From positions 62,001 to 126,000 of the forward strand of contig NZ_VXDC01000006.1 in assembly GCF_008711285.1 (NCBI RefSeq): a stretch of 64,000 nt of DNA, written 5' to 3'. Positions 1-64,000 of this stretch are shown piece by piece. Each line of letters begins with the position of its first letter. Position 1 is the stretch's first letter. Below the pieces are notes generated by a model. That model was not told the origin of the DNA, did not search any database, and was given only the letters and a program-made list of their open reading frames with translations. The position numbers were made by a program, and so were the translations under genes. This DNA is from Roseibium aquae. GTDB taxonomy: Bacteria; Pseudomonadota; Alphaproteobacteria; Rhizobiales; Stappiaceae.

Positions 1-102
1 CGCCAGATGATGCTTGTCGTGGTGGAATTCCAGTGTTTCGGCCGACATATACGGGCCGAGCGCATCGTAAGCGTAAGGAAGATCCGGCAATTCAAAAGAC
101 AT
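1..102 (-). CDS. sodB: Superoxide dismutase (Fe/Mn), N-terminal fragment
   Basis: Only the first 34 codons lie in the window; the gene runs off the left edge. The start is an ATG preceded by AAAGGAG at good spacing. The N-terminus reads [20 protein letters not shown] and continues into FHHDKHH. This is the conserved opening of Fe/Mn superoxide dismutases, including the helix that supplies the first metal-ligand histidine. The enzyme dismutates superoxide to peroxide and oxygen in the cytoplasm. Whether iron or manganese is used cannot be judged from this part. Confidence 0.9.
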
Positions 103-176
103 GGCAAAACTCCTTTGGGTCAAGTGACCGGCGGGAGGCGCATAGGTGAACTTCCATACCCCCCGCTCCGTGCCGC

Positions 177-205
177 AACATAGGAGCCGAAGTCTTTTGC
201 GGCAA
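177..205 (-). promoter_or_regulatory. Candidate sigma-70 promoter for sodB
   Basis: Read on the minus strand, TTGCCG (positions 205-200) is followed after 17 bp by TATGTT (182-177), about 75 bp upstream of the superoxide dismutase start. Spacing and position fit a housekeeping promoter. It is a sequence match only. Confidence 0.35.
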
Positions 206-278
206 TGACCCGCAGCTTAAATAAAGAATATTTTTCTTGCTTATTCCGAGCGGGATTTGGGTCCACTGCTTCCCGGTG

Positions 279-1139
279 TCAGGCCTTTGGCTGGAAAGCG
301 TTGCGGATGAGCTGGGAATCGAAGTTTTCCGGCGTGACGCCTTCAACCGCGTAAATGTAGAGCGCTGCCCGAAGGATCGCACTCAGCGTTGAGATGACCA
401 GCACGCAGATCATAACCCAGATCACCGCCAGCCCGATCATCGCATAGCCGGAAACCGGATCGCGATCGGCCAACTGGATTCCCAGGAAGATCAGGAGGAT
501 CGCCGGTAGGATGCTGATGACATGCAGCGCGCCCAGTCCGATGTGCCCCACCAGGGCCTCGCCCCAGGTCTTGCGAACGGCGGACACGGACCGCTTGACG
601 GCCTGAACCGGACCGACGCCGTCCACCACGAGGATCGGGACCGCGAAGTATGTGGCCACGGCCCAGCCCGCGCCGAGCAAACCGACAAAGAACCGGCCAA
701 GCCCTTTCAGCCGGTTCTCCAATTGCTCCAGCAAAAAGCCCACACTGGCGGTCACCAGCGACCAGAGCAGGATTTGGGGCAGATGCCGGGTGGCGAGCCG
801 GAAGCCGTCGCCGACGGTCGGGTTCCCGCCGGCAAAGCGGATCAACGCACAGCCGATCAAGGCGGCGTTGAAGTAGATCATGATGAAGTAGTTGACGAAA
901 TAAAAGGCGAACAGGCCCGCCAGAACGCGTGGATCGTTCTGTAATTGTGGATTGTTTTCCAAGGCCTGTACGAAGTTCTGGAGTTCTCCGCTCATGTAAA
1001 AGGGATATCCGACGCCGGCAATCACCGCGACCAGCGCCAGCGTGCTCATGACCGGAAAGAGCAAAAGCTCCTTGTCAAGCATCAGAACCTTCCAACACGC
1101 CCCTGCAAGAGTGAACGCCCGAAACACCTTGTCCATCAT
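279..1139 (-). CDS. Multi-pass membrane protein, DUF6159-like
   Basis: A 286-residue protein with about six hydrophobic segments (roughly residues 25-50, 80-105, 120-140, 150-175, 195-225 and 230-265). The start ATG follows GGGAGG at 7 bp. The pattern of a short basic N-terminus, paired helices and a C-terminal YAVEG stretch resembles the uncharacterised DUF6159 membrane family; that match is from memory. No catalytic motif is visible. It stands alone, upstream of sodB in the same direction but separated by 177 bp with a likely sodB promoter, so it is probably transcribed on its own. Function unknown. Confidence 0.6.
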   Translation of the reverse strand: MMDKVFRAFTLAGACWKVLMLDKELLLFPVMSTLALVAVIAGVGYPFYMSGELQNFVQALENNPQLQNDPRVLAGLFAFYFVNYFIMIYFNAALIGCALIRFAGGNPTVGDGFRLATRHLPQILLWSLVTASVGFLLEQLENRLKGLGRFFVGLLGAGWAVATYFAVPILVVDGVGPVQAVKRSVSAVRKTWGEALVGHIGLGALHVISILPAILLIFLGIQLADRDPVSGYAMIGLAVIWVMICVLVISTLSAILRAALYIYAVEGVTPENFDSQLIRNAFQPKA

Positions 1140-1364
1140 CGCGCTGCCTCCCTGAGGACCAAATCCGCGAGCAACGCTACGTCAGGAACCTTGCCATTCC
1201 CTGAAGCTTTCCCGCGCCCCTGTCCCGCATGGCGTCACAAATCGTGTCGAAGCCCGTCCATCCACAGGCAATGGTGGCGGTTTTACCGCTTCTCAAGACC
1301 TTCGATTGAAGGCTCACCGCCCGACGGTCAGCGTGGGTTCGTCAAAGGCAAGTGAGTCGAAACC

Positions 1365-2045
1365 ATGAAACATGCGTCCACCCGCGTGGCGCTGGTGATA
1401 TGCGCCGCAGTTTTTAGCCTGTCAGGGCCAACCGCCCCCGGGGCTAGCACGGCCGTGCAAGTCGTCGACGGCGACGCGCTCGTCGTGGCGGGCGAACGGC
1501 TGCGCCTGAACGGCATTGATGCGCCCGAACTGGGCCAGACCTGCCACGACGGCTCGGGACGGAAGGTGAAATGCGGACACCGGGCCAAAGCGCATCTGGA
1601 ACGCCTGATTGCCGCCGGATCTTTAACCTGCTCCGGCGACACGATGGATGCATATGACCGGCGCATCGCGACATGTTTCGTGAACGGGCAGGACATCAAC
1701 GCCCGGATGGTGCAGGACGGGCAAGCCCTCGCCTTCCGCAAGTATTCCAACCGGTATGTGCGCGAGGAAACGGCCGCACGCCAGACCGGCGCGGGTCTGT
1801 GGAACGGAGCATTCGACCCGCCCTGGGACTACCGGGCCGCCCGCTGGCGGATCGCGCAAGCGGATCAAGCCGCGCCAAACGGCTGCCCGATCAAGGGGAA
1901 CATCTCGTCCAATGGGCGGATCTATCACCCGCCCTGGTCGACCTCCTATGCACGGACCCGCATCGATCCGTCCCGCGGCGAACGTTGGTTCTGCTCGGAA
2001 GCCGAAGCGCTTGCCGCCGGCTGGCGTCCGCCGCATGGCTCGTGA
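1365..2045 (+). CDS. Secreted thermonuclease-family protein (SNase-like)
   Basis: 226 residues. A hydrophobic N-terminal segment (about 5-28) looks like a signal peptide, so the product is probably periplasmic. Residues about 30-140 form a staphylococcal-nuclease-like OB fold with VVDGDALVV, RLNGIDAPE and DAYDRRIATC, which carry the usual acidic and arginine active-site positions. A second conserved C-terminal module (about 170-220: GCPIKGNIS, RIYH, ERWFCSEAEA, AGWR) is common in alphaproteobacterial thermonucleases and has no assigned role. Phosphodiester cleavage of nucleic acid is the likely activity. It is monocistronic, divergent from the membrane protein to its left. Confidence 0.85.
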   Translation: MKHASTRVALVICAAVFSLSGPTAPGASTAVQVVDGDALVVAGERLRLNGIDAPELGQTCHDGSGRKVKCGHRAKAHLERLIAAGSLTCSGDTMDAYDRRIATCFVNGQDINARMVQDGQALAFRKYSNRYVREETAARQTGAGLWNGAFDPPWDYRAARWRIAQADQAAPNGCPIKGNISSNGRIYHPPWSTSYARTRIDPSRGERWFCSEAEALAAGWRPPHGS

Positions 2046-2252
2046 AACAAGATCCGGCAAGGCGGCCGGGGCTCATCGCCATGCCGCACAAGACCCGGAA
2101 ACGCGCAAGCGGCCCGCTACGAGGCGGCCCGCTTTCCCGGGTATGACCGGGCCTGGATAACAGCGCCGGGATAACTGGACCGGGCCGCTTGCCGAAACCC
2201 GCTGCCGAACGCTAGGGTCTTCGCGCCCGCCTTCTCTGTCCGGACCAATCCC

Positions 2253-3431
2253 GTGCCGACTTCCCCGATCCCGCAGCGCCCGGAATGGCTTGCCCTAGGC
2301 GGGCTTCTTGCCCTGGCGGCCGCAATGGGGATCGGCCGCTTTGTATACACGCCAATCCTGCCGTTCATGGCGGACAGCGTGCCGCTTGGCACCGGCGAGG
2401 CCGGTCTGATCGCCTCGGCGAATTTCGCCGGTTATCTCGCGGGGGCGCTTGCGGCCAGTATTCCCGCTTTGTCCGGCAATCCGAGGGTCTGGTTTCTTGC
2501 GGCCCTCCTCGCCAGCGCCGTTACCACCGCAGCCATGGGCGCCAGCGGCAGCTTCGGCGCATTCCTCGCGCTCCGGTTTGCAGGGGGGCTGGCCAGCGCC
2601 TTCGTGCTGGTCTTCGCCTCCACGCTCGTCCTGGACCGGCTCAGACAGGCCGGGCGGCCCGATCTCTTCGCCCTGCATTTCGCCGGGGTTGGAGCGGGGA
2701 TCGCGTTGTCGGCCCTGATGATTTCCGCAATGGCACGATCGGAAGCGGAGTGGCAGACCCTGTGGTTCGTGTCGGGCGCGGCAACGCTCGGGTTTTGCGG
2801 TCTTGCGGCGATCTTGACGGCTGGCGGCCCCTCCGGCCCCACCCCTTCCGGTGCGGTCTCCAGCGCACCCAGCCGTCCGCTGAGGACCCGGTTCGATGCG
2901 GCACTCGTCCGGCTGATCATCGCCTACGGGTTGTTCGGGTTCGGCTATGTCATAACCGCCACTTTCGTGTCCGCGATGGCCCGCACAAACCCATCGCTGC
3001 AGTCCGCCGAACCCTATGTTTGGCTGATCGTGGGGCTGAGCGCAGCACCCTCCATATGGGTCTGGAACCGGGTCGCGACCCGCGCCGGCCGCAAAGCCGC
3101 GCTGGTCGCGGCCTGCCTGGCGGAGGCCGCCGGCGTTGCCCTGACCGCCATTGGCAGCACGCCGGCCGTCTTCAGTTTTGGCGCGGGGCTGGTCGGCGGC
3201 ACGTTCATGGGCATCACCGCGCTAGGTCTCGTGGAGGCGCGCGCAAGGGTCGAAACACGTGGCGGCAACACCCGGCAGATCCTCGCGCTGATGACCGCAA
3301 GCTTCGGTCTGGGGCAGATGGCCGGGCCGACCGCCGCGGGGATCATGCACAGTGTGGCCGGATCCTTCGCGGCCCCCAGCCTTGCGGCGGCTGCCGCGCT
3401 TTTGATTGCCGCGATTCTGTTTTCCAGATGA
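2253..3431 (+). CDS. YbfB/YjiJ-family MFS transporter
   Basis: 392 residues with about 12 hydrophobic helices, the length of a single MFS permease. The motif MGIGRFVYTPILPFM near the first helix is diagnostic for the YbfB/YjiJ family. The substrate is unknown for most members; export of small organic molecules is assumed. The start is a GTG giving MPTSPIPQRPEW. A perfect 6-bp hairpin (TGACCG at 3429-3434 with CGGTCA at 3440-3445) covers the stop codon and the end of the convergent aminotransferase gene. It has no T-run, so it is at best a weak shared terminator. Confidence 0.85.
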   Translation: MPTSPIPQRPEWLALGGLLALAAAMGIGRFVYTPILPFMADSVPLGTGEAGLIASANFAGYLAGALAASIPALSGNPRVWFLAALLASAVTTAAMGASGSFGAFLALRFAGGLASAFVLVFASTLVLDRLRQAGRPDLFALHFAGVGAGIALSALMISAMARSEAEWQTLWFVSGAATLGFCGLAAILTAGGPSGPTPSGAVSSAPSRPLRTRFDAALVRLIIAYGLFGFGYVITATFVSAMARTNPSLQSAEPYVWLIVGLSAAPSIWVWNRVATRAGRKAALVAACLAEAAGVALTAIGSTPAVFSFGAGLVGGTFMGITALGLVEARARVETRGGNTRQILALMTASFGLGQMAGPTAAGIMHSVAGSFAAPSLAAAAALLIAAILFSR

Positions 3432-3442
3432 CCGGCCCGCGG

Positions 3443-4300
3443 TCAGGCGTGGGCGAAATCCCAGTATAGCTCGCGGGCCTTGGCGCCGATCGGACCGGGT
3501 TGCAGGTCACGGGTCTCAATGCGCTTGACCGGCGACACCTTGTTGTAGTTGCCGGTCGAGAAAATCTCGTCCGCCTCGAGAAAGGCATCATATCCGAGCG
3601 TGCGCTCATGCACCTTGTAGCCCGCGTCGCGCAAAAGCTTGATCACGCGCTGGCGGGTGATGCCGTTCAAGAACGTGCCATTGGCGGCCGGCGTGTGAAT
3701 CTCACCCTCCTTGGCCATAAAAATGTTGGCCGAGGTCAGTTCGGCGACATTGCCCAGCATGTCGAGCACCACCGCGTTGTCGAAGCCACGCGCCTTGGCT
3801 TCCATCATTGCCCGGGCGTTGTTGGGATAAAGGCATCCGGCCTTGGCGTTGACCGGCATGGTTTCCATGGTCGGACGGCGGAACGGTGACAAGGTGATGG
3901 CCGCCGCCGTGCCCTTCGGTGCCATCGGCGCATCGAACAGGCACATGCAGAAGCGCGTGCTGTCCGGATCGGCGGCGATCACGCCGGGTCCGTCACTTTC
4001 AGCCCAGTACATGGGCTTGATGTAGATCTGTTTGTCCGAGGAGAACTTGGCGATCCCGTCCTGGCAGAGTTCCAACATCTCGCCCACGGCCATGGTCGGC
4101 TTCATGCCCAGCGCGAGAGCCGAATCGTTCACCCGCTGGCAGTGAAGATCGAGATCCGGCATGACGCCTTCGAAAAACCGGGCGCCATCGAACACGCTGG
4201 AGCCAAGCCAGGCTGCATGGGTGCGCGGCCCCATGATCGGCGGATTGCCCTCATGCCATGCTCCATCGAACCAGGTCCAAGTCTCACTCCAGCCGCTCAT
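3443..4300 (-). CDS. ilvE: Branched-chain amino acid aminotransferase (class IV)
   Basis: 285 residues, typical length for a fold-type IV PLP aminotransferase. The PLP lysine is K153 in the motif NAKAGCLYPNN. Other family signatures are FDGARFFEG near residue 40, ELTSANIF, and the phosphate-binding GITRQRV. It interconverts branched-chain amino acids and 2-oxo acids with glutamate/2-oxoglutarate in the cytoplasm. The ATG follows GGAG at 6 bp. A D-amino-acid or aminodeoxychorismate lyase role is less likely given the length and motifs. Convergent with the MFS gene. Confidence 0.85.
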   Translation of the reverse strand: MSGWSETWTWFDGAWHEGNPPIMGPRTHAAWLGSSVFDGARFFEGVMPDLDLHCQRVNDSALALGMKPTMAVGEMLELCQDGIAKFSSDKQIYIKPMYWAESDGPGVIAADPDSTRFCMCLFDAPMAPKGTAAAITLSPFRRPTMETMPVNAKAGCLYPNNARAMMEAKARGFDNAVVLDMLGNVAELTSANIFMAKEGEIHTPAANGTFLNGITRQRVIKLLRDAGYKVHERTLGYDAFLEADEIFSTGNYNKVSPVKRIETRDLQPGPIGAKARELYWDFAHA

Positions 4301-4329
4301 GTTCGCTCCATCCCCATGTCATTCATGGC

Positions 4330-4488
4330 TCATGTTTTTGCTTGCACGGGACAAAACGCCGTTTCGCGGCAGAGGTCAATAGCTTGCCCGAGAGCATCGG
4401 AAATGCGGATATTCCCTTCGTTTTTCACCGCCAAATCAGCTATTTTGTTTCTTTCTTCTTCGTAATCTGGAACCCTTTGCCCCCACAC
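4330..4488 (-). CDS. Possible 52-residue small protein (doubtful)
   Basis: A minus-strand reading frame with a GTG start encodes 52 residues, including a charged stretch YEEERNKIADLAVKNEG. Its base composition is more AT-rich than the neighbours. No ribosome site or homologue is recognised and it sits just upstream of the aminotransferase start, so it may simply be leader sequence. Recorded because this gap otherwise holds no gene. Confidence 0.12.
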   Translation of the reverse strand: MWGQRVPDYEEERNKIADLAVKNEGNIRISDALGQAIDLCRETAFCPVQAKT

Positions 4489-4748
4489 TGAAAACCTTAT
4501 GAGCGAGATAACGAAACTTTGTCGCGTCCACGGCGCGCCGCATGGCAAGATGCTCGATCGGACGGCGCGCGCACCCGCTGGTCCGGACGGATAGGCTCTG
4601 CCGGATCGCGATTTTCCCGGACCGGTATCCCCGTCCCCCATGGTCCAAATGGGGTGTCCGGCGCGCCATTTGACAGACAACCGGCGAATCCAATACGCCT
4701 TGCCCGGTGATTATTGATGTTGACTTTATTGAGGAAAATTGGCGCGAA
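4489..4748. other. Intergenic region, no gene seen
   Basis: About 260 bp between the aminotransferase side and the VOC gene. The right end (4700-4748) is AT-rich and probably carries the promoter of the VOC gene. Open frames crossing this stretch show no family features. Confidence 0.5.
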
Positions 4749-5177
4749 ATGGACCAGCGGATCAGCATGATTACCCTTGCGGTCGACGACGTTTCGCGCA
4801 CGCGCCGCTTTTTTTCTGAAGGTCTGGGCTGGACGCCAATTGACGAGCCCGGCGGCAGCATCGTTTTCTTTCAGATTGGCGGCAGCATCCTGGCGATCTA
4901 TGGACGCGAAGCACTCCAGCATGATTTGGGCAGACCGGTGTCCAACGAGACCTCCGGCGCAGTCACATTGGCATGGAATGGACGCAGCGAGGCAGAGGTC
5001 GACGCCGCCTATGCAAAGGCGCTTTCGGCGGGTGCAGAAACGGTGACGGCTCCAACAGCCGTCTTTTGGGGTGGCTACTCGGGCACGGTCGAGATCCCTG
5101 GCGGGCACCTTCTGGAGATTGCCTACAATCCGTTCTGGCCGATCGCGGGCGACGGATCTGTGACCATTCCGCAATAG
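4749..5177 (+). CDS. VOC-family (glyoxalase/bleomycin-resistance fold) protein
   Basis: 142 residues from the chosen ATG, which has GAGGAAAA about 10 bp upstream. An in-frame GTG at 4707 would add 14 residues with no family resemblance. The sequence has the paired beta-alpha-beta-beta-beta layout of the vicinal-oxygen-chelate fold: MITLAVDDVSRTRRFFSEGLGW at the start, SIVFFQIGG in the middle, and GYSGTVEIPGGHLLEIAYNP at the end. The reaction is unknown; relatives include lyases, dioxygenases and drug-binding proteins. It stands upstream of the haloacid dehalogenase gene in the same direction. Confidence 0.8.
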   Translation: MDQRISMITLAVDDVSRTRRFFSEGLGWTPIDEPGGSIVFFQIGGSILAIYGREALQHDLGRPVSNETSGAVTLAWNGRSEAEVDAAYAKALSAGAETVTAPTAVFWGGYSGTVEIPGGHLLEIAYNPFWPIAGDGSVTIPQ

Positions 5178-5286
5178 GCCCGGCGGCGCGGACCTAGAGT
5201 CCGCCAGGTCAGACCAATGGCGCCTTGACGCGCCGCACCCAACCCGATTTGCTTCGCCCACCTTTCGGACAAACTCGGAGCTTGTG

Positions 5287-5949
5287 ATGTCCCGCGCAGC
5301 CTATGTCTTTGATGCTTATGGCACTTTGTTCGATGTGCACGCTGCCGTCCGGCGCCATGCGGAAAAGCTCGGTCCCGATTCGCAGCGTTTGTCCGCGCTT
5401 TGGCGGGAAAAGCAGCTGGAATACTCCTGGGTGCGGGCGCTGATGGGCCAGTACAAGGACTTCTGGGTCCTGACCCAGGAGGCGCTGGACACGGCATTCG
5501 CCTTGGTGCCCAGCGCCGACAAGAGCCTGAAGGATGATTTGCTGAACGCCTATTGGACCCTGGACTGTTATCCGGAAGTGCCGGAGGTGCTCACGCAGTT
5601 GAAGACCACCGGCGCGAAAATGGCCATCCTGTCCAACGGATCACCCGAAATGCTGGACGCCGCGGTCAAGGCCGCCGGATTGGCGGATCTGCTAGACGAC
5701 GTTTTCTCCGTTGATGAACTGAAGACCTACAAGACCGATCCGCGGGTCTACGAACTGGCGACGTTTGCCTACAGGGTTTACCCGGACGCCGTCTCCTTTC
5801 AGTCCTCCAACAGGTGGGACATTGCCGGCGCGACCGCCTTCGGCTTTCGAACCGTCTGGATGAACCGCACCGGCATGCCCGACGAATACCTGGACCTTGC
5901 CCCGGCCGCCGTGCTTTCCGACCTCACGGGCTTGCCGGGACTGGGATGA
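5287..5949 (+). CDS. (S)-2-haloacid dehalogenase, type II (HAD superfamily)
   Basis: 220 residues from the ATG; a GTG directly before it would add one residue. HAD motif I is FDAYGTLFD with the nucleophile D9. Motif II is LSNGSPEML. The motif III lysine lies in YKTDPRVYELA. The SSNRWDIAGA motif is typical of type II haloacid dehalogenases rather than general phosphatases. The predicted reaction is hydrolytic removal of halogen from C2 of short haloacids, with inversion. It is probably co-transcribed with the VOC gene about 110 bp upstream. Native substrates may differ from haloacids. Confidence 0.87.
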   Translation: MSRAAYVFDAYGTLFDVHAAVRRHAEKLGPDSQRLSALWREKQLEYSWVRALMGQYKDFWVLTQEALDTAFALVPSADKSLKDDLLNAYWTLDCYPEVPEVLTQLKTTGAKMAILSNGSPEMLDAAVKAAGLADLLDDVFSVDELKTYKTDPRVYELATFAYRVYPDAVSFQSSNRWDIAGATAFGFRTVWMNRTGMPDEYLDLAPAAVLSDLTGLPGLG

Positions 5950-5958
5950 CAAGCGGGA

Positions 5959-6615
5959 TCAGAAAGCCCTCGATATTCCAAGCATCAGGCGGTGATTTCC
6001 TGCCGATCGCTTGATTGTGGTGCCGTTGAAGTTTTCCTTGTCCTCCCCCAGCACGCCGGTAAGCGCGTAATCCGCCCGCACCCGCCATTTATCATGGGCC
6101 GCGACTTCCAGTCCCGCTCCGAGCATCGGACCGAACTGCACCTCCGATTTTTTTCTGCCGTTCGCTTCGAAAGTGTATTCCGTGGCCGCCAGACCCGCTG
6201 ACAGGTATGGCATGAAGTTGCCGATCGGGACCCCGGCCCGGCCCCTCAAGCTTGCTGTCCACTGACTGCCGCCCTTGATCGCCCCCACTCCCGAAAGCGT
6301 GCCTTTGCCCTGACCGCCGAGATAGGCGCCGCCTGCTTCAACGCCAAGGACAAAGCGGGAGACTTCCCAATTGTAGCCGGCGAAAGCCCCGAAGGCGGCA
6401 TCGGTCCGGTCGAAGTCGGTTTTGGCACTGCCGGCCTCAGCTTCGGTGCCGCTTTGCGACAATCCAGCTTCGAAACCGGCATAGGATCCGGCCCATATGG
6501 ATCCCGGCTGAAACCCCTCTGGACCCTGTGCCGACGAAAACTCTCCGAGATCGGCCGCACGGGCCGATCCGACCAAAGCGGTGAGAACCGCGCACAACAT
6601 CAAAGGTTTCACCAT
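5959..6615 (-). CDS. Outer-membrane beta-barrel protein (Omp25/31-like)
   Basis: 218 residues from the chosen ATG. It begins with signal peptide MVKPLMLCAVLTALVGSARA, cleaved before ADLG. The mature part alternates glycine and aromatic residues in strands such as GSYAGFEAGL, FGAFAGYNW, FMPYLSAGLA and WRVRADYAL, and ends with ...GISRAF, a terminal phenylalanine as expected for BAM-inserted barrels. It resembles Omp25/Omp31-type proteins of Hyphomicrobiales. The frame stays open upstream: an ATG at 6723 has GGAG about 11 bp before it and lies closer to the good promoter at 6793-6821, so a longer N-terminus is possible. It would be unusual for a secreted protein. Confidence 0.8.
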   Translation of the reverse strand: MVKPLMLCAVLTALVGSARAADLGEFSSAQGPEGFQPGSIWAGSYAGFEAGLSQSGTEAEAGSAKTDFDRTDAAFGAFAGYNWEVSRFVLGVEAGGAYLGGQGKGTLSGVGAIKGGSQWTASLRGRAGVPIGNFMPYLSAGLAATEYTFEANGRKKSEVQFGPMLGAGLEVAAHDKWRVRADYALTGVLGEDKENFNGTTIKRSAGNHRLMLGISRAF

Positions 6616-6792
6616 CCACGTCAACACGGGCCGGTGATCTGCGGATACCGGTGGGCCTTTTCGGAATGCGCCGGTGGGACGGGTCGGTCCCGCCAGGACG
6701 TAGGCGCTCGGGATAGTTTGCATGTTCTGTCTTGCTCCAAAAATGACGGACAACCGCCTCGCTTCTAAATATTATTGCGAGACAATAATTTT

Positions 6793-6821
6793 TAAATCTT
6801 AAAATTATAATTTTTTGTCAA
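6793..6821 (-). promoter_or_regulatory. Candidate promoter of the outer-membrane protein gene
   Basis: On the minus strand, consensus TTGACA (6821-6816) is separated by 17 bp from GATTTA (6798-6793). It lies inside a 60-bp very AT-rich block (about 6770-6840) that stands out from the surrounding GC-rich DNA. GACAA (6781-6785) and TTGTC (6815-6819) bracket the block as an imperfect inverted repeat. It is about 180 bp upstream of the chosen start and about 70 bp upstream of the alternative start at 6723. Confidence 0.5.
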
Positions 6822-6921
6822 TGAAAATATTTTCTTCTTGCCATCTCGACAAATTGTCCATAAACAGCACGGCAATCGGACCTCTTCTCAAAAGGGGCCA
6901 TTGACGACAAAGGAGGCGAGC

Positions 6922-7515
6922 ATGGCTCTTTCCGGTAGCCCGGTCAGCACTGAGAACGACCGCAAGAAGCGTGACACGCGAATCCGCCGTCTATCGGCTT
7001 TCATGAAATGGTTCGTCACTGCCACCCTGGCTCTGGTGATCCTTGCCTGGGGTCTCTTGATCGTGGCCCTGGTCGTGCCCGAACTGATCGCCGACAACAC
7101 GGACATGCTTGAGTGGGGGGAAATCGAACGCCCGCTTCTGGAGGTCCCTCAAACACAGAGATTGGGTTTTGTGGTTCTGATCACAGTGATCTTCTCGCTG
7201 ATCGGCGCGACCTGCTGGAACATGCGCCAGCTCTTCGAGCGTTTCCGCAAGGGCGAGTATTTCGCGACACAAACCTTGACGCGGATCGTCTCGATCGGCA
7301 CTTGGCTGCTTAGTCTTGCCGTTTTCACGGTTCTAAGCGGCCCCGTAGGGTCCGTTCTCCTGACCATCGACTATCCACCCGGCGAGCGCGTCTTGCATGT
7401 GGAACTCGACGGCGGAGAACTGCTGCTGTTGACGTTCGGTGGCCTGATGCTGGTTTTCGGCTGGATCATGCGCGAAGCCGCGCTGATCGCGGACGAAAAC
7501 CGGCAGTTCGTCTAA
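6922..7515 (+). CDS. DUF2975-type membrane protein, first of a tandem pair
   Basis: 197 residues; the ATG at 6922 follows AAGGAGG and begins MALSGSPVST. There are four hydrophobic segments: about 35-58, 85-105, 125-145 and 165-185. The arrangement fits DUF2975 (about 160-200 residues, four helices), with the conserved FRKGEYF loop before helix 3 and VFGWIMREAALIADENRQF at the C-terminus. In other bacteria DUF2975 genes usually sit next to a small Xre-type (YozG) regulator, as here. The pair may work as a membrane sensor and transcription factor, but this is unproven. 9 bp precede the next gene, so they form an operon. Confidence 0.75.
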   Translation: MALSGSPVSTENDRKKRDTRIRRLSAFMKWFVTATLALVILAWGLLIVALVVPELIADNTDMLEWGEIERPLLEVPQTQRLGFVVLITVIFSLIGATCWNMRQLFERFRKGEYFATQTLTRIVSIGTWLLSLAVFTVLSGPVGSVLLTIDYPPGERVLHVELDGGELLLLTFGGLMLVFGWIMREAALIADENRQFV

Positions 7516-7524
7516 GGAGAGCCT

Positions 7525-8106
7525 ATGCTAGACACCAATCCGAACATCCCGGACTGGGCCGTGCGCGCGCGCCGGATCCAGGTGGCGTCCCGTCTGCTGA
7601 AATGGATCTGCACCTTGGGCACGGTGGCATTCGGGGTTCTTTCCGCCGGCATTGTCGCAGCCCTGCTCGTTCCTTCCTTCGACCATTTCGCGGCCGACAC
7701 CTCCGTCAGTTTCGAGGACTGGGAACGGCCGTTCGCCGAGATCCCGCTGGCTCAAAGGATCGGGCTGGCAATTTTCCTCCTGCCGGGTGCCGCGAGTTTG
7801 ATCGCCGCCGCCTGGGCGTTCCGCACGTTGTTTGCCCGCTTCGAGCAGGGCCGGTTCTTCGATCCGGCAACCGCCGTATGGTTGATGGCCGCGGGCGCGG
7901 CCCTGCTGGTTCACGGGCTCCACGATCTGGTCAGCGACCCGGTGCGCTCGGCGCTTGCAAGCTGGGACCAGGAAGAGGGAATGTTTCTGTTTTATATCGA
8001 TGGCGGCGAACTGTTTTTCCTCATCTTCGGCGCCCTTGTTCTGGTCTTCGGCTGGATCCTGCGCGAGGCGGCCAGTATTGAGGAAGAGAACAAATCGTTC
8101 GTGTGA
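7525..8106 (+). CDS. DUF2975-type membrane protein, second of a tandem pair
   Basis: 193 residues with an AAGGAGA ribosome site. It shares the layout and key strings of the preceding protein: RFEQGRFF (versus RFRKGEYF), VFGWILREAASIEEENKSFV (versus VFGWIMREAALIADENRQFV), and the same four-helix spacing. They are therefore tandem paralogues that have diverged over most of their length. Function unknown. It lies 37 bp upstream of the Xre regulator in the same direction. Confidence 0.75.
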   Translation: MLDTNPNIPDWAVRARRIQVASRLLKWICTLGTVAFGVLSAGIVAALLVPSFDHFAADTSVSFEDWERPFAEIPLAQRIGLAIFLLPGAASLIAAAWAFRTLFARFEQGRFFDPATAVWLMAAGAALLVHGLHDLVSDPVRSALASWDQEEGMFLFYIDGGELFFLIFGALVLVFGWILREAASIEEENKSFV

Positions 8107-8143
8107 ACCTTTCCATCCCCGGATGATCGCTCAGAGGTCGTGA

Positions 8144-8368
8144 ATGCCCATAGTCATCGAGTTGGACGTCATGCTCGCCCGGCGCAAAATGCGGTCGAAG
8201 GAACTGGCCGAACGCATCGGCATAACCGAACAGAACGTCTCGCTTTTGAAATCGGGCAAGGTGAAGGGCGTGCGTTTCGAAACGCTGGAGCGGATCTGCG
8301 AGGCCCTCGACTGCCAGCCGGGCGATATCCTCATCTACCATCCGGACGAGCCTGCCGCCAAGGACTGA
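8144..8368 (+). CDS. Small Xre/Cro-type transcriptional regulator (YozG-like)
   Basis: 74 residues, essentially one helix-turn-helix domain: MLARRKMRSKELAERIGITEQ then NVSLLKSGKVKGVRFETLERICEALDCQPGDIL. The motif order and length match the compact Cro/C1 regulators often paired with DUF2975 genes. It probably regulates this three-gene operon in response to a state sensed by the membrane proteins; that is inferred from context. It is the last gene of the operon. Confidence 0.85.
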   Translation: MPIVIELDVMLARRKMRSKELAERIGITEQNVSLLKSGKVKGVRFETLERICEALDCQPGDILIYHPDEPAAKD

Positions 8369-8529
8369 CCCCTGACTCGCAGTTGCGCGCCAACGTTACT
8401 TTTCCCACTGGAATTATCTGCTGAAACCCGATTTCCGCAAGCCTGGGGCAAGCCCGGCCGTCTATCCCCGATCTATATGCAGGGTTTTTCAACTTTTAGT
8501 TGATTTCTTTGAAGATCAGGATCGGCCCC

Positions 8530-8901
8530 ATGACTGACCCCAAAGGCACCCCGGATCGCCACCAGGATACCGGCCAGCGTCACACCCCCGCACCGCGCAC
8601 GCGCCTGCGCAAGGGGCGGATAGCCACGCTGTCGGATGAGCCGGTGAGCGATTGCACCCTTTTCGATGTCGAGGAAGGCACTATCGGCATTACCCTTCCG
8701 CAAAATATCCAGCTGCCGAACGGCTATCTGCTTTATGACGAGCGGGAACATACCGTGGGGATCGCGCGCACAAGCTGGCGAACCGGCCTTGAACTGGGCG
8801 TTGTCTTCAATGTGACGCCCATGCCTGTGAGCTACTTTCGCAAGCATCACGCCAAAGCCCTGAAGGAAGCGCAAGCCGGTACTCCGGCATCGAAACTATA
8901 G
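8530..8901 (+). CDS. PilZ-like domain protein
   Basis: 123 residues from the ATG with AGGA about 8 bp upstream. After a disordered 25-residue start, the sequence reads RTRLRKGRIATL, then DCTLFDVEEGTIGITLP, YLLYDE, and TGLELGVVF. This follows the strand pattern of short alphaproteobacterial PilZ-like proteins. The canonical c-di-GMP ligands (RxxxR and D/NxSxxG) are largely missing: R-T-R-L-R is present but DxSxxG reads D-V-E-E-G. Dinucleotide binding is therefore doubtful. Two c-di-GMP-type enzymes follow within 5 kb. Possibly a degenerate or protein-binding PilZ member. Confidence 0.55.
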   Translation: MTDPKGTPDRHQDTGQRHTPAPRTRLRKGRIATLSDEPVSDCTLFDVEEGTIGITLPQNIQLPNGYLLYDEREHTVGIARTSWRTGLELGVVFNVTPMPVSYFRKHHAKALKEAQAGTPASKL

Positions 8902-9208
8902 GTCCAGAAAACCTCGCGCCTGCGCATTGGAACGGATAGTCTTGATGTCTGCAACAAAGACAGTGGACGCTGGTTTCCCTCTACTTGCATCACGGCGGAC
9001 AACTATTGCCTTGGAGCCAAACACGGGTCGAGTCAGGGTTTTCTTCAGGCCCCCTCACCCCTCCGGTTTGCACGTCGGCCATTCCGGATACCGGATCAAG
9101 GCCACCGGGTAAATCCGGCGCATGATTTAACGGCACATACACCAGAAACGTGCCTCAATGGCGAGACCGGAAGGCATTTCCGTCCATTCACTCTGGGTAG
9201 GCATCGCC

Positions 9209-12166
9209 ATGATTGTTTCCAGACGGCTTCGCCAGACACTGCAGTTCCATTTGAGCGTGGTGTTTCTTGCGCTTGTCCTCACCGTCGGATCGGTGATCGG
9301 CTGGCTCACCTATTCGCGGATGGGGGATGTCATTGCCGATGCCTCAGGAAATCTCTTCAACGTGACCAGCACGGAGGCTTTGGCCGGACTGGAGCGCCTG
9401 TATGCACCCGCCGAGCTTGCTGCCGAAGTACTCGCCCGGCATGATATCACATGGGCTGAAACCTTGGCGGAGCGGCTGGCACACATGCCGGTTCTGGCCG
9501 GCTTTCTCGATGAGGCCCCCGCGCTGGCCGGCCTTTTTGTCGGTTATGACGACGGTGACTTCGTCATGCTGGTGCCGGTGCGCGACGAGGCCGCGCGGCG
9601 CCGCTATGCCCCACCGGCGGGAACGTCATTCGTCGTCCAGGCGGTCGACCGTTCGCCCGGTGAGGTGGCGCAGGGCCGCTTCGTGTTTCTCGATTCCGCT
9701 TTTCGGGTACTGGGCGAAGAAAACAGAACGACCTATGCTGCCTATGATCCGAGGACCCGGCCCTGGTTTGAAAGAGCCACGGCAGAAAACGTTCAAATCA
9801 AAACGGACCCTTACATCTTCTTCACGGCCCAGACACTGGGTCAGACGATTGCCCTGCGAAGCGCCGCCGGGACGTCAACGGTCGGTGTGGATATATCGCT
9901 CTCTACACTGGCGGAGTCGCTCAGTCGGGAACGGATCACAGAGCGCGCAGAGCTTGCCTTGTTTGACCGCGACCTGCGCATGATCGCGCATCCCGACAAG
10001 ACGAAGGTCGTCAAGATTCTGCCGCCCGCAGCGACAGGAGGCGGCCCTGCCCTTGGCCGGTTGTCGATCGAGGAAATGGAGGGATCCGCCCTGTCGTCTG
10101 TTGCGAAGGCTGCAGTCGCTGCGGGCGTAACAACCGGCACGGACAAGACCCTGAATGACCGGCTGCGCATTGACGGTGCTGCCTGGCGCATTCAGGTGGC
10201 GCCTCTGGAGATCCGCGGATCGACACCTTACTACCTCGCCATTGCGGTTCCGGAAGCCGAACTGCTGGCTCATGCGCGCCTGCTGCTGCAGCACGCCGCG
10301 CTTGCGATCGCCGTTATCCTGCTTCTTGCTGTCCCCATCACCATGACGGCTGCGCGGCTCATCGCCAAGCCGGTGCGTGCCTTGTCGGCGGAGGCAGAAA
10401 AGATCCGGCGCTTCGACTTCGCCGACCCAGTCGAGGTGGACAGCTTCATCATCGAAATCGACGATCTTGCCCGGTCGATGAATGACATGAAATCGGCCAT
10501 CCGGCGGTTTCTGGACATCAACAAGACCATTTCCGAGGAAACCGATTTCGACCGGCTGCTTGACACGCTGCTGCAGGAGACAGGCGGCATTGCGGGCGCG
10601 CGGCGTGGTGCCATCTATCTGGTTTCCGAAGACAATGCGGTGCTGCAACCGGCCGCGGCCATGGGCGGGTCCCTCGCCCTGCTCCAAGCCTTTCCCCTTG
10701 ACGGGCTCCCCGGCATTCTCCAGCACGCCTGTACCCACAACAAGACCTACGCAACCCCCGTCAGCGGCGCCAGCCTGGCCATTTGCGGCGGGGATCCGGC
10801 GGCCGAAGACAATCCGGACCGCAATGCCGTGATCGTGCCGCTGTTCAACCGGGCCGGGGCGATGATCGGCATGATGACGCTGGTGAGGGAGGAAACGGGG
10901 AACAGCGCACTGATCGGGTTTGTCGACGCCCTCTCCGGAGCGGCCGCGATTGCGCTGGAAACACGGCAGCTGATTGCCTCCCAGAAGGCGCTGTTCCAGG
11001 CCGTCACCCGAATGATTGCCGGCGCGATCGACGCCAAAAACCCCTCCACGGGCGGGCACTGCGCACGCGTGCCGGAACTCACCAAAATGCTCGCCGAAGC
11101 CGCGCACGCGGCCAGCGAGGGTCCCTTCGCCAGCCTCACACTCACCGAGGACGACCGCGAAGCCATCCACATCGCCGCCTGGCTGCATGACTGCGGCAAG
11201 GTCACCACGCCGGAATATGTTGTCGACAAGGCCACCAAGCTGGAAACGCTGTATGACCGCATCCATGAAATCCGCATGCGCTTCGAAGTGCTCAAACGCG
11301 ATGCCTGGATCGCCTTTTGGAAAGGCGTGGCGGGCGGCGGCGATGCGGCAAAAATGGCCGAAAAGCGGCAACTGGAACTGGCCGCGCTCGATGCCGATTT
11401 CACCTTTGTCGCTGAATGCAACCAGGGCGATGTCTTCCTGTCGCCGGAGCGCCTGGAGCGGCTCCAGGACATTGCGGCCCGGACCTGGACCCGAACCCTG
11501 TCCGACAGAATCGGCATCGGCCATGAGGAACTCAGCCGCAAGGCCCAGATCCCGGAGCCGGACCTGCCCGCTGCGGAACCGCTGCTGGGCGACCGGCCGG
11601 ACCACATTCTGCCGCGGCGGCCGGAAGACCGGTTCGAACCCGGCAACCCCTGGGGCTTCAAGCTGGCACAGCCCGAACACCTCTACAATCGCGGCGAACT
11701 CTACAACCTGTCGGTCGCCAAGGGCACACTGACGGCAGAGGAACGCTACAAGATCAATGACCACATCGTGCAGACCATCATCATGCTGTCGCGCCTGCCC
11801 TTCCCGCAGCATCTGCGGCAAGTGCCGGAGCTGGCTGGCGGGCATCACGAAAAGATCGACGGCACCGGCTACCCCCGCGGTCTGACACGCGACGAGATGA
11901 GCCCGGTCGCCCGCATCATGGCCATTGCCGACATTTTTGAAGCACTCACTGCCGCCGACCGGCCCTACAAGACCGGCAAGACCGTGTCGGAAGCGCTGAA
12001 GATCATGGGCTTCATGGTCAAGGACGGCCACCTCGACCCGGACCTTTTTGACCTGTTCCTCACCTCTGGCGTCTGGCGCGAATACGGCGAACGTTTCTTG
12101 AAGCCGGAGCAGATCGGTGTGGTGGATGTCGACGCGCTGCGTCCCGGTCCCCGGGTGGCCGCGTAA
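9209..12166 (+). CDS. Membrane sensor with dCache, HAMP, GAF and HD-GYP-like domains
   Basis: 985 residues from the chosen ATG; an in-frame ATG at 9158 would add 17 residues. Layout: TM helix about 15-35; periplasmic Cache-type sensor to about 355, including the DPRTRPWFERA motif; second TM about 360-380; HAMP; GAF about 445-585; then an HD domain. HD residues are in WLHDCGK, and the GYP part is HHEKIDGTGYPRGL. About 220 residues separate these motifs, roughly three times the usual spacing, so the catalytic domain contains a large insertion. The family hydrolyses c-di-GMP (or related dinucleotides). A c-di-GMP role is inferred from the motifs. Confidence 0.85.
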   Translation: MIVSRRLRQTLQFHLSVVFLALVLTVGSVIGWLTYSRMGDVIADASGNLFNVTSTEALAGLERLYAPAELAAEVLARHDITWAETLAERLAHMPVLAGFLDEAPALAGLFVGYDDGDFVMLVPVRDEAARRRYAPPAGTSFVVQAVDRSPGEVAQGRFVFLDSAFRVLGEENRTTYAAYDPRTRPWFERATAENVQIKTDPYIFFTAQTLGQTIALRSAAGTSTVGVDISLSTLAESLSRERITERAELALFDRDLRMIAHPDKTKVVKILPPAATGGGPALGRLSIEEMEGSALSSVAKAAVAAGVTTGTDKTLNDRLRIDGAAWRIQVAPLEIRGSTPYYLAIAVPEAELLAHARLLLQHAALAIAVILLLAVPITMTAARLIAKPVRALSAEAEKIRRFDFADPVEVDSFIIEIDDLARSMNDMKSAIRRFLDINKTISEETDFDRLLDTLLQETGGIAGARRGAIYLVSEDNAVLQPAAAMGGSLALLQAFPLDGLPGILQHACTHNKTYATPVSGASLAICGGDPAAEDNPDRNAVIVPLFNRAGAMIGMMTLVREETGNSALIGFVDALSGAAAIALETRQLIASQKALFQAVTRMIAGAIDAKNPSTGGHCARVPELTKMLAEAAHAASEGPFASLTLTEDDREAIHIAAWLHDCGKVTTPEYVVDKATKLETLYDRIHEIRMRFEVLKRDAWIAFWKGVAGGGDAAKMAEKRQLELAALDADFTFVAECNQGDVFLSPERLERLQDIAARTWTRTLSDRIGIGHEELSRKAQIPEPDLPAAEPLLGDRPDHILPRRPEDRFEPGNPWGFKLAQPEHLYNRGELYNLSVAKGTLTAEERYKINDHIVQTIIMLSRLPFPQHLRQVPELAGGHHEKIDGTGYPRGLTRDEMSPVARIMAIADIFEALTAADRPYKTGKTVSEALKIMGFMVKDGHLDPDLFDLFLTSGVWREYGERFLKPEQIGVVDVDALRPGPRVAA

Positions 12167-12359
12167 GGTCAAGCGGCCCGCACCTCAGCGGTTTTCTCAA
12201 GCGGGCACAACGCATGATTTACCACGGGCCGCGTTTTGCACGTCAGGTCCCCGGATGGGGATGGCCCGCCGCGCCGGTCCGTCGCATAACACAAGGGCAC
12301 CAGACACACGCCTGGTCCTCTGGGGCGCAGCCCGCGTCTCCCTGTCAGCAGAAAACTTC

Positions 12360-12386
12360 GCCGGGTGCCTTGCGCCCGGCTTTTTT
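12360..12386 (+). terminator. Rho-independent terminator after the HD-GYP gene
   Basis: A 9-bp stem (12360-12368 with 12372-12380, one G-T pair, loop CTT) rich in GC is followed directly by six T residues. It lies 194 bp past the HD-GYP stop and 42 bp before the end of the convergent transglycosylase gene. Confidence 0.85.
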
Positions 12387-12428
12387 CGCTGCAAGCCGGT
12401 CCTTCATCACTTCAGGACGGAACACCGC

Positions 12429-13256
12429 TCATTGGTCGATCAGACCGGCGGCATAGGCGATGGCGCGCTGATAGTTGCCGCTGTCGTTCCAGGTCGACAG
12501 AACCCGGAAATTGGCCGATCCGTCCGCGAAGGAACCGCCCGGGCGCCAGCCGTTCTGGCGCAACATGTTGGCCGCGGTCGCCAGCGCGTCGGCCGCGTTG
12601 TTGGGATCGGCGCGGCCGTCGCCATTTCCGTCGGCGGCAAACCGCACCCAGTTGCCCGCCAGAAACTGCATGTGCCCCAGTTCGCCGGAGGGCCCGCCCC
12701 GGCTGTTGCCGTTGATCAGGCCCCGGTCGACCAGCTGCAGGGCGGCAATCGCATCGTCCTCGAAGCGCGGATGGCGGCGGCAATAGGAGGCCAGGGTGAC
12801 GGCGCCGCTGACAATCGGCGTTTCGCCGGTATAGCCGCCCCAGCTGGTCTCATAGCCCCAGATCGCCACCAGAATGGACCCCGGCACGCCATAGCGCTGC
12901 TCGATGGCCTGGAACAGACGGGCATTTTGCTGCAGCCGCCGCTTGCCGTTGGTCACGAAGGAATTCACGCTGGAAAACCGGCTTTTCAAAAACTCTTCCG
13001 GGCTGCGGTGGCGCATGCTGGACTGGGAAGCGGGATTGGATTCGAACCGCCAGGTGATGCCCGACAGGCGCGCCTCGCGCAGCGCCTGCATCCCCCTCTG
13101 GCCGACCCCGTAGGAGGTGGCCTGCTGGGCCAGCTGCTGCTTGTAGGCGTCGAACTGCCCCTTGCTGGTGATGCACGTGGCGGCGGACGCCTGCGCCGCC
13201 AAAAGCGCGCCTGCCCCAGCCAGCACCATGCGCCATGTGGCCCGTTTGCCTGTCAT
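12429..13256 (-). CDS. Lytic murein transglycosylase, MltB family
   Basis: 275 residues from the ATG at 13256, placed about 7 bp after GGGAG. A signal peptide (about 5-27, AGAGALLAAQASAA) sends it to the periplasm; no lipobox is seen, so it is a soluble SltB-like form. The catalytic glutamate is in IWGYETSWGG near residue 134. Other family strings are SGELGHMQFLAGNW and DGNGDGRADPNNAADALATAA. It cleaves the MurNAc-GlcNAc bond of peptidoglycan to give 1,6-anhydro ends. The peptidoglycan-binding domain found in many relatives is absent. It is monocistronic between two cyclic-di-GMP-type genes. Confidence 0.88.
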   Translation of the reverse strand: MTGKRATWRMVLAGAGALLAAQASAATCITSKGQFDAYKQQLAQQATSYGVGQRGMQALREARLSGITWRFESNPASQSSMRHRSPEEFLKSRFSSVNSFVTNGKRRLQQNARLFQAIEQRYGVPGSILVAIWGYETSWGGYTGETPIVSGAVTLASYCRRHPRFEDDAIAALQLVDRGLINGNSRGGPSGELGHMQFLAGNWVRFAADGNGDGRADPNNAADALATAANMLRQNGWRPGGSFADGSANFRVLSTWNDSGNYQRAIAYAAGLIDQ

Positions 13257-13635
13257 TCCCATCTCCCCAAAGAAATCGCCCAAAACCCTCTCGCCAAGGC
13301 CGGCTGACCGAAGCCCCCACCCCGAAGCGGCGAGGATCCGCCGAACCGGTATGCCCCCGCTCCTCCGGTTCCATACACCGGCCGGATCACCATTATATTT
13401 ACGCAATTCGATCTTTGGCTGTTTTTCGGCCGTTGCCAATCGCCTTTTTCGCCGCCAGCCGCCAGGCCCTCATGGCGTCGCAGGCAAGGTCTTTTCGCGG
13501 CGAAGGCCGCCGACCGGTTTTGACCGCGATGTGACAGCTTGGCCTTGTGCCTGCGCCAAGGCGCGATATTCTGGGGCTCAATGACCGATCTGACAGACGG
13601 GTCAGAAACGGCGAGGCAACCGCACAGGGACGCGT
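13257..13635. other. Divergent intergenic region without a gene
   Basis: 379 bp between the transglycosylase (minus) and the GGDEF-EAL gene (plus). A short AT-rich patch at about 13390-13440 (CATTATATTTACGCAATTCG) is the most promoter-like part. The frames crossing it show no family features. Confidence 0.5.
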
Positions 13636-14955
13636 TTGAGACCATCGATCGACATCGCCGACAGCCCGGCCGCCTTGAAGCGCCGGATCGCGGAGCTGGA
13701 ACGGCGGCTGGAAACGGACGATCTCACCGGCCTGCCGACAAAGCAGTGGTTCTATCAATATTTCAGCGATCACGCCCGGGTTGGCGACGCCGTCCTTTTC
13801 ATCGATCTGGATGATTTCAAGTCGGTCAACGACACTTACGGCCACGCCACGGGCGACCAGTTGCTGGTCGGGATCGCGGCGGCGCTGGACACGTCGATGA
13901 AAGGAATTGGCGTGGTCGCCCGGCTCGCGGGCGACGAGTTCATCGGTCTGCTGCACGGACCGGACGAGCAACGGCTTGAAGCCGTGGGGGCCGGGATCAT
14001 CGCCGCCATCGGCGCCTGCCGCGTGACAGCCGGGGAACTCGCCGTTTCGCGGCATGCCTCGCTGGGGCTGGCCCGGGTCCGGCCCGGGATGCAGCCGCGC
14101 GAGGCGCTGATCGAGGCGGACAACGCGCTGCGGGAGGCCAAGCGGTCGGGAAAGAAGCAGGCGGTCCTGCTGGAAGAGCGCGCCCTGCAGCTCACCCCCG
14201 GGCGGCCGAGCCTGGAGGAGGTGCATCTGGGATTGACCCGGCAGGAGATCGGCTACTACCTGCAGCCGGTCTTCAACCTCGCCCGGTCCGAATTGTGGGG
14301 CTATGAGGCCCTGCTGCGCTGGCGGCGCGCCAATGGCGAGGTGCTGGGCCCGGCCCAGTTCCTGACGACCATGACAAAGGCCTATGGCTATGGCGCTGAT
14401 CCCCCGCTCGAGGCGGCGCACGCGGCGGCGGCCTGGGCCGCGCTCGACCAGGGCAAACACATCGCCTTCAACGTCTCCAGCGCGTTTCTGGCGCAAGTGG
14501 CCGACCAGCGGCTGGACTGGGTGCAGAAGATCGTGGGCGACATCCCGGCCGAGCGCATCGTGCTGGAAATCGTCGAGACGGTGGTCGACCATAAATGCAG
14601 CCGGATTGGCAAGGTGGTCGCCGACTTGCGCGACAGGGGCGTCAAGGTCGCGCTGGACGATTTCGGCATCGGCCAGTCCACCCTCTCCCGGCTTCAGACC
14701 ATCCCGGTCGATTACGTCAAGATCGACAAGCATTTTTTGAGCGCCGCCGTACGGAGCGGGCGGGACCGGGACATCCTGTTCAAGATGATCGACCTGATCG
14801 GCGCGAGCGGGGCCAAGCCCATCGTCGAAGGGATCGAAACCGCAGAGCAGCTCGCCCTCGTCCGGCAAACCCCGGCGGAGTTCGGACAGGGGTTTTTCCT
14901 CGGCCGCCCGAACCCCGTGAGCCATTGGACCGCCACACCGCCATCGATCGGCTGA
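13636..14955 (+). CDS. Dual GGDEF-EAL cyclic-di-GMP protein, no sensor domain
   Basis: 439 residues; soluble, no TM segment. The start appears to be TTG with AGGGA just upstream, because no ATG or GTG suits the frame. A short coiled helix (residues 12-28) leads into the GGDEF domain (about 30-175). Its signature reads RLAGDEF near 96-102, so the first glycine of GGDEF is alanine; AGDEF forms can still be active. The EAL domain (about 190-430) keeps EALLRW, FNVSS, LEIVETVV, DDFGIG, VKIDK and VEGIET, so phosphodiesterase activity is expected. It could be bifunctional or a GTP-stimulated PDE. Confidence 0.88.
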   Translation: MRPSIDIADSPAALKRRIAELERRLETDDLTGLPTKQWFYQYFSDHARVGDAVLFIDLDDFKSVNDTYGHATGDQLLVGIAAALDTSMKGIGVVARLAGDEFIGLLHGPDEQRLEAVGAGIIAAIGACRVTAGELAVSRHASLGLARVRPGMQPREALIEADNALREAKRSGKKQAVLLEERALQLTPGRPSLEEVHLGLTRQEIGYYLQPVFNLARSELWGYEALLRWRRANGEVLGPAQFLTTMTKAYGYGADPPLEAAHAAAAWAALDQGKHIAFNVSSAFLAQVADQRLDWVQKIVGDIPAERIVLEIVETVVDHKCSRIGKVVADLRDRGVKVALDDFGIGQSTLSRLQTIPVDYVKIDKHFLSAAVRSGRDRDILFKMIDLIGASGAKPIVEGIETAEQLALVRQTPAEFGQGFFLGRPNPVSHWTATPPSIG

Positions 14956-14990
14956 CCGCAGCGGGGCCGTGACCATTCCCGGCGGTGGTC

Positions 14991-15134
14991 TTAAAGCCTT
15001 ACGGCATGGTTCGCGTACTGATGCAGGTAGCGTGCGCTTATGTGATGATGTTGGCCGCGCACCATGCGGCGCAGGCGAGCGAAGAAGCTTTCTGCTTGGT
15101 TCAATGCCTCGATGTAATGGCGGTTGAGACGGTA
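14991..15134 (-). pseudogene. C-terminal remnant of an IS1595-family transposase
   Basis: The minus strand translates without interruption as about 47 residues ending in a stop. It contains HYIEALNQAESFFARLRRMV then RGQHHHISARYLHQYANH. The strings FFxRLRRMVRGQHHH and RYLxQYANxxAW belong to the C-terminus of IS1595/ISSpo8-type DDE transposases. No N-terminal part or start remains upstream; the unrelated AT-rich gene begins 9 bp away. It is therefore a dead fragment marking an old insertion. Confidence 0.8.
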
Positions 15135-15142
15135 CAAACCCC

Positions 15143-16012
15143 CTAGTCAGATATTTCAATAATCTGATGGAGATCGATAACTGAGTAGGCCGCAGGCTTA
15201 CCGCCATTCACCATTTTAACGATAACGTCAACGATGAAGCCTTTTTTGTAAACGTTGTCATCAGCTTCGCGGATTTCGTGCTTTATCTGCTCTTCAGCGA
15301 TCTCTGAACCATAGACCAATGGCATTGATTTATCGGATAATTCTTCAATCCGTACCAATTCGCCGGATCGCTTTCCGACATTTGCATCATTGACGTCAGA
15401 CCGGGTAAACACCATCAAAACACGTCTATGAGTTTCGGTTTCCGGTTTGGCTAACATTTTTCGTCGGTCTTCAATGTTTTGTAGCACGGCACGAGCTTCT
15501 GGAGCTTTGAACTCGAATGATGCTTTGATTTGTCTTTTGCCATCCTCAAAATGAGCAGCTTCAAGCCGATGCCCACCGATTGGGTCGTTTGCTATTGATT
15601 GTGCTGCGTCTGCCCAATCTTTCAATTCTTTTGGTGTTTCGAGCTCCCCGTCAGGTACCTCGCCTTTTCGAAGAAAGGTGAATCTCTGGCCCCATCGCTT
15701 AACAAAATCCTCAAGGATTAAGACTTGATCCATATTACCGATTGATGTCGCGGCGATTGCCACCAACCCCGTGAACAAGTCGGCTTCGATGCATCCGCTA
15801 CGAACTTCACGGACGTACATTTTTGGATCAGATTTTACGTTGTCATAGGTTGTTTCAACAAATCGCTCAAACTCATTGGCAAGCGACGTGAATGCGCCCA
15901 CGAAATCTCGCAATTCAACAGGTTCATCCGTATCAATTTTTAAGGTCAATACTGCCGACTGCTCCCCCATGAGTTGAGAATACGATTTTTCAATCACTTG
16001 TCCACTCTGCAA
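15143..16012 (-). CDS. Unrecognised protein in an AT-rich islet
   Basis: 289 residues from a TTG; a GTG at 15997 or ATG at 15970 are equally possible starts. No family is recognised. Base composition is clearly more AT-rich than the flanking genes, with codons such as AAA, GAA and ATT frequent, suggesting transfer. Residues about 15-55 are strand-rich (TLKIDTDEPVELRDF), then YVREVRSGCIEADLF with a hydrophobic stretch (AIAATSIGN), then LEDFVKRWGQRF. The C-terminal half has charged strands and helices (MVFTRSDVNDANVGKRSGEL). The order of a strand-rich start, an R-S-G-[CS]-I motif, a hydrophobic turn and a helical LEDFVKRWG recalls accessory-genome proteins of unknown role. No membrane export signal. 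Confidence 0.7.
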   Translation of the reverse strand: MQSGQVIEKSYSQLMGEQSAVLTLKIDTDEPVELRDFVGAFTSLANEFERFVETTYDNVKSDPKMYVREVRSGCIEADLFTGLVAIAATSIGNMDQVLILEDFVKRWGQRFTFLRKGEVPDGELETPKELKDWADAAQSIANDPIGGHRLEAAHFEDGKRQIKASFEFKAPEARAVLQNIEDRRKMLAKPETETHRRVLMVFTRSDVNDANVGKRSGELVRIEELSDKSMPLVYGSEIAEEQIKHEIREADDNVYKKGFIVDVIVKMVNGGKPAAYSVIDLHQIIEISD

Positions 16013-16027
16013 ATGGCTTGGTGCGTT

Positions 16028-16135
16028 TGCTACCTAATGCCGAGGCTGCTGTGGGCTTTGCCTGTTAAGGGGCTCTGGGCACACACATCCCGTGGCAATC
16101 CCCAAGAGCCATGCGGTGCTTGTGCTCAGACAAAC
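16028..16135. other. Possible right edge of the islet, with inverted repeat
   Basis: Between the islet gene and mutB, GGCTCTGGG and CCCCAAGAGCC form an imperfect inverted repeat spanning about 16070-16112. It could be an insertion-sequence end or the transcription terminator of mutB. The remaining bases show nothing further. Confidence 0.3.
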
Positions 16136-18304
16136 CTACTCCGCCGCTTGTGCGGGGCCGTAGCCGAGCTGCGCGTTGAGTTTGGCGATGAGGTCGATGG
16201 CGGCTTCCGCGATGACCGTGCCGGGGGGGAAGATGGCGGCGGCGCCCGAGGCATAGAGTTCGTCATAATCCTGCGGCGGGACGACGCCGCCGACCACGAT
16301 CATGATGTCTTCCCGGCCCTCGTCGGCCAGCGCTTTCTTGAGCGCGGGCACCAGCGTCAGGTGGCCGGCGGCGAGTGACGAGACGCCGACCACGTGGACA
16401 TCGTTCTCCACCGCCTGGCGGGCGGCCTCGTCCGGGGTCTGGAACAGCGGGCCGATATCGACGTCGAAGCCGAGATCGGCGAAGGCCGAGGCGATCACCT
16501 TCTGGCCCCGGTCGTGCCCGTCCTGGCCCATCTTGGCAACCAGGATGCGCGGCCGGCGGCCGTCATTGTCCTCGAATTCGGCGACCAGTTTCTCCACCTT
16601 CTCCAAGGTTCCGGACATGGCGCCCGCCTCCCGCTTGTAGACGCCGGAAATCGACTTGATCTCGGCCTTGTGCCGGTCGAAGACCTGCTCCATCGCCAGC
16701 GAGATCTCGCCGACGGTGGCCATGGCGCGCGCCGCCTTGACCGACAGGTCCAGAAGGTTGCCCTCGCCGCTTCTGGCGCAGGCGGTCAGCGCTTCGAGGG
16801 CTGCCTGGGTTTCGGCCTCGTTGCGCTCCGCGCGCAGGCGCTGGAGCTTTTCGATCTGGGCCGCGCGCACCTCGGCATTGTCCACCTTCAGGACGTCGAT
16901 GGGCTGTTCCCGGTCCGGCTTGAACTTGTTGACGCCGACCACCGTCTGCGCGCCGCTGTCGATGCGCGCCTGGGTCTTGGCGGCCGCCTCCTCGATCCTC
17001 AGCTTGGGGATGCCCTTCTCGATGGCCTTGGCCATGCCGCCGAGGCTCTCCACCTCGCGGATATGGGCCATCGCCCGGGCGGCGAGATCGGCGGTCAGCC
17101 TCTCGACATAGAACGAGCCGCCCCAGGGGTCGATCACCTTGGTGGTGCCGCTTTCCTGCTGCAGGAAGAGCTGGGTGTTGCGGGCGATGCGGGCGGAAAA
17201 ATCCGTCGGCAGGGCCAGCGCCTCATCGAGCGCGTTGGTGTGCAGCGACTGGGTGTGGCCTTGGGTGGCGGCCATCGCCTCCACACAGGTGCGGATGACA
17301 TTGTTGAAGACGTCCTGCGCGGTCAGCGACCAGCCCGAGGTCTGCGAGTGGGTTCTGAGCGACAGGGACTTGGGATTCTTCGGGTCGAAATTCTCGCGCA
17401 TGAGCGTTGCCCAGATCAGGCGGGCGGCGCGGAGCTTCGCGACCTCCATGAAGAAGTTCATGCCGATCGCCCAGAAGAAGGAGAGCCGCGGCGCGAACTT
17501 GTCGATGTCCATGCCGGCGGCAACGCCTGCGCGGGCATATTCGATGCCGTCGGCGATGGTGTAGGCGAGTTCCAGATCCGCCGTCGCGCCCGCTTCCTGC
17601 ATGTGGTAGCCGGAAATCGAGATGGAGTTGAAGCGCGGCATGTGCTCGGAGGTGAACTTGAAGATGTCCGAGATGATCCGCATCGAATGCTTGGGCGGGT
17701 AGATATAGGTGTTGCGGACCATGAACTCCTTCAGAATGTCGTTCTGAATGGTGCCGGACAGGTCCTTGTGGGCGACGCCCTGCTCCTCGGCGGCGACGAT
17801 ATAGAGCGCCAGAACGGGCAGCACGGCCCCGTTCATGGTCATCGACACGCTCATCTTGTCGAGCGGGATGCCGGAGAACAGCGTGCGCATGTCATAGATC
17901 GAGTCGATCGCAACGCCCGCCATGCCGACATCGCCGGCCACCCGCGGATGATCGCTGTCATAGCCGCGGTGGGTGGCCAGATCGAAGGCGACCGAAAGCC
18001 CTTTCTGGCCCGCGGCCAGATTGCGCCGGTAAAACGCATTGGAAGCCTCGGCGGTCGAAAAGCCCGCATATTGGCGCACGGTCCAGGGCTGCTGGACATA
18101 CATGGTCGGATAGGGCCCGCGCAGGAACGGGGCAAGACCCGGCCAGGTGTCGAGGTGTTTCAGATCCGCGATGTCGGCCGCGGTGACGACCGGCGGCACG
18201 TCGATGCCTTCGGGCGTGGTCCAGTCCGCCATTTCCGGCGAACGGGCGGCAGCGCCGAGACGGTTCTGGAAGGCAATCTTCGAAAAATCCGGAATGCGGG
18301 TCAT
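16136..18304 (-). CDS. mutB: Methylmalonyl-CoA mutase, large (catalytic, B12-binding) subunit
   Basis: 722 residues from ATG. The start overlaps the stop of mutA by 4 bp (ATGA), implying translational coupling. Opens [12 protein letters not shown]. The TIM-barrel part includes [20 protein letters not shown] and [16 protein letters not shown], which contact CoA and substrate. The C-terminal cobalamin domain has [15 protein letters not shown] (DxHxxG near residue 590), the lower-ligand histidine motif. It interconverts (R)-methylmalonyl-CoA and succinyl-CoA using adenosylcobalamin, feeding propionyl-CoA carbon into the TCA cycle. The MeaB chaperone gene lies about 10 kb to the right. The frame continues upstream but has no family resemblance there. 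Confidence 0.96.
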
Positions 18305-20322
18305 GCCAAGTCCTCCTGTGCCGGCGACGCATCGTCCTCCGCCAGTCCCAAAAGCCGGTGCGCGTCCTGCAAAAACGTCAGCAGGTCCCCCCCAGCATAC
18401 AGGAAGCTGTCCACGCCCGCAGCCCGCAAGGGCTCTTCCTGCTCGCCCGGCCGGCCGGCCAGATATAGATGGGCGGCGCCCGCCGCCTTCAGTGCCGTGG
18501 CCGCCGCGGGTCCCTGTTCGGCATAGACGCGGTCGGACGACACGAGGCAGGCCAGCCGCGCGCCGCTTTGCTTGAACTGCGCAACAAGGCTGTCCAAACC
18601 CTCGACAGGCTCGCCCCCGGCCGAGGCCAGGCCGCCGGCGGCAAGGGCGTTCTTCGTCCAGGTCGCGCGCGCGGTGAACTCGGCGAGCGGTCCAAGGCAT
18701 GCGAGGAAGACGGCCGGACGCCGCCCCGTCACGCGCATGGCGTGATCGGCGCGCCGGCGCAGGGCCTCGAAAGGTTCGGCGTCGCGCTGGCAGTCAAGCG
18801 GCCGGACGATCGTCCGCGTGGCGGCCTCCGCACCCAGCCCGCCCTGGAGCTCGGCCACCCGGGCCCCGTCCTTGAACGCCTTGACCAGCGCTTCGAACCG
18901 CGCGCCCCCGCCCGCTTCGGGCAGCGTTTGCGTCATGTCCACCTCGCCGACATCCTGCATCGGCACGTCGAGCACCAGAACCGGCTTTTCCTCCAGATCG
19001 GGAAACTCGCTCACGCCGGTCACCGGCCGTTTGCGGCTGGCGATCGCGCGGGCCCGCTCGGCGCGTGTCTCATTGAGCCTGTCCTGAATGAAGCCCGGTT
19101 CAAGCGCCCGGCCCAGCCCGCCCTTGGCCTCGATCTCCTGAAAGAAGGCCCAGGCGGCATCGGCCATCTGCCCGGTCCGCGCCTCGATGGCGCCCGATCC
19201 GGCGGACGGGTCGGCCACCTTGTGCAGATTGCTTTCCTCGATGAGGATCGACTGGGTGTTTCGCGCCAGCCGCCGGGCAAAGGCATCGGGCAAGCCGACC
19301 GCGGAGGTGTGGGGCAGCACCGCGACGCTATCGGCGCCGCCGATCCCGGCGGAAAAGGCCGCAACCGTGTTGCGCAGCAGGTTCACGAAAGGGTCCCTTG
19401 CGGTCAGCATCCGGTGCGAGGTCTGCATGTGCAAGGCCAGGGCGTGGTCTTCCAAGCCGCATTCGGAAAGGACACAGGACCACAGGCGGCGCAGGGCGCG
19501 GGCCTTTGCGACCGTGCCGATCTGATCGGCATCGGCCACAAGCGTGAAGCCGATCAGCGCCGCCCACCTGGCGGGATCGATCCGGCTGTGTTCCATGGCC
19601 CGCAAATACTCGACGCCGGTGGCCAGAACGCATCCCAGTTCCTGCGCGGCGCTTGCGCCGCCATCATGCCACGGCCGTCCGTCGGCTTCCGCCAGGATCG
19701 GTGTGGCCCCGAGGCGGCTCAAGGCGAAATAGGCATCGGCGGCGCGGGCGACGCCGTCCGACAATCCGGCAAGGGCCCATCCGCGCCGGGCGAGCAGACC
19801 GTAATAGTCAAAGCCGGCATGGATCCGCACCCGCGACGGGTCCAGACCGATGTGGTCCAAATACGCGACGAGCAGAGGAAGCACGGTGGTGCCCTCATGA
19901 CCGGCGACCAGCCGGAGATCGATCAGATCGAGATAGACCCCGGACAGGAGCTGGTCCATATCCTCCATGCTGTTCATGCAGATGCCGCCGCCCGGCTGCG
20001 CACCGGAGGAGCTTGCGAACACAAGTTCGAGACCACTGGCGCCCCCCTCAAGATCGTCGAGGATCTGCGCATTGGCCAGTTTCACGTCGGGATGATCGAT
20101 CCGCTGGATGATCGACCACGGCCGCCCGGCGGGCCGCGCCATCTGCGGCTGCGCATCGGACCGCTTCGGATAGAGCGGCTCGACGGCATATCCGTCCTCC
20201 GTCCGGGTCTGCAACCGGTCGCGGCTTGCCCCCTTCAAGGCGGCATCCACGGCCGCCAGCCAATCGGCCCGGTCCGCTCCCAGAAACGCCTCGGGGATTT
20301 CGAAATCAGTCAGGTCGGTCAT
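18301..20322 (-). CDS. mutA: Methylmalonyl-CoA mutase, small subunit
   Basis: 673 residues from ATG at 20322, which follows GGGAG at about 8 bp; an in-frame ATG at 20367 adds 15 residues and is less likely. Opens [13 protein letters not shown]. It has the MCM barrel (residues about 40-500) with [32 protein letters not shown] and [19 protein letters not shown], followed by a B12-domain-like fold lacking the DxHxxG histidine. This is as expected for the non-catalytic partner of the heterodimer. It is first in the mutA-mutB operon and diverges from the LuxR-type regulator across about 630 bp. Confidence 0.93.
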
Positions 20323-20778
20323 CACAGTCTCCCATTGCGTCGGTTTTAGTCCCGAACTCGAAGTCATGGCAACTCAACAGAAGACCAACCCGCCAACGGC
20401 TCCCGCCGGTCAGTGCCGGGCGGAGGCCACACCCCACACGGACAAACCGGTCCGATCCGGCCCTGGCCGCGCCCCGGCACCCGGCCCGGCGCAAGATCGC
20501 GCTATGAAGAAACGGCGCCTGGCCCGAAGGACACAGGCCAGCAACAGATCCGTTTTTCACAGGGGTTTCACGGTCACCGGGCTGTCCAAAAGCAACCCGA
20601 AAGGCAAAATAGGGAAACAATGCAGACCCTTACGGCAGAGCGCGCGCATTACACTCTGGACCTGCGGAAGCGGCAAATGTGGAGGATCATGCCAAGTTTA
20701 TGGCGTGAAATGCTAAATCACGCAAATTTCCCTATTGGTACCTTGCGCAATTATATTGTAATTTATCAGAACTGCCGT
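20323..20778. other. Divergent intergenic region between mutA and the regulator
   Basis: The left half (20323-20600) is GC-rich and must contain the mutA promoter, though none is obvious. The right half (about 20690-20950) turns AT-rich, with ATTGGTACCTTGCGCAATTA and TTGTAATTTATC strings. This suggests promoter DNA for the regulator gene. No convincing gene and no known riboswitch was seen. Confidence 0.45.
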
Positions 20779-20946
20779 ATGGGCATGAAAAAAATCAACA
20801 ACGAAGACGGGAGGTCGAAAGCAAAACTTTCCACCGAACGACCAAACGAAGCAAATAAAAAAAACCCATCGGCGGAACGCTACGTAATCCTGCCTGAACA
20901 GGTGTGGCGGTTCGTGAAAAACAGCAGCGCAATGTTGCGAACATAA
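20779..20946 (+). CDS. Possible 55-residue basic small protein ahead of the LuxR gene
   Basis: An ATG-started frame (MGMKKINNEDGRSKAKLS...) ends 3 bp before the LuxR-type gene begins, an operon-like spacing. The peptide is lysine- and asparagine-rich. There is no clear ribosome site, and the region may be just the AT-rich promoter zone of the next gene. Recorded at low confidence. Confidence 0.15.
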   Translation: MGMKKINNEDGRSKAKLSTERPNEANKKNPSAERYVILPEQVWRFVKNSSAMLRT

Positions 20947-20949
20947 TGG

Positions 20950-21660
20950 ATGTGCACAATGTTTGACCAGACCGAACTCAAAAGCAAATTGAGAGCGATT
21001 TCCGAGTCCACCGCAGCCCACCACGTTTTGGACATCGTTGAGTCCAACCTCAGACGGATGGGCGCAACCCATGTTCTGATCACGGGTTTGCCGATGCCGA
21101 ACCGGCCCATCGACAGCCTGGTTCAACGGTTCCGCTGGCCCGACCAACGCAATGACGGCATTGAAAGCACGTCCCTGTCCGCCAATGACAGCGCATTGAT
21201 GCTGGGGCTTGCCAGCGACCGCGCCATGACTTGGACCATTTCTGCCGGGGACATGGAGCACTCCGATTTGCTGGCGGCCGCTGGCGAAGGCAGTCAGATC
21301 GTGGTGATCCCGGTCACCGAACTCTACCCGTTCCAAGCCTTTGTCTATGCCAGCGGACCCGCGCTTCAGCCGACCAAATGGGAGTTGTCGGCTCTTGAGG
21401 TCTTGTCCTCCGCGGCATTCTCGCGCCTGCGCGACCTTGGCGTCATCTCCGGCCAGCGGCCGGGTGCCCTGTCGACACGCGAGCGCAAGGTGCTCGAGCT
21501 GACCGCGTTCGGCAAGACGGCCGGTGAAATCGCCGAGGTTCTGGATATCTCCCAGCGTACCGTTCATGCCCATCTGCAGAACGCCAGTGTCAAATTGAAC
21601 GCATCGAACAAGACCCACACGGTGGTGGAAGCCCTGCGCTACGGCCAGATCCGGGTGTAA
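20950..21660 (+). CDS. LuxR-family regulator with autoinducer-binding-like domain
   Basis: 236 residues. Residues about 15-160 match the alpha-beta fold of the autoinducer-binding domain (VESNLRRMGATHVLITGLP, NDSALMLGLASDRAMTW, VVIPVTELYPFQAFVYASG). Residues about 170-232 are a LuxR/GerE helix-turn-helix: LSTRERKVLELTAFGKTAGE, then IAEVLDISQRTVHAHLQNAS. No luxI-type synthase is present in the window, so it is a solo regulator whose ligand, if any, is unknown. Start ATG, or a second in-frame ATG at 20959. It diverges from mutA and could regulate it, but this is speculation. Confidence 0.8.
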   Translation: MCTMFDQTELKSKLRAISESTAAHHVLDIVESNLRRMGATHVLITGLPMPNRPIDSLVQRFRWPDQRNDGIESTSLSANDSALMLGLASDRAMTWTISAGDMEHSDLLAAAGEGSQIVVIPVTELYPFQAFVYASGPALQPTKWELSALEVLSSAAFSRLRDLGVISGQRPGALSTRERKVLELTAFGKTAGEIAEVLDISQRTVHAHLQNASVKLNASNKTHTVVEALRYGQIRV

Positions 21661-21696
21661 CGGTCCCGGCCATACTGCGGCCGATGTTTGAACAAG

Positions 21697-21723
21697 ATCC
21701 CCGGCCATGCCGGGGATTTTTTT
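21697..21723 (+). terminator. Rho-independent terminator after the LuxR-type gene
   Basis: ATCCCCGGC (21697-21705) pairs perfectly with GCCGGGGAT (21709-21717) across a CAT loop, followed by six more T residues (T from 21717 to 21723). Strong, and placed between convergent genes. Confidence 0.9.
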
Positions 21724-21776
21724 ACGCGGACGCCTGAGCCATCAGCCCAGGCGTCTTGGGTCACGAGACCGGCAGT

Positions 21777-22184
21777 TCAGTAGGTCATCATCGGCGGCAA
21801 TTCCTTTGCCTGCTCGACCCATTTGACCACTTGCGACTCGCTGGGGACCTGGCGGACAAGCTTTTTCGTCTCGTTCACTTCAGCCATCTTCGCCGCCAGA
21901 TTTTCCGGTTTGCGGTGCTTGAGCTCCTTGACCGTATCGACACCCGCGGCCTCGAGCAGCTCGGAATACTCCTCGCCAACCCCGTTGATTCGCATCAAAT
22001 CGGCCATATTCGCCCATTTAAGGATCCGCTTTTCCTCGATCCCGGTTTCCTCGGCCAGTGCCTTTCTTCCCTTCGGGTCCTTCGCCCGCTCCAGATAGGC
22101 TTCGGTGGTCTTGATCCCCACGGCCCCCAGTTTTTCCGCGTAAACCGGACCAATTCCCTCGATTTCACTGATCGCATAGGCCAT
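21777..22184 (-). CDS. DUF4332 (helix-hairpin-helix-like) protein
   Basis: 135 residues. It opens MAYAISEIEGIGPVYAEKLGAVG, a helix-hairpin-helix signature, then TTEAYLERAKDPKGRKALAEETGI, and a second similar hairpin LMRINGVGEEYSELLEAAGVDTV. This repeat pattern is DUF4332. The family is thought to bind DNA or nucleotides by analogy with other HhH proteins, but no activity is known. ATG start; a short gap separates it from the next minus-strand gene upstream, so the two may form an operon. Confidence 0.82.
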   Translation of the reverse strand: MAYAISEIEGIGPVYAEKLGAVGIKTTEAYLERAKDPKGRKALAEETGIEEKRILKWANMADLMRINGVGEEYSELLEAAGVDTVKELKHRKPENLAAKMAEVNETKKLVRQVPSESQVVKWVEQAKELPPMMTY

Positions 22185-22226
22185 CTGTCACTTTCTCCTC
22201 CGCCGGACCAATGACCGTCTATGGGG

Positions 22227-22616
22227 CTACACGATTTGGTTTAGGCCCGGGATCTTTGAAATAACTTCGTCGACGGTCTCTTCCCCCGCTTTTTCCTTAG
22301 CATAAGCGACGAGTTCTTGGGTTACGGATTTGATCTCATCCATCGAAAGGCCGGCGGATGTGAGTTCGTTCAAGGCGGCCATGGCCGCGCCCATCCCGCC
22401 CATCATATTGCCGAGGCCGGACAACATGCCGCCGGACTTTTCGGCCGCCTTCTCATCTACCAGTTCACGTGCTCCGGGAAGGGCCGCGAACACCTCCGCA
22501 ACCTTGTCTTCCGGGCCCGCTTTTTCCAGGAAACCGAGGATGATCCCGATGGCCTTCCGGGATGTTTCGGCTGAGATATCGGCTGCCTGTGCAATCCGGT
22601 CGATGAGGTCCTGCAT
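22227..22616 (-). CDS. DUF2267-like helical protein
   Basis: 129 residues from ATG with AGGGAG upstream. It opens MQDLIDRIAQAADISAETSR, then KAIGIILGFLEKAGPEDKV. A glycine/methionine-rich middle (GGMLSGLGNMMGGMGAAMAA, residues about 68-88) is followed by helices and a YAKEKAGEETVDEVISKIPG end. The N-terminal half resembles DUF2267-type proteins seen in many Proteobacteria. The flexible Gly-Met stretch could mediate oligomerisation. No enzyme signature. Divergent from the HerA-like ATPase with about 160 bp between. Confidence 0.65.
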   Translation of the reverse strand: MQDLIDRIAQAADISAETSRKAIGIILGFLEKAGPEDKVAEVFAALPGARELVDEKAAEKSGGMLSGLGNMMGGMGAAMAALNELTSAGLSMDEIKSVTQELVAYAKEKAGEETVDEVISKIPGLNQIV

Positions 22617-22777
22617 GTCGTTTTTCTCCCTGACGTGCCAAGGCGGCCATGGGGCCGCGTATTTCGACACGCTATACGCCAGAAGAGACAGCGCGTCGAC
22701 GGTGACAAGGGCCCTGCGGGGTGCTTTGCTTACGCCAAACTGATCAGACAGATTCGCAGCGCATTCAGGAGGCACCC

Positions 22778-24337
22778 GTGGGTGATCACAGTTCGATTTT
22801 CATCGGTGGGGCCAATCGGGACATCGAGCTGGCATTGAAGCTTGCAAACCGCCACGGCCTGATCGCCGGGGCGACCGGTACGGGAAAAACCGTTTCGCTG
22901 CAGATCCTGGCCGAAGGCTTCTCGGCGGCGGGCGTCCCGGTTTTCTGCGCCGATATCAAGGGCGACCTTGCTGGACTGGCAATGCCCGGCGAACCCAAGG
23001 ACTTTCTGGACAAGCGCGCCCAAACGATCGGATTTGCGGACCGCTACACGTATGAGGCGTTCCCGGTCGCCTTCTGGGATGTCTTCGGCAGCCAGGGACA
23101 TCCGGTCCGCACAACCTTGTCGGAAATGGGTCCTCTCCTGCTGTCCCGCCTGCTGGAGCTGAACGATACCCAGGAAGGTGTCCTCAACGTTGCATTCGAG
23201 CTGGCCGACGACAATGGGCTCCTGCTCCTCGACCTGAAGGACCTGCAGGCGCTCCTGACCCATCTCGCCGACCGGGCCTCGGAACTGTCCAAGCTTTACG
23301 GCTTTGTCTCGAAGGCATCGATCGGCGCGATCCAACGCCGGCTGCTCGTGCTGGAGCGCCAGGGCGCGGAGCATTTCTTCGGGGAACCGGCCCTTGATAT
23401 CCGCGATCTCTTGCGCGTCGCACCGGATGGCCGGGGACTGATCAACGTGCTCGCCGCCGACAAGCTGATGCAGGCTCCGCGCCTTTACGCAACGTTCCTC
23501 CTCTGGCTCTTGTCGGAGTTGTTCGAAGAGCTGCCCGAAGTCGGAGACCCGAAGAAGCCCAAGCTCGTGTTCTTCTTCGACGAAGCGCATCTTCTGTTCA
23601 ACGATGCCCCGAAGGCGCTGATCGAAATGGTGGAGCGGGTGGTCCGGCTCATCCGCTCCAAGGGCGTGGGCGTCTATTTCGTGACACAAAATCCGATGGA
23701 TCTGCCCGATACCGTGCTGGCCCAGCTCGGCAACCGGGTGCAGCATGCGCTCCGGGCGTTCACACCACGCGACCAGAAAGCCGTGCGCGCCGCCGCCGAA
23801 ACCTTCCGCCCGAACCCGGACCTCGATACGGAACGGGTCCTCCAGGAACTGGGTGTGGGGGAAGCCCTGGTTTCAACGCTGGAAGGCAAGGGGATCCCGT
23901 CGGTCGTGGAACGCACGCTGATCCGCCCGCCCTCGTCCCGGCTCGGACCAATCACCGAGGCGGAAAGGCGGGCGGTGATTCAGGCCAACGCGGCTTTCGG
24001 TCTGTACGAGCGTGTGAAGGACCGGAAATCAGCCTATGAGATCCTCGCGCAGCGGGCCGATGAAACCTCCCGCCTGGAGCAACGCCAGCGCGGATTGGAA
24101 GAAAAAACCTGGCGGGATGAGGGTGTACCCAGACGCACCCGCTCCGGCTTCCAACTGCCCGACTTTGGCCGCGACGACCGGTCCCGGCCCGAAAGCATCG
24201 CCCAGAAAGGCCAGCGCCGGCGCAGCCGTGACACGGCTTTGGAGGCGGGCCTCAAATCCGCGGCGCGCAGCTTCGGAAGCTCCCTCGGCCGGGCGTTGGT
24301 GCGCGGACTGATGGGGTCTTTGAAACGCGGCAAATGA
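22778..24337 (+). CDS. HerA-like P-loop ATPase (DUF853 family)
   Basis: 519 residues from a GTG placed 5 bp after AGGAGG. Walker A is GATGTGKT (31-38); Walker B is [13 protein letters not shown]. Other family strings are [29 protein letters not shown] and [13 protein letters not shown]. The C-terminal 60 residues are basic and low-complexity. DUF853 proteins are FtsK/HerA-superfamily ATPases of unknown job, annotated as helicase HerA-like. Unlike true HerA, no NurA nuclease gene is adjacent. Confidence 0.88.
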
Positions 24338-24607
24338 CAGGTTGGTGGCGATGATGCGCGATCCGGACCAGGCAAGCGAAAGGCGGGCTTTGGCTGTCGG
24401 GAGCAACTCCAGGAAACGGTGCAAGACAGAGACGGTCTTTCCGCTGGAGCCAATGCCCCCGCATGATGTGAGGGGACACAGCCAGCGCGCGGAAAACACA
24501 TCGATAATCCACTGACAAACGAATTGCGCTTTGCGCCGCGATATGGCCTGTTAGGCGCCCCACGGCTCAAGGCCGCCCTATTGAAAACACCCTTGGAAGG
24601 ATGCGCG

Positions 24608-25996
24608 ATGAGCACCATCGACACCGTCCTCGCCCGGATCGATCAGGATCTGGATGCGAGCCTCGACCGCTTGTTTGATCTCCTGCGGATCAAGTCCATT
24701 TCAACCGACCCCGCCTACAAGGACGACTGCCGGGAGGCGGCCGAGTGGCTGGCCAGGGAACTGACGGCGATCGGGATCGAAGCCAGCGTGCGGCACACGG
24801 CGGGCCACCCCATGGTGGTGGGCCACCGCAAGACCGGCAAACCCGGGCCGCATGTGCTTTTTTACGGCCACTATGATGTCCAGCCGGTCGACCCGCTGGA
24901 CCTTTGGACCCGCGATCCGTTCGACCCTGCCCTGGTCACCCGCGAGGACGGCTCGAAGATCATCGTTGCCCGTGGTTCGGCGGACGACAAAGGCCAGCTC
25001 ATGACATTCGTGGAGGCCGCGCGTGCCTATATGGCCGAGACGGGCGACCTTCCGGTCGATGTATCGATCCTGTTCGAAGGCGAAGAGGAAACGGGCTCGC
25101 CTTCGCTGGATCCGTTTCTCCAGGCGCACAAGGACGAATTGAAGGCCGATCTGGCGCTGGTGTGCGACACCGGCATGTGGGACGCCACCACCCCGGCCAT
25201 CTCCATCATGCTGCGCGGCATGGTGGGCGACGAGATCGTCGTGCGGGCCGCCAACCGCGACCTCCACTCCGGCCACTACGGCGGCTCGGCGCAAAACCCC
25301 AACCACATTGTCGCCAACATCATCGCCGGCCTGCATGACGAGACCGGACGGATAACACTGCCCGGGTTCTATGACGGCGTGGTGGAGATGCCGGACGACA
25401 TCACGGCGATGTGGGACAAGCTCGGGTTTTCGCTCGACACGTTCCTCGGCGAGATCGGCCTGAGCAAACCGCGCGGCGAAACCGGCCGCAAGCCGCTGGA
25501 ACACATCTGGACCCGGCCGACAGCCGAGGTGAACGGCATGTGGGGCGGCTACCAGGGCGCCGGATCCAAAACGGTGATTCCCGCCCAGGCCCACGCCAAG
25601 TTCACCTTCCGCCTTGTCGGCGACCAGGACCCGGACAAGATCCGCGAGAGCTTCCGCGCCTATGTGCGCTCGAAAATCCCGGAGGACTGCTCGGTCGAGT
25701 TTCTGGCCAAGGACGGCAGCCCGGCGCTGCGGCTCGACCCGGACATGCCCGCTCTCGCCAAGGGCAAGAAGGCGCTGCATGACGAATGGGGCGTGGAGGC
25801 CGCGTTGATCGGCATGGGCGGCTCGATCCCGATCGTCGGCGATTTCAAGCGCGAACTGGGCATGGACACGCTTTTGATCGGTTTCGGTCTGGAAGACGAC
25901 CAGATCCATTCGCCGAATGAAAAATACAACCTGACCAGTTTTCACAAGGGAATCCGCTCCTGGGCCCGGGTGCTGGACGAACTGGCGAAGAACTGA
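24608..25996 (+). CDS. M20-family metallo-dipeptidase
   Basis: 462 residues from ATG with GGAAGGA upstream. Zinc and catalytic positions are visible: HVLFYGHYDVQPVDP (metal His and Asp), ARGSADDKGQLM (bridging Asp), FEGEEETGSPSL (catalytic and metal Glu), ALVCDTGMWD, and the late metal His near the end (DQIHSPNEKYN). These match M20 dipeptidases/carboxypeptidases that hydrolyse dipeptides or N-acyl amino acids with two metal ions. Cytoplasmic, as no signal is seen. The exact substrate is not predictable. Confidence 0.9.
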   Translation: MSTIDTVLARIDQDLDASLDRLFDLLRIKSISTDPAYKDDCREAAEWLARELTAIGIEASVRHTAGHPMVVGHRKTGKPGPHVLFYGHYDVQPVDPLDLWTRDPFDPALVTREDGSKIIVARGSADDKGQLMTFVEAARAYMAETGDLPVDVSILFEGEEETGSPSLDPFLQAHKDELKADLALVCDTGMWDATTPAISIMLRGMVGDEIVVRAANRDLHSGHYGGSAQNPNHIVANIIAGLHDETGRITLPGFYDGVVEMPDDITAMWDKLGFSLDTFLGEIGLSKPRGETGRKPLEHIWTRPTAEVNGMWGGYQGAGSKTVIPAQAHAKFTFRLVGDQDPDKIRESFRAYVRSKIPEDCSVEFLAKDGSPALRLDPDMPALAKGKKALHDEWGVEAALIGMGGSIPIVGDFKRELGMDTLLIGFGLEDDQIHSPNEKYNLTSFHKGIRSWARVLDELAKN

Positions 25997-26068
25997 CCGG
26001 CCGGCGGGCGCGGACCGAAATGGCCCGTGCACGCTCCTCTCCGCCCCCCTGCTCACGGGACAAGGCAA

Positions 26069-26650
26069 ATGAAATCCATCTGTGTGTTCTGCGGCTCCAG
26101 TTTTGGCGCCCGCGCCCTTTACACCGACGCCGCGCGCGCCACGGGGCGGGTTATAGCCGAAGCGGGTCTGACGGTCGTCTATGGCGGGGCGTCCGTCGGT
26201 CTGATGGGAGTGGTCGCCGATGCCGCGCTTTCGGCCGGCGGAACGGTGATCGGTGTCCTGCCGAAAGTGCTTGAGGAAAAGGAGCTCGCCCACAAGGGGC
26301 TCACCGAACTCCATATCGTTGACAGCATGCACGAGCGAAAGGCCCTGATGGCCGACCTTTCCGACGGGTTCGCGGCCCTGCCCGGCGGGGCCGGCACCAT
26401 GGAAGAGATTTTCGAGATCTGGACCTGGGGACAGCTCGGCCTGCACCGCAAACCCTGCGGCTTCGTGAATATTGACGGGTTTTATGATGGTTTGATCGGG
26501 TTCTTAGACCACCAGACACGGGAAGGGTTCATGAAGCCGGTCATGCGCGACATGGTGAAAGTGGCCCCCACACCCGAAGACCTGATCGCGCAGTTCAACC
26601 GCTACGAGCCACCTGCGACGCCCAAATGGATCGGCAAGGACGAGACCTGA
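26069..26650 (+). CDS. LOG-family protein (TIGR00730)
   Basis: 193 residues from ATG at 26069, giving MKSICVFCGSSFG. The nucleotide-binding signature LPGGAGTMEEIFE and the early MHERKALM motif define the LOG family. Members remove ribose 5-phosphate from nucleoside monophosphates, and in plants and some bacteria from cytokinin ribotides. In bacteria the physiological substrate is usually unclear. 72 bp follow the M20 gene in the same direction. Confidence 0.9.
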   Translation: MKSICVFCGSSFGARALYTDAARATGRVIAEAGLTVVYGGASVGLMGVVADAALSAGGTVIGVLPKVLEEKELAHKGLTELHIVDSMHERKALMADLSDGFAALPGGAGTMEEIFEIWTWGQLGLHRKPCGFVNIDGFYDGLIGFLDHQTREGFMKPVMRDMVKVAPTPEDLIAQFNRYEPPATPKWIGKDET

Positions 26651-26860
26651 GCGGAAAAGGCCAGCGGCGGGCGCCGACGCGGCTTTCGGCGGGAATGCGG
26701 CGGTTTGGCGGATACACATTCCGACCGGCCCCGGCACTCCGAACGGCAAGCCGAAAAACGTGAATTGTATGACCGGTGGCTTTTGCGCGGGTCCGGCCGA
26801 TGTTAAGAGGCCGCCACCGTGAACGACACCCCAACAGTGCCGACCGAGAAAGTGGTTTTG

Positions 26861-27448
26861 ATGCGTTTTTCCGTTGCAGGAAGTTTTTTGGGCCTGTGCC
26901 TTCTCGCAGGCGCGTGCTCTCCCTCGAGCGATCTCGAGACACCCGCCAGCAGCTTCAGGACATCCAACCTGACCTTGATCCAGATCGATGACGATCATGT
27001 TGGCGGGATCAACGCCGAAACGGCCTATGGCCCGAAATCAATCGAAGCGGCCCTGCCGGGGTTCACCACGGAGGGGATCCAGAGCGCGGTTGAAGACAAC
27101 ACGCAATGGGCTTTGGCCGCCTTCAATTCGGACGGGTTTCAAGTGCTGCAGATCTTCAAGGGGCCGAACGGCAGGATTGGCGCCGTGCATGGCGTGACCC
27201 ACCATCTGGCCGGGCCGAATGGCGAGCGGATCGGGATGACCTTTTCCGAGATCGGTACCGCGGCGGCCGATTGCCGGGTGGGCCGCAACCTGTGGCGCGG
27301 CATGGCGATCTGCACATCGGAAGGCCATCCGAATATCGAGCTGGTCTATGCCATTCCCGGCTATCAGGGACCGTTCGACCGGCTGCCGCCGGCAAAGGAG
27401 CTTTTTGACGCCGAGCTCCAGCGGATCCTGTGGACCCCGAAAACCTGA
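26861..27448 (+). CDS. DUF1131 lipoprotein (YfeY-like)
   Basis: 195 residues from ATG at 26861. An in-frame GTG at 26819 would place 14 extra residues before the signal and is less likely. The signal peptide ends in LLAGAC, a lipobox-like site with alanine at -3, so the protein is probably lipidated on the cysteine. The core reads DDDHVGGINAETAY, EAALPGFTTEGIQSAVED, IGAVHGVTHHLAGPNGERIG and MTFSEIG. These match DUF1131, the family of the E. coli RpoE-regulated lipoprotein YfeY. Periplasmic role unknown. The start is about 210 bp after the LOG gene. Confidence 0.82.
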   Translation: MRFSVAGSFLGLCLLAGACSPSSDLETPASSFRTSNLTLIQIDDDHVGGINAETAYGPKSIEAALPGFTTEGIQSAVEDNTQWALAAFNSDGFQVLQIFKGPNGRIGAVHGVTHHLAGPNGERIGMTFSEIGTAAADCRVGRNLWRGMAICTSEGHPNIELVYAIPGYQGPFDRLPPAKELFDAELQRILWTPKT

Positions 27449-27469
27449 CGGCAAATGCACGGCGGCGGG

Positions 27470-28507
27470 CTACACCCGCGGCCGATCGGTGATCAGCATA
27501 TCCCCGACAGGACGCCACACCGAGCCACGGCCGCCGCGCCGTTCCATGAAATCCTCGGCAGCCAGCGCCAGCGGCAACGCCCGGTCCTTCACGCCGGGCA
27601 AGGCCTTCACGTCCAAGCCCGTCCACGGCAGGAAAGGGTTGCGCCGCATGTGCCAATGGACCTCGGACCGGATCGTCGGTTTCGGCGAGGGCGTGCGGCC
27701 GTGAAAGGCATAGGTATCGGCCACGATCAGAGTGTTTTCCGGCACCACCATGCGCTTTGGCTGGGGAAGACCCAGCGCCTCCAGTTCGTCCGGCCGGATC
27801 CGGAACGATCCGCTGGCGTGGTGGGAACGCGGATCCCGTGCCGCCGTTAACGAACACTGATACTCCCACTCCAGCCGTTCCGGCGTGAGTTTGTGCGATC
27901 CCGGCACGAAACAGAACGGACCGTCGTCCTCGCCCACGTCCTGAAGAAAGAGCCAGGCCTTTGAGGTCGCGTGGAAAGTGTCCGCGTGCACATCCGATTG
28001 CGGGTCTTTTTCCGGCTGACCGTGCGGATCCACGATGACGGTCTGCAAAAACGAGATCGGCACGCCGCCCTGGGCCGCAGCATAACGGATCAGTCCGAGG
28101 GCGCGCGGATCGTGAACCGCCGACTTCAAAGCCGGGTTCTTCTTGAGAACATCGGGCGGAAGCGGCGTCATGCGGGTCACGGCCTGACCTTGCCGCATTT
28201 CGCGGCAGGGCAAGGGCTGGCCGAACACCTCTTCCTTGAGCTGTGCGTAAGTCTCCGCAGGCAGAAAATCGCGGACGAGCACATAGCCGTTCTCATCGAA
28301 AAATGCCTGATCCTCCGGCCGCAATGCCCGCCCCAGGAGCTTGCGACGATGCGCGGCCATGCGGGCCGCGAGGCGCACCCGCTTACGATGCAGTCCCCAG
28401 GCATTCAGCCGCTCACTGCCAAGAAAAGGGTTCTTGCGGGGCGATTTGTCGGTCCCCGCCAGTCCAAGCAGCCAGATCGGCGCTTTCAGATAGTTCAAGG
28501 GTGTCAC
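27470..28507 (-). CDS. Phytanoyl-CoA dioxygenase family protein (Fe(II)/2-oxoglutarate)
   Basis: 345 residues. The iron-binding HxD is H174-A-D176 in DVHADTFH, and the distal histidine is H269 in YAFHGRTPSP with R271 as the likely 2-oxoglutarate ligand. Residues 65-100 (FFDENGYVLVRDFLPAETYAQLK) start the PhyH fold. The first 60 residues are basic and possibly hydrophobic near residues 5-18, which may anchor it. Hydroxylation of a lipid or secondary metabolite is possible; the substrate is unknown. Convergent with the DUF1131 gene. Confidence 0.82.
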   Translation of the reverse strand: MTPLNYLKAPIWLLGLAGTDKSPRKNPFLGSERLNAWGLHRKRVRLAARMAAHRRKLLGRALRPEDQAFFDENGYVLVRDFLPAETYAQLKEEVFGQPLPCREMRQGQAVTRMTPLPPDVLKKNPALKSAVHDPRALGLIRYAAAQGGVPISFLQTVIVDPHGQPEKDPQSDVHADTFHATSKAWLFLQDVGEDDGPFCFVPGSHKLTPERLEWEYQCSLTAARDPRSHHASGSFRIRPDELEALGLPQPKRMVVPENTLIVADTYAFHGRTPSPKPTIRSEVHWHMRRNPFLPWTGLDVKALPGVKDRALPLALAAEDFMERRGGRGSVWRPVGDMLITDRPRV

Positions 28508-28681
28508 AGCGCGCCTTCCTCATTTCAGACGGTCTGGTGAGGCCTGATGAAAAACCTGATTGCCGCAAAACGCAAGCTGCGGGCGTCGTCGCACGTGATC
28601 CGTCCACCGCTCAGACCTTGGATCAGCCTTTGTTCAAGTTCCGCCGTGACCCGTCGCGATTCCTCGGGTAAGCCTTGTGCC

Positions 28682-29689
28682 ATGGCGACACAAACTCTTT
28701 CCCGAACAGATCCGGCGGCCCTGGCGTCAGCCCTGCGCGCGGGCAACAGGGCCGCGCTGGCCCGCGCGATCACCCTGGTGGAATCCCGGAAGATCGAGCA
28801 CAGGCGGACCGCCCACCTGTTGATCCAGGACCTTCTTCCCCTGACTGGCCGGGCGCACCGGGTTGGCATTACCGGGGTTCCCGGCGTCGGTAAATCCACC
28901 ACCATCGACACCCTGGGATCCAATCTGACCGCCAGGGGCCACAAAGTCGCCGTGCTGGCGGTCGACCCGTCGTCCACACGGACCGGCGGCTCGATCCTCG
29001 GCGACAAGACCCGCATGGCCCGCCTCGCGGTCGATCCGAACGCCTTCATCCGGCCGTCCCCGTCCGCAGGCACATTGGGCGGGGTCGCGGCGAAGACGCG
29101 CGAGACCATGCTGTTGTGCGAGGCAGCCGGCTTCGACGTCATTCTGGTCGAAACCGTCGGCATCGGGCAATCGGAGACAACGGTTGCCGACATGGTGGAT
29201 TTCTTCCTGGTCCTCATGCTCCCGGGAGCGGGCGACGAGTTGCAGGGCATCAAGAAGGGTGTCCTTGAAATCGCGGACATGATCGCGGTCAACAAGGCCG
29301 ATGGCGAAGGGGCCGACCGGGCGCGCGCGGCCGCCTCGGACTACCGGGCCGCCCTGCATATACTCGCCCCCAAATCACTGACCTGGTCTCCCCCGGTCGT
29401 CACTGTCTCGGGCCTTGCCAATGAGGGCCTCGAAGCCCTTTGGGAACAAATCGAGCTGCACCGGTCCAAGATGACGGCCACGGGCGAGTGGCAGAGCCGG
29501 CGCGCGGATCAGCAGGTCGCCTGGATGTGGGATCTCCTGCAACAACGGATGATGGACGCGCTTAGGTCCAACCGGAAGACCGCCGGACGGCTTGCCGAAC
29601 TGGAAGGCTCCGTGCGCGCGGGCGAAACGGCAGTCTCGCTTGCCGTTGACGAACTCTCGGCGCTGATTGGCCTGGCCGATATCCCATGA
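28682..29689 (+). CDS. meaB: Methylmalonyl-CoA mutase-associated GTPase MeaB
   Basis: 335 residues from ATG at 28682; the frame extends upstream without family similarity. Walker A is GVPGVGKS (65-72). Other motifs are AVDPSSTRTGGSILGDKTRM (switch I/II region, with the conserved SILGDK), SAGTLGGVA, LVETVGIGQSE and VNKADGEG (the NKxD guanine site). MeaB gates loading of adenosylcobalamin into the mutase and protects it. mutA and mutB are about 8-13 kb to the left on the other strand, so the chaperone is not in their operon. It shares ATGA with the next gene. Confidence 0.94.
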   Translation: MATQTLSRTDPAALASALRAGNRAALARAITLVESRKIEHRRTAHLLIQDLLPLTGRAHRVGITGVPGVGKSTTIDTLGSNLTARGHKVAVLAVDPSSTRTGGSILGDKTRMARLAVDPNAFIRPSPSAGTLGGVAAKTRETMLLCEAAGFDVILVETVGIGQSETTVADMVDFFLVLMLPGAGDELQGIKKGVLEIADMIAVNKADGEGADRARAAASDYRAALHILAPKSLTWSPPVVTVSGLANEGLEALWEQIELHRSKMTATGEWQSRRADQQVAWMWDLLQQRMMDALRSNRKTAGRLAELEGSVRAGETAVSLAVDELSALIGLADIP

Positions 29690-30291
29690 CAGGGCGAAAG
29701 ACCATTCTGGTGACCGGGTTTTCCGGCTTCCCCGGCGTTCCGGTCAATCCGACGGAAAGGCTAATCAAGGACCTGGCCCGGCGGTTCCCCCGCTCCTCCA
29801 GCAACGCCTTCGTGTTTGCTGTCCTGACGCCCGCTTGGGACGCGCGCGAGATGACAACGCGGATGATCGCCGAGGAGGTGAAAGCCGACGCAGTCGTCCA
29901 TTTCGGGGTTGATGGCAAAGGGCGGACAATCCGCATCGAGACCCGCGCCGCCAACCGCGCGACGCGGTGCCGACCAGACACCGCCGGCCAGCGCTTCGCC
30001 TCGGCCTGTCTCGATCCGAAAGGTCCAAAATCCCGTTCTTCCACATTATCCGTGCGGCGGCTGGCCGCCGCGGCCCGGCGCAGCGGCGCGGCCGTCGAAT
30101 TGTCCCGCGATGCCGGAACCTATTTGTGCAACGCCACGCTTTGGGACACGCTCGGTCTCGGCATCCCCGCCGTGTTCGTTCACGTTCCGGCCCTGCCGCG
30201 CGGACGGAATGATCCGCGCCCCGGCTACCCGCGGATCGAGGCGGCCACGATCCACATCTTGCGGGAAACGGACCGGATCCTGCGCTCTTGA
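29686..30291 (+). CDS. pcp: Pyroglutamyl-peptidase I-like (peptidase C15)
   Basis: 201 residues, overlapping the meaB stop by 4 bp (ATGA). Opens MTGRKTILVTGFSGFPGVPV, then NPTERL. Expected catalytic positions are visible: E85 in RIETRAANRA, C148 in DAGTYLCNATLW, and H166 in VFVHVPALP. This gives the Cys-His-Glu triad of C15 enzymes, which remove N-terminal pyroglutamate. It is slightly shorter than usual and the middle is arginine-rich. Coupling to meaB has no obvious metabolic reason. Confidence 0.88.
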   Translation: MTGRKTILVTGFSGFPGVPVNPTERLIKDLARRFPRSSSNAFVFAVLTPAWDAREMTTRMIAEEVKADAVVHFGVDGKGRTIRIETRAANRATRCRPDTAGQRFASACLDPKGPKSRSSTLSVRRLAAAARRSGAAVELSRDAGTYLCNATLWDTLGLGIPAVFVHVPALPRGRNDPRPGYPRIEAATIHILRETDRILRS

Positions 30292-30436
30292 GACAGTTTT
30301 GTTGAGGGCAGGACCGCCCTTCACGACCGCCTCACCGGCATGTTGGTTGCGGTGAATGCCGGTCCGTTCCAATGTCAGGTGAGCGGCAGCCGGGGAACGG
30401 CTTGGCCGGATTTGGATGCATACCGGGGACCACGAC

Positions 30437-30877
30437 ATGCTCAGTCTCACACGCCTTGCCCTTTTCGCTGTGTTTTTGACCGGCTCGGTGTTTCTGCTTG
30501 TTGCCGACCTGAAGGCGCAAAGCCCGGATCTGGCGATCAGCGGCTATGATCCAGTGTCGTATTTCACTGGCCGGCGGCCCGTGGAAGGCAGTGCCAGCCA
30601 CAGCACCGTTCACAACGGGCGGACCTATCATTTCGCGACGGCGGAAAACAAAGCCAGGTTCGTTGGCGATCCCGAACGGTACGCTCCCCGGTATGACGGT
30701 TATTGCGCCTTCGGCGTTGCCCGCGGCTACAAGGTCGGTATCGATCCTTTGTCGTACAAGGTCGTCGATGGCGCGCTCTATCTCAACTATTCCCGATCCG
30801 TGCAGCGCCAATGGAGCCGGGATATTCCGGGCTTCATCGCTCAAGCCAACGCCAAATGGCCGGCGCTGAAAAACTAG
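30437..30877 (+). CDS. YHS-domain protein with N-terminal membrane/signal segment
   Basis: 146 residues from ATG at 30437; an ATG at 30416 adds seven residues. A hydrophobic helix (about 5-25) is followed by KAQSPDLAISGYDPVSYFTG and a YHS-like core HNGRTYHFATAENKARFVGD, PERYAPRYDGYCAFGVARGY. YHS domains are metal-binding or adaptor modules, and this short secreted form is widespread with unknown function. A 7-bp inverted repeat (TCGGGCG/CGCCCGA, 30882-30907) after the stop may end transcription, although no T-run follows. Confidence 0.82.
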   Translation: MLSLTRLALFAVFLTGSVFLLVADLKAQSPDLAISGYDPVSYFTGRRPVEGSASHSTVHNGRTYHFATAENKARFVGDPERYAPRYDGYCAFGVARGYKVGIDPLSYKVVDGALYLNYSRSVQRQWSRDIPGFIAQANAKWPALKN

Positions 30878-31018
30878 AGGGTCGGGCGTCCTGTCAGAAG
30901 CGCCCGAAGATGCATGGCAACCCGAGACCCGATCGGCTTTGGGTGCGCAATCGGTCCCGGCTGAAAACCCGCAGGTCCAGGTGGCGCGGTGCCGGTCCCT
31001 TGAAAAGGGATCCCGGCC

Positions 31019-31306
31019 CTAGATCCGGCGCCCGGTTTCAAGGTGGAACGCCTCGCGATGCTCGGTCAGGAAATGCCTCAGGGCCATGAAAAGCTCGCGC
31101 GCATGGTGCCGGTCACCCCGGGCAAGCGCCTCGCGGATGTCATCCTTGATCATGGCGGAGATCTGAACGGCCCCGCGCGGCTGATCGAGGAGATAGGCAC
31201 CCAGAGCCGCCGCGGCGATCTCGCTGATGTGCTCATGTTCGGCGAGCGCCATGACCTCCGCTTCATCCAGGCCACTCATGTCGATACAATCTTGAATGGT
31301 TATCAT
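31019..31306 (-). CDS. Small conserved alphaproteobacterial protein of unknown function
   Basis: 95 residues from ATG, placed 6 bp after GGGAGGA; the frame continues five codons upstream. Highly helical: MITIQDCIDMSGLDEAEVMA, LAEHEHISEIAAAALGAYLL, then DIREALARGDRHHARELFMA. A histidine/glutamate-rich AEHEHI near residue 28 is notable. I recall similar uncharacterised short proteins in Hyphomicrobiales. No function is inferred. Confidence 0.65.
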   Translation of the reverse strand: MITIQDCIDMSGLDEAEVMALAEHEHISEIAAAALGAYLLDQPRGAVQISAMIKDDIREALARGDRHHARELFMALRHFLTEHREAFHLETGRRI

Positions 31307-31525
31307 GCCGGGTCCTCCCACCCGTTACATGGTTAGCGTAATGCTTAGCCGTCTGAATTGTCCTTGATGCGGATCAATCCGCTCTCGCACGCGCCCGGGC
31401 CGGTTCCAAAACGCCCTTTCTGAGCGGTTTCGGGAACAAAAAGCGCCAAGCGGCACGGCTCTTGCGAGGCATGAGGTCGAGACCCCACCCTGTCCGATAA
31501 TGGGACATACTGGAGCCCGATCCGC

Positions 31526-32899
31526 ATGAAACCGACACAACATCCGTCCCTAAGCCGCCGGATGTTCCTCGCCGGAACCGCCGTGTGCCTGTCCGGCACA
31601 ACCGCCCAGGCCCTGGTGCAACTCGCCGAGATGCGCGGGTCGATCGATGCCGGAGACCTGGGCCTGATACCGAACGCAACGTCCGACCAGAGCCAGGTGT
31701 TTCAGACCGCCATCAACCGGGCGGTGGAAAAGGGGCGTGCCTTGTTCGTCCCGGCCGGCACCTATCCGGTCGCCAACCTGCGTTTTCCCTCCGGCACGAT
31801 GATCGTCGGCATTCCCGGCCGCACGCGGCTGATCTATCAAGGCGGGGGCGGCCAGCTGGCCCGAGCCGAAGGTGTCAGCCATGTCGAACTGCGTGGCCTC
31901 ACCTTCGATGGAGCCAACCGGACCATCGGCGATTTCACCGAAGGGCTGGTGCATTTCATTGCTTCCCGGCACATCACGCTGGACAATTGCGAAATCGTCG
32001 GATCCAGCAGAATGGGTCTGTTGCTGGACCGATGCTCCGGCCGCGTGGAAAACTGCCGGATTTCAGGAGCCGCGGAGGCGGGTCTGCGCTCCAACGAGGC
32101 ACAAGGCCTCGAAATCACCGGCAACACCGTCAGCGACTGCGCCAATGGCGGCATCTGGGTGCATCGCTGGCAAGAAGGCGAAGACGGGACGCTGGTGTCC
32201 GGCAACCGGGTTGAACGGATCGGCGCGAAATATGGCGGAACGGGTCAATTCGGAAACGGCATCAACGTGTTCCGGGCCCACGGTGTCGTGATCTCCAACA
32301 ATCGCGTGACCGATTGCGCCTTCTCCGCGATCCGGTCGAATGCCGGCTCGAATGTTCAGATCCTTGGCAATTCCTGCGTGCGGTCCGGCGAGACCGCGAT
32401 CTATTCCGAATTCGGATTTCAAGGTGCGATCATCGCAAACAATCTTGTCGACGGCGGCACGATGGGCATATCGATCGCGAATTTCATGGATGGCGGCCGC
32501 ATGGCCGTCTGCTCGGGCAATCTGATCCGCAACCTGTCGGAAACCGGTCCATACCCGCCCGAGGTCGCGGGGTTCGGCATTGGGATCGCCGCGGAAGCCG
32601 ACACGACGATTACCGGCAATGTGATCGAAGGCGCGCCCAAGTTCGGCCTGCTTCTGGGCTGGGGCCCCTACATGCGCAATCTGGTTGCGTCGCAAAACAT
32701 CCTGCGCGAATGCGATACCGGCATCGCCGTCACCGTGGTCGACGGCGCGGGTTCCGCTGTTGTCACCAACAATGTGATCCAGGGCAGCCGCCGCGGCGCA
32801 ATCCTGGGCTACCGATGGCTGGATCAGACCACAAACGAACTCAACGGCTCCCTGGCCTTTGCCAACCTGTCGATCGAAGGCAACCAGATCGCGGGCTGA
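31526..32899 (+). CDS. TAT-exported right-handed beta-helix protein (TIGR03808-like)
   Basis: 457 residues. The N-terminus has the twin-arginine signal SRRMFLAG and a hydrophobic stretch to about residue 30, so it is exported folded. The rest is built of repeated beta-helix coils with asparagine and glycine turns (VVISNNRVTDCAFSAIRSNA, VQILGNSCVRSGETAIYSE, IIANNLVDGGTMGISIAN, TITGNVIEGAPKFGLLLG). Residues about 45-75 look like a pectate-lyase-type N-cap. This fits TIGR03808, TAT proteins with repeats found in alphaproteobacteria. Polysaccharide binding or cleavage is possible. GCGGGC/GCCCGC (32891-32906) forms a hairpin over the stop. Confidence 0.85.
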   Translation: MKPTQHPSLSRRMFLAGTAVCLSGTTAQALVQLAEMRGSIDAGDLGLIPNATSDQSQVFQTAINRAVEKGRALFVPAGTYPVANLRFPSGTMIVGIPGRTRLIYQGGGGQLARAEGVSHVELRGLTFDGANRTIGDFTEGLVHFIASRHITLDNCEIVGSSRMGLLLDRCSGRVENCRISGAAEAGLRSNEAQGLEITGNTVSDCANGGIWVHRWQEGEDGTLVSGNRVERIGAKYGGTGQFGNGINVFRAHGVVISNNRVTDCAFSAIRSNAGSNVQILGNSCVRSGETAIYSEFGFQGAIIANNLVDGGTMGISIANFMDGGRMAVCSGNLIRNLSETGPYPPEVAGFGIGIAAEADTTITGNVIEGAPKFGLLLGWGPYMRNLVASQNILRECDTGIAVTVVDGAGSAVVTNNVIQGSRRGAILGYRWLDQTTNELNGSLAFANLSIEGNQIAG

Positions 32900-32908
32900 G
32901 GCCCGCGC

Positions 32909-33709
32909 TCAAGACCGTGCGAAGCGCAGCGACAGGCAGGACAGGCCGCCATCGACCTTGCGCGCCTCATGGGTTGGAACGGCGACGGTCTTGAACCCCG
33001 CCGCTTCCACGGCCGCCAGGGTGCGCGGAAAGCCCTCGGGAACCAGCACGACATCGTTCACCCGGATGACATTGGCCGCGTAGTCCTCCCCGTCAGGGAC
33101 CACCACAAGCTTGCGATCCCCGAACAGGCCACTCTCCGCGATCGCTTGCGCCGCGAGAATGACGCCCCCGCCGAGGGTCGAACAGGCGGTCTTGAGATGC
33201 AGAACCCCCGGCGGGGTTTCACAAACCCGGGCCGTGTAGCCCCAGGCTTCCAGAATGCGCTTGAAGTTTTCGGCCCCCTGCCGGTCGGTCCGGGCCGACA
33301 GGCCGATCAGGATTTCGTCATCCAGCATCAGAACATCGCCGCCATCGACATAGCCACCTTCGGGCAAATTGACCACAATGTCGAAGAAGCGTTCGATATC
33401 GGGCTGGATCGCGGCCGCCTCGCCTTCCCGGCTCTCCGCGCCGGGGCGAAGGACAATGGCCCCTTCCGGCAGGCAGAAGGCGGGATCTTCGACGAAACAG
33501 CTGTCCGGAAAGTCTTCAAGCGCGGGCAGGACCTCGACCTCAAGGCCCGCGGCCTTGAGCGCGTCAACGTAAAGCGCGTGTTCCTTGCGGAACGCTTCGC
33601 CGCTCGGATCGCCGTGATCGGTGGCCCGCAATCCCCTGGCCACGCTGTCCGCCGGGGTGCGCGTGATCGCTTGGGTAAACTGCCAGGACAGGCCGGGACG
33701 GGTGTTCAT
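32909..33709 (-). CDS. N(G),N(G)-dimethylarginine dimethylaminohydrolase
   Basis: 266 residues. The catalytic cysteine is C258 in GGLSCLSLRF and the histidine is H171 in LHLKTACS. The substrate loop includes FPDSCFVEDPAF and RPGAESR. These match DDAH, which hydrolyses dimethylarginine to citrulline and dimethylamine; arginine deiminases are longer. ATG with AAGGA. It is the last gene of a three-gene minus-strand operon with the asparaginase (30 bp upstream) and aminotransferase, suggesting nitrogen salvage. Confidence 0.9.
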   Translation of the reverse strand: MNTRPGLSWQFTQAITRTPADSVARGLRATDHGDPSGEAFRKEHALYVDALKAAGLEVEVLPALEDFPDSCFVEDPAFCLPEGAIVLRPGAESREGEAAAIQPDIERFFDIVVNLPEGGYVDGGDVLMLDDEILIGLSARTDRQGAENFKRILEAWGYTARVCETPPGVLHLKTACSTLGGGVILAAQAIAESGLFGDRKLVVVPDGEDYAANVIRVNDVVLVPEGFPRTLAAVEAAGFKTVAVPTHEARKVDGGLSCLSLRFARS

Positions 33710-33739
33710 GATCGCGTTCCTTCTGAAAACGGCTGGACA

Positions 33740-34765
33740 TCAACCGATCGACATCAGCGCGGCCAAAAAGTCCGGCGCCGGGCGAACCTCGCCCGCGCGG
33801 ACACCGCGGCGTGTCTGGATTTCCGGCGTCACTTGCCGCGCGAGAACCTCTGCCTGCTCCTCATCCGTATCGAGCAAGACCTCAAGAAGCGCCGCGGTCA
33901 TCACTTCTGCGGCGCGGGTCGCACCATCCTCGCATTTCAGGGCAAAACCAAAGCCGAGCTCGGGGATGGATCCGCAAAAGACACCCTCCGCCCCGGTCTT
34001 CACGAAGACGCGTCCCCGGAAGGCATCCATCACTTCGGTGCAGAAACGGCCGGCTCCAGCGACCATGTAGGGCTCGTTGACGCAAGCCTCGTAGAGGCGT
34101 TCGCAGGCGCGCGCGCGCCCGGGCGACAGACCTTCGCCGGTTCCAAAGACGGCAAAAGCCCGCGCAAATCCATCCAGGGGCGCCGCGTAGGTGGGGATCG
34201 AGCACCCGTCCGTGCCACAGATATCCGCCGTCAGCTTCTGACCGGTCATCTGTTCCAGAACGATCCGGATTTCCTGCTGCACCGGGTGCTCAGGCGCGAC
34301 ATACCCGGCGGTCGGAGCGCCCAGAACCCGCGCGAGACCCAGGAAAGCGGCATGTTTTCCCGAACAGTTGTTGTGCAGCGCGCAGGGCTGCTCGTCGGCC
34401 TGGATCAGCTTGGCCGCGTCCTCCATGCGCTTGGGCCATTGCGGTCCGCATTCCAGCGCCTCTTCGGTCAGGCCGGCCTTCAAGAGCATGATCCGCGCGG
34501 ATTTGGCGTGCACCTCTTCCCCATTGTGAGAGGCGCAGGCGAGCGCCAGTTCCGCATCGTCAAAGTCGAGGGCATCCGCCGCCCCAGACTCAAGCAGCGG
34601 CAAGGCCTGCAGCGCCTTGATGGCGGAGCGCGGGAAAACCGGCGTCCCGATATCTCCGAGGCTGAACACGGTCTTTCCCGCGCTGTCGGCAATGACAAGA
34701 GCCCCGCGGTGCCGGCTTTCGACCAGCGGGCCACGGGTTGCCTCGACGAGGACCGGATTTTCCAT
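33740..34765 (-). CDS. Asparaginase, Rhizobium type (PF06089)
   Basis: 341 residues. Opens MENPVLVEATRGPLVESRHR. Contains VFPRSAIKALQALPL, ASHNGEEVH and HNNCSGKHAAFL, which hold the serine, lysine and cysteine residues of the Rhizobium-type asparaginase (ReAII-like), and DGCSIPTYA. This family is unrelated to the E. coli enzymes and converts asparagine to aspartate and ammonia. ATG after AGGAAAG. The second gene of the operon, 37 bp downstream of the aminotransferase. Substrate could differ among family members. Confidence 0.88.
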   Translation of the reverse strand: MENPVLVEATRGPLVESRHRGALVIADSAGKTVFSLGDIGTPVFPRSAIKALQALPLLESGAADALDFDDAELALACASHNGEEVHAKSARIMLLKAGLTEEALECGPQWPKRMEDAAKLIQADEQPCALHNNCSGKHAAFLGLARVLGAPTAGYVAPEHPVQQEIRIVLEQMTGQKLTADICGTDGCSIPTYAAPLDGFARAFAVFGTGEGLSPGRARACERLYEACVNEPYMVAGAGRFCTEVMDAFRGRVFVKTGAEGVFCGSIPELGFGFALKCEDGATRAAEVMTAALLEVLLDTDEEQAEVLARQVTPEIQTRRGVRAGEVRPAPDFLAALMSIG

Positions 34766-34802
34766 GGGTCAACTTTCCTGGATTGCAGTTGCAAAGGGCC
34801 GG

Positions 34803-35984
34803 TCAGCCTGCCGCCGACCGGGCCGATGGAGAAAGATAGGCTTCCAACCGTGACAGGGCCTCGTCAATCACCTCATCCTTCTTGCAAAAGCAGAAGCGAA
34901 TGAACCCGCCCGGTGCATTGTCCCCGTAAAATGCGGAAACCGGCACCGTGGCCACACCGGCCTCTTCGACAAGGCGTTCGCACGCCGCCACGTCGTCCTC
35001 GCCAAGACCGAGCCCGGCGATTCCGCAGGTCAGGAAGTAGGTTGCATCGCAGGGCAGCACTTCAAACCCCAGACGGCTCAGCCCCGCCGCCATCCGGTCG
35101 CGCTTTGCGGCCATATCCTCGGCAAGGCCGGTATAGTAGGTATCGTTCTTCGCCAGCCCGAAGGCCACCGCCTTTTGCAAGTTCGGCGGCGTCGTGAACG
35201 TGACATATTGGTGCGCCTTGGCGATCGGGTCGAGCAGGTGGGCCGGACCGGTGATGTAGCCGACCTTCCATCCGGTCAGGGAGAAGGTCTTGCCAGCGGA
35301 TCCGATCCGCACGCAACGCTCCCTCATGCCCTCGAAAGTCATCAAGGGGCGGTGCAGATTGCCGTCGAACACCAGATGCTCGTAGACTTCGTCACAGATG
35401 GCATAGACATCATGCGCGCGGCAAAGCCGGGCGATCTGCGACAATTCCTCCTGCGAGAAAACCTTCGCGGTCGGGTTCATCGGATTGTTGATGAGAATAG
35501 CCTTGGTGTTTTCCGTGAAGGCCTTTTCGAGCGCGGCGATATCGAGCTCCCATTTCGGCGGGGTCACCCGCAGCCGCACCGGAATCCCGCCGGCGCGTTT
35601 GACCAAGGGCAGATAGCAGTCGTAAAGCGGTTCGATCATAATGACCTCGTCGCCCGGCTCGACCAAAGCCATCAGTGTATCGGCGAGGGCTTCCGTTGCC
35701 CCGGACGTCACGACCACCTCACGAGTCCAGTCGACGTCCAGATCATAGAACCGCTTGTTGGCGGCGGCGACCGCCTGGCGCAGTTCCGGCAGCCCCAGCA
35801 TCGGAGGATACTGGTTCGGGCCCTCCATCAAGGCCTCGGCGGCCACCTGCCGAATGTCCTGCGGACCATCGACGTCCGGAAACCCCTGGCCCAGGTTCAC
35901 CGCCTGATTGGCCATGGCCCGCCGGGACATGGTTTCAAAGATGGTCGTCTCAATCCCCGTGAAGACCGGATTGGTCGGCTTCAT
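34803..35984 (-). CDS. Class I/II PLP aminotransferase (methionine/kynurenine-type)
   Basis: 393 residues. ATG follows GGGAGG. The PLP lysine is K232 in GSAGKTFSLTGWKVG. Other motifs are VNLGQGFPDVDGP, NQYPPMLGLPELR, ICDEVYEHLVFDG and PTGFIRFCF-like strings near the end (GGFIRFCFCKKDE). These are typical of the family containing methionine aminotransferase (YbdL) and kynurenine aminotransferases. Cytoplasmic. It heads the operon with asparaginase and DDAH, consistent with amino-acid nitrogen recovery; the actual amino donor is unknown. Confidence 0.88.
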   Translation of the reverse strand: MKPTNPVFTGIETTIFETMSRRAMANQAVNLGQGFPDVDGPQDIRQVAAEALMEGPNQYPPMLGLPELRQAVAAANKRFYDLDVDWTREVVVTSGATEALADTLMALVEPGDEVIMIEPLYDCYLPLVKRAGGIPVRLRVTPPKWELDIAALEKAFTENTKAILINNPMNPTAKVFSQEELSQIARLCRAHDVYAICDEVYEHLVFDGNLHRPLMTFEGMRERCVRIGSAGKTFSLTGWKVGYITGPAHLLDPIAKAHQYVTFTTPPNLQKAVAFGLAKNDTYYTGLAEDMAAKRDRMAAGLSRLGFEVLPCDATYFLTCGIAGLGLGEDDVAACERLVEEAGVATVPVSAFYGDNAPGGFIRFCFCKKDEVIDEALSRLEAYLSPSARSAAG

Positions 35985-36248
35985 CGCAACGCCTCCCGCA
36001 ACGATGCGGCGCTCCCGCCGCTTGCGCTTGATTTTTCCGCCTTTTACGCGGCTGAAGCGCGCCCGTCGAGAACAGCTTTTGCTTCATTGCAGCAATTCGA
36101 ACGACATCCTCACCCCGAAGCCGGGGAAAGACACAAAACTGTGCTGCAGATGCAGTTCGGTCCGGAAAGGCCCCTTTGGTTCGGGTGCGGCGGTAGGGTC
36201 GGCGGGAAGAACGGCACGGGTCCGCGCGGGCGTTGAGCCGCCCAAGAC

Positions 36249-37025
36249 CTATTGGACAGCGAGCTTTCCGTAGTATTCGTGGGCCGCATTGGCGACGAAG
36301 CCTTCGTCCAGAAGCTCGCGGATCACGCGATTGAATTCGTCGATCCGGGCGGCCCATGGAGACTTCCTGGAGATCCCGATATAGAGGCCCACGGCATTGC
36401 CCGGCCGAAAATCCGCCTTCTCGATAACCTCGTCGAGACCTTCGCTCTTGATAAAGTAGTCCAATTGGCAATCGGTCCCGATGATTGCGTCGAGGCGATT
36501 GTTCTTGAGCATCCCGATCAAGCTGATCTCTTCGGCAACGCCCATTTTACTGAGCGTTTCGTCCGTATCGAATTGCTCGAAATAGGCGGAATGCAAGACA
36601 TAACCGACACTCATCTGGCGCAGGTCCTCGTACTCGGACAGGTCCCGCGCCCGCCCCTTTTGGGTATAGAACACCGTCGAGCACTGGAAGTAGGGCGTTT
36701 CGGTATAGGCAATGTATTGGGCCCGCTCCGCCCTGTAGGCCAGCCCGGTCATCAGGTCGATCGTTCCCGCCTCCATCGACTTCAAGCTCCGGCCCCAGGG
36801 AAACCGCAGCGCAAGTACGTTGATTTCCATGCGGCGGGCGACTTCGTTGATCACGTCAAGATCCAGGCCGACGAACCCCCACTCGGTCCGGATGCGGAAG
36901 GGAGGCCAGTCGTCGGTCCCCATTCTGACCTCCGCCTGGCCTGATGCCGATGCCAGGTTTGCGTGAAAACCAGCTCCAGCGATCGATGTGAGGATCACAA
37001 ACAGGCCTGTGGACAGGATACGCAT
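36249..37025 (-). CDS. Periplasmic amino-acid-type solute-binding protein (SBP_bac_3)
   Basis: 258 residues. Signal peptide about 1-26 (STGLFVILTSIAGAGFHANL), then the family-3 binding fold: MGTDDWPPF, LDLDVINEVARRM, FPWGRSLKSMEAGTIDLMTG, AYTETPYF, IGMLKNNRLDAIIGT. No permease or ATPase gene lies beside it, so it may serve a distant transporter or act as a sensor component. Ligand unknown. A DNA stretch of 287 bp separates it from the divergent cyclase gene. Confidence 0.85.
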   Translation of the reverse strand: MRILSTGLFVILTSIAGAGFHANLASASGQAEVRMGTDDWPPFRIRTEWGFVGLDLDVINEVARRMEINVLALRFPWGRSLKSMEAGTIDLMTGLAYRAERAQYIAYTETPYFQCSTVFYTQKGRARDLSEYEDLRQMSVGYVLHSAYFEQFDTDETLSKMGVAEEISLIGMLKNNRLDAIIGTDCQLDYFIKSEGLDEVIEKADFRPGNAVGLYIGISRKSPWAARIDEFNRVIRELLDEGFVANAAHEYYGKLAVQ

Positions 37026-37312
37026 GACACGGCGGCTCTAGGGTTTGAAAAACGCTTTCATACGAAAGTTGTAGTGAGCTGCGGGTTCCCAAAACAGATG
37101 TCACAATTCGCACTGCAGTAAATGACATTAGTGGTAGTTTTCCCAACTCTTTTGGCCGGGATCGCCATTTCCCTCACGGTCGGCGGAAACGTCCAAGCGC
37201 CGCACGACACGCCATCAAACCGGCTCCGGCGGACTTAGATCTGGCGCGGACCGACGGGTTGGCTCTATACCTTTCCACAAGTCCCAACGAACCGTAGCCG
37301 GATCCCGTCCCC

Positions 37313-39112
37313 TTGTTACGCCATCTGCATCTCACGCCGACACTGACCGTCGTGATTGGCCTGTTGGTCGCCGCCACGGCAGGCCTTGTGCTCGCCGTCC
37401 AGGCGATCACATCGGACCGGGTCGCCCGTGAGATGGGAGCTGAGCTCGTGACCACGGGCATAACCGCGCTGAGGCGCGAATTCACCGGGCAGCTTGACAA
37501 CATCGAGGAACAGGCGGCCTTCATCTCGCGTGCCATCAAGACGGGCACGGTGCTGCTGGAGGGGGACGAAGGCCTCGGTGCCTTCACCTTCGGCAGCTTG
37601 GCCGGAACACCTCAGGTATCGCTCATCGCCATCATCCCGGCCGGCGCGAGCGCGATCGTGATCCAACGCGGCGCCGATGACGGTGTTCTGGTGACGGCCC
37701 GCGTCCCCCGCGACGGACTTCCCGCAGCCCTCGGCACCCCCGACAAATGGGAGGGTGGCCGTGAGGCCTTCTGGACGCCGGTGTCCTACAGGGCCGCCAT
37801 GGATCAGAGCCTTGTGACCTACATTCTGCCGGTCTGGAAAGACGGCACCTTCCTTGGAACGGTCGCGGTCGGGGTGTCGCTCGATTTGTTGTCGGCTTTC
37901 ACGGCGCGGATATCGGGCGAGAACCTGAAGGTCTACCTGATCTACGATGACACCCATCTGCTGGCCCACCCGGACCTGCTTAAAGTTCGTCCGGACCGGT
38001 CGGTACGCGCGCCCATGGTCCCGCTGGATCAGGCTCCCGATCCGTTCCTGCGCGCCTATGGCAGTATGGAAATCCTGGAAGCGAGTCATACGTTGCCCGA
38101 ACGGATGACCCTGCGGGTCGGGGTGTCAGATACGGGCGAACGCCGTCTGCTGGTCACCGAAGTCACCGCGGAAGAGTTTGGCGCTCTGCCGGTAACGGTC
38201 GGGTCGGATTTTCCCGCCGCCTATCTGGAGCACTCTTTCGACGAACTCTACCAGGCCCTTTTGATGGGCATCGCCATGCTCGGGATGTCGCTGGTGGGCG
38301 CGGCCCTTCTGGCTCATTCCATTGCCAAACCGGTGCGCCGCGCGGCCGAGAGCGCGAACCGGGTCGCAGGCCTGGATTTGGAGCATGTGGCTCCTCTGCC
38401 GCCAAGCCCGATCACCGAACTCGACAGTCTGGCAAGGGGTTTCAACGCAATGGTCGCGGGCCTGAGGGCGTTCAACCGCTATGTGCCCAAGGCTCTCGTC
38501 GAAAAGCTCCTGGCCGAAGGCCGGGCCGAGGCCCCGCCCGAAACCCGCCGGGTCGCCGTCCTGTTTACCGATATCGCAGGCTTTACCTCCGTGTGCGAGG
38601 GGGCAACGGCCAGCGAGACGGCGAACTTCATCAATGACCATCTGGCGCTCATTGGCGGCCAGGTGCGAGCCCATGGCGGCACGATCGACAAGTATATCGG
38701 GGATTCCGTCATGGCGTTTTGGGGCGCGCCGGAGGAAATCGACAATCCGGCGGAACAAGCCGCCCATGCTGCGCTGGCGATCGCCCGCGCCCTGAAGGAA
38801 GACAACCGTGCCCGCGCGGCCCGGGGCCTTCAGCCCGTGCGCCTGCGGATCGGGCTGCACGTCGGCCCGCTGGTCGTGGGGGATATCGGTGCCCCGGAGC
38901 GGGTGAACTACACGGTGATCGGCGATACGGTGAACATCGCCTCCCGGCTGGAAAGCCTTGGCAAGGAAATCGATCCCGGCGCCGAGGTCATCATCCTCTG
39001 CTCGCGCGAGGTGGCCGGCGAGTTGGATCGCGATATCGGGATTGCCGATGTCGGTTCGCAGCAGGTGAAGGGACGCGGACAGGCCGTGGATGTCCTGCGC
39101 CTTCTCCCCTGA
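37313..39112 (+). CDS. Class III adenylate cyclase with Cache-type sensor and HAMP
   Basis: 599 residues from TTG, the only start before a stop upstream. TM about 12-32; periplasmic Cache-like domain to about 310, with WEGGREAFWTPVSYRAAM; TM about 314-335; HAMP about 337-385; class III cyclase domain about 410-595. Metal aspartates lie in FTDIAGF and GDSVMAFWG, substrate-specifying lysine in DKYIGD, and transition-state Asn-Arg in TVNIASRLE. cAMP production is expected. Membrane bound, sensing a periplasmic signal. A cyclic-nucleotide-domain antiporter lies about 20 kb to the right in the window. Confidence 0.9.
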   Translation: MLRHLHLTPTLTVVIGLLVAATAGLVLAVQAITSDRVAREMGAELVTTGITALRREFTGQLDNIEEQAAFISRAIKTGTVLLEGDEGLGAFTFGSLAGTPQVSLIAIIPAGASAIVIQRGADDGVLVTARVPRDGLPAALGTPDKWEGGREAFWTPVSYRAAMDQSLVTYILPVWKDGTFLGTVAVGVSLDLLSAFTARISGENLKVYLIYDDTHLLAHPDLLKVRPDRSVRAPMVPLDQAPDPFLRAYGSMEILEASHTLPERMTLRVGVSDTGERRLLVTEVTAEEFGALPVTVGSDFPAAYLEHSFDELYQALLMGIAMLGMSLVGAALLAHSIAKPVRRAAESANRVAGLDLEHVAPLPPSPITELDSLARGFNAMVAGLRAFNRYVPKALVEKLLAEGRAEAPPETRRVAVLFTDIAGFTSVCEGATASETANFINDHLALIGGQVRAHGGTIDKYIGDSVMAFWGAPEEIDNPAEQAAHAALAIARALKEDNRARAARGLQPVRLRIGLHVGPLVVGDIGAPERVNYTVIGDTVNIASRLESLGKEIDPGAEVIILCSREVAGELDRDIGIADVGSQQVKGRGQAVDVLRLLP

Positions 39113-39325
39113 TCCCCCAAGCCGCGAAAACAGAAGAGCCGCACCAATACCTGCCCAACACCCCAAGATTTATTCAAGGTTCGATGATGTTAATAAAAAG
39201 TAAACAAATAGTATTTGGGCATTAGGTTGTTTTGACTAGCGAAAACTTCCATCGGGTTTTCCAGCGATTTACGGCAGCCTTTTGAAGTGGCTACACTGAT
39301 GATCATTCGATGCAGGAGGCGTTCG

Positions 39326-39664
39326 ATGACCGTCAGAAAAGACTTGAGAACCATGCTGGAACTCTCGCGGCCCGAAGCCGCGGCCCTGCTTTACGTTCCG
39401 CTGGGCCATCTTGACGCCTTCCTCGCCAAAGAGAAAATCGAGTACGTGTACCACGGTGCCGAACCCCGAGTCCGGCTGCATGATGTCATGGCCTACAAGC
39501 GGAAGCGCGAGACGGTGCGTGCCCGTGCCTTGAACGAAATCGCAAAGCTTAATGCGGCCATGTCCCCGCCAACGGTCTTGACCGCACCGCTGCCGCTCGC
39601 GGCGGCCGCCGAAGACGAGGCCGCCGGATCGGATCCGGCGGCACCATCGCCCGCATTCGTTTGA
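39326..39664 (+). CDS. Excisionase/antitoxin-type HTH protein (MerR-like winged helix)
   Basis: 112 residues; ATG 7 bp after AGGAGG. MLELSRPEAAALLYVPLGHL, then DAFLAKEKIEYVYHGAEPRV and RLHDVMAYKRKRETVRARAL. This layout of two helices, a wing and a YKxKR basic end is that of excisionase-family DNA-binding domains, often antitoxins. No toxin gene is adjacent. Residues 85-112 are an alanine/proline-rich tail. It starts about 210 bp after the cyclase gene; role unknown. Confidence 0.65.
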   Translation: MTVRKDLRTMLELSRPEAAALLYVPLGHLDAFLAKEKIEYVYHGAEPRVRLHDVMAYKRKRETVRARALNEIAKLNAAMSPPTVLTAPLPLAAAAEDEAAGSDPAAPSPAFV

Positions 39665-39676
39665 CCGGTCAGCTGA

Positions 39677-41320
39677 TCAGCGCACCAGAATGTTCTTGAA
39701 CTGCCAGGGATCGGTCGTGTCGAGGTCTTCGGGAAAAAAGCCCGGACGGCCCTCAAGCGGCGTCCAGTCTGTATAGTAGCCCTTCACCGGCCCGAGATAC
39801 GGCATCTGGATTTCAAGGCAGCGCTTGTAATCCATCTCGTCCGTTTCCACGATGCCCGCTTCCGGGTTCTCCAGCGCCCAGACCATGCCGGCCAGGACCG
39901 CCGAAGTCACCTGAAGCCCGGTGGCGTTCTGATACGGGGCGAGTTCGCGCGTTTCCTCGATCGTCAGCTGCGAGCCGTACCAGTAAGCGTTTTTCCCATG
40001 GCCATAGAGCAGCACGCCAAGTTCATCGGCCCCATCCTGGATTTCGGTCTCGTCGAGAACGTGCAAGGTCTCCTGGATCTTTCCGGCCGAGCCGAACAAT
40101 TCATGAAGTGACAGCACGGCGACGTTCGCCGGATGGTAGGCATAGTGGCATGTGGGCCGGTATTTCAGCTTCTTTCCGTCTTCCAGCGTGAAGTAGTCGG
40201 CGATCGAAATCGCCTCATTGTGGGTGACCAGGAAACCGTATTGGGCGCCGGGGGTCGGGCACCAGGTGCGCACGCGGGTGCTGGCCCCCGGCTGCTCCAG
40301 ATAGATCGCCGCCCGGCAGCCCTTCTTGTGTTCCTTGGCGTTTTTCGGCTTCCATTTCTCATGGGTGCCCCAGCCCAGTTCGGCCGGCTGGAAACCTTCG
40401 GACAAAAAGCCTTCGACCGACCAGGTGTTCCAGAAAGCTTCCATGGGCTTGGGCTCTTTCGCCCGCTGCGTGTCGCGTTCGGCGATATGGATCCCCTTGA
40501 CACCGACCTTGCTCATCAGCTTGGCCCAGTCCTTCCGGGAGGACGGCTCTTCGAACTTCAAACCGGTGTCGGTCGCAATATCGACCAGTGCTTTCTTCAC
40601 AAACCAGGACACCATGCCCGGGTTCGCGCCGCAGCAGGAAACCGCGGTGGTGCCGCCGGGGTTTTTCTTCTGTTGCTTGCGCACGGTTTCGCGCAGCGCA
40701 TAGTTGGTGCGGTCGGAAGCCTTGGCGCTGTCATCGAAGTAGAACCCCGCCCAGGGTTCGACGACCGTGTCGATGTAAAGAACACCGAGCTTGCGGCACA
40801 GTTTCATGATGTCGAGGGAGGACGTATCGACCGACAGGTTGACGCAAAAGCCCTGCCCCTCGCCCTCGGTCAACAAGCCGGTGAGGATCTGCTCGTAGTT
40901 CTCCGGGGTCAGAGCCACCTTCTCGAACGTATAACCCCGCTCTGTGACCAGCTTGGCATCGGTATCGACCGGGTCGATGACGGTGAAACGGGTCTTGTCA
41001 AAGTTGAAATGACGCTCGATGAGCGGCAGGGTGCCCTTTCCAATCGACCCGAACCCGATCATGACCATAGGGCCGGTGATCGTGCCATGCACCGGCCAGT
41101 CCGCCTTGACCGCCGCATCGGGCTGACCGGACGCCGCTTTAGCCACCGGCTTTTTCGCAGCGGAGGCCCGGCGCGGCGATGTCTTGCGCGCGGCAATTTG
41201 CTTGTCTTGGGCGGGCTTGGCTTGGGCGGGCTTGGCGCTGGCCCTGCGCCGTTTGGCGGCCGGCTTGTCCGCGGGCGTTTTGGCAGGGGTATCACCGGTG
41301 TCATCGGTCATTGTCGGCAT
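39677..41320 (-). CDS. hss: Homospermidine synthase with histone-H1-like N-terminal extension
   Basis: 547 residues from ATG at 41320; ATG at 41311 is equally possible. Residues about 76-547 match homospermidine synthase: NAD site MVMIGFGSIGKGTLP (about 84-98), FTVIDPVDTD, VNLSVDTSSLDIMKLCRKLG, SCCGANPGMVSWFVK. It makes homospermidine from two putrescines with NAD. The first 75 residues are a low-complexity lysine/alanine/proline tail (SAKPAQAKPAQ, AARKTSPRRASAAKKPV) like histone H1; the enzyme is normally about 470-480 residues without it. Same strand as the GNAT and ODC genes 190 bp upstream, one polyamine operon. Confidence 0.93.
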   Translation of the reverse strand: MPTMTDDTGDTPAKTPADKPAAKRRRASAKPAQAKPAQDKQIAARKTSPRRASAAKKPVAKAASGQPDAAVKADWPVHGTITGPMVMIGFGSIGKGTLPLIERHFNFDKTRFTVIDPVDTDAKLVTERGYTFEKVALTPENYEQILTGLLTEGEGQGFCVNLSVDTSSLDIMKLCRKLGVLYIDTVVEPWAGFYFDDSAKASDRTNYALRETVRKQQKKNPGGTTAVSCCGANPGMVSWFVKKALVDIATDTGLKFEEPSSRKDWAKLMSKVGVKGIHIAERDTQRAKEPKPMEAFWNTWSVEGFLSEGFQPAELGWGTHEKWKPKNAKEHKKGCRAAIYLEQPGASTRVRTWCPTPGAQYGFLVTHNEAISIADYFTLEDGKKLKYRPTCHYAYHPANVAVLSLHELFGSAGKIQETLHVLDETEIQDGADELGVLLYGHGKNAYWYGSQLTIEETRELAPYQNATGLQVTSAVLAGMVWALENPEAGIVETDEMDYKRCLEIQMPYLGPVKGYYTDWTPLEGRPGFFPEDLDTTDPWQFKNILVR

Positions 41321-41505
41321 TTCTCCTATGGTCTATCGCACCGGATGCACCGCTCCGGCCTTCATCTGTCCGGCCCTTCTTCAGACGAACGGATCACTCG
41401 TTGATAAAAAGCGCACAAATTGCGCTTTTGCAAGCGTGTTGTGCCCGGCTTCCGGCCGGGCACAAGATGCCGTCCCCGACACACATACGTATGACGGGCA
41501 AGGGA

Positions 41506-42072
41506 TCAACCGCTACGGGACCTTCCCCGGCGCGGCAGCAGGAGATGCTCGGAAAGCCCCGTGCCCGTGCCGGAGGGGCACAAGTCGCCAGCGGCCTTCA
41601 GGCAGCCCGTCAACGTGGCGGCATGACCCGGGATCAGGTCGGCGGCAAGGAACCGATGACGATCGACGGGTCCGGGCAACGCAGCCCGGTCCAAAAGACC
41701 GGGTGCGAAGCCGAAACGCCGGTAGTAGGCCAAGTCCCCAACCAGCAACACCGAACCGAACCCGCCGATCGCGGCGCGCGTCAACGCATGCCGTACCAAC
41801 CGGTCGCCGGCCTTCCGGCCGCGCAACTGCGGGGCGACCGCAAGCGGGCCAAGCAGAAGAGCAACGCGTTCCGCGTGATCGCGCACAAGCCACAGACGGA
41901 CCGTTCCGGCGAGTTCCCCCTCGCCGGTCACGGCGGAAAAGGCGAAGGCCGGCACCCGGCCCTCGCGCAGCCGCTCACTGGTCTTTTCGCGGCGGTCGAG
42001 GCCAAAGCACAGGTCGAGCAAAGCCTCGCGGGCGCCGCAGTGCTGCGGCGCCTCGTCCAGAATATCGAACAT
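41506..42072 (-). CDS. GNAT-family N-acetyltransferase
   Basis: 188 residues. The acetyl-CoA site reads LLGPLAVAPQLRGRKAGDRL and continues VRHALTRA, with the R/Q-x-x-G-x-G/A motif as QLRGRKAGDRL. Opens MFDILDEAPQHCGAREALLD, then LCFGLDRREKTSERLREG, as in YhbS-like acetyltransferases. 15 bp from the ornithine decarboxylase stop and on the same strand, between it and homospermidine synthase; polyamine acetylation is a reasonable guess but unproven. Confidence 0.83.
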   Translation of the reverse strand: MFDILDEAPQHCGAREALLDLCFGLDRREKTSERLREGRVPAFAFSAVTGEGELAGTVRLWLVRDHAERVALLLGPLAVAPQLRGRKAGDRLVRHALTRAAIGGFGSVLLVGDLAYYRRFGFAPGLLDRAALPGPVDRHRFLAADLIPGHAATLTGCLKAAGDLCPSGTGTGLSEHLLLPRRGRSRSG

Positions 42073-42087
42073 GATAATGCCCGCCGA

Positions 42088-43218
42088 TCAGATCACATAG
42101 GATGCAAGGGGGGCGAAACCGTTGAACCCGACCGACGAATAAGTGGTCGTGTAGGCGCCCGTTGCCTCGATCAGAACCTTGTCGCCGATCGAAAGACTGA
42201 CCGGCAGAGGGTACGGTGTCTTTTCATAGAGCACGTCCACGCTGTCGCAGGTTGGTCCGGCGAGCACGCAAGGAACGGTTTCCGCACCGTCCTTTTCGGT
42301 CCGGATCGGATAGCGGATAGCCTCATCCATGGTTTCGGCCAGGCCATGAAACTTGCCGATGTCCAGATAGACCCAGCGCACCTCATCCTGCTCCGACTTC
42401 TTGGAGATCAGAACCACCTCGGCCTCGATCAGGCCCGCATTCCCCACCATGCCGCGGCCCGGCTCGATGATGGTGGCGGGCAGGCGGTTGCCGAAATGCT
42501 TGGTCAAGGAACCGAAGATCGCAGCGCCGTAGCTCGGAACGCCAGGCACATCCTTGAGGTAGCGGGTCGGAAAACCGCCACCCATATTGACCATTTTCAG
42601 GTCGATCCCGCGAACCGCCATTTCCTGGAAGACCCCGGCTGCCATGGCGAGAGCGAAATCCCAGGCCTGGAGGTTGGCTTGCTGGGAGCCGACATGGAAC
42701 GAGACGCCATAGGCTTGGAGACCGAGCCGGTGGGCGTGTTCAAGGACATCCGGAGCCATGGCCGGATCGCATCCGAACTTTCGGGACAGCGGCCATTCGG
42801 CGCCGGCGCCATCGCACAGGACGCGGCAGAAGACGCGCGATCCGGGTGCGGCACGGGCGATCTTTTCGACCTCTTCGGGGCAGTCCACGGCGAAAAGGCG
42901 GACGCCATAGGCATGGGCTTTCGCAATGTCGCGTTCCTTCTTGATGGTGTTGCCGTAGGAGATGCGGTCCGCCGACGCTCCGGTCGCCAGAACCATTTCG
43001 ATTTCACCGACCGAGGCGCAGTCGAAAGACGACCCGAGGCTTTCCAGAAGGCTCAGGATTTCCGGGGCCGGATTGGCCTTGACAGCGTAATAGACGGACG
43101 TGTCGGGCAGAGCCTTGGCAAAGGTCTCGTAGTTGTCGCGCACAATGTCGAGATCGACGACCACGCAGGGTCCATCGTCATCGCGGCGGCGCAAAAAGTC
43201 GCGGATGCGTTCGCTCAT
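42088..43218 (-). CDS. Ornithine (or lysine/ornithine) decarboxylase, fold-type III
   Basis: 376 residues, the usual length of eukaryotic-type bacterial decarboxylases. PLP lysine is K47 in YAVKANP; SFHVGSQQ, NMGGGFPTRY and IEPGRGMVG are family signatures; the active-site cysteine is in AGPTCDSVD (about 323). It makes putrescine from ornithine (perhaps cadaverine from lysine), the substrate for homospermidine synthase in the same operon. ATG with AAAGGGGG upstream; the long 5' leader is structured (see leader entry). Confidence 0.93.
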   Translation of the reverse strand: MSERIRDFLRRRDDDGPCVVVDLDIVRDNYETFAKALPDTSVYYAVKANPAPEILSLLESLGSSFDCASVGEIEMVLATGASADRISYGNTIKKERDIAKAHAYGVRLFAVDCPEEVEKIARAAPGSRVFCRVLCDGAGAEWPLSRKFGCDPAMAPDVLEHAHRLGLQAYGVSFHVGSQQANLQAWDFALAMAAGVFQEMAVRGIDLKMVNMGGGFPTRYLKDVPGVPSYGAAIFGSLTKHFGNRLPATIIEPGRGMVGNAGLIEAEVVLISKKSEQDEVRWVYLDIGKFHGLAETMDEAIRYPIRTEKDGAETVPCVLAGPTCDSVDVLYEKTPYPLPVSLSIGDKVLIEATGAYTTTYSSVGFNGFAPLASYVI

Positions 43219-43600
43219 GGGGTAGCCCCCTTTCCATATCTTCAGCTGCAGCCGCGCGCATGCTGTTCGGCGCGCTGCAGGTTCACGTCGCAGGGTGCTG
43301 CAAAAGCACTCGTCCGCCTCAGGTTTGGAGCCCGAGGGGGAGCGGCTTTAAACAGCGACGGTTGGGCGAAACCGCTCGAACTGGAGCAGCGCGCTTTCCC
43401 GCGTCGGAAATGCCGTTGATTGGATCGGAAGACCGAACCGCACGTCGGGCAAGGATGTAACAAGTGCCTCTTCTGTTACCCCGGGGGTTGGAGACCCCGG
43501 CAGAGACCAAAAGGGCCCTCTTACGTCGTTGCTTTCAGCCGTCCGGATTGACTGCCCCGCCCCTTGGCGGTGTTTTACGGCAGCTACCCCTTAAGAGATC
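43219..43600 (-). promoter_or_regulatory. Structured 5' leader of the decarboxylase (speF-type candidate)
   Basis: On the minus strand, GCTACCCC (43226-43219) touches the start codon and can pair locally with the GGGG of the ribosome site (GGGGGCTACCCC). About 360 nt upstream, GGGGTAGC (43590-43583) is perfectly complementary to it. A GC-rich hairpin (CCGGGG, 7-nt loop, CCCCGG; 43481-43500) lies between them. Alphaproteobacterial ornithine decarboxylase genes often carry the speF leader RNA, so this may be one. No exact match was tested. Confidence 0.55.
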
Positions 43601-44102
43601 CGAGTTATGGACAGATCCAAGTGTCGAACCCCATGAACGGCCACGGGCACGTGCGAATTTGGGCAGCGCGTAGATAAGCGACAATAATCCGCAGCGCAAG
43701 CGCTTTTTGCCAAAAAACGCATCGGTGGCGATAGCGGCCGGCGATTGCCGGGCGGCGACAACCGGACCGCCCCACTCAGCGTGCTGGGGAGCCGTTGCGC
43801 GGCTCGCCGGACCAGCGCCCGCCCTGCCGGCCATCCCTGCCCTCCGACCGGTCGCAGGTGCCTTTCGCGCAAATCCGGCGCGCAGATCCGGCGGCCCCTT
43901 CCGGCGCGGGAAATTTTAGTTTGGGAGCAGGCCCCGGATCGCCTTGCGAGCGACGGCGGAACACTCATGGAGGGGTCGTGTGCAGGGACACGGCAACGGG
44001 GGGCTGGGGGCGGGCGGACAAACGCCTCGGCCCCAAACGGGACGCAATTCCTAATTTAAATTTTATACTGACATATATCTTAAGTGGTGATAACTTCCGC
44101 GA
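43601..44102. other. Intergenic region, no gene seen
   Basis: About 500 bp between the decarboxylase leader and the RiPP precursor. The first part is GC-rich with no coding signature. The last 60 bp (44040-44102) is AT-rich, with TTTAAATTTTATACTGACATA, and is the likely promoter zone of the precursor gene. Confidence 0.5.
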
Positions 44103-44117
44103 GTGACGTAAAGTCAC
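44103..44117. promoter_or_regulatory. Candidate operator upstream of the RiPP precursor
   Basis: GTGAC, 5 bp, GTCAC is a perfect inverted repeat just downstream of an AT-rich promoter-like zone and 24 bp before the precursor ATG. No repressor gene is near, so it is only a candidate. Confidence 0.25.
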
Positions 44118-44140
44118 CTTTACTTATAAGGGAGATGATC

Positions 44141-44485
44141 ATGGAAGACAATGAAGTTGCCAAACTTCTAGCCGATGCCCAGGTGGGAATTGGCGCGGCT
44201 TTGAAAAACATGAAAAAGAGCGGCGTCGCCATTGGCGGTCTGGCCGCCGGGGCGGAGGCGGCGGCCGGCAACCTGGCCTGCGATTCCGGCTGTGATGCCC
44301 TTGCGCTCGGCGCGGAGCGCGACATGAAGGTCAAGCGGGTCATTGAACTGGAGAACTTCGCCGCGTCGAAGGGCGGTCAGCTTGAACTCCAGAAAATCCT
44401 GAAAACCGGACCGGAAGTCGCGGGCCACAACCTCGGCTGCGATTCCGGCTGCGGCTCCGAGGCGTTTGTGAAGACCCTCCGCTGA
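44141..44485 (+). CDS. Candidate RiPP precursor with duplicated CDSGC core
   Basis: 114 residues; ATG 8 bp after AGGGAG. The N-terminal part (MEDNEVAKLLADAQVGIGAA) is helical with a glycine/alanine-rich end. Two similar cores follow: AGNLACDSGCDALALG (about 42-57; C47 and C51) and AGHNLGCDSGCGSEAFV (about 94-110; C100 and C104), separated by a charged helical linker. The core motif is N-L-[AG]-C-D-S-G-C. There are no other cysteines. With a radical SAM/SPASM gene immediately downstream, this fits a ribosomally made, enzymatically modified peptide. I know of no class with this core. The product and cleavage site are unknown. Confidence 0.75.
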   Translation: MEDNEVAKLLADAQVGIGAALKNMKKSGVAIGGLAAGAEAAAGNLACDSGCDALALGAERDMKVKRVIELENFAASKGGQLELQKILKTGPEVAGHNLGCDSGCGSEAFVKTLR

Positions 44486-44534
44486 CCGGCTGCCGCACAA
44501 CCTATCGGTCATGCAACTTGCGCGAAGCGGGCGT

Positions 44535-44577
44535 CGCGGTCCCGAAGCTGTTTTCGAAAAGCGGCTCCGGGACCGCG
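44535..44577 (+). terminator. Perfect hairpin between precursor and maturase genes
   Basis: CGCGGTCCCG (44535-44544) pairs with CGGGACCGCG (44568-44577). The inner 23 nt also fold (AGC with GCT, TTTT with AAAA). No T-run follows, so it may act as a partial terminator or mRNA stabiliser that keeps precursor transcripts in excess over the enzyme, a known RiPP operon feature. Confidence 0.55.
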
Positions 44578-44638
44578 ATGCGGAAAAGCGTCCAAGCGGG
44601 CCGCCGTCTGCCGGGAACGGGGGGATCGGGAGAGGTGA

Positions 44639-45985
44639 ATGTTGAAGCTGTCCAAGTACTGCATCGCGTCCGAGCCTTTTGGAGATTTTGCCTCGGGTGA
44701 CACCAAACATGTCCTTTTGTCCGGCCGGACCGGCGAAATAAGGGTGATTGGCGCGCAAGGCTGGGACCTGCTCAGCGCGCCGGACTTTTCGGGCAACGAT
44801 CTACCGGGGGATCTGCGCTACGAGCTCATGTCCATCGAGGCGCTTGTCCCCGAGCAGGAAGACGAATTGACCGTCATCCTGGACCGCAACCGGGCCGCGC
44901 AGGAAGACACCGGCCAGTTCTATCTGGTGATTCAGCCAACGGCCTCGTGCCAGCTTGGCTGCGGCTATTGCGGCCAGGCCCATACCAGCCAGAAACTCGA
45001 CGATCTCGACACGGACCGACTGGTCACCATGGTCTCCGAGAAGCTGGAAACCGGCCGGTTCGAGCATTTTCAGGTCGGCTGGTTCGGGGCCGAACCGCTC
45101 AACGCGCTTTCAAAGATTTACGAGCTCAGCGTCGCATTCGAGAAAGCCGCCGCAAAAGCCGGTTGCAGCTACGGCGCGAAAGTGGTCACGAACGGCATGA
45201 AGCTTACCGTGCCCACGGCCCTGAAGCTGGCGCGTGAAGCCGGTGTCCGGCTTGTCGAGATCACTCTCGACGGCGATCGGGAGTTTCACGACAAGCGCCG
45301 TTTCACAAAGAAAAACCAACCCTCCTTCGACCGGATCTACGGCAATCTCTTGAAGGTTGCCACGCACCCGGACATCGATTTTCAAATCAACATCCGCGCC
45401 AATGTGGATGAGCACAATGTGGAGGGCGTGTTCGCGCTGATCGACCGCTTGGCATCTGACGGGCTGCAAGAGCGGATCCGGTTCTACACCGCGCCGGTCC
45501 ATTCCTGGGGCAACGATGCGCATCTTCAGGCCGTGGAACTGGCTCGTTACGCGAAATGGGAACTCAATTGCCTCGCCTATCTGGTGAACAGGGGGTTCCG
45601 CTCAGGTCTCGTCCCAAACCGCAAGAACGTCGTCTGCATGGCCGCGATGAAGAACGGATTGCTGGTCGATGCCTACGGGGAAGCCTTCGACTGCACGGAA
45701 GTCTCCTATGTGCCAGCCTACGGGTCTGACAATACCTACAAGATCGGCACCTTGGCCGAGGGAATAGATGCGAACAAGCGCAAGATCTTTTCGGAGTATC
45801 TGGGCAATGTGAAATCGGGCGAATTGCCCTGTGCGTCCTGTGAAATCCTGCCGATCTGCGGCGGCTCATGCCCCAAGCAATGGAATGAAGGCCTCACCCC
45901 CTGCCCGCCGACCAAGCTGAACATCCGTGGCCGCCTCCTGCTGCACTATTGCGCGTCCAAAATCCGTGAAGAGATCCCCGCGTGA
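44639..45985 (+). CDS. Radical SAM/SPASM peptide-modifying enzyme
   Basis: 448 residues; ATG after GGGAGAGG. The radical SAM cluster is C104-x3-C108-x2-C111 (ASCQLGCGYCGQ). The usual GGE motif reads GWFGAEPL. The C-terminal SPASM domain has about seven cysteines: NVVCMAAMKNG, AFDCTEV, LPCASCEILPICGGSCPKQW and TPCPPTK, enough for two extra 4Fe-4S clusters. The N-terminal 95 residues may bind the leader peptide. It lies 153 bp after the precursor and is translationally coupled to the next gene by GTGA. Sactipeptide- or ranthipeptide-like crosslinking is plausible, but the exact chemistry is unknown. Confidence 0.85.
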   Translation: MLKLSKYCIASEPFGDFASGDTKHVLLSGRTGEIRVIGAQGWDLLSAPDFSGNDLPGDLRYELMSIEALVPEQEDELTVILDRNRAAQEDTGQFYLVIQPTASCQLGCGYCGQAHTSQKLDDLDTDRLVTMVSEKLETGRFEHFQVGWFGAEPLNALSKIYELSVAFEKAAAKAGCSYGAKVVTNGMKLTVPTALKLAREAGVRLVEITLDGDREFHDKRRFTKKNQPSFDRIYGNLLKVATHPDIDFQINIRANVDEHNVEGVFALIDRLASDGLQERIRFYTAPVHSWGNDAHLQAVELARYAKWELNCLAYLVNRGFRSGLVPNRKNVVCMAAMKNGLLVDAYGEAFDCTEVSYVPAYGSDNTYKIGTLAEGIDANKRKIFSEYLGNVKSGELPCASCEILPICGGSCPKQWNEGLTPCPPTKLNIRGRLLLHYCASKIREEIPA

Positions 45986-47034
45986 CGCCCGGAAACGGCA
46001 AGACCGCGCCGAGACGAAGCCCCGCCGGGACAAGGGTTGCGACAAGGAAGGGGAGCGCGCAGGTGGCGCGGCTGCTCGACACCGCCCAACGTGCCCTGCA
46101 GCCCGCGTCCGGCCAGCCAGACGCCGCCTCGTTCGACCGTCAGTTTACCGAAGAGCTGATGCGGATCGTACCGGAAACGGACATCATCGCCCTGCAGGCC
46201 TGCGCCCTGCGCCGCAAGACAGCCCTTTCTCATGCCCGCCAGGGAGCGCGCCGCCAATCCGCGCAGGTCTTTTCGGAAATCCGGCAGCTTCTGGCAGGAG
46301 CCCGGCTGGCGGCGCCCACCCAATTGACGATTTCATCGTTTCTCGCCTCCGCCGAAGCCTATCACCATTTCAAGTTCAACGAGCGCGGCGAAGACACGGC
46401 GAAGCTGATGCTGTCCCTGCGGCTGGACCGCGTCCTCCATGACCGCTACCGGCTCGAGTCCATCGATATTCATCGCCTGCAGACCGTGTCCAACTTTGCC
46501 CGGATGAAAAAGGCGGACGGCGACCTGCCGGGCGCCCTCCGCCTGCTCTGGCAGGGCATTTTGTATTGCAACGCGGACAGGTCTGCGTGGCCCTTTCCCG
46601 AACTGGCCCTGCGCCGGACGGGCGTCCGCGGATCCGCGGTCTGGACAACGATGGCGGGGCAGCTTCTGGGGGAATTCGCGCTCATCATCTCCGAAACCCA
46701 ATCAGGCCCCCGGCGCGGCGAGGTCATGGCCTGTCTCAAAAGCCTTTCGGCCGATGCGGGGGCACCGCTGCCCGAGGCCTGCCGCGCGGCGGTCAGCGCC
46801 AAACACGCCTTGTTGAGCGGAGACGAGACCGGGGTTCTCGCCGGAGCGGAACACGCCCTCAGCGCAGGTTTTCACGACAACCCGCTCGTTTGCCTCTTGC
46901 TGCTGAGGGATGCGCGGCAGGTCCTCGAGCAAACCAGTCCGCGCGATGCGAAGATCCTGGTCAAGCTGATGGATCAGGCCCGGGCCAGTTTCCAGAGGAT
47001 CCCGAAGCTTTTGCTGGAAGCGGCCCCCGCCTGA
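45982..47034 (+). CDS. Unrecognised helical protein coupled to the radical SAM enzyme
   Basis: 350 residues from a GTG that overlaps the maturase stop (GTGA). No known family. After a basic start (TAPRRSPAGTRVATRKGSAQ), it is nearly all helical with repeated leucine/alanine patterns (FSEIRQLLAGARLA, LMLSLRLDRVLHDRYRLESI, ADGDLPGALRLLWQGILYC, TMAGQLLGEFALIISE). This suggests an alpha-solenoid or TPR-like protein. No membrane span, protease or transporter motif. Coupling implies it works with the enzyme, perhaps as leader-binding partner, second-step enzyme or immunity factor. Confidence 0.6.
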   Translation: MTPGNGKTAPRRSPAGTRVATRKGSAQVARLLDTAQRALQPASGQPDAASFDRQFTEELMRIVPETDIIALQACALRRKTALSHARQGARRQSAQVFSEIRQLLAGARLAAPTQLTISSFLASAEAYHHFKFNERGEDTAKLMLSLRLDRVLHDRYRLESIDIHRLQTVSNFARMKKADGDLPGALRLLWQGILYCNADRSAWPFPELALRRTGVRGSAVWTTMAGQLLGEFALIISETQSGPRRGEVMACLKSLSADAGAPLPEACRAAVSAKHALLSGDETGVLAGAEHALSAGFHDNPLVCLLLLRDARQVLEQTSPRDAKILVKLMDQARASFQRIPKLLLEAAPA

Positions 47035-47117
47035 GCCATGCCGCGCGCCGAATAGTCTTGACCTCACCTTAACTCGAGGCCCCAAAGACCTGTGTCCCTG
47101 CCATCAGGAGACACGCG

Positions 47118-47534
47118 ATGATCCCCAAACAAGACGCCGCCGAATGGCTGAGAGCCTACGGGCAAGCCTGGATCGACGGCGACCCGACAGCCGTGGCCGC
47201 GCTTTTCGGAAGCGCTGCGGCGTATCACGAAACGCCGTTCGACCCACCCCTGAAAGGCACCGCCGCCATCCGGTCCTACTGGCAGGCCGGTGCCGCCGAA
47301 GCCCAGGCAGACGTGACCTTCGAAAGCGAGATCTGGAGCTTGTCGGGCAGTGTGGTGATCGCCGGATGGCGGGCCGCTTTCACCCGCATTCCCTCCGGCG
47401 CCCGCGTGGACCTCGACGGCGTCTTCCGGCTTGTGCTGAAAGAGGACAACGGCACCGTGCTCTGTACAGAGCTGCGGGAATGGTGGCACCGCAAGGAGCA
47501 CCCCCGTCTCCAACCCTTCCATGAGACGGCTTGA
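47118..47534 (+). CDS. NTF2/SnoaL-like protein
   Basis: 138 residues. Opens MIPKQDAAEWLRAYGQAWID with GDPTAVAALFGSAAAYHETP, then PPLKGTAAIRSYWQAGAAEA and IWSLSGSVVIAGWRAAFT. These are the cone-shaped NTF2-like fold elements of SnoaL and ketosteroid-isomerase-like proteins. Possible isomerase or ligand-binding protein; role unknown. 83 bp after the RiPP-locus protein in the same direction, with its own AGGAGA ribosome site, so it may or may not belong to that operon. Confidence 0.78.
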   Translation: MIPKQDAAEWLRAYGQAWIDGDPTAVAALFGSAAAYHETPFDPPLKGTAAIRSYWQAGAAEAQADVTFESEIWSLSGSVVIAGWRAAFTRIPSGARVDLDGVFRLVLKEDNGTVLCTELREWWHRKEHPRLQPFHETA

Positions 47535-47925
47535 ACCTAGCCTGCACCATCTGGGGTCACATGTGCGGTTTTTAAGATGCCAGCCGGGCGGATCACTCGG
47601 TGTGCAGCGGTCGGGCACCGTTACCGGCGTCAGCTTGACGTGTCACCGCAAGGGCAGCGGGCAATGGCACAGGGCTGTCCGCCCCAAGGCGTATGGACGT
47701 CTTTTTCACCGACTGCGACCGGTTGCGCGCAACCAACTAAATGTATTCAATCGGAGTTTTATGTATTCTTATGTATACACACCATATTCTTATATCACAT
47801 CTTTGCGTAAATCAAAGTTTACACCATGTCATTTTGACGCACATTCACGATAACGAAAACCAGAATGACCGCGTATCCGTAAATCATCCAAATAAAAATA
47901 CTTGGGGGAAAAGTAACTCTGAAAC
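47535..47925. other. AT-rich intergenic region upstream of a small ORF
   Basis: The first half holds GC-rich sequence without a gene. From about 47740 to 47925 the DNA becomes strongly AT-rich (repeats of TATGTAT and TTCTTATAT) with several stop codons in all frames. It may contain the promoter for the small gene that follows. Confidence 0.45.
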
Positions 47926-48045
47926 ATGGATACACACATGGCTGAACTTGCATTCCCGCTGCTGAACACGGTTATTCTGAGTGCCCCGCTTGCCTATTTG
48001 TACGCCGATCAGGCGTTCAACAGGGGTAGCAAATCCGGCAAGTAA
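47926..48045 (+). CDS. Possible 39-residue small membrane protein
   Basis: ATG-started frame of 39 codons: MDTHMAELAFPLLNTVILSA then PLAYLYADQAFNRGSKSGK. One hydrophobic helix (about 7-25) and a basic end suggest a single-pass small membrane protein. GGGGGAAAAG lies about 15 bp upstream, rather far for a ribosome site. It ends 7 bp before a strong hairpin, which supports transcription of a short unit here. No homologue is recognised. Confidence 0.4.
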   Translation: MDTHMAELAFPLLNTVILSAPLAYLYADQAFNRGSKSGK

Positions 48046-48052
48046 CAACCTG

Positions 48053-48075
48053 CGCCCGGCAGCCAATGCCGGGCG
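48053..48075 (+). terminator. Hairpin after the small ORF
   Basis: CGCCCGGCA (48053-48061) and TGCCGGGCG (48067-48075) form a perfect 9-bp stem with a 5-base loop. Only a weak T-run follows (TTGTC). It lies between convergent genes and may terminate both. Confidence 0.5.
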
Positions 48076-48098
48076 TTGTCAATGGTTTACGCAGAGGA

Positions 48099-49103
48099 TC
48101 ACACCTTCTCGAAAAGCGCCCTGAGAGCCGGATGGATGACCGGGCTTTCCTCGCTGATGAAACGCAACAGCGCCTTTTCATTGTCATGCAGCACGCCGTC
48201 GCGGCCAATGCGCTCGACCAGCCATTCGGCCTCCGTTTCGGTGACGACTTCATTGACGGCAATTTCGGCTTCCATGGCTGCGCCGCGCGCGGCCGCCGCA
48301 TCCGGCTCATCCTCGCGATATGCATCGCGAATGCCGGCCAGCCCCCCGCCGAACATCGCACGGAAGAACCCTTTCATGCCCCCATCGAAGCCACCTTCAC
48401 CGGCCAGCCAGTCCTCCCGGGCCAGCGCAACCTCCCGCGGCGGCGGGGTGAAACCTGACAGGGCCATCACATGGTTGGCGATCGCCTTTGCGAACAACTC
48501 CGACCAGGCCGGTGCGTTGCGGGCCTGCGACGTGGCTTCGTTGATATCGAACAGAACTTCCGCCTCGGGACGCGAGATCGCGATACTGCCGCACCCTGCC
48601 CCGGCATAGAGCAGACGGCGAAGCAGTTCCACCTCTCCATCCAAGATCACGCCGGGCTCAAGATCGTGACCGCCACGGGTTGCACCTGTTCCGCTGATGA
48701 CCGAGTCCTTCACGATCCGCAACGCGAAGACCTCAAGGGCTCGCGGAGCCTGGCGGGCCTTTTCCAGGACATGGATGACAGCATCGAGTTCGGTGCGGGT
48801 GCACACGCGCCCGTCATGAGAGACGGCCCGGATCAGCCAAGCGGCCAAATCCTCGGTGATGTAGCCGGCCGGGTGCACCTGGTGGACCAGCAGATCCGCC
48901 ATCGCTTCGGGAAACAGCTCGTGCCAGGCGGAGTCGGCATCCGAGACCTGCTCGTTCAACCGGAACAGCCCGGCCGCTTCCGCAAGGCTGACAGCACCAT
49001 CGCCGCCGTAAATCGCCTGCCGCAGCCGGCGCACATCCTCGCTGGCGACCTTGCCCCTTGCTGCGATCTCATCAATCAGCGTGCTCAGCGCGTGTTCCGG
49101 CAT
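48099..49103 (-). CDS. Conserved hypothetical protein with duplicated helical halves
   Basis: 334 residues from ATG at 49103, with GGAGG about 10 bp upstream; the frame opens further upstream without family signs. MPEHALSTLIDEIAARGKVA, then SEDVRRLRQAIYGGDGAVSL. Two similar segments exist: an AEAAGLFRLNEQV...WHELFPEAMADLLV half and an AEVLFDINEAT...WSELFAKAIANHVM half. This suggests an internal repeat of an all-helical domain. I recall such proteins as uncharacterised in Hyphomicrobiales. No membrane span and no enzyme motif. Confidence 0.65.
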   Translation of the reverse strand: MPEHALSTLIDEIAARGKVASEDVRRLRQAIYGGDGAVSLAEAAGLFRLNEQVSDADSAWHELFPEAMADLLVHQVHPAGYITEDLAAWLIRAVSHDGRVCTRTELDAVIHVLEKARQAPRALEVFALRIVKDSVISGTGATRGGHDLEPGVILDGEVELLRRLLYAGAGCGSIAISRPEAEVLFDINEATSQARNAPAWSELFAKAIANHVMALSGFTPPPREVALAREDWLAGEGGFDGGMKGFFRAMFGGGLAGIRDAYREDEPDAAAARGAAMEAEIAVNEVVTETEAEWLVERIGRDGVLHDNEKALLRFISEESPVIHPALRALFEKV

Positions 49104-49318
49104 TGCCCATACTCCTCCCTGCCACTCGGCGGTATCCTGCAAGGAGGAGGTGAAAATTACGATAATCCGGCGCTTCGATCTCCCGGACAGCGCCTTTACG
49201 GTCCGCAGCAGAGCAGTGGGAGGGCGCACAGAACGGCCCGGCGCCGGTCAGCCCGGCTCTTCCGGACGGGACCGGAGAGCACCGGGCGGACCGGGCGCCC
49301 AGGAAACCGCTGGCCGGC

Positions 49319-50278
49319 TTAGCCGCGCTGACCGCCCTGCTTGCCGTGATGGCGGCCGTTCTTGCCGCCCTTGAAATCCGCTCGGGTCACGACACCATCG
49401 CCGTTGCTGTCGAGCCGGCTCATCATGCGCGCTGCTTGGGTGGAGCGCTCCTCCGGGGAGATCGCCAGATCTCCATTTTCATCCAGACGCTGGAACATCG
49501 CCACCACCCGGCTGTCGTTGATCGCCAACCAGGCCGGTGCAAAGTCCTCCAGCGCAAAGGAACCCGAGCCATTGGCATCGGCGGCCGCGAACAGCTCGCC
49601 GCGCACGGCGTCGAATTCTTCGCGGGTGACACGCCCATCGCCATTCTGGTCGAGTAATTCGACCATCATCCGCATCGGGCCGGCTCGACGGCCGTCATCC
49701 CCGAAGCGGCTGCCGCCATTGCCGCGGTCTCCGGTTTCGGCCCTGCGTCCCTCGCCCATACGTTGACCTTGGCCCAGGCCTTGACCTTGGCCCTTGCCTT
49801 CATCCGGGCCCTGGCCCGGCTTCATGGCCCCCTGCCCCCGGCGCTCGAAGCGGGCGAACATCCGGTCGGACACTCTGTCATATTCGGCCCTTGTCACGGT
49901 ACCGTCGCCATCACGGTCCAGTCTCTGAAAAGCCCGGATCCTGGCATCGGCGCTTTGTTCCAGGAACCCCGCCTTCATCTCGTCAAGGCTCAGGCTGCCG
50001 TTCCCATCCGTATCCGCCCCGGCGAAGTTGGCGGCGGACGCCTCTTCGATTTCCGCGGAACTGATCGAACCGTCGGCGTTGACATCAAAGCGGTCGAACA
50101 GACGCTGCATGTGCCGGTCCCCGCCGGGACCGCCACGCATCATCCGGTGCTGGCCCGGGCCTCCGCCCTCTTGCCACCCCGCGCGGTCGCCGGCATGGGC
50201 GGACACGCCGCCCAGGATGCCTGTCCCCGCAAGGCTCAGGGCGACAACGGCAAGCGAAACAGTCGCAAGTTTGTTCAT
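49319..50278 (-). CDS. Secreted EF-hand calcium-binding protein
   Basis: 319 residues; AAGGAGA before ATG. Signal peptide about 1-29 (ending SAHA). Seven EF-hand-like loops are seen: DVNADGSISSAE, DTDGNGSLSLDE, DRDGDGTVTRAE, DQNGDGRVTREE, DANGSGSFALED, DENGDLAISPEE and DSNGDGVVTRAD. A glycine/glutamine-rich linker (about 150-190) divides them into groups of three and four. Probably a periplasmic calcium buffer or sensor. It faces away from the two-component pair to its right, with 240 bp between. Confidence 0.85.
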   Translation of the reverse strand: MNKLATVSLAVVALSLAGTGILGGVSAHAGDRAGWQEGGGPGQHRMMRGGPGGDRHMQRLFDRFDVNADGSISSAEIEEASAANFAGADTDGNGSLSLDEMKAGFLEQSADARIRAFQRLDRDGDGTVTRAEYDRVSDRMFARFERRGQGAMKPGQGPDEGKGQGQGLGQGQRMGEGRRAETGDRGNGGSRFGDDGRRAGPMRMMVELLDQNGDGRVTREEFDAVRGELFAAADANGSGSFALEDFAPAWLAINDSRVVAMFQRLDENGDLAISPEERSTQAARMMSRLDSNGDGVVTRADFKGGKNGRHHGKQGGQRG

Positions 50279-50521
50279 CTTGGCTCTCCTTCTTCACAAT
50301 GCGGCGGACATGCCGCTGTGGGATGAGCTCAATGTGGGCGCGACCTGTCGCATTTTTGTGCCGGCGGGAGCGTGCAGTTGTCGCCGTTTGTCCGGATCGG
50401 GCCATCTGATACATCTTGTTACAACTTGGCCTGGCGGATCATGATGAATGGCAATGAAATCGGGCGGGATCCCGCTTAAACCCGCAACAGAAAGCCGGTG
50501 GACACCAGTCGGAGCGCATTC

Positions 50522-51250
50522 GTGAATACCCCGAGCCCGCATATCCTCGTCGTCGACGACCATCGCGACATCCGCGAGACGCTCGCGCGCTACCTCGTCA
50601 AGAACGGCCTTCGGGCCAGCACGGCGGACAGCGCCGCGCAGGCCCGCAAGGCGCTGAAAGCTGCCGCTGTGGATCTGGTCGTTCTGGACATCATGATGCC
50701 CGGCGAAGACGGGCTGTCGCTGTGCCGCCATCTGGTGGAGACCAGCTCGCAGCCCGTCATCCTTCTGACCGCCATGGCAGACGACACGGACCGGGTGATC
50801 GGGCTGGAAATCGGCGCGGATGACTATGTCACCAAGCCGTTCAACCCACGTGAGTTGCTGGCCCGGATCCGTGCGGTCCTGAGGCGGACGACCCAAGGTG
50901 CGCGGGACCGGGATCCGGTCGAGCACGAGGAGCTCCACTTCGAAGGCTGGCGGGTTGATATCACCAAACGGGAGCTGTTTGCCCCCAATGGCCGGAGCGT
51001 GCCGCTGTCGAGCGGCGAGTTCCAGTTGCTCCGCGCCTTCCTCAAGCGGCCGAACATGGTCCTAAACCGGGATCAGTTGATGGACCTGACCTCCGGCCGC
51101 ACGCCCGGCGTGTTCGACCGGTCTATCGACAATCAGGTCTCGCGCCTGCGCCGCAAGATCGAAACCGATCCGAGGGACCCGAGGCTGATCAAGACCGTCT
51201 GGGGCGGCGGCTATATGTTCACCGCGCCGGTTCGGGACAAACCGTCATGA
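50522..51250 (+). CDS. OmpR-family response regulator
   Basis: 242 residues from GTG with GGAG 8 bp upstream. Receiver domain about 9-125: acidic residues D12/D13, phospho-acceptor D56 in VLDIMMPG, LLTAMADDTD, lysine in VTKPFNPREL. Winged-helix OmpR/PhoB DNA-binding domain about 145-238 with LSSGEFQLLRAFLKRPNMVL and VSRLRRKIETDPRDPRLIKT. It overlaps the kinase by 4 bp. The pair may sense a signal relevant to the neighbouring calcium-binding protein; no evidence beyond proximity. Confidence 0.92.
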   Translation: MNTPSPHILVVDDHRDIRETLARYLVKNGLRASTADSAAQARKALKAAAVDLVVLDIMMPGEDGLSLCRHLVETSSQPVILLTAMADDTDRVIGLEIGADDYVTKPFNPRELLARIRAVLRRTTQGARDRDPVEHEELHFEGWRVDITKRELFAPNGRSVPLSSGEFQLLRAFLKRPNMVLNRDQLMDLTSGRTPGVFDRSIDNQVSRLRRKIETDPRDPRLIKTVWGGGYMFTAPVRDKPS

Positions 51251-52641
51251 TACGTCTCCCGAAACCCGGCCTTTGGCCCCGCAGTTTCGCCGGCCAGCTT
51301 ATTCTCCTGCTGCTTCTGGCCCTTTTTCTGACCCAGGCGTTCAGCCTGTGGCTGTTTCACGATGCCCGGCGCGTGGCACTGATCGAGGTGGCGCGCGACA
51401 ACATCCTCATGCGCACCGTGTCCATGGCCAAGTTGCTGGAAGACACGCCAACGGCCATGCACTCCCGCATTCTGGAAGCCTCGACCAGCCGCTTCGCCAG
51501 CTTTTGGGTGGCGGATGAACCGATTGCCCTTCAGACGGGCAGCAGCGCCTCCGAGCAGCGCCTGCGATCCATCATGTCAAACCGGTTCGACCCACCGCGG
51601 GACGTCCGGCTCGATCTCGAAGAGCCGCGCCGGTTCGGAACAGACCGGAAAGACACATCACCCGAAGCCGCGGACCGGCGCAAACGGCCGGAAAGCCGGA
51701 TCGGCCGGCGGGACGATCTCTCGGTCTCCATTCCGTTGCAGGACGGCCGGTATCTGAATGTCGCGACCAGCTACCGCCCTCCCCCGCAGGCCTTCGTTCC
51801 GCTGATCGTGCAATTGCTCTTGATGGCGCTTGCCACGATCCTGATCGTCGCGTTCGCCGTGCGCCGGATGGCCCGGCCGTTGCGCGATCTGGCGCGCGCC
51901 GCCGACAAGCTCGGACGGGGGGAAGACCTGGCTCCCCTACCTCAGCGGGGTCCCAGCGAGGTCCGGAGCGTCACGTTGGCCTTCAACGACATGCAGGATC
52001 GATTGACCCGTTTCGTCAAGGACCGGACCCGCATGCTGGCCGCGATCAGCCACGATCTGCGCACGCCAATCACTTCGCTGCGCATCCGGGCGGAGTTCAT
52101 AGAAGACGAGGAAAACCGGGAAAAGATCATTCAGACCCTGGAGGAAATGTCGGCGATGGCCGAGGCGACCCTGGCATTCGCCCGCGATGAGGCGGCGCTG
52201 GAACGGGGGGAACCGGTGGATTTGCTCACCCTCCTGCGCGACCTCACGGACGAGCAGGAGGACCTGGGCACCCACGTTGCGCTCAACCCGGCGCCCTCCG
52301 TCCTGGTTCCCTGCCGCCCGGTTGCCCTCAAGAGGGCCCTTCGCAACCTGATCGACAACGGCGCGCGTTACGGCGAGGCGGTCACGCTCACCCTGGCCAC
52401 GGAAGGCCGGGATGCGGTCATCCGTGTCCAGGACGAAGGGCCGGGCATTCCCGAAGAAAGGCTCGGCGAGGTGTTCGAGCCCTTTGTCCGGCTGGAGGCA
52501 TCCCGAAGCCTGGAAACCGGCGGCATCGGGCTCGGACTGGCGATCGCCCGGTCCATCATCCATGCGCATGGCGGAACGATATCACTGTCCAACCGATCCG
52601 AAGGCGGGCTGACCGCGGAGGTCCGGCTGCCGCTGGCCTGA
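51247..52641 (+). CDS. EnvZ-type sensor histidine kinase
   Basis: 464 residues starting at the ATGA overlap with the regulator stop. TM about 18-37, a periplasmic region of about 140 residues rich in charged and proline residues, TM about 180-200, HAMP about 200-255, HisKA with phospho-histidine H269 in ISHDLRTP, and HATPase_c with N box (LIDNGARYG), G1 (EGPGIPEERLGEVFEPFVRL) and G2 (GGIGLGLAI). Standard membrane kinase. Its signal is unknown. Confidence 0.92.
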   Translation: MIRLPKPGLWPRSFAGQLILLLLLALFLTQAFSLWLFHDARRVALIEVARDNILMRTVSMAKLLEDTPTAMHSRILEASTSRFASFWVADEPIALQTGSSASEQRLRSIMSNRFDPPRDVRLDLEEPRRFGTDRKDTSPEAADRRKRPESRIGRRDDLSVSIPLQDGRYLNVATSYRPPPQAFVPLIVQLLLMALATILIVAFAVRRMARPLRDLARAADKLGRGEDLAPLPQRGPSEVRSVTLAFNDMQDRLTRFVKDRTRMLAAISHDLRTPITSLRIRAEFIEDEENREKIIQTLEEMSAMAEATLAFARDEAALERGEPVDLLTLLRDLTDEQEDLGTHVALNPAPSVLVPCRPVALKRALRNLIDNGARYGEAVTLTLATEGRDAVIRVQDEGPGIPEERLGEVFEPFVRLEASRSLETGGIGLGLAIARSIIHAHGGTISLSNRSEGGLTAEVRLPLA

Positions 52642-52661
52642 CCGCGGTTCGTCCAAGCCGG

Positions 52662-53060
52662 TCAAGCGCCGGAATATTGCGCGTCGCTGACCGGCTCGAG
52701 CCAGTCCGCGGCCGACCCGTTTTCCTGTTCCTGGATCGCCAGATGAACCATCGACGTCTCCGGGGCGGCGCCATGCCAGTGTTTCACATGGGGCGGGATC
52801 CAGACGCTGTCGCCGGGCCGGATCTCCTGAACGGGTTCGCCATCGACCTGAATGCGGCCGACGCCGGACAGGACGTGGAGCGTCTGCCCCAGCGGATGGG
52901 TATGCCAATTGGTGCGCGCGCCCGGTTCAAACGCAACCCGGATCGCCATGACCCGGGCCGGCTCGGGCGCGTTGACAATCGGGTCCTGCCAGACCGTACC
53001 GGTGAAATAGTGCGGATTGGCGCGCATGGTGGGACGCTCGCCGGCCTTGAAAATCTGCAT
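52662..53060 (-). CDS. Cupin-domain protein
   Basis: 132 residues. The cupin metal motif is NWHTHPLGQTLHVLSG, and the second motif is PHVKHWHGAAPETSMVHLAI. Opens MQIFKAGERPTMRANPHYFT. This length and pattern are common in small manganese cupins related to (R)-selective hydroxynitrile lyases and quinone/aldehyde-detoxifying proteins. It forms a minus-strand cluster with ABM and NIPSNAP genes, suggesting a stress or detoxification role. Confidence 0.82.
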   Translation of the reverse strand: MQIFKAGERPTMRANPHYFTGTVWQDPIVNAPEPARVMAIRVAFEPGARTNWHTHPLGQTLHVLSGVGRIQVDGEPVQEIRPGDSVWIPPHVKHWHGAAPETSMVHLAIQEQENGSAADWLEPVSDAQYSGA

Positions 53061-53069
53061 GAGAACCTC

Positions 53070-53417
53070 CTATCCGCCATGTTCGGCAAGACTGTCGGCC
53101 GGAGCCTCGGCCCGGTCGAACATGCCATAGTCCCGCATCACGCTCACGACGCGAAGGCGATAGTCCTTGAAATAGTGGTTCCGCCCCGCTTTCTGGGCCT
53201 TGCGGTGCTGCGAAAGCTGACGCCAGGCATCGAGTGCCGCCTCATCCCGGAAGAACGAAATGGAAAGCAGCTTGTCCGGATTGGTCAGGCTCTGGAAGCG
53301 TTCGACGGAGATGAACCCGTCGATCCGCTCGACCAGCGGACGCATCTCCGCCGCCATATCGAGATAGGCCTGATTTTTGTCAGGATGGGGTTCGACCTCG
53401 AAAATGACGGCGATCAT
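53070..53417 (-). CDS. ABM-domain protein (antibiotic biosynthesis monooxygenase fold)
   Basis: 115 residues from ATG, 9 bp after GGGGAG; a TTG three codons earlier is possible. MIAVIFEVEPHPDKNQAYLD, then MAAEMRPLVERIDGFISVER and LSISFFRDEAALDAWRQLSQ. Dimeric alpha-beta barrel of the ABM family, involved in quinone oxidation, haem degradation or stress; function unknown here. Tightly spaced with the NIPSNAP gene (5 bp). Confidence 0.8.
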   Translation of the reverse strand: MIAVIFEVEPHPDKNQAYLDMAAEMRPLVERIDGFISVERFQSLTNPDKLLSISFFRDEAALDAWRQLSQHRKAQKAGRNHYFKDYRLRVVSVMRDYGMFDRAEAPADSLAEHGG

Positions 53418-53422
53418 GCGGT

Positions 53423-53740
53423 TCAACTCCCCTCACCTTTTGATGCCAGCTTCAGAAATGTTCGATCCTCCCGCAAGAGGAATTTTTCCTTTTGCGCGAA
53501 GAGATAGTTTTCTCTGCCAAGCGGATCATTCGTCAGGCGCTGGCGATAGGCTTCGTACTCGGCAAGGCTTTCGATGTTGTAGACGCCATAGGCAAGTGTG
53601 CTGGAGCCTTCGTGCGGCGCGTAGTAGCCGATCAGGTCGGCTCCGCAGCGCGGGATGGCGACACCCCAGTTGCGCGCATATTCCTCAAAAGCGGCCTTCT
53701 TAGTTGGGTCAATATGATAGCGAATAAAACAAGTGATCAT
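53423..53740 (-). CDS. NIPSNAP-family protein
   Basis: 105 residues from ATG with AGGAG 8 bp upstream. [20 protein letters not shown], then [20 protein letters not shown] and [20 protein letters not shown]. These are the NIPSNAP signature, a dimeric alpha-beta barrel often next to ABM proteins. Divergent from the ArsR-like regulator, with a 76-bp gap carrying an inverted repeat, so that regulator probably controls this cluster. Confidence 0.82.
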
Positions 53741-53796
53741 TGCGTGCACTCCTGTGGTTGGTGTGCCCGGCTTGTGCCATGTTGCCGAACGCAAAT

Positions 53797-53814
53797 GCTT
53801 CGACTAGGAACGAA
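53797..53814. promoter_or_regulatory. Candidate operator of the ArsR-like regulator
   Basis: CTTCG, 8 bp, CGAAG is a perfect inverted repeat directly before the ATG of the ArsR-like gene and within the divergent gap to the NIPSNAP cluster. Position fits self-repression and control of the cluster. Confidence 0.35.
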
Positions 53815-53816
53815 GT

Positions 53817-54506
53817 ATGAAAGAAGGACCGGATATTGCCCAGATTGGCGCGCTGATTGGCGATCCTGCACGGGCCAACATGCTGACCGCATTGATGAGC
53901 GGCAAGGCTTTGACCGTTTCCGAGCTTGCGCAAGAAGCAGGTGTTGGCCTTTCAACCGCCAGCTCTCACCTGACAAAGTTGCAGGATGGAGGCTTGCTGA
54001 GCCAAGCCAAACAGGGGCGACACCGATACTTCACCTTGGCGGGACCGGAAGTGGGCGAGGTTCTGGAAGCGTTGATGGGCCTTGCCGCGCATCAGGGCCA
54101 TTTGCGAACACGCACCGGGCCGAAAGACCCAGCCTTGCGAGCGGCCCGCGTCTGCTACGACCATCTCGCTGGTGACATGGCGGTTCGCATATTCGACAGC
54201 CTGTCACAGCGAGACTTTCTTTCCCTTGACACTCACACAAGCAGTCTAGCGCTCACTCACGAAGGCGAAAATTTTGTCGAGAAGCTAGGGATTGACCTTG
54301 AACCGCTCAAGAAGGGCCGACGCCCGGTTTGCCGCTCCTGTCTGGATTGGAGTGAGCGCCGAAATCACTTGGCTGGAGCGCTCGGCGCAGCCCTCCTGAC
54401 CCGTTTTCAGGACCTCGGCTGGGCCCGGCGAGAAAAAGCGAGCCGAATCGTTCAAATCTCGCCTGCCGGACAGCAAGAGCTTTTGAAGGTCTTTCCCGTC
54501 GCCTGA
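53817..54506 (+). CDS. ArsR-family winged-helix regulator with C-terminal domain
   Basis: 229 residues. The N-terminal domain (10-90) is an ArsR winged helix: IGDPARANMLTALMSGKALT, then VSELAQEAGVGLSTASSHLT, KLQDGGLLSQAKQGRHRYFT. The C-terminal part (100-229) has a conserved CYDHLAGDMAVRIFDSL and KKGRRPVCRSCLDWSERRNH, with a CxxC-like pair that may bind metal or sense redox. Divergent from the NIPSNAP-ABM-cupin cluster, which it likely represses. Confidence 0.82.
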   Translation: MKEGPDIAQIGALIGDPARANMLTALMSGKALTVSELAQEAGVGLSTASSHLTKLQDGGLLSQAKQGRHRYFTLAGPEVGEVLEALMGLAAHQGHLRTRTGPKDPALRAARVCYDHLAGDMAVRIFDSLSQRDFLSLDTHTSSLALTHEGENFVEKLGIDLEPLKKGRRPVCRSCLDWSERRNHLAGALGAALLTRFQDLGWARREKASRIVQISPAGQQELLKVFPVA

Positions 54507-54528
54507 CAAAGACGTTCCCACCCCAAAA

Positions 54529-54562
54529 ACAACAAACCCGGCTCGAAAGCCGGGCATGTTGT
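54529..54562 (+). terminator. Hairpin after the ArsR-like gene
   Basis: ACAACA...TGTTGT (54529-54534 with 54557-54562) encloses CCCGGCT (54537-54543) and AGCCGGG (54548-54554) around loop CGAA. No T-run follows. Because it lies between convergent genes, it may serve as a bidirectional terminator. Confidence 0.5.
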
Positions 54563-54609
54563 CACGAACGCGGGTGAAGCCCGGCCCGGATCGGGCCATT
54601 TTTGGCCCC

Positions 54610-54774
54610 TTACTTGGACCGTTGCCGGAATGGCCGGGTCAAGGGTCCCGTATCTGCGATCGGAACGGCTTCCTGCTTCAATCGGTACAGCCAAGACGGG
54701 AACCAGCGGCCCCGGTCCCGATTATAGTCGAGACGATGGGCAACGAGAAAGCAGCGTGCGGTCTCAAGATTCAT
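54610..54774 (-). CDS. Small 54-residue protein, unrecognised
   Basis: Starts at ATG 6 bp after AAGGAGA and has a matching promoter 40 bp upstream of the start, so it is probably expressed. MNLETARCFLVAHRLDYNRD, then RGRWFPSWLYRLKQEAVPIA and DTGPLTRPFRQRSK. Basic and aromatic, with no TM helix. It resembles no protein I know. Its stop falls 48 bp before a shared hairpin with the ArsR-like gene. Confidence 0.6.
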   Translation of the reverse strand: MNLETARCFLVAHRLDYNRDRGRWFPSWLYRLKQEAVPIADTGPLTRPFRQRSK

Positions 54775-54815
54775 GGTCATCTCCTTATGGTTTTAAATTT
54801 GTGACCTGCACCTTG

Positions 54816-54844
54816 AATATAGGCGCACAAGGTGCACTTTTCAA
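54816..54844 (-). promoter_or_regulatory. Near-consensus promoter of the 54-residue gene
   Basis: Minus strand: TTGAAA (54844-54839), 17 bp, TATATT (54821-54816), about 42 bp before the ATG. CTTGAA and TTCAAG arms and GTGCAC repeats overlap it, which may be an operator. Confidence 0.6.
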
Positions 54845-55030
54845 GCGCACTCTGTGCATCATATGTGTGAAACGGCACGTGAAACGGCTAGCGGGTTGAT
54901 GCTGCCGGACAAAAAGCCCTGCATTTTTTCCAATTCCCGCTTCAAGGATTGCGGGCCACGCACCGCCAGGGGACTGAACACGTGCCATGGTCCGCGCCGC
55001 CGGACCAGCCAGAACCGGGGGGATCTTTTC
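54845..55030. other. Intergenic region between small gene and G-rich repeat
   Basis: About 190 bp with no coding signature. A short frame is open on the plus strand but has no ribosome site or family resemblance. Confidence 0.4.
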
Positions 55031-55150
55031 CTTCCCTCCCCCTTGTGGGGAGGGCAAGGGCGGGGGTGAGCGTCTCTCCGCACGACACGGTTTCGGGATC
55101 GGGTGAGATGTCCCCCGCCCCCAACCCCTCCCCGCAAGGGGGAGGGGAAC
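55031..55150. repeat. Inverted pair of G/C-rich palindromic elements
   Basis: Left arm (about 55031-55070) contains CCCTCCCCCTTGTGGGGAGG, and the right arm (about 55110-55150) is its near-perfect reverse complement around CCCCTCCCCGCAAGGGGGAG. Each arm is itself a palindrome (CTCCCC..GGGGAG). The pair could fold into a long hairpin. This kind of intergenic repeat is common in high-GC alphaproteobacteria. Confidence 0.6.
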
Positions 55151-55245
55151 GGGTCCCAACATGATGCCGCCCACCCTCCCCGCAAGAGCAAGTCCCGTCA
55201 GGTTGAACCGGCACGCTCCAATCGGCCCGGGAAAGTCCCAAACGC

Positions 55246-55270
55246 AAAAAGCGCGGGCCGGAGCCCGCGC
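55246..55270 (-). terminator. Rho-independent terminator of malate synthase
   Basis: Minus strand reads GCGCGGGC, TCCG, GCCCGCGC, TTTTT (55270 to 55246), about 28 bp after the stop codon. Perfect 8-bp GC stem with T5. Confidence 0.9.
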
Positions 55271-55298
55271 CTCTTTGCTGCGATCGTGCCTAAAAGGA

Positions 55299-57461
55299 TC
55301 AGGCGGCAGTCCTCGCCTTGAACTCGATCCGGCGGCGGTGCAGCACCGGCTCGGTGTAGCCGTTCGGTTGCCGGGCGCCGTCCAGAACCAGTTCCAGAGC
55401 GGCCTGGAACGCCACGGAGCCCTCGAAATCGGCCGCCATCGGCCGGTAGAGCGGATCGCCCGCATTTTGCGCGTCGACCACCTTGGCCATCTTTTTCATG
55501 GTCTCGACAACCTGCGCCTCGCTGCACACCCCGTGCCGCAGCCAATTGGCGATATGCTGAGACGAAATCCGCAAGGTCGCGCGGTCTTCCATCAGACCGA
55601 CATTGTTGATGTCCGGCACCTTGGAACAACCGATCCCCTGCTCGACCCAGCGCACCACATAGCCGAGAATGCCTTGCGCGTTGTTGTCGAGCTCGGCCTG
55701 GATGTCCTCCGGCGCCCAGTTGGGACGCTCGGCCACCGGGATCGACAGGATGTCGTCCAGCTTGGCGGGGTCGCGGGATTTCAGTTCGGCCTGCCGCTGC
55801 GCGACGGACACCTTGTGATAGTGCAGCGCGTGCAACGTGGCGGCCGTGGGCGAGGGTACCCAGGCGGTGTTGGCGCCCGCCATCGGATGGCCGGTCTTCT
55901 GTTCCAGCATCGCATTCATGAGATCCGGCATCGCCCACATGCCCTTGCCGATCTGCGCATGGCCCGGAAGCCCGCAGGCAAGGCCGACATCGACATTGTT
56001 GTTCTCGTAGGCGCCGATCCAGGTGGCCGCCTTCATGTCTGCCTTGCGGATCATCGGCCCGGCTTCCATGGAGGTGTGCATCTCGTCACCCGTCCGGTCC
56101 AGGAAGCCGGTGTTGATGAAGAACACGCGGTCCTTGGCCTGACGGATGCATTCCTTGAGGTTCACCGTCGTGCGGCGTTCCTCATCCATGATGCCCATCT
56201 TCAGCGTGTTGCGCGCCATGCCCAGCGCGTCCTCCACCCGGTTGAAGATCTCGCAGGCAAAGGCGACTTCTTCCGGTCCGTGCATTTTCGGCTTCACGAT
56301 ATAGACGGACCCGGCGCGGCTGTTGGTGTTGGTCCCGTTCGGGCCAACATCGTGGAGGCCGATCAGCGCGGTGATCATGCCATCCAGAAGACCTTCCGGC
56401 ACCTCGTTGCCGTTCCTGTCGAGCACCGCATCGATAGTCATCAGGTGGCCGACATTGCGCACCAGCAAAAGCGAACGGCCATGCAATGACAGCGCCGAGC
56501 CGTCCGGCGCCGTGTACTGACGGTCCGCGTTCATCCGCCGGGTGACCGTCTCACCGCCTTTTTCGAACGTTTCCTCCAGGTCGCCCTTCATCAGGCCCAG
56601 CCAGTTCGAGTACACAATCACCTTGTCTTCGGCGTCGACGGCAGCTACGGAATCCTCGCAGTCCATGATCGTGGACATGGCCGATTCCAGGATGACATCG
56701 CAGACATGCGCCTTGTCGGTCTTGCCGATCGCATGCTGGCTGTCGATGTTGATTTCAAGGTGCAGGCCGTTCCTGACCAGAAGCACCTTGTAGGGAGACG
56801 CGGTATCGCCGGCATGGCCGGCGAATTGCGCCGGATCGCGAAGACCTGTCATGCCGCCGTCCGTGGCAAGCGACAGGACGCCGTGCTCGACCGCAAGCCC
56901 GGTGATATCCGCCCAGCTCCCGGCGGCCAGCGGCGCGGCCTCATCCAGGACCTTGCGGGCATAGGCAATGACCTCAGCCCCGCGCGCCGGATCGAACCCG
57001 CCCGCTTGCGGCCTGGAGCCCATGGCGTCGGTGCCATAAAGCGCATCGTAGAGGGAACCCCAGCGGGCATTGGCGGCATTCAGCGCATATCGGGCGTTCA
57101 TGACCGGCACGACGAGCTGCGGGCCGGCAACGGATCCGATTTCCGGGTCGATATTGGCGGTGCCGACTTGGAAATCGTCCCCTTCGGAAACCAGGTAGCC
57201 GATCTCTTCCAGAAACGCCTTGTAAGTGCCCATGTCCGGCGTGCCCGGATGGGCGCGATGCCAGGCATCGAGTTTTTCTTGAAGCGCGTCCCGCTTCTCC
57301 AGAAGCGCCTTGTTCTTCGGCGCAAGATCATGGATGAGCGCGGACAGGCTTTTCCAGAAATGCTCGGGCTCTATTCCGGTTCCAGGCAGGGCCTTGCCGT
57401 TCACGAAGTCATAAAGCTCCTCGGCGACTTGCAGTCCGTGGCATTCAACTCGCGGGCTCAT
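55299..57461 (-). CDS. glcB: Malate synthase G
   Basis: 720 residues from ATG with GGAGAA 5 bp upstream; the frame extends upstream without family similarity. The length matches isoform G (about 720) rather than the shorter isoform A. Family strings are [54 protein letters not shown] and [20 protein letters not shown]. It condenses glyoxylate and acetyl-CoA to malate in the cytoplasm, completing glyoxylate use. Strong terminator downstream. No isocitrate lyase gene is in the window. Confidence 0.96.
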
Positions 57462-57734
57462 ACGTTCTCCGTGACGATCAAAAGGCGATCCAACATCGCA
57501 CAGGCGGAAGGGACCGCCAGATTGCCACCAGTTCTGTCGCCTTGCCCGCCCAGCGTCAACCGGACCCGGCCGCGCAGTACCTTTTCCATTTCGGAAACAA
57601 ACATGGAAATTTTCTCTGGCAAACAAGGCAAGCCCGTTCACAACCGGAGCGGCCTTGTTTCCGGCCACAAACTGCGCCATGTGGAGACGTCACAAACGCT
57701 GGCCGCTCGACCGGCGCACGACCCGGACCTGCTC

Positions 57735-58652
57735 ATGACCCCCGCCTCTCCGACCCTGGGCAGCCGTTTATACGGCAATGCCATCCTGCTTTTGATCCTC
57801 ACGACGCTGTTCTGGGGGGGCAACGCCGTGGCCGGACGGCTTGCGATCGGAGAAGTCTCGCCGATGGTCGTGGTCGCGTTGCGATGGGTCATTGTGGCCG
57901 CCCTCATGTGCGGCTTTCTGTGGCCCCGCATCGTTGCCGAATGGCCGCTCATGCGCCCCCATTTTCCGCGCATGGTCCTCATGGCCGTGTTCGGCTTCGT
58001 CGCCTTCAACTCGCTGTTCTATATTGCCGCCCATTCCACGACCGCCGTCAATCTGGGCATCATTCAAGGTTCGATGCCGATCTTCGTGCTTATCGGGTCG
58101 GTGCTGGCTTTCGGCACCCGCGCCCGGGTACTCCAGGTGGTCGGGATCCTGGTGACGCTTGTCGGCGTCACCCTGGTTGCCTCGCAGGGAAGTCTGGAAG
58201 TGCTGATGACCCTGTCCGTCAATCCCGGCGACGGGATCATGCTGATTGCCTGTTTTCTCTACTCGTCCTATGCACTCGCCCTGCGGAACAGGCCCCAGGT
58301 TTCGGGTCTCGTGTTTTTCGCGGTTCTTTCGATGATTGCCTCGGTCGCCTCGTTGCCGGCCCTGGGCTATGAAATCGCCACCGGCACCGCTCAATGGCCA
58401 ACGCCGGAAGGCTGGCTGATCGTGCTTTTCATCGCGATTTTTCCCTCCTGTCTCAGTCAGATTTTCTTCATGCGCGGCGTGGAACTGATCGGCCCGGCCC
58501 GCGCCGGTGTGTTCATCAATCTGGTGCCGATCTTCGCGCCGATCCTGGCTGTGCTTGTTCTCAACGAACCGTTCCGCTGGCACCATGGCCTTGCCCTGGC
58601 GCTGGTGCTGAGCGGGATCTTCCTGTCCGAGCGGAAAGCCAAAGGTCACTAG
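57735..58652 (+). CDS. EamA-family (DMT) transporter
   Basis: 305 residues from ATG at 57735 (a GTG at 57680 is open in frame, adding 18). Ten hydrophobic helices in two EamA halves: TLFWGGNAVAGRLAIGEVSP (first), and QIFFMRGVELIGPARAGVFI with NLVPIFAPILAVLVLNEPFR (second half signature). Exporter of amino acids or metabolites; substrate unknown. The palindromic repeat begins at its stop codon. Confidence 0.88.
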   Translation: MTPASPTLGSRLYGNAILLLILTTLFWGGNAVAGRLAIGEVSPMVVVALRWVIVAALMCGFLWPRIVAEWPLMRPHFPRMVLMAVFGFVAFNSLFYIAAHSTTAVNLGIIQGSMPIFVLIGSVLAFGTRARVLQVVGILVTLVGVTLVASQGSLEVLMTLSVNPGDGIMLIACFLYSSYALALRNRPQVSGLVFFAVLSMIASVASLPALGYEIATGTAQWPTPEGWLIVLFIAIFPSCLSQIFFMRGVELIGPARAGVFINLVPIFAPILAVLVLNEPFRWHHGLALALVLSGIFLSERKAKGH

Positions 58653-58711
58653 AGCATCTCCTGACAAGAATGACTCACTTTGCGATCAATCTTGTCAGGA
58701 AAAGATGCTCT
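58651..58711. repeat. 61-bp palindromic repeat overlapping the EamA stop
   Basis: AGAGCATCT and CTGACAAGA at the left are matched by TCTTGTCAG and AGATGCTCT at the right, enclosing a 20-bp loop. It starts at the last bases of the EamA stop codon, so it may act as the terminator. Looks like a dispersed REP/MITE-type element. Confidence 0.65.
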
Positions 58712-58727
58712 AACACTTGAAAGTTGC

Positions 58728-58786
58728 GAGCAATTTCTCACCGGTTAGATTGGAGCGCACCGCTTCAACCTGACCGGGAATTGCTC
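58728..58786. repeat. 59-bp palindromic repeat, second element
   Basis: GAGCAATT (58728-58735) and AATTGCTC (58779-58786) are the outer arms; CCGGT/ACCGG and TTG-GCG/CGC-CAA are inner complementary blocks. It lies between the first repeat and the antiporter start; together they form a tandem palindromic block. Confidence 0.65.
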
Positions 58787-58822
58787 TAGCCTGCACAAAA
58801 AAGCACTTTCAACAGCTTGGAA

Positions 58823-61429
58823 ATGCTGGCGCTTGCGTTCACATTGCGGCTCATGGAAACACCGATCGTCGTTGGCGCATTCGCGCTTTTGCTAGTCACA
58901 ATCTCGCTGCTTCAACCCTTGGCCCGGCGCCTTGGCGTGGCCCCCTCGGTTCTGGTCGCCATGGTGGGCACGCTCATCGGCATCGGCGCCACCTACCTGC
59001 TGTACACGCCGCGAACGGATCTGTTCAACGAGATCGCCAATGTCTTTGTGAATCCACCTCTGGATTCGGAGCAAATTCTCTACATTTTCCTGCCCATCCT
59101 CTTGTTCCAGACCGCGCTGACCCTCGATTTCCGCCGGATCATGGAAGATATCGGTCCGATCCTTGTCATGGCGGTGGTTGCCGTCCTGGTTGCGACGGTG
59201 TTCATCGGCTTCGCCCTCTATCCGCTGTCGGGGGTTCCCCTTGTGGCCTGTCTGCTGCTTGGGGCGATTGTCGCCACCACGGACCCGGTCGCCGTCGTCG
59301 CCATCTTCCGGGACATCGGCGCCCCGGCCCGGCTGGGCCGGATTGTGGAGGGCGAGAGCCTGTTGAACGATGCCGCCGCAATCGTTCTGTTCGTGATCCT
59401 TCTGGGCATCCTGACCGGCGAGGCCGAACCAGGCATTTTGGAGGCCGCGGTCGCCTTCGGCCGATCCTTCATCGGCGGCCTTGTTGTCGGTGTCCTGATG
59501 GCTCGCCTGTTTGTCCTGCTGCTGCCGCTCATGCGCGACCTGCCGCTGGCCCAAGTCACGCTCAGTCTGGCGCTTCCCTATGTGATCTATGTGCTGTCGG
59601 ACCAATTCGCCGATGTCTCTGCGGTCGTGGCGGTGGTCGCCTCGGGGGTGGTCTTCAGCCTTTATGGCCCCTCGCGGATTGCCCCGGACAACTGGACCTT
59701 TCTCAACAATGTCTGGGAGCAAATCGCCTTCTGGGCTTCGTCGCTGATCTTCGTGCTTGCAGCCATTTTGATCCCGCGGCTGGCGGCCGGATTTCAACTT
59801 CTGGACCTGCTGCTTCTGGCGGTTGTCGTGGTCTCGGCACTGGCGGCCCGCGCGCTGGTGATCTTTGGCATTCTGCCGGCCCTGAGCATGTTTGGCCGCA
59901 GCGCCGCCGTGAACACAAAGTTCAAGACGGTGATCCTCTGGGGCGGCATGCGCGGCGCCATTACCTTGACCCTCGCCCTGAGTGTCGCCGAGCATCCCGC
60001 CCTGTCCGACGAGATCAGCCGGTTTGTGACCAATCTGGCCACCGGCTTCGTGCTGTTCACGCTGCTGGTTTACGGGACGAGCCTGAAGGCCCTGATCCGC
60101 TTCCTCGGGCTCGACAAGTTGACGCCGCGCGATCAGGCTGTCCGCAGTCAGTTCCTTGCGCTGGCCCTGGCCGATGTTCAGCAAAAGGTCGCACTGGCGG
60201 CCAACGACTACCAGATCGACCCGGGCATCGCCGGACCGGTGACCGCCGACTATGCAAAACGGGCTAAGACCGCGGTTGACAATGCCGCCCAGTCCGAAGG
60301 TCTCACCGACAAGGACAGGGTCACCCTCGGACTGATCGCGCTTGCCGACCGGGAACGGTATCTGGTGCTTCGGCATTTTCATGAAAAGACCGTCTCCATC
60401 CGGACCATAGGTCTGCATCTGACGGCATCCAGCCGGATCAGCGACCTTACCCGCACAGAGGGGCGCGCCGGCTACAACCGGGCCAGCCGAGAGCCGCTCA
60501 AATTCGGCTGGGGCTTCCGGTATGCGCAATTTCTCCAGAGGCGACTGGGGATTACCCGTCCGCTGGCCACACGCCTTGCGGACCGGTTCGAGTACCTGCT
60601 GGTGTCCCGCATCATTTCCAGGGAGCTGATCGCCTTCAACCGCAGCAGGATCCGGCCGCTCGTCGGCCCCAGGGTGGGTGATATCCTTCATGAAACGCTG
60701 GCAAGCCGCCGGGGCGAGGTGCTCAAGGCCATCGAGGCCCTGCGCCTGCAATATCCCGAATACGCGGATGCCCAGGAAACCCTGTTCCTGAGCCGGACCG
60801 GCGTCCGCCTTGAAGAAACCGCCTATGCGGAAGCCCACGACCAGATGCTGATCGGGGCGGAACTCTACAACGATCTCCAGCGGGAGATCGGGCAGATCCG
60901 GCAGAACATCAACGCCCGGCCAGACCTCGACATGGGCATGAAGACAAAGGACCTGCTCGCCCAGCATTCCCTGTTTGCGGATCTTTCAGAGACGCGGCGC
61001 CGCGACATTTCCAAGATGATGCGACCTGTGTTCGCGACCCCGGGGGAGAAACTGATCAGCCGCGGGGAGCGCGGGGATGCAGCCTATTTCATTGCCTCCG
61101 GCGCTGTGGAAGTGCTTACCGATACCCATTCCCTGCGGCTGGGCCGCGGTGACATTTTCGGTGAGATTGCCCTGGTCACAGGCCAGCCGCGCAGCGCGGA
61201 TGTGGTCGCCCTTGGATATTGTCAGCTGCTGAAACTCAATGCGGCCGATTTCCGGAACCTGATGGACAAAGCGCCGGACTTGAAGGCCCATGTCGACGAT
61301 CTCAGCCGCAAACGGCAGCGGATGAACGAGACCGAACCACCTGCCGGCGATGCGGGGGGCGACAAAACAGGCGGGGAGGCCAGCGGCACGGTGGCGGATA
61401 CCAGCGAGCCGAAAGCCCCCAAGACCTAG
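58823..61429 (+). CDS. CPA1-type cation:proton antiporter with C-terminal cNMP domain
   Basis: 868 residues from ATG at 58823; TTG at 58817 or ATG at 58853 are also possible. About 12 TM helices (10-440), with TTDPVAVVAIFRDIG and EGESLLNDAAAIVLFVILLG, the ND pair of Na+/H+ exchangers. A long cytoplasmic section (about 450-710) is helical. Residues about 715-835 are a cyclic-nucleotide-binding domain: LFADLSETRRRDISKMM, GEKLISRGERGDAAYFIASG, and the phosphate-binding cassette GDIFGEIALVTGQPRSADV. Likely exchanges Na+ or K+ for protons under cAMP/cGMP control. A cyclase is encoded at 37 kb. Confidence 0.88.
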   Translation: MLALAFTLRLMETPIVVGAFALLLVTISLLQPLARRLGVAPSVLVAMVGTLIGIGATYLLYTPRTDLFNEIANVFVNPPLDSEQILYIFLPILLFQTALTLDFRRIMEDIGPILVMAVVAVLVATVFIGFALYPLSGVPLVACLLLGAIVATTDPVAVVAIFRDIGAPARLGRIVEGESLLNDAAAIVLFVILLGILTGEAEPGILEAAVAFGRSFIGGLVVGVLMARLFVLLLPLMRDLPLAQVTLSLALPYVIYVLSDQFADVSAVVAVVASGVVFSLYGPSRIAPDNWTFLNNVWEQIAFWASSLIFVLAAILIPRLAAGFQLLDLLLLAVVVVSALAARALVIFGILPALSMFGRSAAVNTKFKTVILWGGMRGAITLTLALSVAEHPALSDEISRFVTNLATGFVLFTLLVYGTSLKALIRFLGLDKLTPRDQAVRSQFLALALADVQQKVALAANDYQIDPGIAGPVTADYAKRAKTAVDNAAQSEGLTDKDRVTLGLIALADRERYLVLRHFHEKTVSIRTIGLHLTASSRISDLTRTEGRAGYNRASREPLKFGWGFRYAQFLQRRLGITRPLATRLADRFEYLLVSRIISRELIAFNRSRIRPLVGPRVGDILHETLASRRGEVLKAIEALRLQYPEYADAQETLFLSRTGVRLEETAYAEAHDQMLIGAELYNDLQREIGQIRQNINARPDLDMGMKTKDLLAQHSLFADLSETRRRDISKMMRPVFATPGEKLISRGERGDAAYFIASGAVEVLTDTHSLRLGRGDIFGEIALVTGQPRSADVVALGYCQLLKLNAADFRNLMDKAPDLKAHVDDLSRKRQRMNETEPPAGDAGGDKTGGEASGTVADTSEPKAPKT

Positions 61430-61547
61430 AACAACCCATGATAGGGAGATCCCTGTTGCACCACGCTTCGCGCCGTGCTCCAGTGCCCTCATCTCGCCGG
61501 AAGCCGCGCCGGCAAGAAACCGGAAGAGCGGATTTGGGGGGGATTGA

Positions 61548-62300
61548 ATGAGCGTCGAGGGGCAAATTGTTGCGATCACGGGGGCAAGTTCGGGGATTGG
61601 AAAGGCCACCGCCCGCGCCTTTCTGAGCAAGGGCGCATGCGTCGTGCTTGTTGGCCGACGGGAAGACAAGCTGCATGAAGCGGCCGATGGTTTTGACCCC
61701 GCCCGCGCCCTGTGCGTGCCCTGCGATGTCAGCGACCAGGCCGAAGTCGAGCGGCTCTTTTCCCAGATTTCGGACCGTTTCGGACGCCTGGACGTCGTGT
61801 TCAACAATGCCGGCACGAATGTCGCCGCCGCGCCAATCGACGAAATACCGGTCGAAGACTGGCAAACCGTCTTGAACGTCAATCTACATGGGGCGTTTCT
61901 GGTGGCGCGCGCGGCCTTCGCGATGATGCGCCGGCAAACCCCGCAAGGCGGGCGGATCATCAACAACGGCTCCATTTCGGCGCATGTCCCGCGGCCGGGT
62001 TCGGTGCCCTACACCGCCACCAAACATGCCATTACCGGCCTGACAAGAACGCTCTCCCTGGATGGACGGGCGTTCAACATCGCTTGTGGGCAGATCGACA
62101 TCGGCAACGCCGCCTCCGAAATGACCGCCCATTTCGATCAGGGCCTGCCGCAGGCCGATGGCAGCGTCAGACCGGAGCCTGTGATGGATGTCGCTCACGT
62201 GGCCGATGCCGTCGTTCAGATGGCGGACCTTCCGCTGTCCGCGAACGTGCAGTTCATCACCATCATGGCCACCGCCATGCCGTTTATCGGCCGGGGATGA
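61548..62300 (+). CDS. Short-chain dehydrogenase/reductase (SDR)
   Basis: 250 residues, GGGGGG just upstream of the ATG. Cofactor motif TGASSGIG (11-18), NNAGT (86-90), catalytic S142/Y155/K159 ([17 protein letters not shown]). Classical SDR with NAD(P). Substrate unknown. Its last 17 bp overlap the end of mnmD on the opposite strand, so the two 3' ends are interleaved. Confidence 0.88.
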
Positions 62301-63057
62301 GGGATGTGTCTGCCGGACCGGGCAACACACCTTCGACCATTTCCCGCTTGCCCGCGAACCCTTTGGCTTTTGCGATGGAGAAACCGGCCGCGATCAGGTT
62401 GCGCCGGACCCAGCCGGCGGAGGTGTAAGTTGCCAATGTTCCACCCGGAGCCGTAAGGCCAGCCGCGGATTTCAGAAGATCTTCCTGCCAAAGCTCGGGA
62501 TTGCGGGCCGGGCTGAATCCATCGAGAAACCAGGCGTCGACCGGCGCGACCACGACCTTGCCCGCGACCGCCTCGACCCGCGCCCTTCCGGCTGCCGCGT
62601 GCGGCTCCACCTGCGCGATCATCTGCCGGGCATCGCCGATGCCCAGAACCAGATCGGCCCCGTCAAAAGAAAGGATCTGCCAACCGGGCGCCGGTCTCCA
62701 ACGGTCCAGCAGCGGTCCTGTCAAGCTCGCCAATTCTGGAAAGGCGGCAAGCGCGCGTTCCAATTGATTCCGGCTCAAGGGATGAAGTTCAAAGGACAGG
62801 AAGGTCACATGCGGCGCGGGATCCATGGCCGAAAGCGCCTCAAGGGTCGCGAGGAAATTGAGGCCCGTTCCGAAACCGAATTCACCTATCGTGAACGTGT
62901 CCAGGCCGACCCACCGGCCGGGAAGGCGATTGCCCCGAAGGAACACGTGCCGTGTTTCGGCCAGCCCCCCCGCCTTCGAAAAATAGGTGTCTGCGAACTG
63001 GCGGGCCCGCGGCACATCGCCGTCCAGCCATTCCAAATCCGGTGTATCCTGTTGCAT
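62284..63057 (-). CDS. mnmD: tRNA mnm5s2U34 methyltransferase MnmD
   Basis: 257 residues. SAM-binding motif [19 protein letters not shown], and [15 protein letters not shown], the DUF752/MnmC N-terminal signature. It methylates the nm5 group at U34 of some tRNAs. In E. coli this domain is fused to an FAD oxidase (MnmC); here it is a separate protein, and the FAD protein starts divergently about 80 bp away. ATG start. Confidence 0.92.
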
Positions 63058-63134
63058 CGCGTCCCGCTGATCCGTTAGACCGCACGGGGTGCGTGACTAC
63101 ACCGCGCGCCGCTTCCTGTCACCAGTCCGGATCC

Positions 63135-64000
63135 GTGTTCACCGTGCCATCCCCGCTTTCCGATCCCCCTTTCGATCTCGTGGTTTGCGGCGGCGGCGTG
63201 TTTGGCCTCAGTCTCGGCTATCGGGCCCTGAAGTCCGGGCTGAAGGTTGCCGTTCTGGAAAAGGACCGGATCGGTGCCGGTGCCAGCGGGGGCCTGCTCG
63301 GCGCCTTGATGCCGCACATGCCGGCGCGCTGGAACGCGAAAAAGGAATTTCAATATCAATCGCTGAAAGGCATGGCGGACCACATCGCCGGGTTGGAAGA
63401 GGCGACCGGCCTGCCCACCGGATATGCCCGATGCGGCCGCATCCTGCCGTTGACCAGCGAAGACAAGCTGATCCATCACCGGGAGCGGGCGCAGGAGAGC
63501 CGGTTGCGCTGGTCTCCCCAAGCCACCGGCTTCACCTATGAGGTGGAACCGGCAGGCCGCCGCTCGGACTGGCTGTCGCCTAGCGCGGCGCCGTTCGGTC
63601 TTGTGTATGAGACGCTCGCCGCGCGCCTTTCCCCGCGCGCCTATCTCGCGGCGCTGGCCGCATATATCTCCGCCCACGGCCAACTGCTGGAAGGCGCCGA
63701 CGCCCTCGCCTTTGACGAGCAAACCGGGCAGGTCCGGCTTGCTTCGGGCGGCACGATCGCCGCCGGCGCCTTCGTCTATGCCAACGGCTACGCCGCGTTC
63801 GCGCAACTGTCCGACCTGACCGGCGAAACCATCGGGCGCGGCGAGAAGGGCCAGGCACTGATCCTGGAAGGCAGCGGACTGGAAGGCCGCCCGGCGATCT
63901 ATTGCGACGGTCTTTACGTTGTGCCGCACGACAACGGCACGGTTGCTGTCGGCAGCACTTCGGAACGCCATGCGACAGATACGGCTGTGGACCCGGCTGC
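63135..64000 (+). CDS. FAD-dependent oxidoreductase, MnmC2-like, cut by the right edge
   Basis: At least 288 residues, running off the window; GTG starts at 63093, 63135 and 63144 are all open in frame. The dinucleotide-binding site is DLVVCGGGVFGLSLGYRALK, followed by VAVLEKDRIGAGASGGLLGA. The pattern GASGGLLGALMPHMPARWNA is typical of MnmC C-terminal (DAO) domains. Its divergence from mnmD suggests it is the oxidase that turns cmnm5U to nm5U. Sarcosine- or glycine-oxidase-like function is also possible. Confidence 0.8.
   Translation, partial: MFTVPSPLSDPPFDLVVCGGGVFGLSLGYRALKSGLKVAVLEKDRIGAGASGGLLGALMPHMPARWNAKKEFQYQSLKGMADHIAGLEEATGLPTGYARCGRILPLTSEDKLIHHRERAQESRLRWSPQATGFTYEVEPAGRRSDWLSPSAAPFGLVYETLAARLSPRAYLAALAAYISAHGQLLEGADALAFDEQTGQVRLASGGTIAAGAFVYANGYAAFAQLSDLTGETIGRGEKGQALILEGSGLEGRPAIYCDGLYVVPHDNGTVAVGSTSERHATDTAVDPA

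Follow-up and report, generated by a model that had tools for sequence, protein, structure and literature searches.

A candidate three-gene RiPP cassette in Roseibium aquae with a duplicated CDSGC core and a radical SAM/SPASM enzyme

Results

The window analysed here, a 64,000-nt stretch of a Roseibium aquae contig, carries three consecutive genes that a first-pass annotation of the sequence had singled out as a possible new RiPP locus. The first gene (44141-44485, + strand) encodes a precursor-like protein of 114 amino acids for which searches of Pfam and NCBIfam gave no match. Inspection of the sequence revealed a GGGAG 5' of its ATG, in agreement with the good ribosome site ascribed to it earlier. 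The protein consists of an N-terminal EVAKLLADAQVGIGAALK, a first core NLACDSGC (residues 44-51), a spacer, and a second core NLGCDSGC (residues 97-104). That the CDSGC core is duplicated, as had been claimed, was borne out by an alignment of the two halves of the protein, the score of which was matched by 0 of 5000 shuffles, and by an internal 46-nt repeat (78%) in the DNA. The small protein is kept in a Roseibium MAG at 72% amino-acid identity. Of the 98 nucleotide differences between these two copies 59 fall at third codon positions, with dN at 0.19 and dS at 2.1, and the gene evolves as a constrained gene under purifying selection. The N-terminal segment and both cores are nearly invariant between the Roseibium precursors, and conservation extends beyond the cores to the whole protein.

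The gap between the first and second genes contains a hairpin (44531-44581, + strand), which had been described as a perfect hairpin of 43 bp. Folding gave a stem of 23 pairs (14 + 9, G-U counted), interrupted by one mismatch and closed by a loop of 3 nt, so that this description has to be corrected; at the DNA level the arms (44531-44554 and 44558-44581) are 83% complementary. Strong stems were also found in the equivalent gap at L005 and at the related R. etli locus described below (L007), and the gap in the G1317 locus measures only ∼35 nt. A terminator scan called no terminator at 44531-44581. The hairpin may have a role in transcript processing or attenuation.

The second gene (44639-45985, + strand) encodes a radical SAM/SPASM enzyme of 448 amino acids, which scored above the cut-offs of both Radical_SAM PF04055 (37.5 bits versus 29.5) and SPASM TIGR04085 (38.6 bits versus 27). 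The cysteines of its CX3CX2C cluster motif (C104, C108, and C111) are invariant in a four-row alignment, as are C333, C352, C398, C401, C407, C411, and C422 of the SPASM domain, a domain whose motif comprises seven cysteines. The enzyme type proposed in the first-pass annotation is thereby well founded. When compared with known SPASM maturase classes, the enzyme stayed below the cut-off of every family considered here: the best NCBIfam family, TIGR04463, gave 196.9 bits (cut-off 525), followed by the geopeptide maturase (127.3 bits, cut-off 400), the Clo7bot maturase CtpM TIGR04334 as third-best NCBIfam model (122.5 bits, cut-off 600), the CefB maturase (106 bits, cut-off 600), and the PapB ranthipeptide maturase NF047865 (89.1 bits, cut-off 340). 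Judging by family names, the nearest curated enzyme families are maturases of Cys-rich peptides.

An assignment to the anaerobic sulfatase maturases, which had been named beforehand as a result that would speak against a peptide substrate, was not what we found as far as tested: TIGR03942 gave 67.1 bits against a cut-off of 349, the tree also argued against it, and no sulfatase was noticed among the neighbouring open reading frames (ORFs), two of which were domain-searched. Protein maturation of the QhpD type was rejected on similar grounds, with 53.8 bits for TIGR03906 (cut-off 453) and a position of QhpD outside the clade of our enzyme, together with anSME and CbpB. In this tree, which was built without L032 and the first radical SAM genes of L014 and L016, the enzyme forms a clade with those of R. 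etli and G1317 (support 97/98), and this clade and the TIGR04463/CefB-type enzymes stand apart as separate clades (98/97 and 96/94). The structure model of the enzyme was too poor for use (mean pLDDT 50). The enzyme is predicted to be a peptide maturase that acts on the neighbouring small peptide.

The third gene (45982-47034, + strand) encodes a partner protein of 350 amino acids. Its GTG start lies within the GTGA at the stop of the enzyme gene, which confirms the reported coupling of the two. Pfam and NCBIfam contained no family that matched the partner above cut-off; its AlphaFold2 model is an all-helical, TPR-like repeat of 15 helices (mean pLDDT 71). A profile-profile comparison matched it to the proteins of 298 and 301 amino acids encoded at the loci of R. 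etli and G1317 (E 1.7e-07). We also considered whether the partner occurs elsewhere as a fused domain, and rejected this, as the C-terminal extension of the enzyme in genome G041 gave no match to the partner family (E 0.034, 13 columns).

Profile searches placed the small protein, a close enzyme, and the partner together in 2 of 87 genomes of the family, which is the co-occurrence that the first reading of the locus called for. G041, a third genome, has an enzyme relative (33%) and neither the small protein nor the partner. Because all three genes share these two genomes, the small protein is not widespread on its own within the family; a widespread lone occurrence would have counted against a link with the enzyme. 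In three relatives (G037, G050, and G060) the stretch from 43.67 to 48.1 kb is absent between collinear flanks and is replaced by about 0.8, 0.8, and 2.0 kb, respectively. The cassette therefore looks inserted, as part of an apparent insertion (43666-48105) that also holds a SnoaL-like gene (47118-47534) present in 1 of 45 genomes of the genus. The three-gene cassette is rare and apparently inserted.

A dedicated protease or exporter is usual for a RiPP locus, although it does not strictly define one. In line with the earlier observation, Pfam and NCBIfam searches found no protease or exporter domain in the cassette proteins. Peptidase_C39, the one protease family looked for across the whole genome, was not found there; the control was detected in 8 of 14 genomes. 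A defence system was rejected, as the three window proteins were without PADLOC match at E ≤ 0.01. Viral carriage was likewise rejected, since 32 pattern matches among viral contigs included zero relatives, and a plasmid search returned nothing for the precursor at E ≤ 1 or for the partner at E ≤ 0.1.

Two further loci combine a small peptide with an enzyme of the same clade and a homologous partner, namely IE4803_PB00015-PB00010 on a plasmid of R. etli IE4803, where the enzyme is 38% identical to that of the window, and the G1317 locus. Their peptides are 72-77 amino acids long and have a single Cys, in FNSGCG. In contrast to the window, these loci thus have a single NSGC unit, and they have additional HExxH, JmjC, and GNAT genes. 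The aKG-HExxH peptide beta-hydroxylase genes of R. etli and G1317 scored 47.2 and 51.3 bits with TIGR04267 (cut-off 40), and the JmjC protein of R. etli scored 83.9 bits with JmjC_2 (cut-off 22); that of G1317 was assigned by resemblance only. The R. etli genes are annotated just generically or as hypothetical, and this relative suggests a peptide family without a name in the libraries searched. Of note, the R. etli enzyme matched two viperin models of PADLOC (36 and 33 bits), which we take to reflect the shared radical SAM fold. Full-length homology between the Roseibium and R. etli-type precursors was not supported. Of 5000 shuffles, 2287 matched the score of the window precursor aligned with that of R. 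etli, and 15 of 5000 did so for L005; an hhalign comparison of the two pairs gave E 0.039 off-core. The alignment of four precursors has only seven invariant columns, among them S49, G50, and C51.

A recurrent feature of these peptides lies at position -3 of their cysteines. In six candidate peptides of the clade 11 of 12 Cys have N or D at this position, the exception being the G041 peptide with V at -3 of its only Cys. For the window, R. etli, and Streptomyces peptides, the latter an ORF chosen by eye with the motif NGNC, this holds for 6 of 6 Cys, which shuffling reproduced in 1 of 60000 cases at -3 and in 2 of 60000 when any offset up to 6 was allowed; the -3 offset was selected after inspection, and the test overstates independence because the two window cores represent one duplication. 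The window precursor has Asn at -3 of two Cys and Asp at -3 of the other two, and N/D(-3) is present at all four Cys in both Roseibium peptides, including NLxC where no S-G precedes the Cys. In other families the frequency was 0 of 28 and 0 of 16 Cys (CefA-like proteins), 0 of 5 (an Aminobacter peptide), and 8 of 37 (six Clo7bot peptides). Because the R. etli and G1317 peptides do not conserve the first Cys of CDSGC, [N/D]-x-x-C looks like the minimal motif, and the window core like two such motifs in tandem.

Discussion

We observed that a radical SAM/SPASM enzyme, a helical-repeat partner, and a small protein carrying two NLxCDSGC cores are inherited together. A RiPP locus in general combines a precursor whose leader-like and core segments are conserved with a modifying enzyme that is inherited along with it, and in this respect the first-pass annotation was upheld. 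We consider it an even chance that the three genes form a RiPP cassette making Asn/Asp(-3)-Cys beta-thioether rings. The conserved N-terminal segment would then be the leader, bound by the enzyme and/or by the TPR-like partner as a peptide chaperone. Judging from the motif and the kin, the enzyme would abstract the beta-hydrogen from Asn44, Asp48, Asn97, and Asp101, and each of these would be joined to the Cys three residues downstream (Cys 47, 51, 100, and 104, respectively). Each core would thereby acquire a pair of adjacent beta-thioether rings of four residues, with a change of -2 Da per ring and -8 Da in total. In NxxC ranthipeptides the donor Cys has Asn at -3, as do two of the four Cys here (the other two having Asp), and by analogy NxxC-type ring chemistry is predicted for the window precursor.

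The same cassette could instead read the invariant S-G-C rather than N/D(-3) and install a sactionine (Cys to alpha-carbon), an epimerised residue, or a Ser-Cys/backbone heterocycle, a possibility that we regard as real but somewhat doubtful. S49, G50, and C51 lie within the seven invariant columns, and the literature describes radical SAM enzymes that make alpha-thioethers and D-residues (PMC8326336) as well as a thiooxazole (PMC11002830). However, N/D(-3) accompanies all four Cys of both Roseibium peptides, NLxC too, and occurs in the Streptomyces NGNC. Another reading concerns the partner. RRNPP receptors such as NprR and Rap bind a peptide with a TPR superhelix, and the TPR-like partner might likewise be a peptide receptor or regulator whose ligand is an internal signal instead of an exported compound; we consider this unlikely.

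We find it slightly less likely still that the enzyme matures the small protein as a structured protein that stays uncut, in the manner of the quinohemoprotein amine dehydrogenase gamma subunit, in which QhpD makes Cys-Asp/Glu thioethers. The cassette without detected protease or exporter, conservation through the whole small protein, and the match to the QhpD model would fit such a role. However, that match lies far below the QhpD cut-off, QhpD falls outside the clade, no amine dehydrogenase gene was noticed by eye among the ORFs beside either Roseibium locus, and the one-Cys kin of 72-77 amino acids look peptide-like. Finally, the two C-x3-C pairs might be disulfides or metal ligands, with the substrate of the enzyme elsewhere, but this is highly improbable given that precursor and close enzyme were found only together in 87 genomes and that just one Cys is present in each of the peptides from R. 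etli and G1317.

Returning to the beta-thioether proposal, we tentatively suggest, as a possibility more than an expectation, a new alphaproteobacterial RiPP class. Here one enzyme would form back-to-back Asn-Cys and then Asp-Cys rings (N-x-x-C-D-x-x-C) twice per 114-residue precursor, the undescribed TPR-like protein would be dedicated to binding the leader or to delivery, and two different hydroxylase-like enzymes would further tailor the same NSGC unit in the kin from R. etli and G1317. If true, beta-thioether RiPPs would reach Roseibium-like and rhizobial alphaproteobacteria, a readable code, [N/D]xxC, would predict crosslinks ahead of experiment, and radical SAM RiPP enzymes would gain the TPR-like partner family as a further accessory factor. 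The R. etli-type precursors with one unit and the Roseibium precursors with two by two units would form a natural series on the choice of Asn or Asp within one enzyme clade, and the HExxH/JmjC genes a test case for stacked modifications around one short core.

Among known systems, the TIGR04463/CefB-type maturases of Cys-every-fifth peptides (CefA) are the nearest curated enzyme family, yet they form a separate clade, and in the two CefA-like proteins N/D is found at +3 or -2 and never at -3. Clo7bot/CtpM resembles the window in that three of the six Clo7bot peptides compared contain T-N-S-G-C, but these peptides are 41-53 amino acids long with 4-7 Cys. Searches of the open-licence literature found no paper on TIGR04463, on Clo7bot, or on radical SAM, SPASM, Roseibium, and RiPP combined. 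The NLxCDSGC core had been thought to belong to no known class. Its geometry does have a precedent in NxxcA of Streptococcus orisratti, which is reported to have an Asn20-Cys23 beta-thioether made by NxxcB (PMC8326336, PMC13361665). The likeness is one of motif and enzyme type and consists of an Asn three residues before Cys and a small precursor modified by a radical SAM/SPASM enzyme (PMC8326336, PMC13361665, PMC9012708). What sets the window apart is the tandem of Asn and Asp units in two cores, to which the 114-residue precursor and the TPR-like partner can be added. Freyrasin is reported to acquire Cys-Asp beta-thioethers through the radical SAM/SPASM enzyme PapB (PMC8326336, PMC11002830). 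Both the type of crosslink and the type of enzyme resemble what we propose for the Asp units of the window. In freyrasin the order is the opposite one, with the acceptor downstream of the Cys.

Organization of the cassette

The small protein of 114 residues (44141-44485, + strand) carries two cores, NLACDSGC and NLGCDSGC, and it is followed on the same strand by a radical SAM/SPASM enzyme of 448 residues (44639-45985) and, directly after that, by a TPR-like partner of 350 residues. The duplicated CDSGC described in the first-pass annotation was confirmed when the halves of the small protein were aligned to each other, since their score was reached by 0/5000 shuffles. Also as described there, the enzyme contains both the CX3CX2C motif and the SPASM cysteines, and the GTG start of the partner overlaps the enzyme stop as GTGA. 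The "43-bp perfect hairpin" was not recovered as such: the stem in the first gap has 23 pairs with one mismatch. This gap, between the precursor and enzyme genes, gave a folding z of -2.9, and strong stems were also observed in the same gap of L005 (z -2.7), the cassette copy in the same-genus genome G058, and of Rhizobium etli IE4803 (z -2.1). In G1317, a genome of the same order, the gap is only ~35 nt. The terminator scan had no entry at the window stem. Domain searches of the cassette proteins turned up neither an exporter nor a protease, in agreement with the absence noted in the first pass, and Peptidase_C39 was absent from the whole genome.

Conservation, co-inheritance and apparent insertion

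In L005 the same three genes are kept in the same order, flanked by different neighbours. Identity between the window and L005 was 72% for the small protein (dN 0.19, dS 2.07), 69% for the enzyme (dN 0.27, dS 2.32) and 40% for the partner (dN 0.65, dS 1.76), all by NG86 and with dS values near saturation; for the small gene, YN00 gave dN 0.20 and dS 1.20. The 98 differences in the small gene fall at codon positions 1, 2 and 3 in numbers of 26, 13 and 59. The precursor profile, the partner profile and a close enzyme all pointed to the same 2/87 family genomes (that of the window and G058), with a 33% relative of the enzyme in G041 besides. The cassette is rare: in samples that share some genomes, the enzyme profile matched 1/397 genomes of the order at E <= 1e-70 (its own), 2/385 of the class and 4/398 of the phylum at 1e-45, and 1/384 of the family of G219 at 1e-55.

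The decarboxylase-like gene to the left of the cassette, which we take to be an ornithine decarboxylase by resemblance and from its speF leader, was present in 45/45 genus genomes. Besides the window's own, 19 decarboxylase loci were listed, of which 8 reveal only the downstream side; in all 11 that reveal the upstream side, homology to the window ends at 43,665-43,675. Three relatives lacking the cassette (G037, G050 and G060) are collinear with the window on both sides, on the left as far as 43.67 kb and on the right between 48.1 and 52 or 53 kb; window positions 43,666-48,105 are replaced there by ~0.8, 0.8 and 2.0 kb, respectively. The cassette stretch was thus apparently inserted. A SnoaL-like gene within it (47118-47534) was found in 1/45 genus genomes and not in G058, and we therefore regard it as part of the inserted stretch and do not count it in the system. 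Upstream of the decarboxylase-like gene lie the speF leader (43369-43502, - strand) and an ar45 sRNA match (43511-43664, - strand), and homology to relatives breaks off within ~10 bases of the end of the latter.

The enzyme clade and its companions

Among the 25 of 49 NCBIfam matches listed for the window enzyme, only the SPASM domain model scored above cut-off. We placed the enzyme in a midpoint-rooted tree, with several long branches, of 22 hand-chosen rows: the window, L005, five other genome loci and 15 plasmid rows, the last from 14/15 plasmid regions chosen among 77 and 128 matching records. One clade (97/98) unites the enzymes of the window, L005, R. etli and G1317, and these four are joined by a Streptomyces plasmid enzyme and that of G041 in a clade of six (96/94), within which the Streptomyces placement is weakly supported (86/65). 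A TIGR04463/CefA clade with a Thermus enzyme (98/97) lies outside it, as do the Clo7bot enzyme, QhpD, anSME and CbpB. The groups were the same in an earlier 21-row tree that lacked G1317.

The R. etli enzyme is the best plasmid relative of the window enzyme (38% over 99%). Its locus encodes a 77-residue peptide, the enzyme, an aKG-HExxH peptide beta-hydroxylase (TIGR04267, 47.2 bits; cut-off 40), a JmjC_2 protein (83.9 bits; cut-off 22), a 298-residue protein and a GNAT protein. A second copy of this set in G1317 comprises a 72-residue peptide, the enzyme, an HExxH protein (51.3 bits; cut-off 40), a 395-residue protein resembling the JmjC protein by eye only (NCBIfam gives no match), a 301-residue protein and, by eye, a GNAT-like ORF. 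The two peptides share 44% identity with AFVDFNSGCGK unchanged; beyond the core, no alignment with the Roseibium precursors was possible. In profile comparison, the 298/301-residue pair matched the window partner family (E 1.7e-07, probability 94%, 192 columns), and so did the R. etli protein alone (E 2.3e-05). Judged from this profile match, the partner is a conserved companion of the enzyme clade and not a chance neighbour. The R. etli cluster is neighboured by a nucleotide cyclase gene that adjoins a cyclic nucleotide-binding/TIR-like gene (L007 94-1719), possibly a defence pair of the Pycsar type.

The N/D(-3) motif

Asn or Asp was found three residues upstream of 11/12 Cys across six clade peptides: window and L005 4/4 each, R. 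etli and G1317 1/1 each, G041 0/1, and Streptomyces 1/1 in a 33-residue ORF ending LNGNC that was picked by eye among 35 ORFs. In shuffles that held Cys in place, the 6/6 of window, R. etli and Streptomyces was reached by 1/60000 at -3 and, when every offset up to 6 residues was allowed, by 2/60000; including G041 (6/7) gave 0/60000 and 2/60000, and the window alone 4/100000 and 56/100000. The true significance is lower, because one window core duplicates the other. Outside the clade the motif is not the rule (CefA-like proteins 0/28 and 0/16 Cys, an Aminobacter peptide 0/5, six Clo7bot peptides 8/37); the two CefA-like proteins counted have N/D at +3 or -2 of Cys, not at -3.

Other loci

In G041, the ORF directly upstream of the enzyme (L006 8629-8967) is an HU/IHF DNA-binding match (PF00216, 40.2 bits; cut-off 22.4) with Cys as its C-terminal residue. 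The enzyme itself (8987-10954) bears a 210-residue extension and an insertion that changes CX3CX2C to CX3CX8C; after it come genes for a 2OG-FeII oxygenase and a CmcI-like methyltransferase. On the plasmid of Streptomyces sp. NBC_01281, the 33-residue ORF (L008 3747-3848; end LDLNGNC) is unannotated and immediately precedes a stretch (3989-8532) that encodes the enzyme and, after it, a methyltransferase of class I, a SagB/ThcOx dehydrogenase and an MFS transporter; this locus has the look of a RiPP cluster. Peptides of 78 and 76 residues with the terminus GCDSCTVCPCMICW, whose genes stand ahead of two radical SAM genes, are nearly identical in Aminobacter (L016 2085-5320) and G121 (L014, - strand), suggesting another orphan Cys-rich peptide family. 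Long CefA-like proteins with Cys at about every fifth residue adjoin TIGR04463-like enzymes in L009 (1690-5269), L025 (2805-5456) and L026 (- strand). The Sarcina sp. JB2 plasmid p8 (L018; 9,996 bases) encodes a radical SAM enzyme and an MFS transporter, its annotation being without a precursor. In a Rhizosphaericola mali plasmid (L031 769-5823), five consecutive small hypothetical genes precede those of a radical SAM enzyme and of an ABC transporter that contains a peptidase, which suggests a multi-precursor RiPP-like cluster.

Proposed modification and comparison with known systems

We consider it highly probable that the cassette modifies a peptide and that the small protein is its substrate. 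The enzyme would most likely crosslink each precursor Cys to the Asn or Asp three residues upstream, with the partner most likely serving as a chaperone or delivery factor; for the whole proposal, beta-thioethers to N/D(-3) included, we see the case as evenly balanced. According to PMC8326336 and PMC13361665, NxxcB forms a bond between Cys23 of NxxcA and the Asn20 beta-carbon, and Cys-Asp beta-thioethers occur in freyrasin. The Asn of the window core likewise stands at -3 of Cys, and the bond is here predicted from the motif. If read by the NxxC precedent, NLxCDSGC may be a tandem of two units, NLxC and DSGC; two adjacent four-residue rings would then form in each core. Altogether, the NxxC bond and RiPPs made by radical SAM/SPASM enzymes are of kinds already known; what is new, within the libraries and literature searched, is the enzyme clade, its TPR-like partner family and a core with N/D units in tandem.
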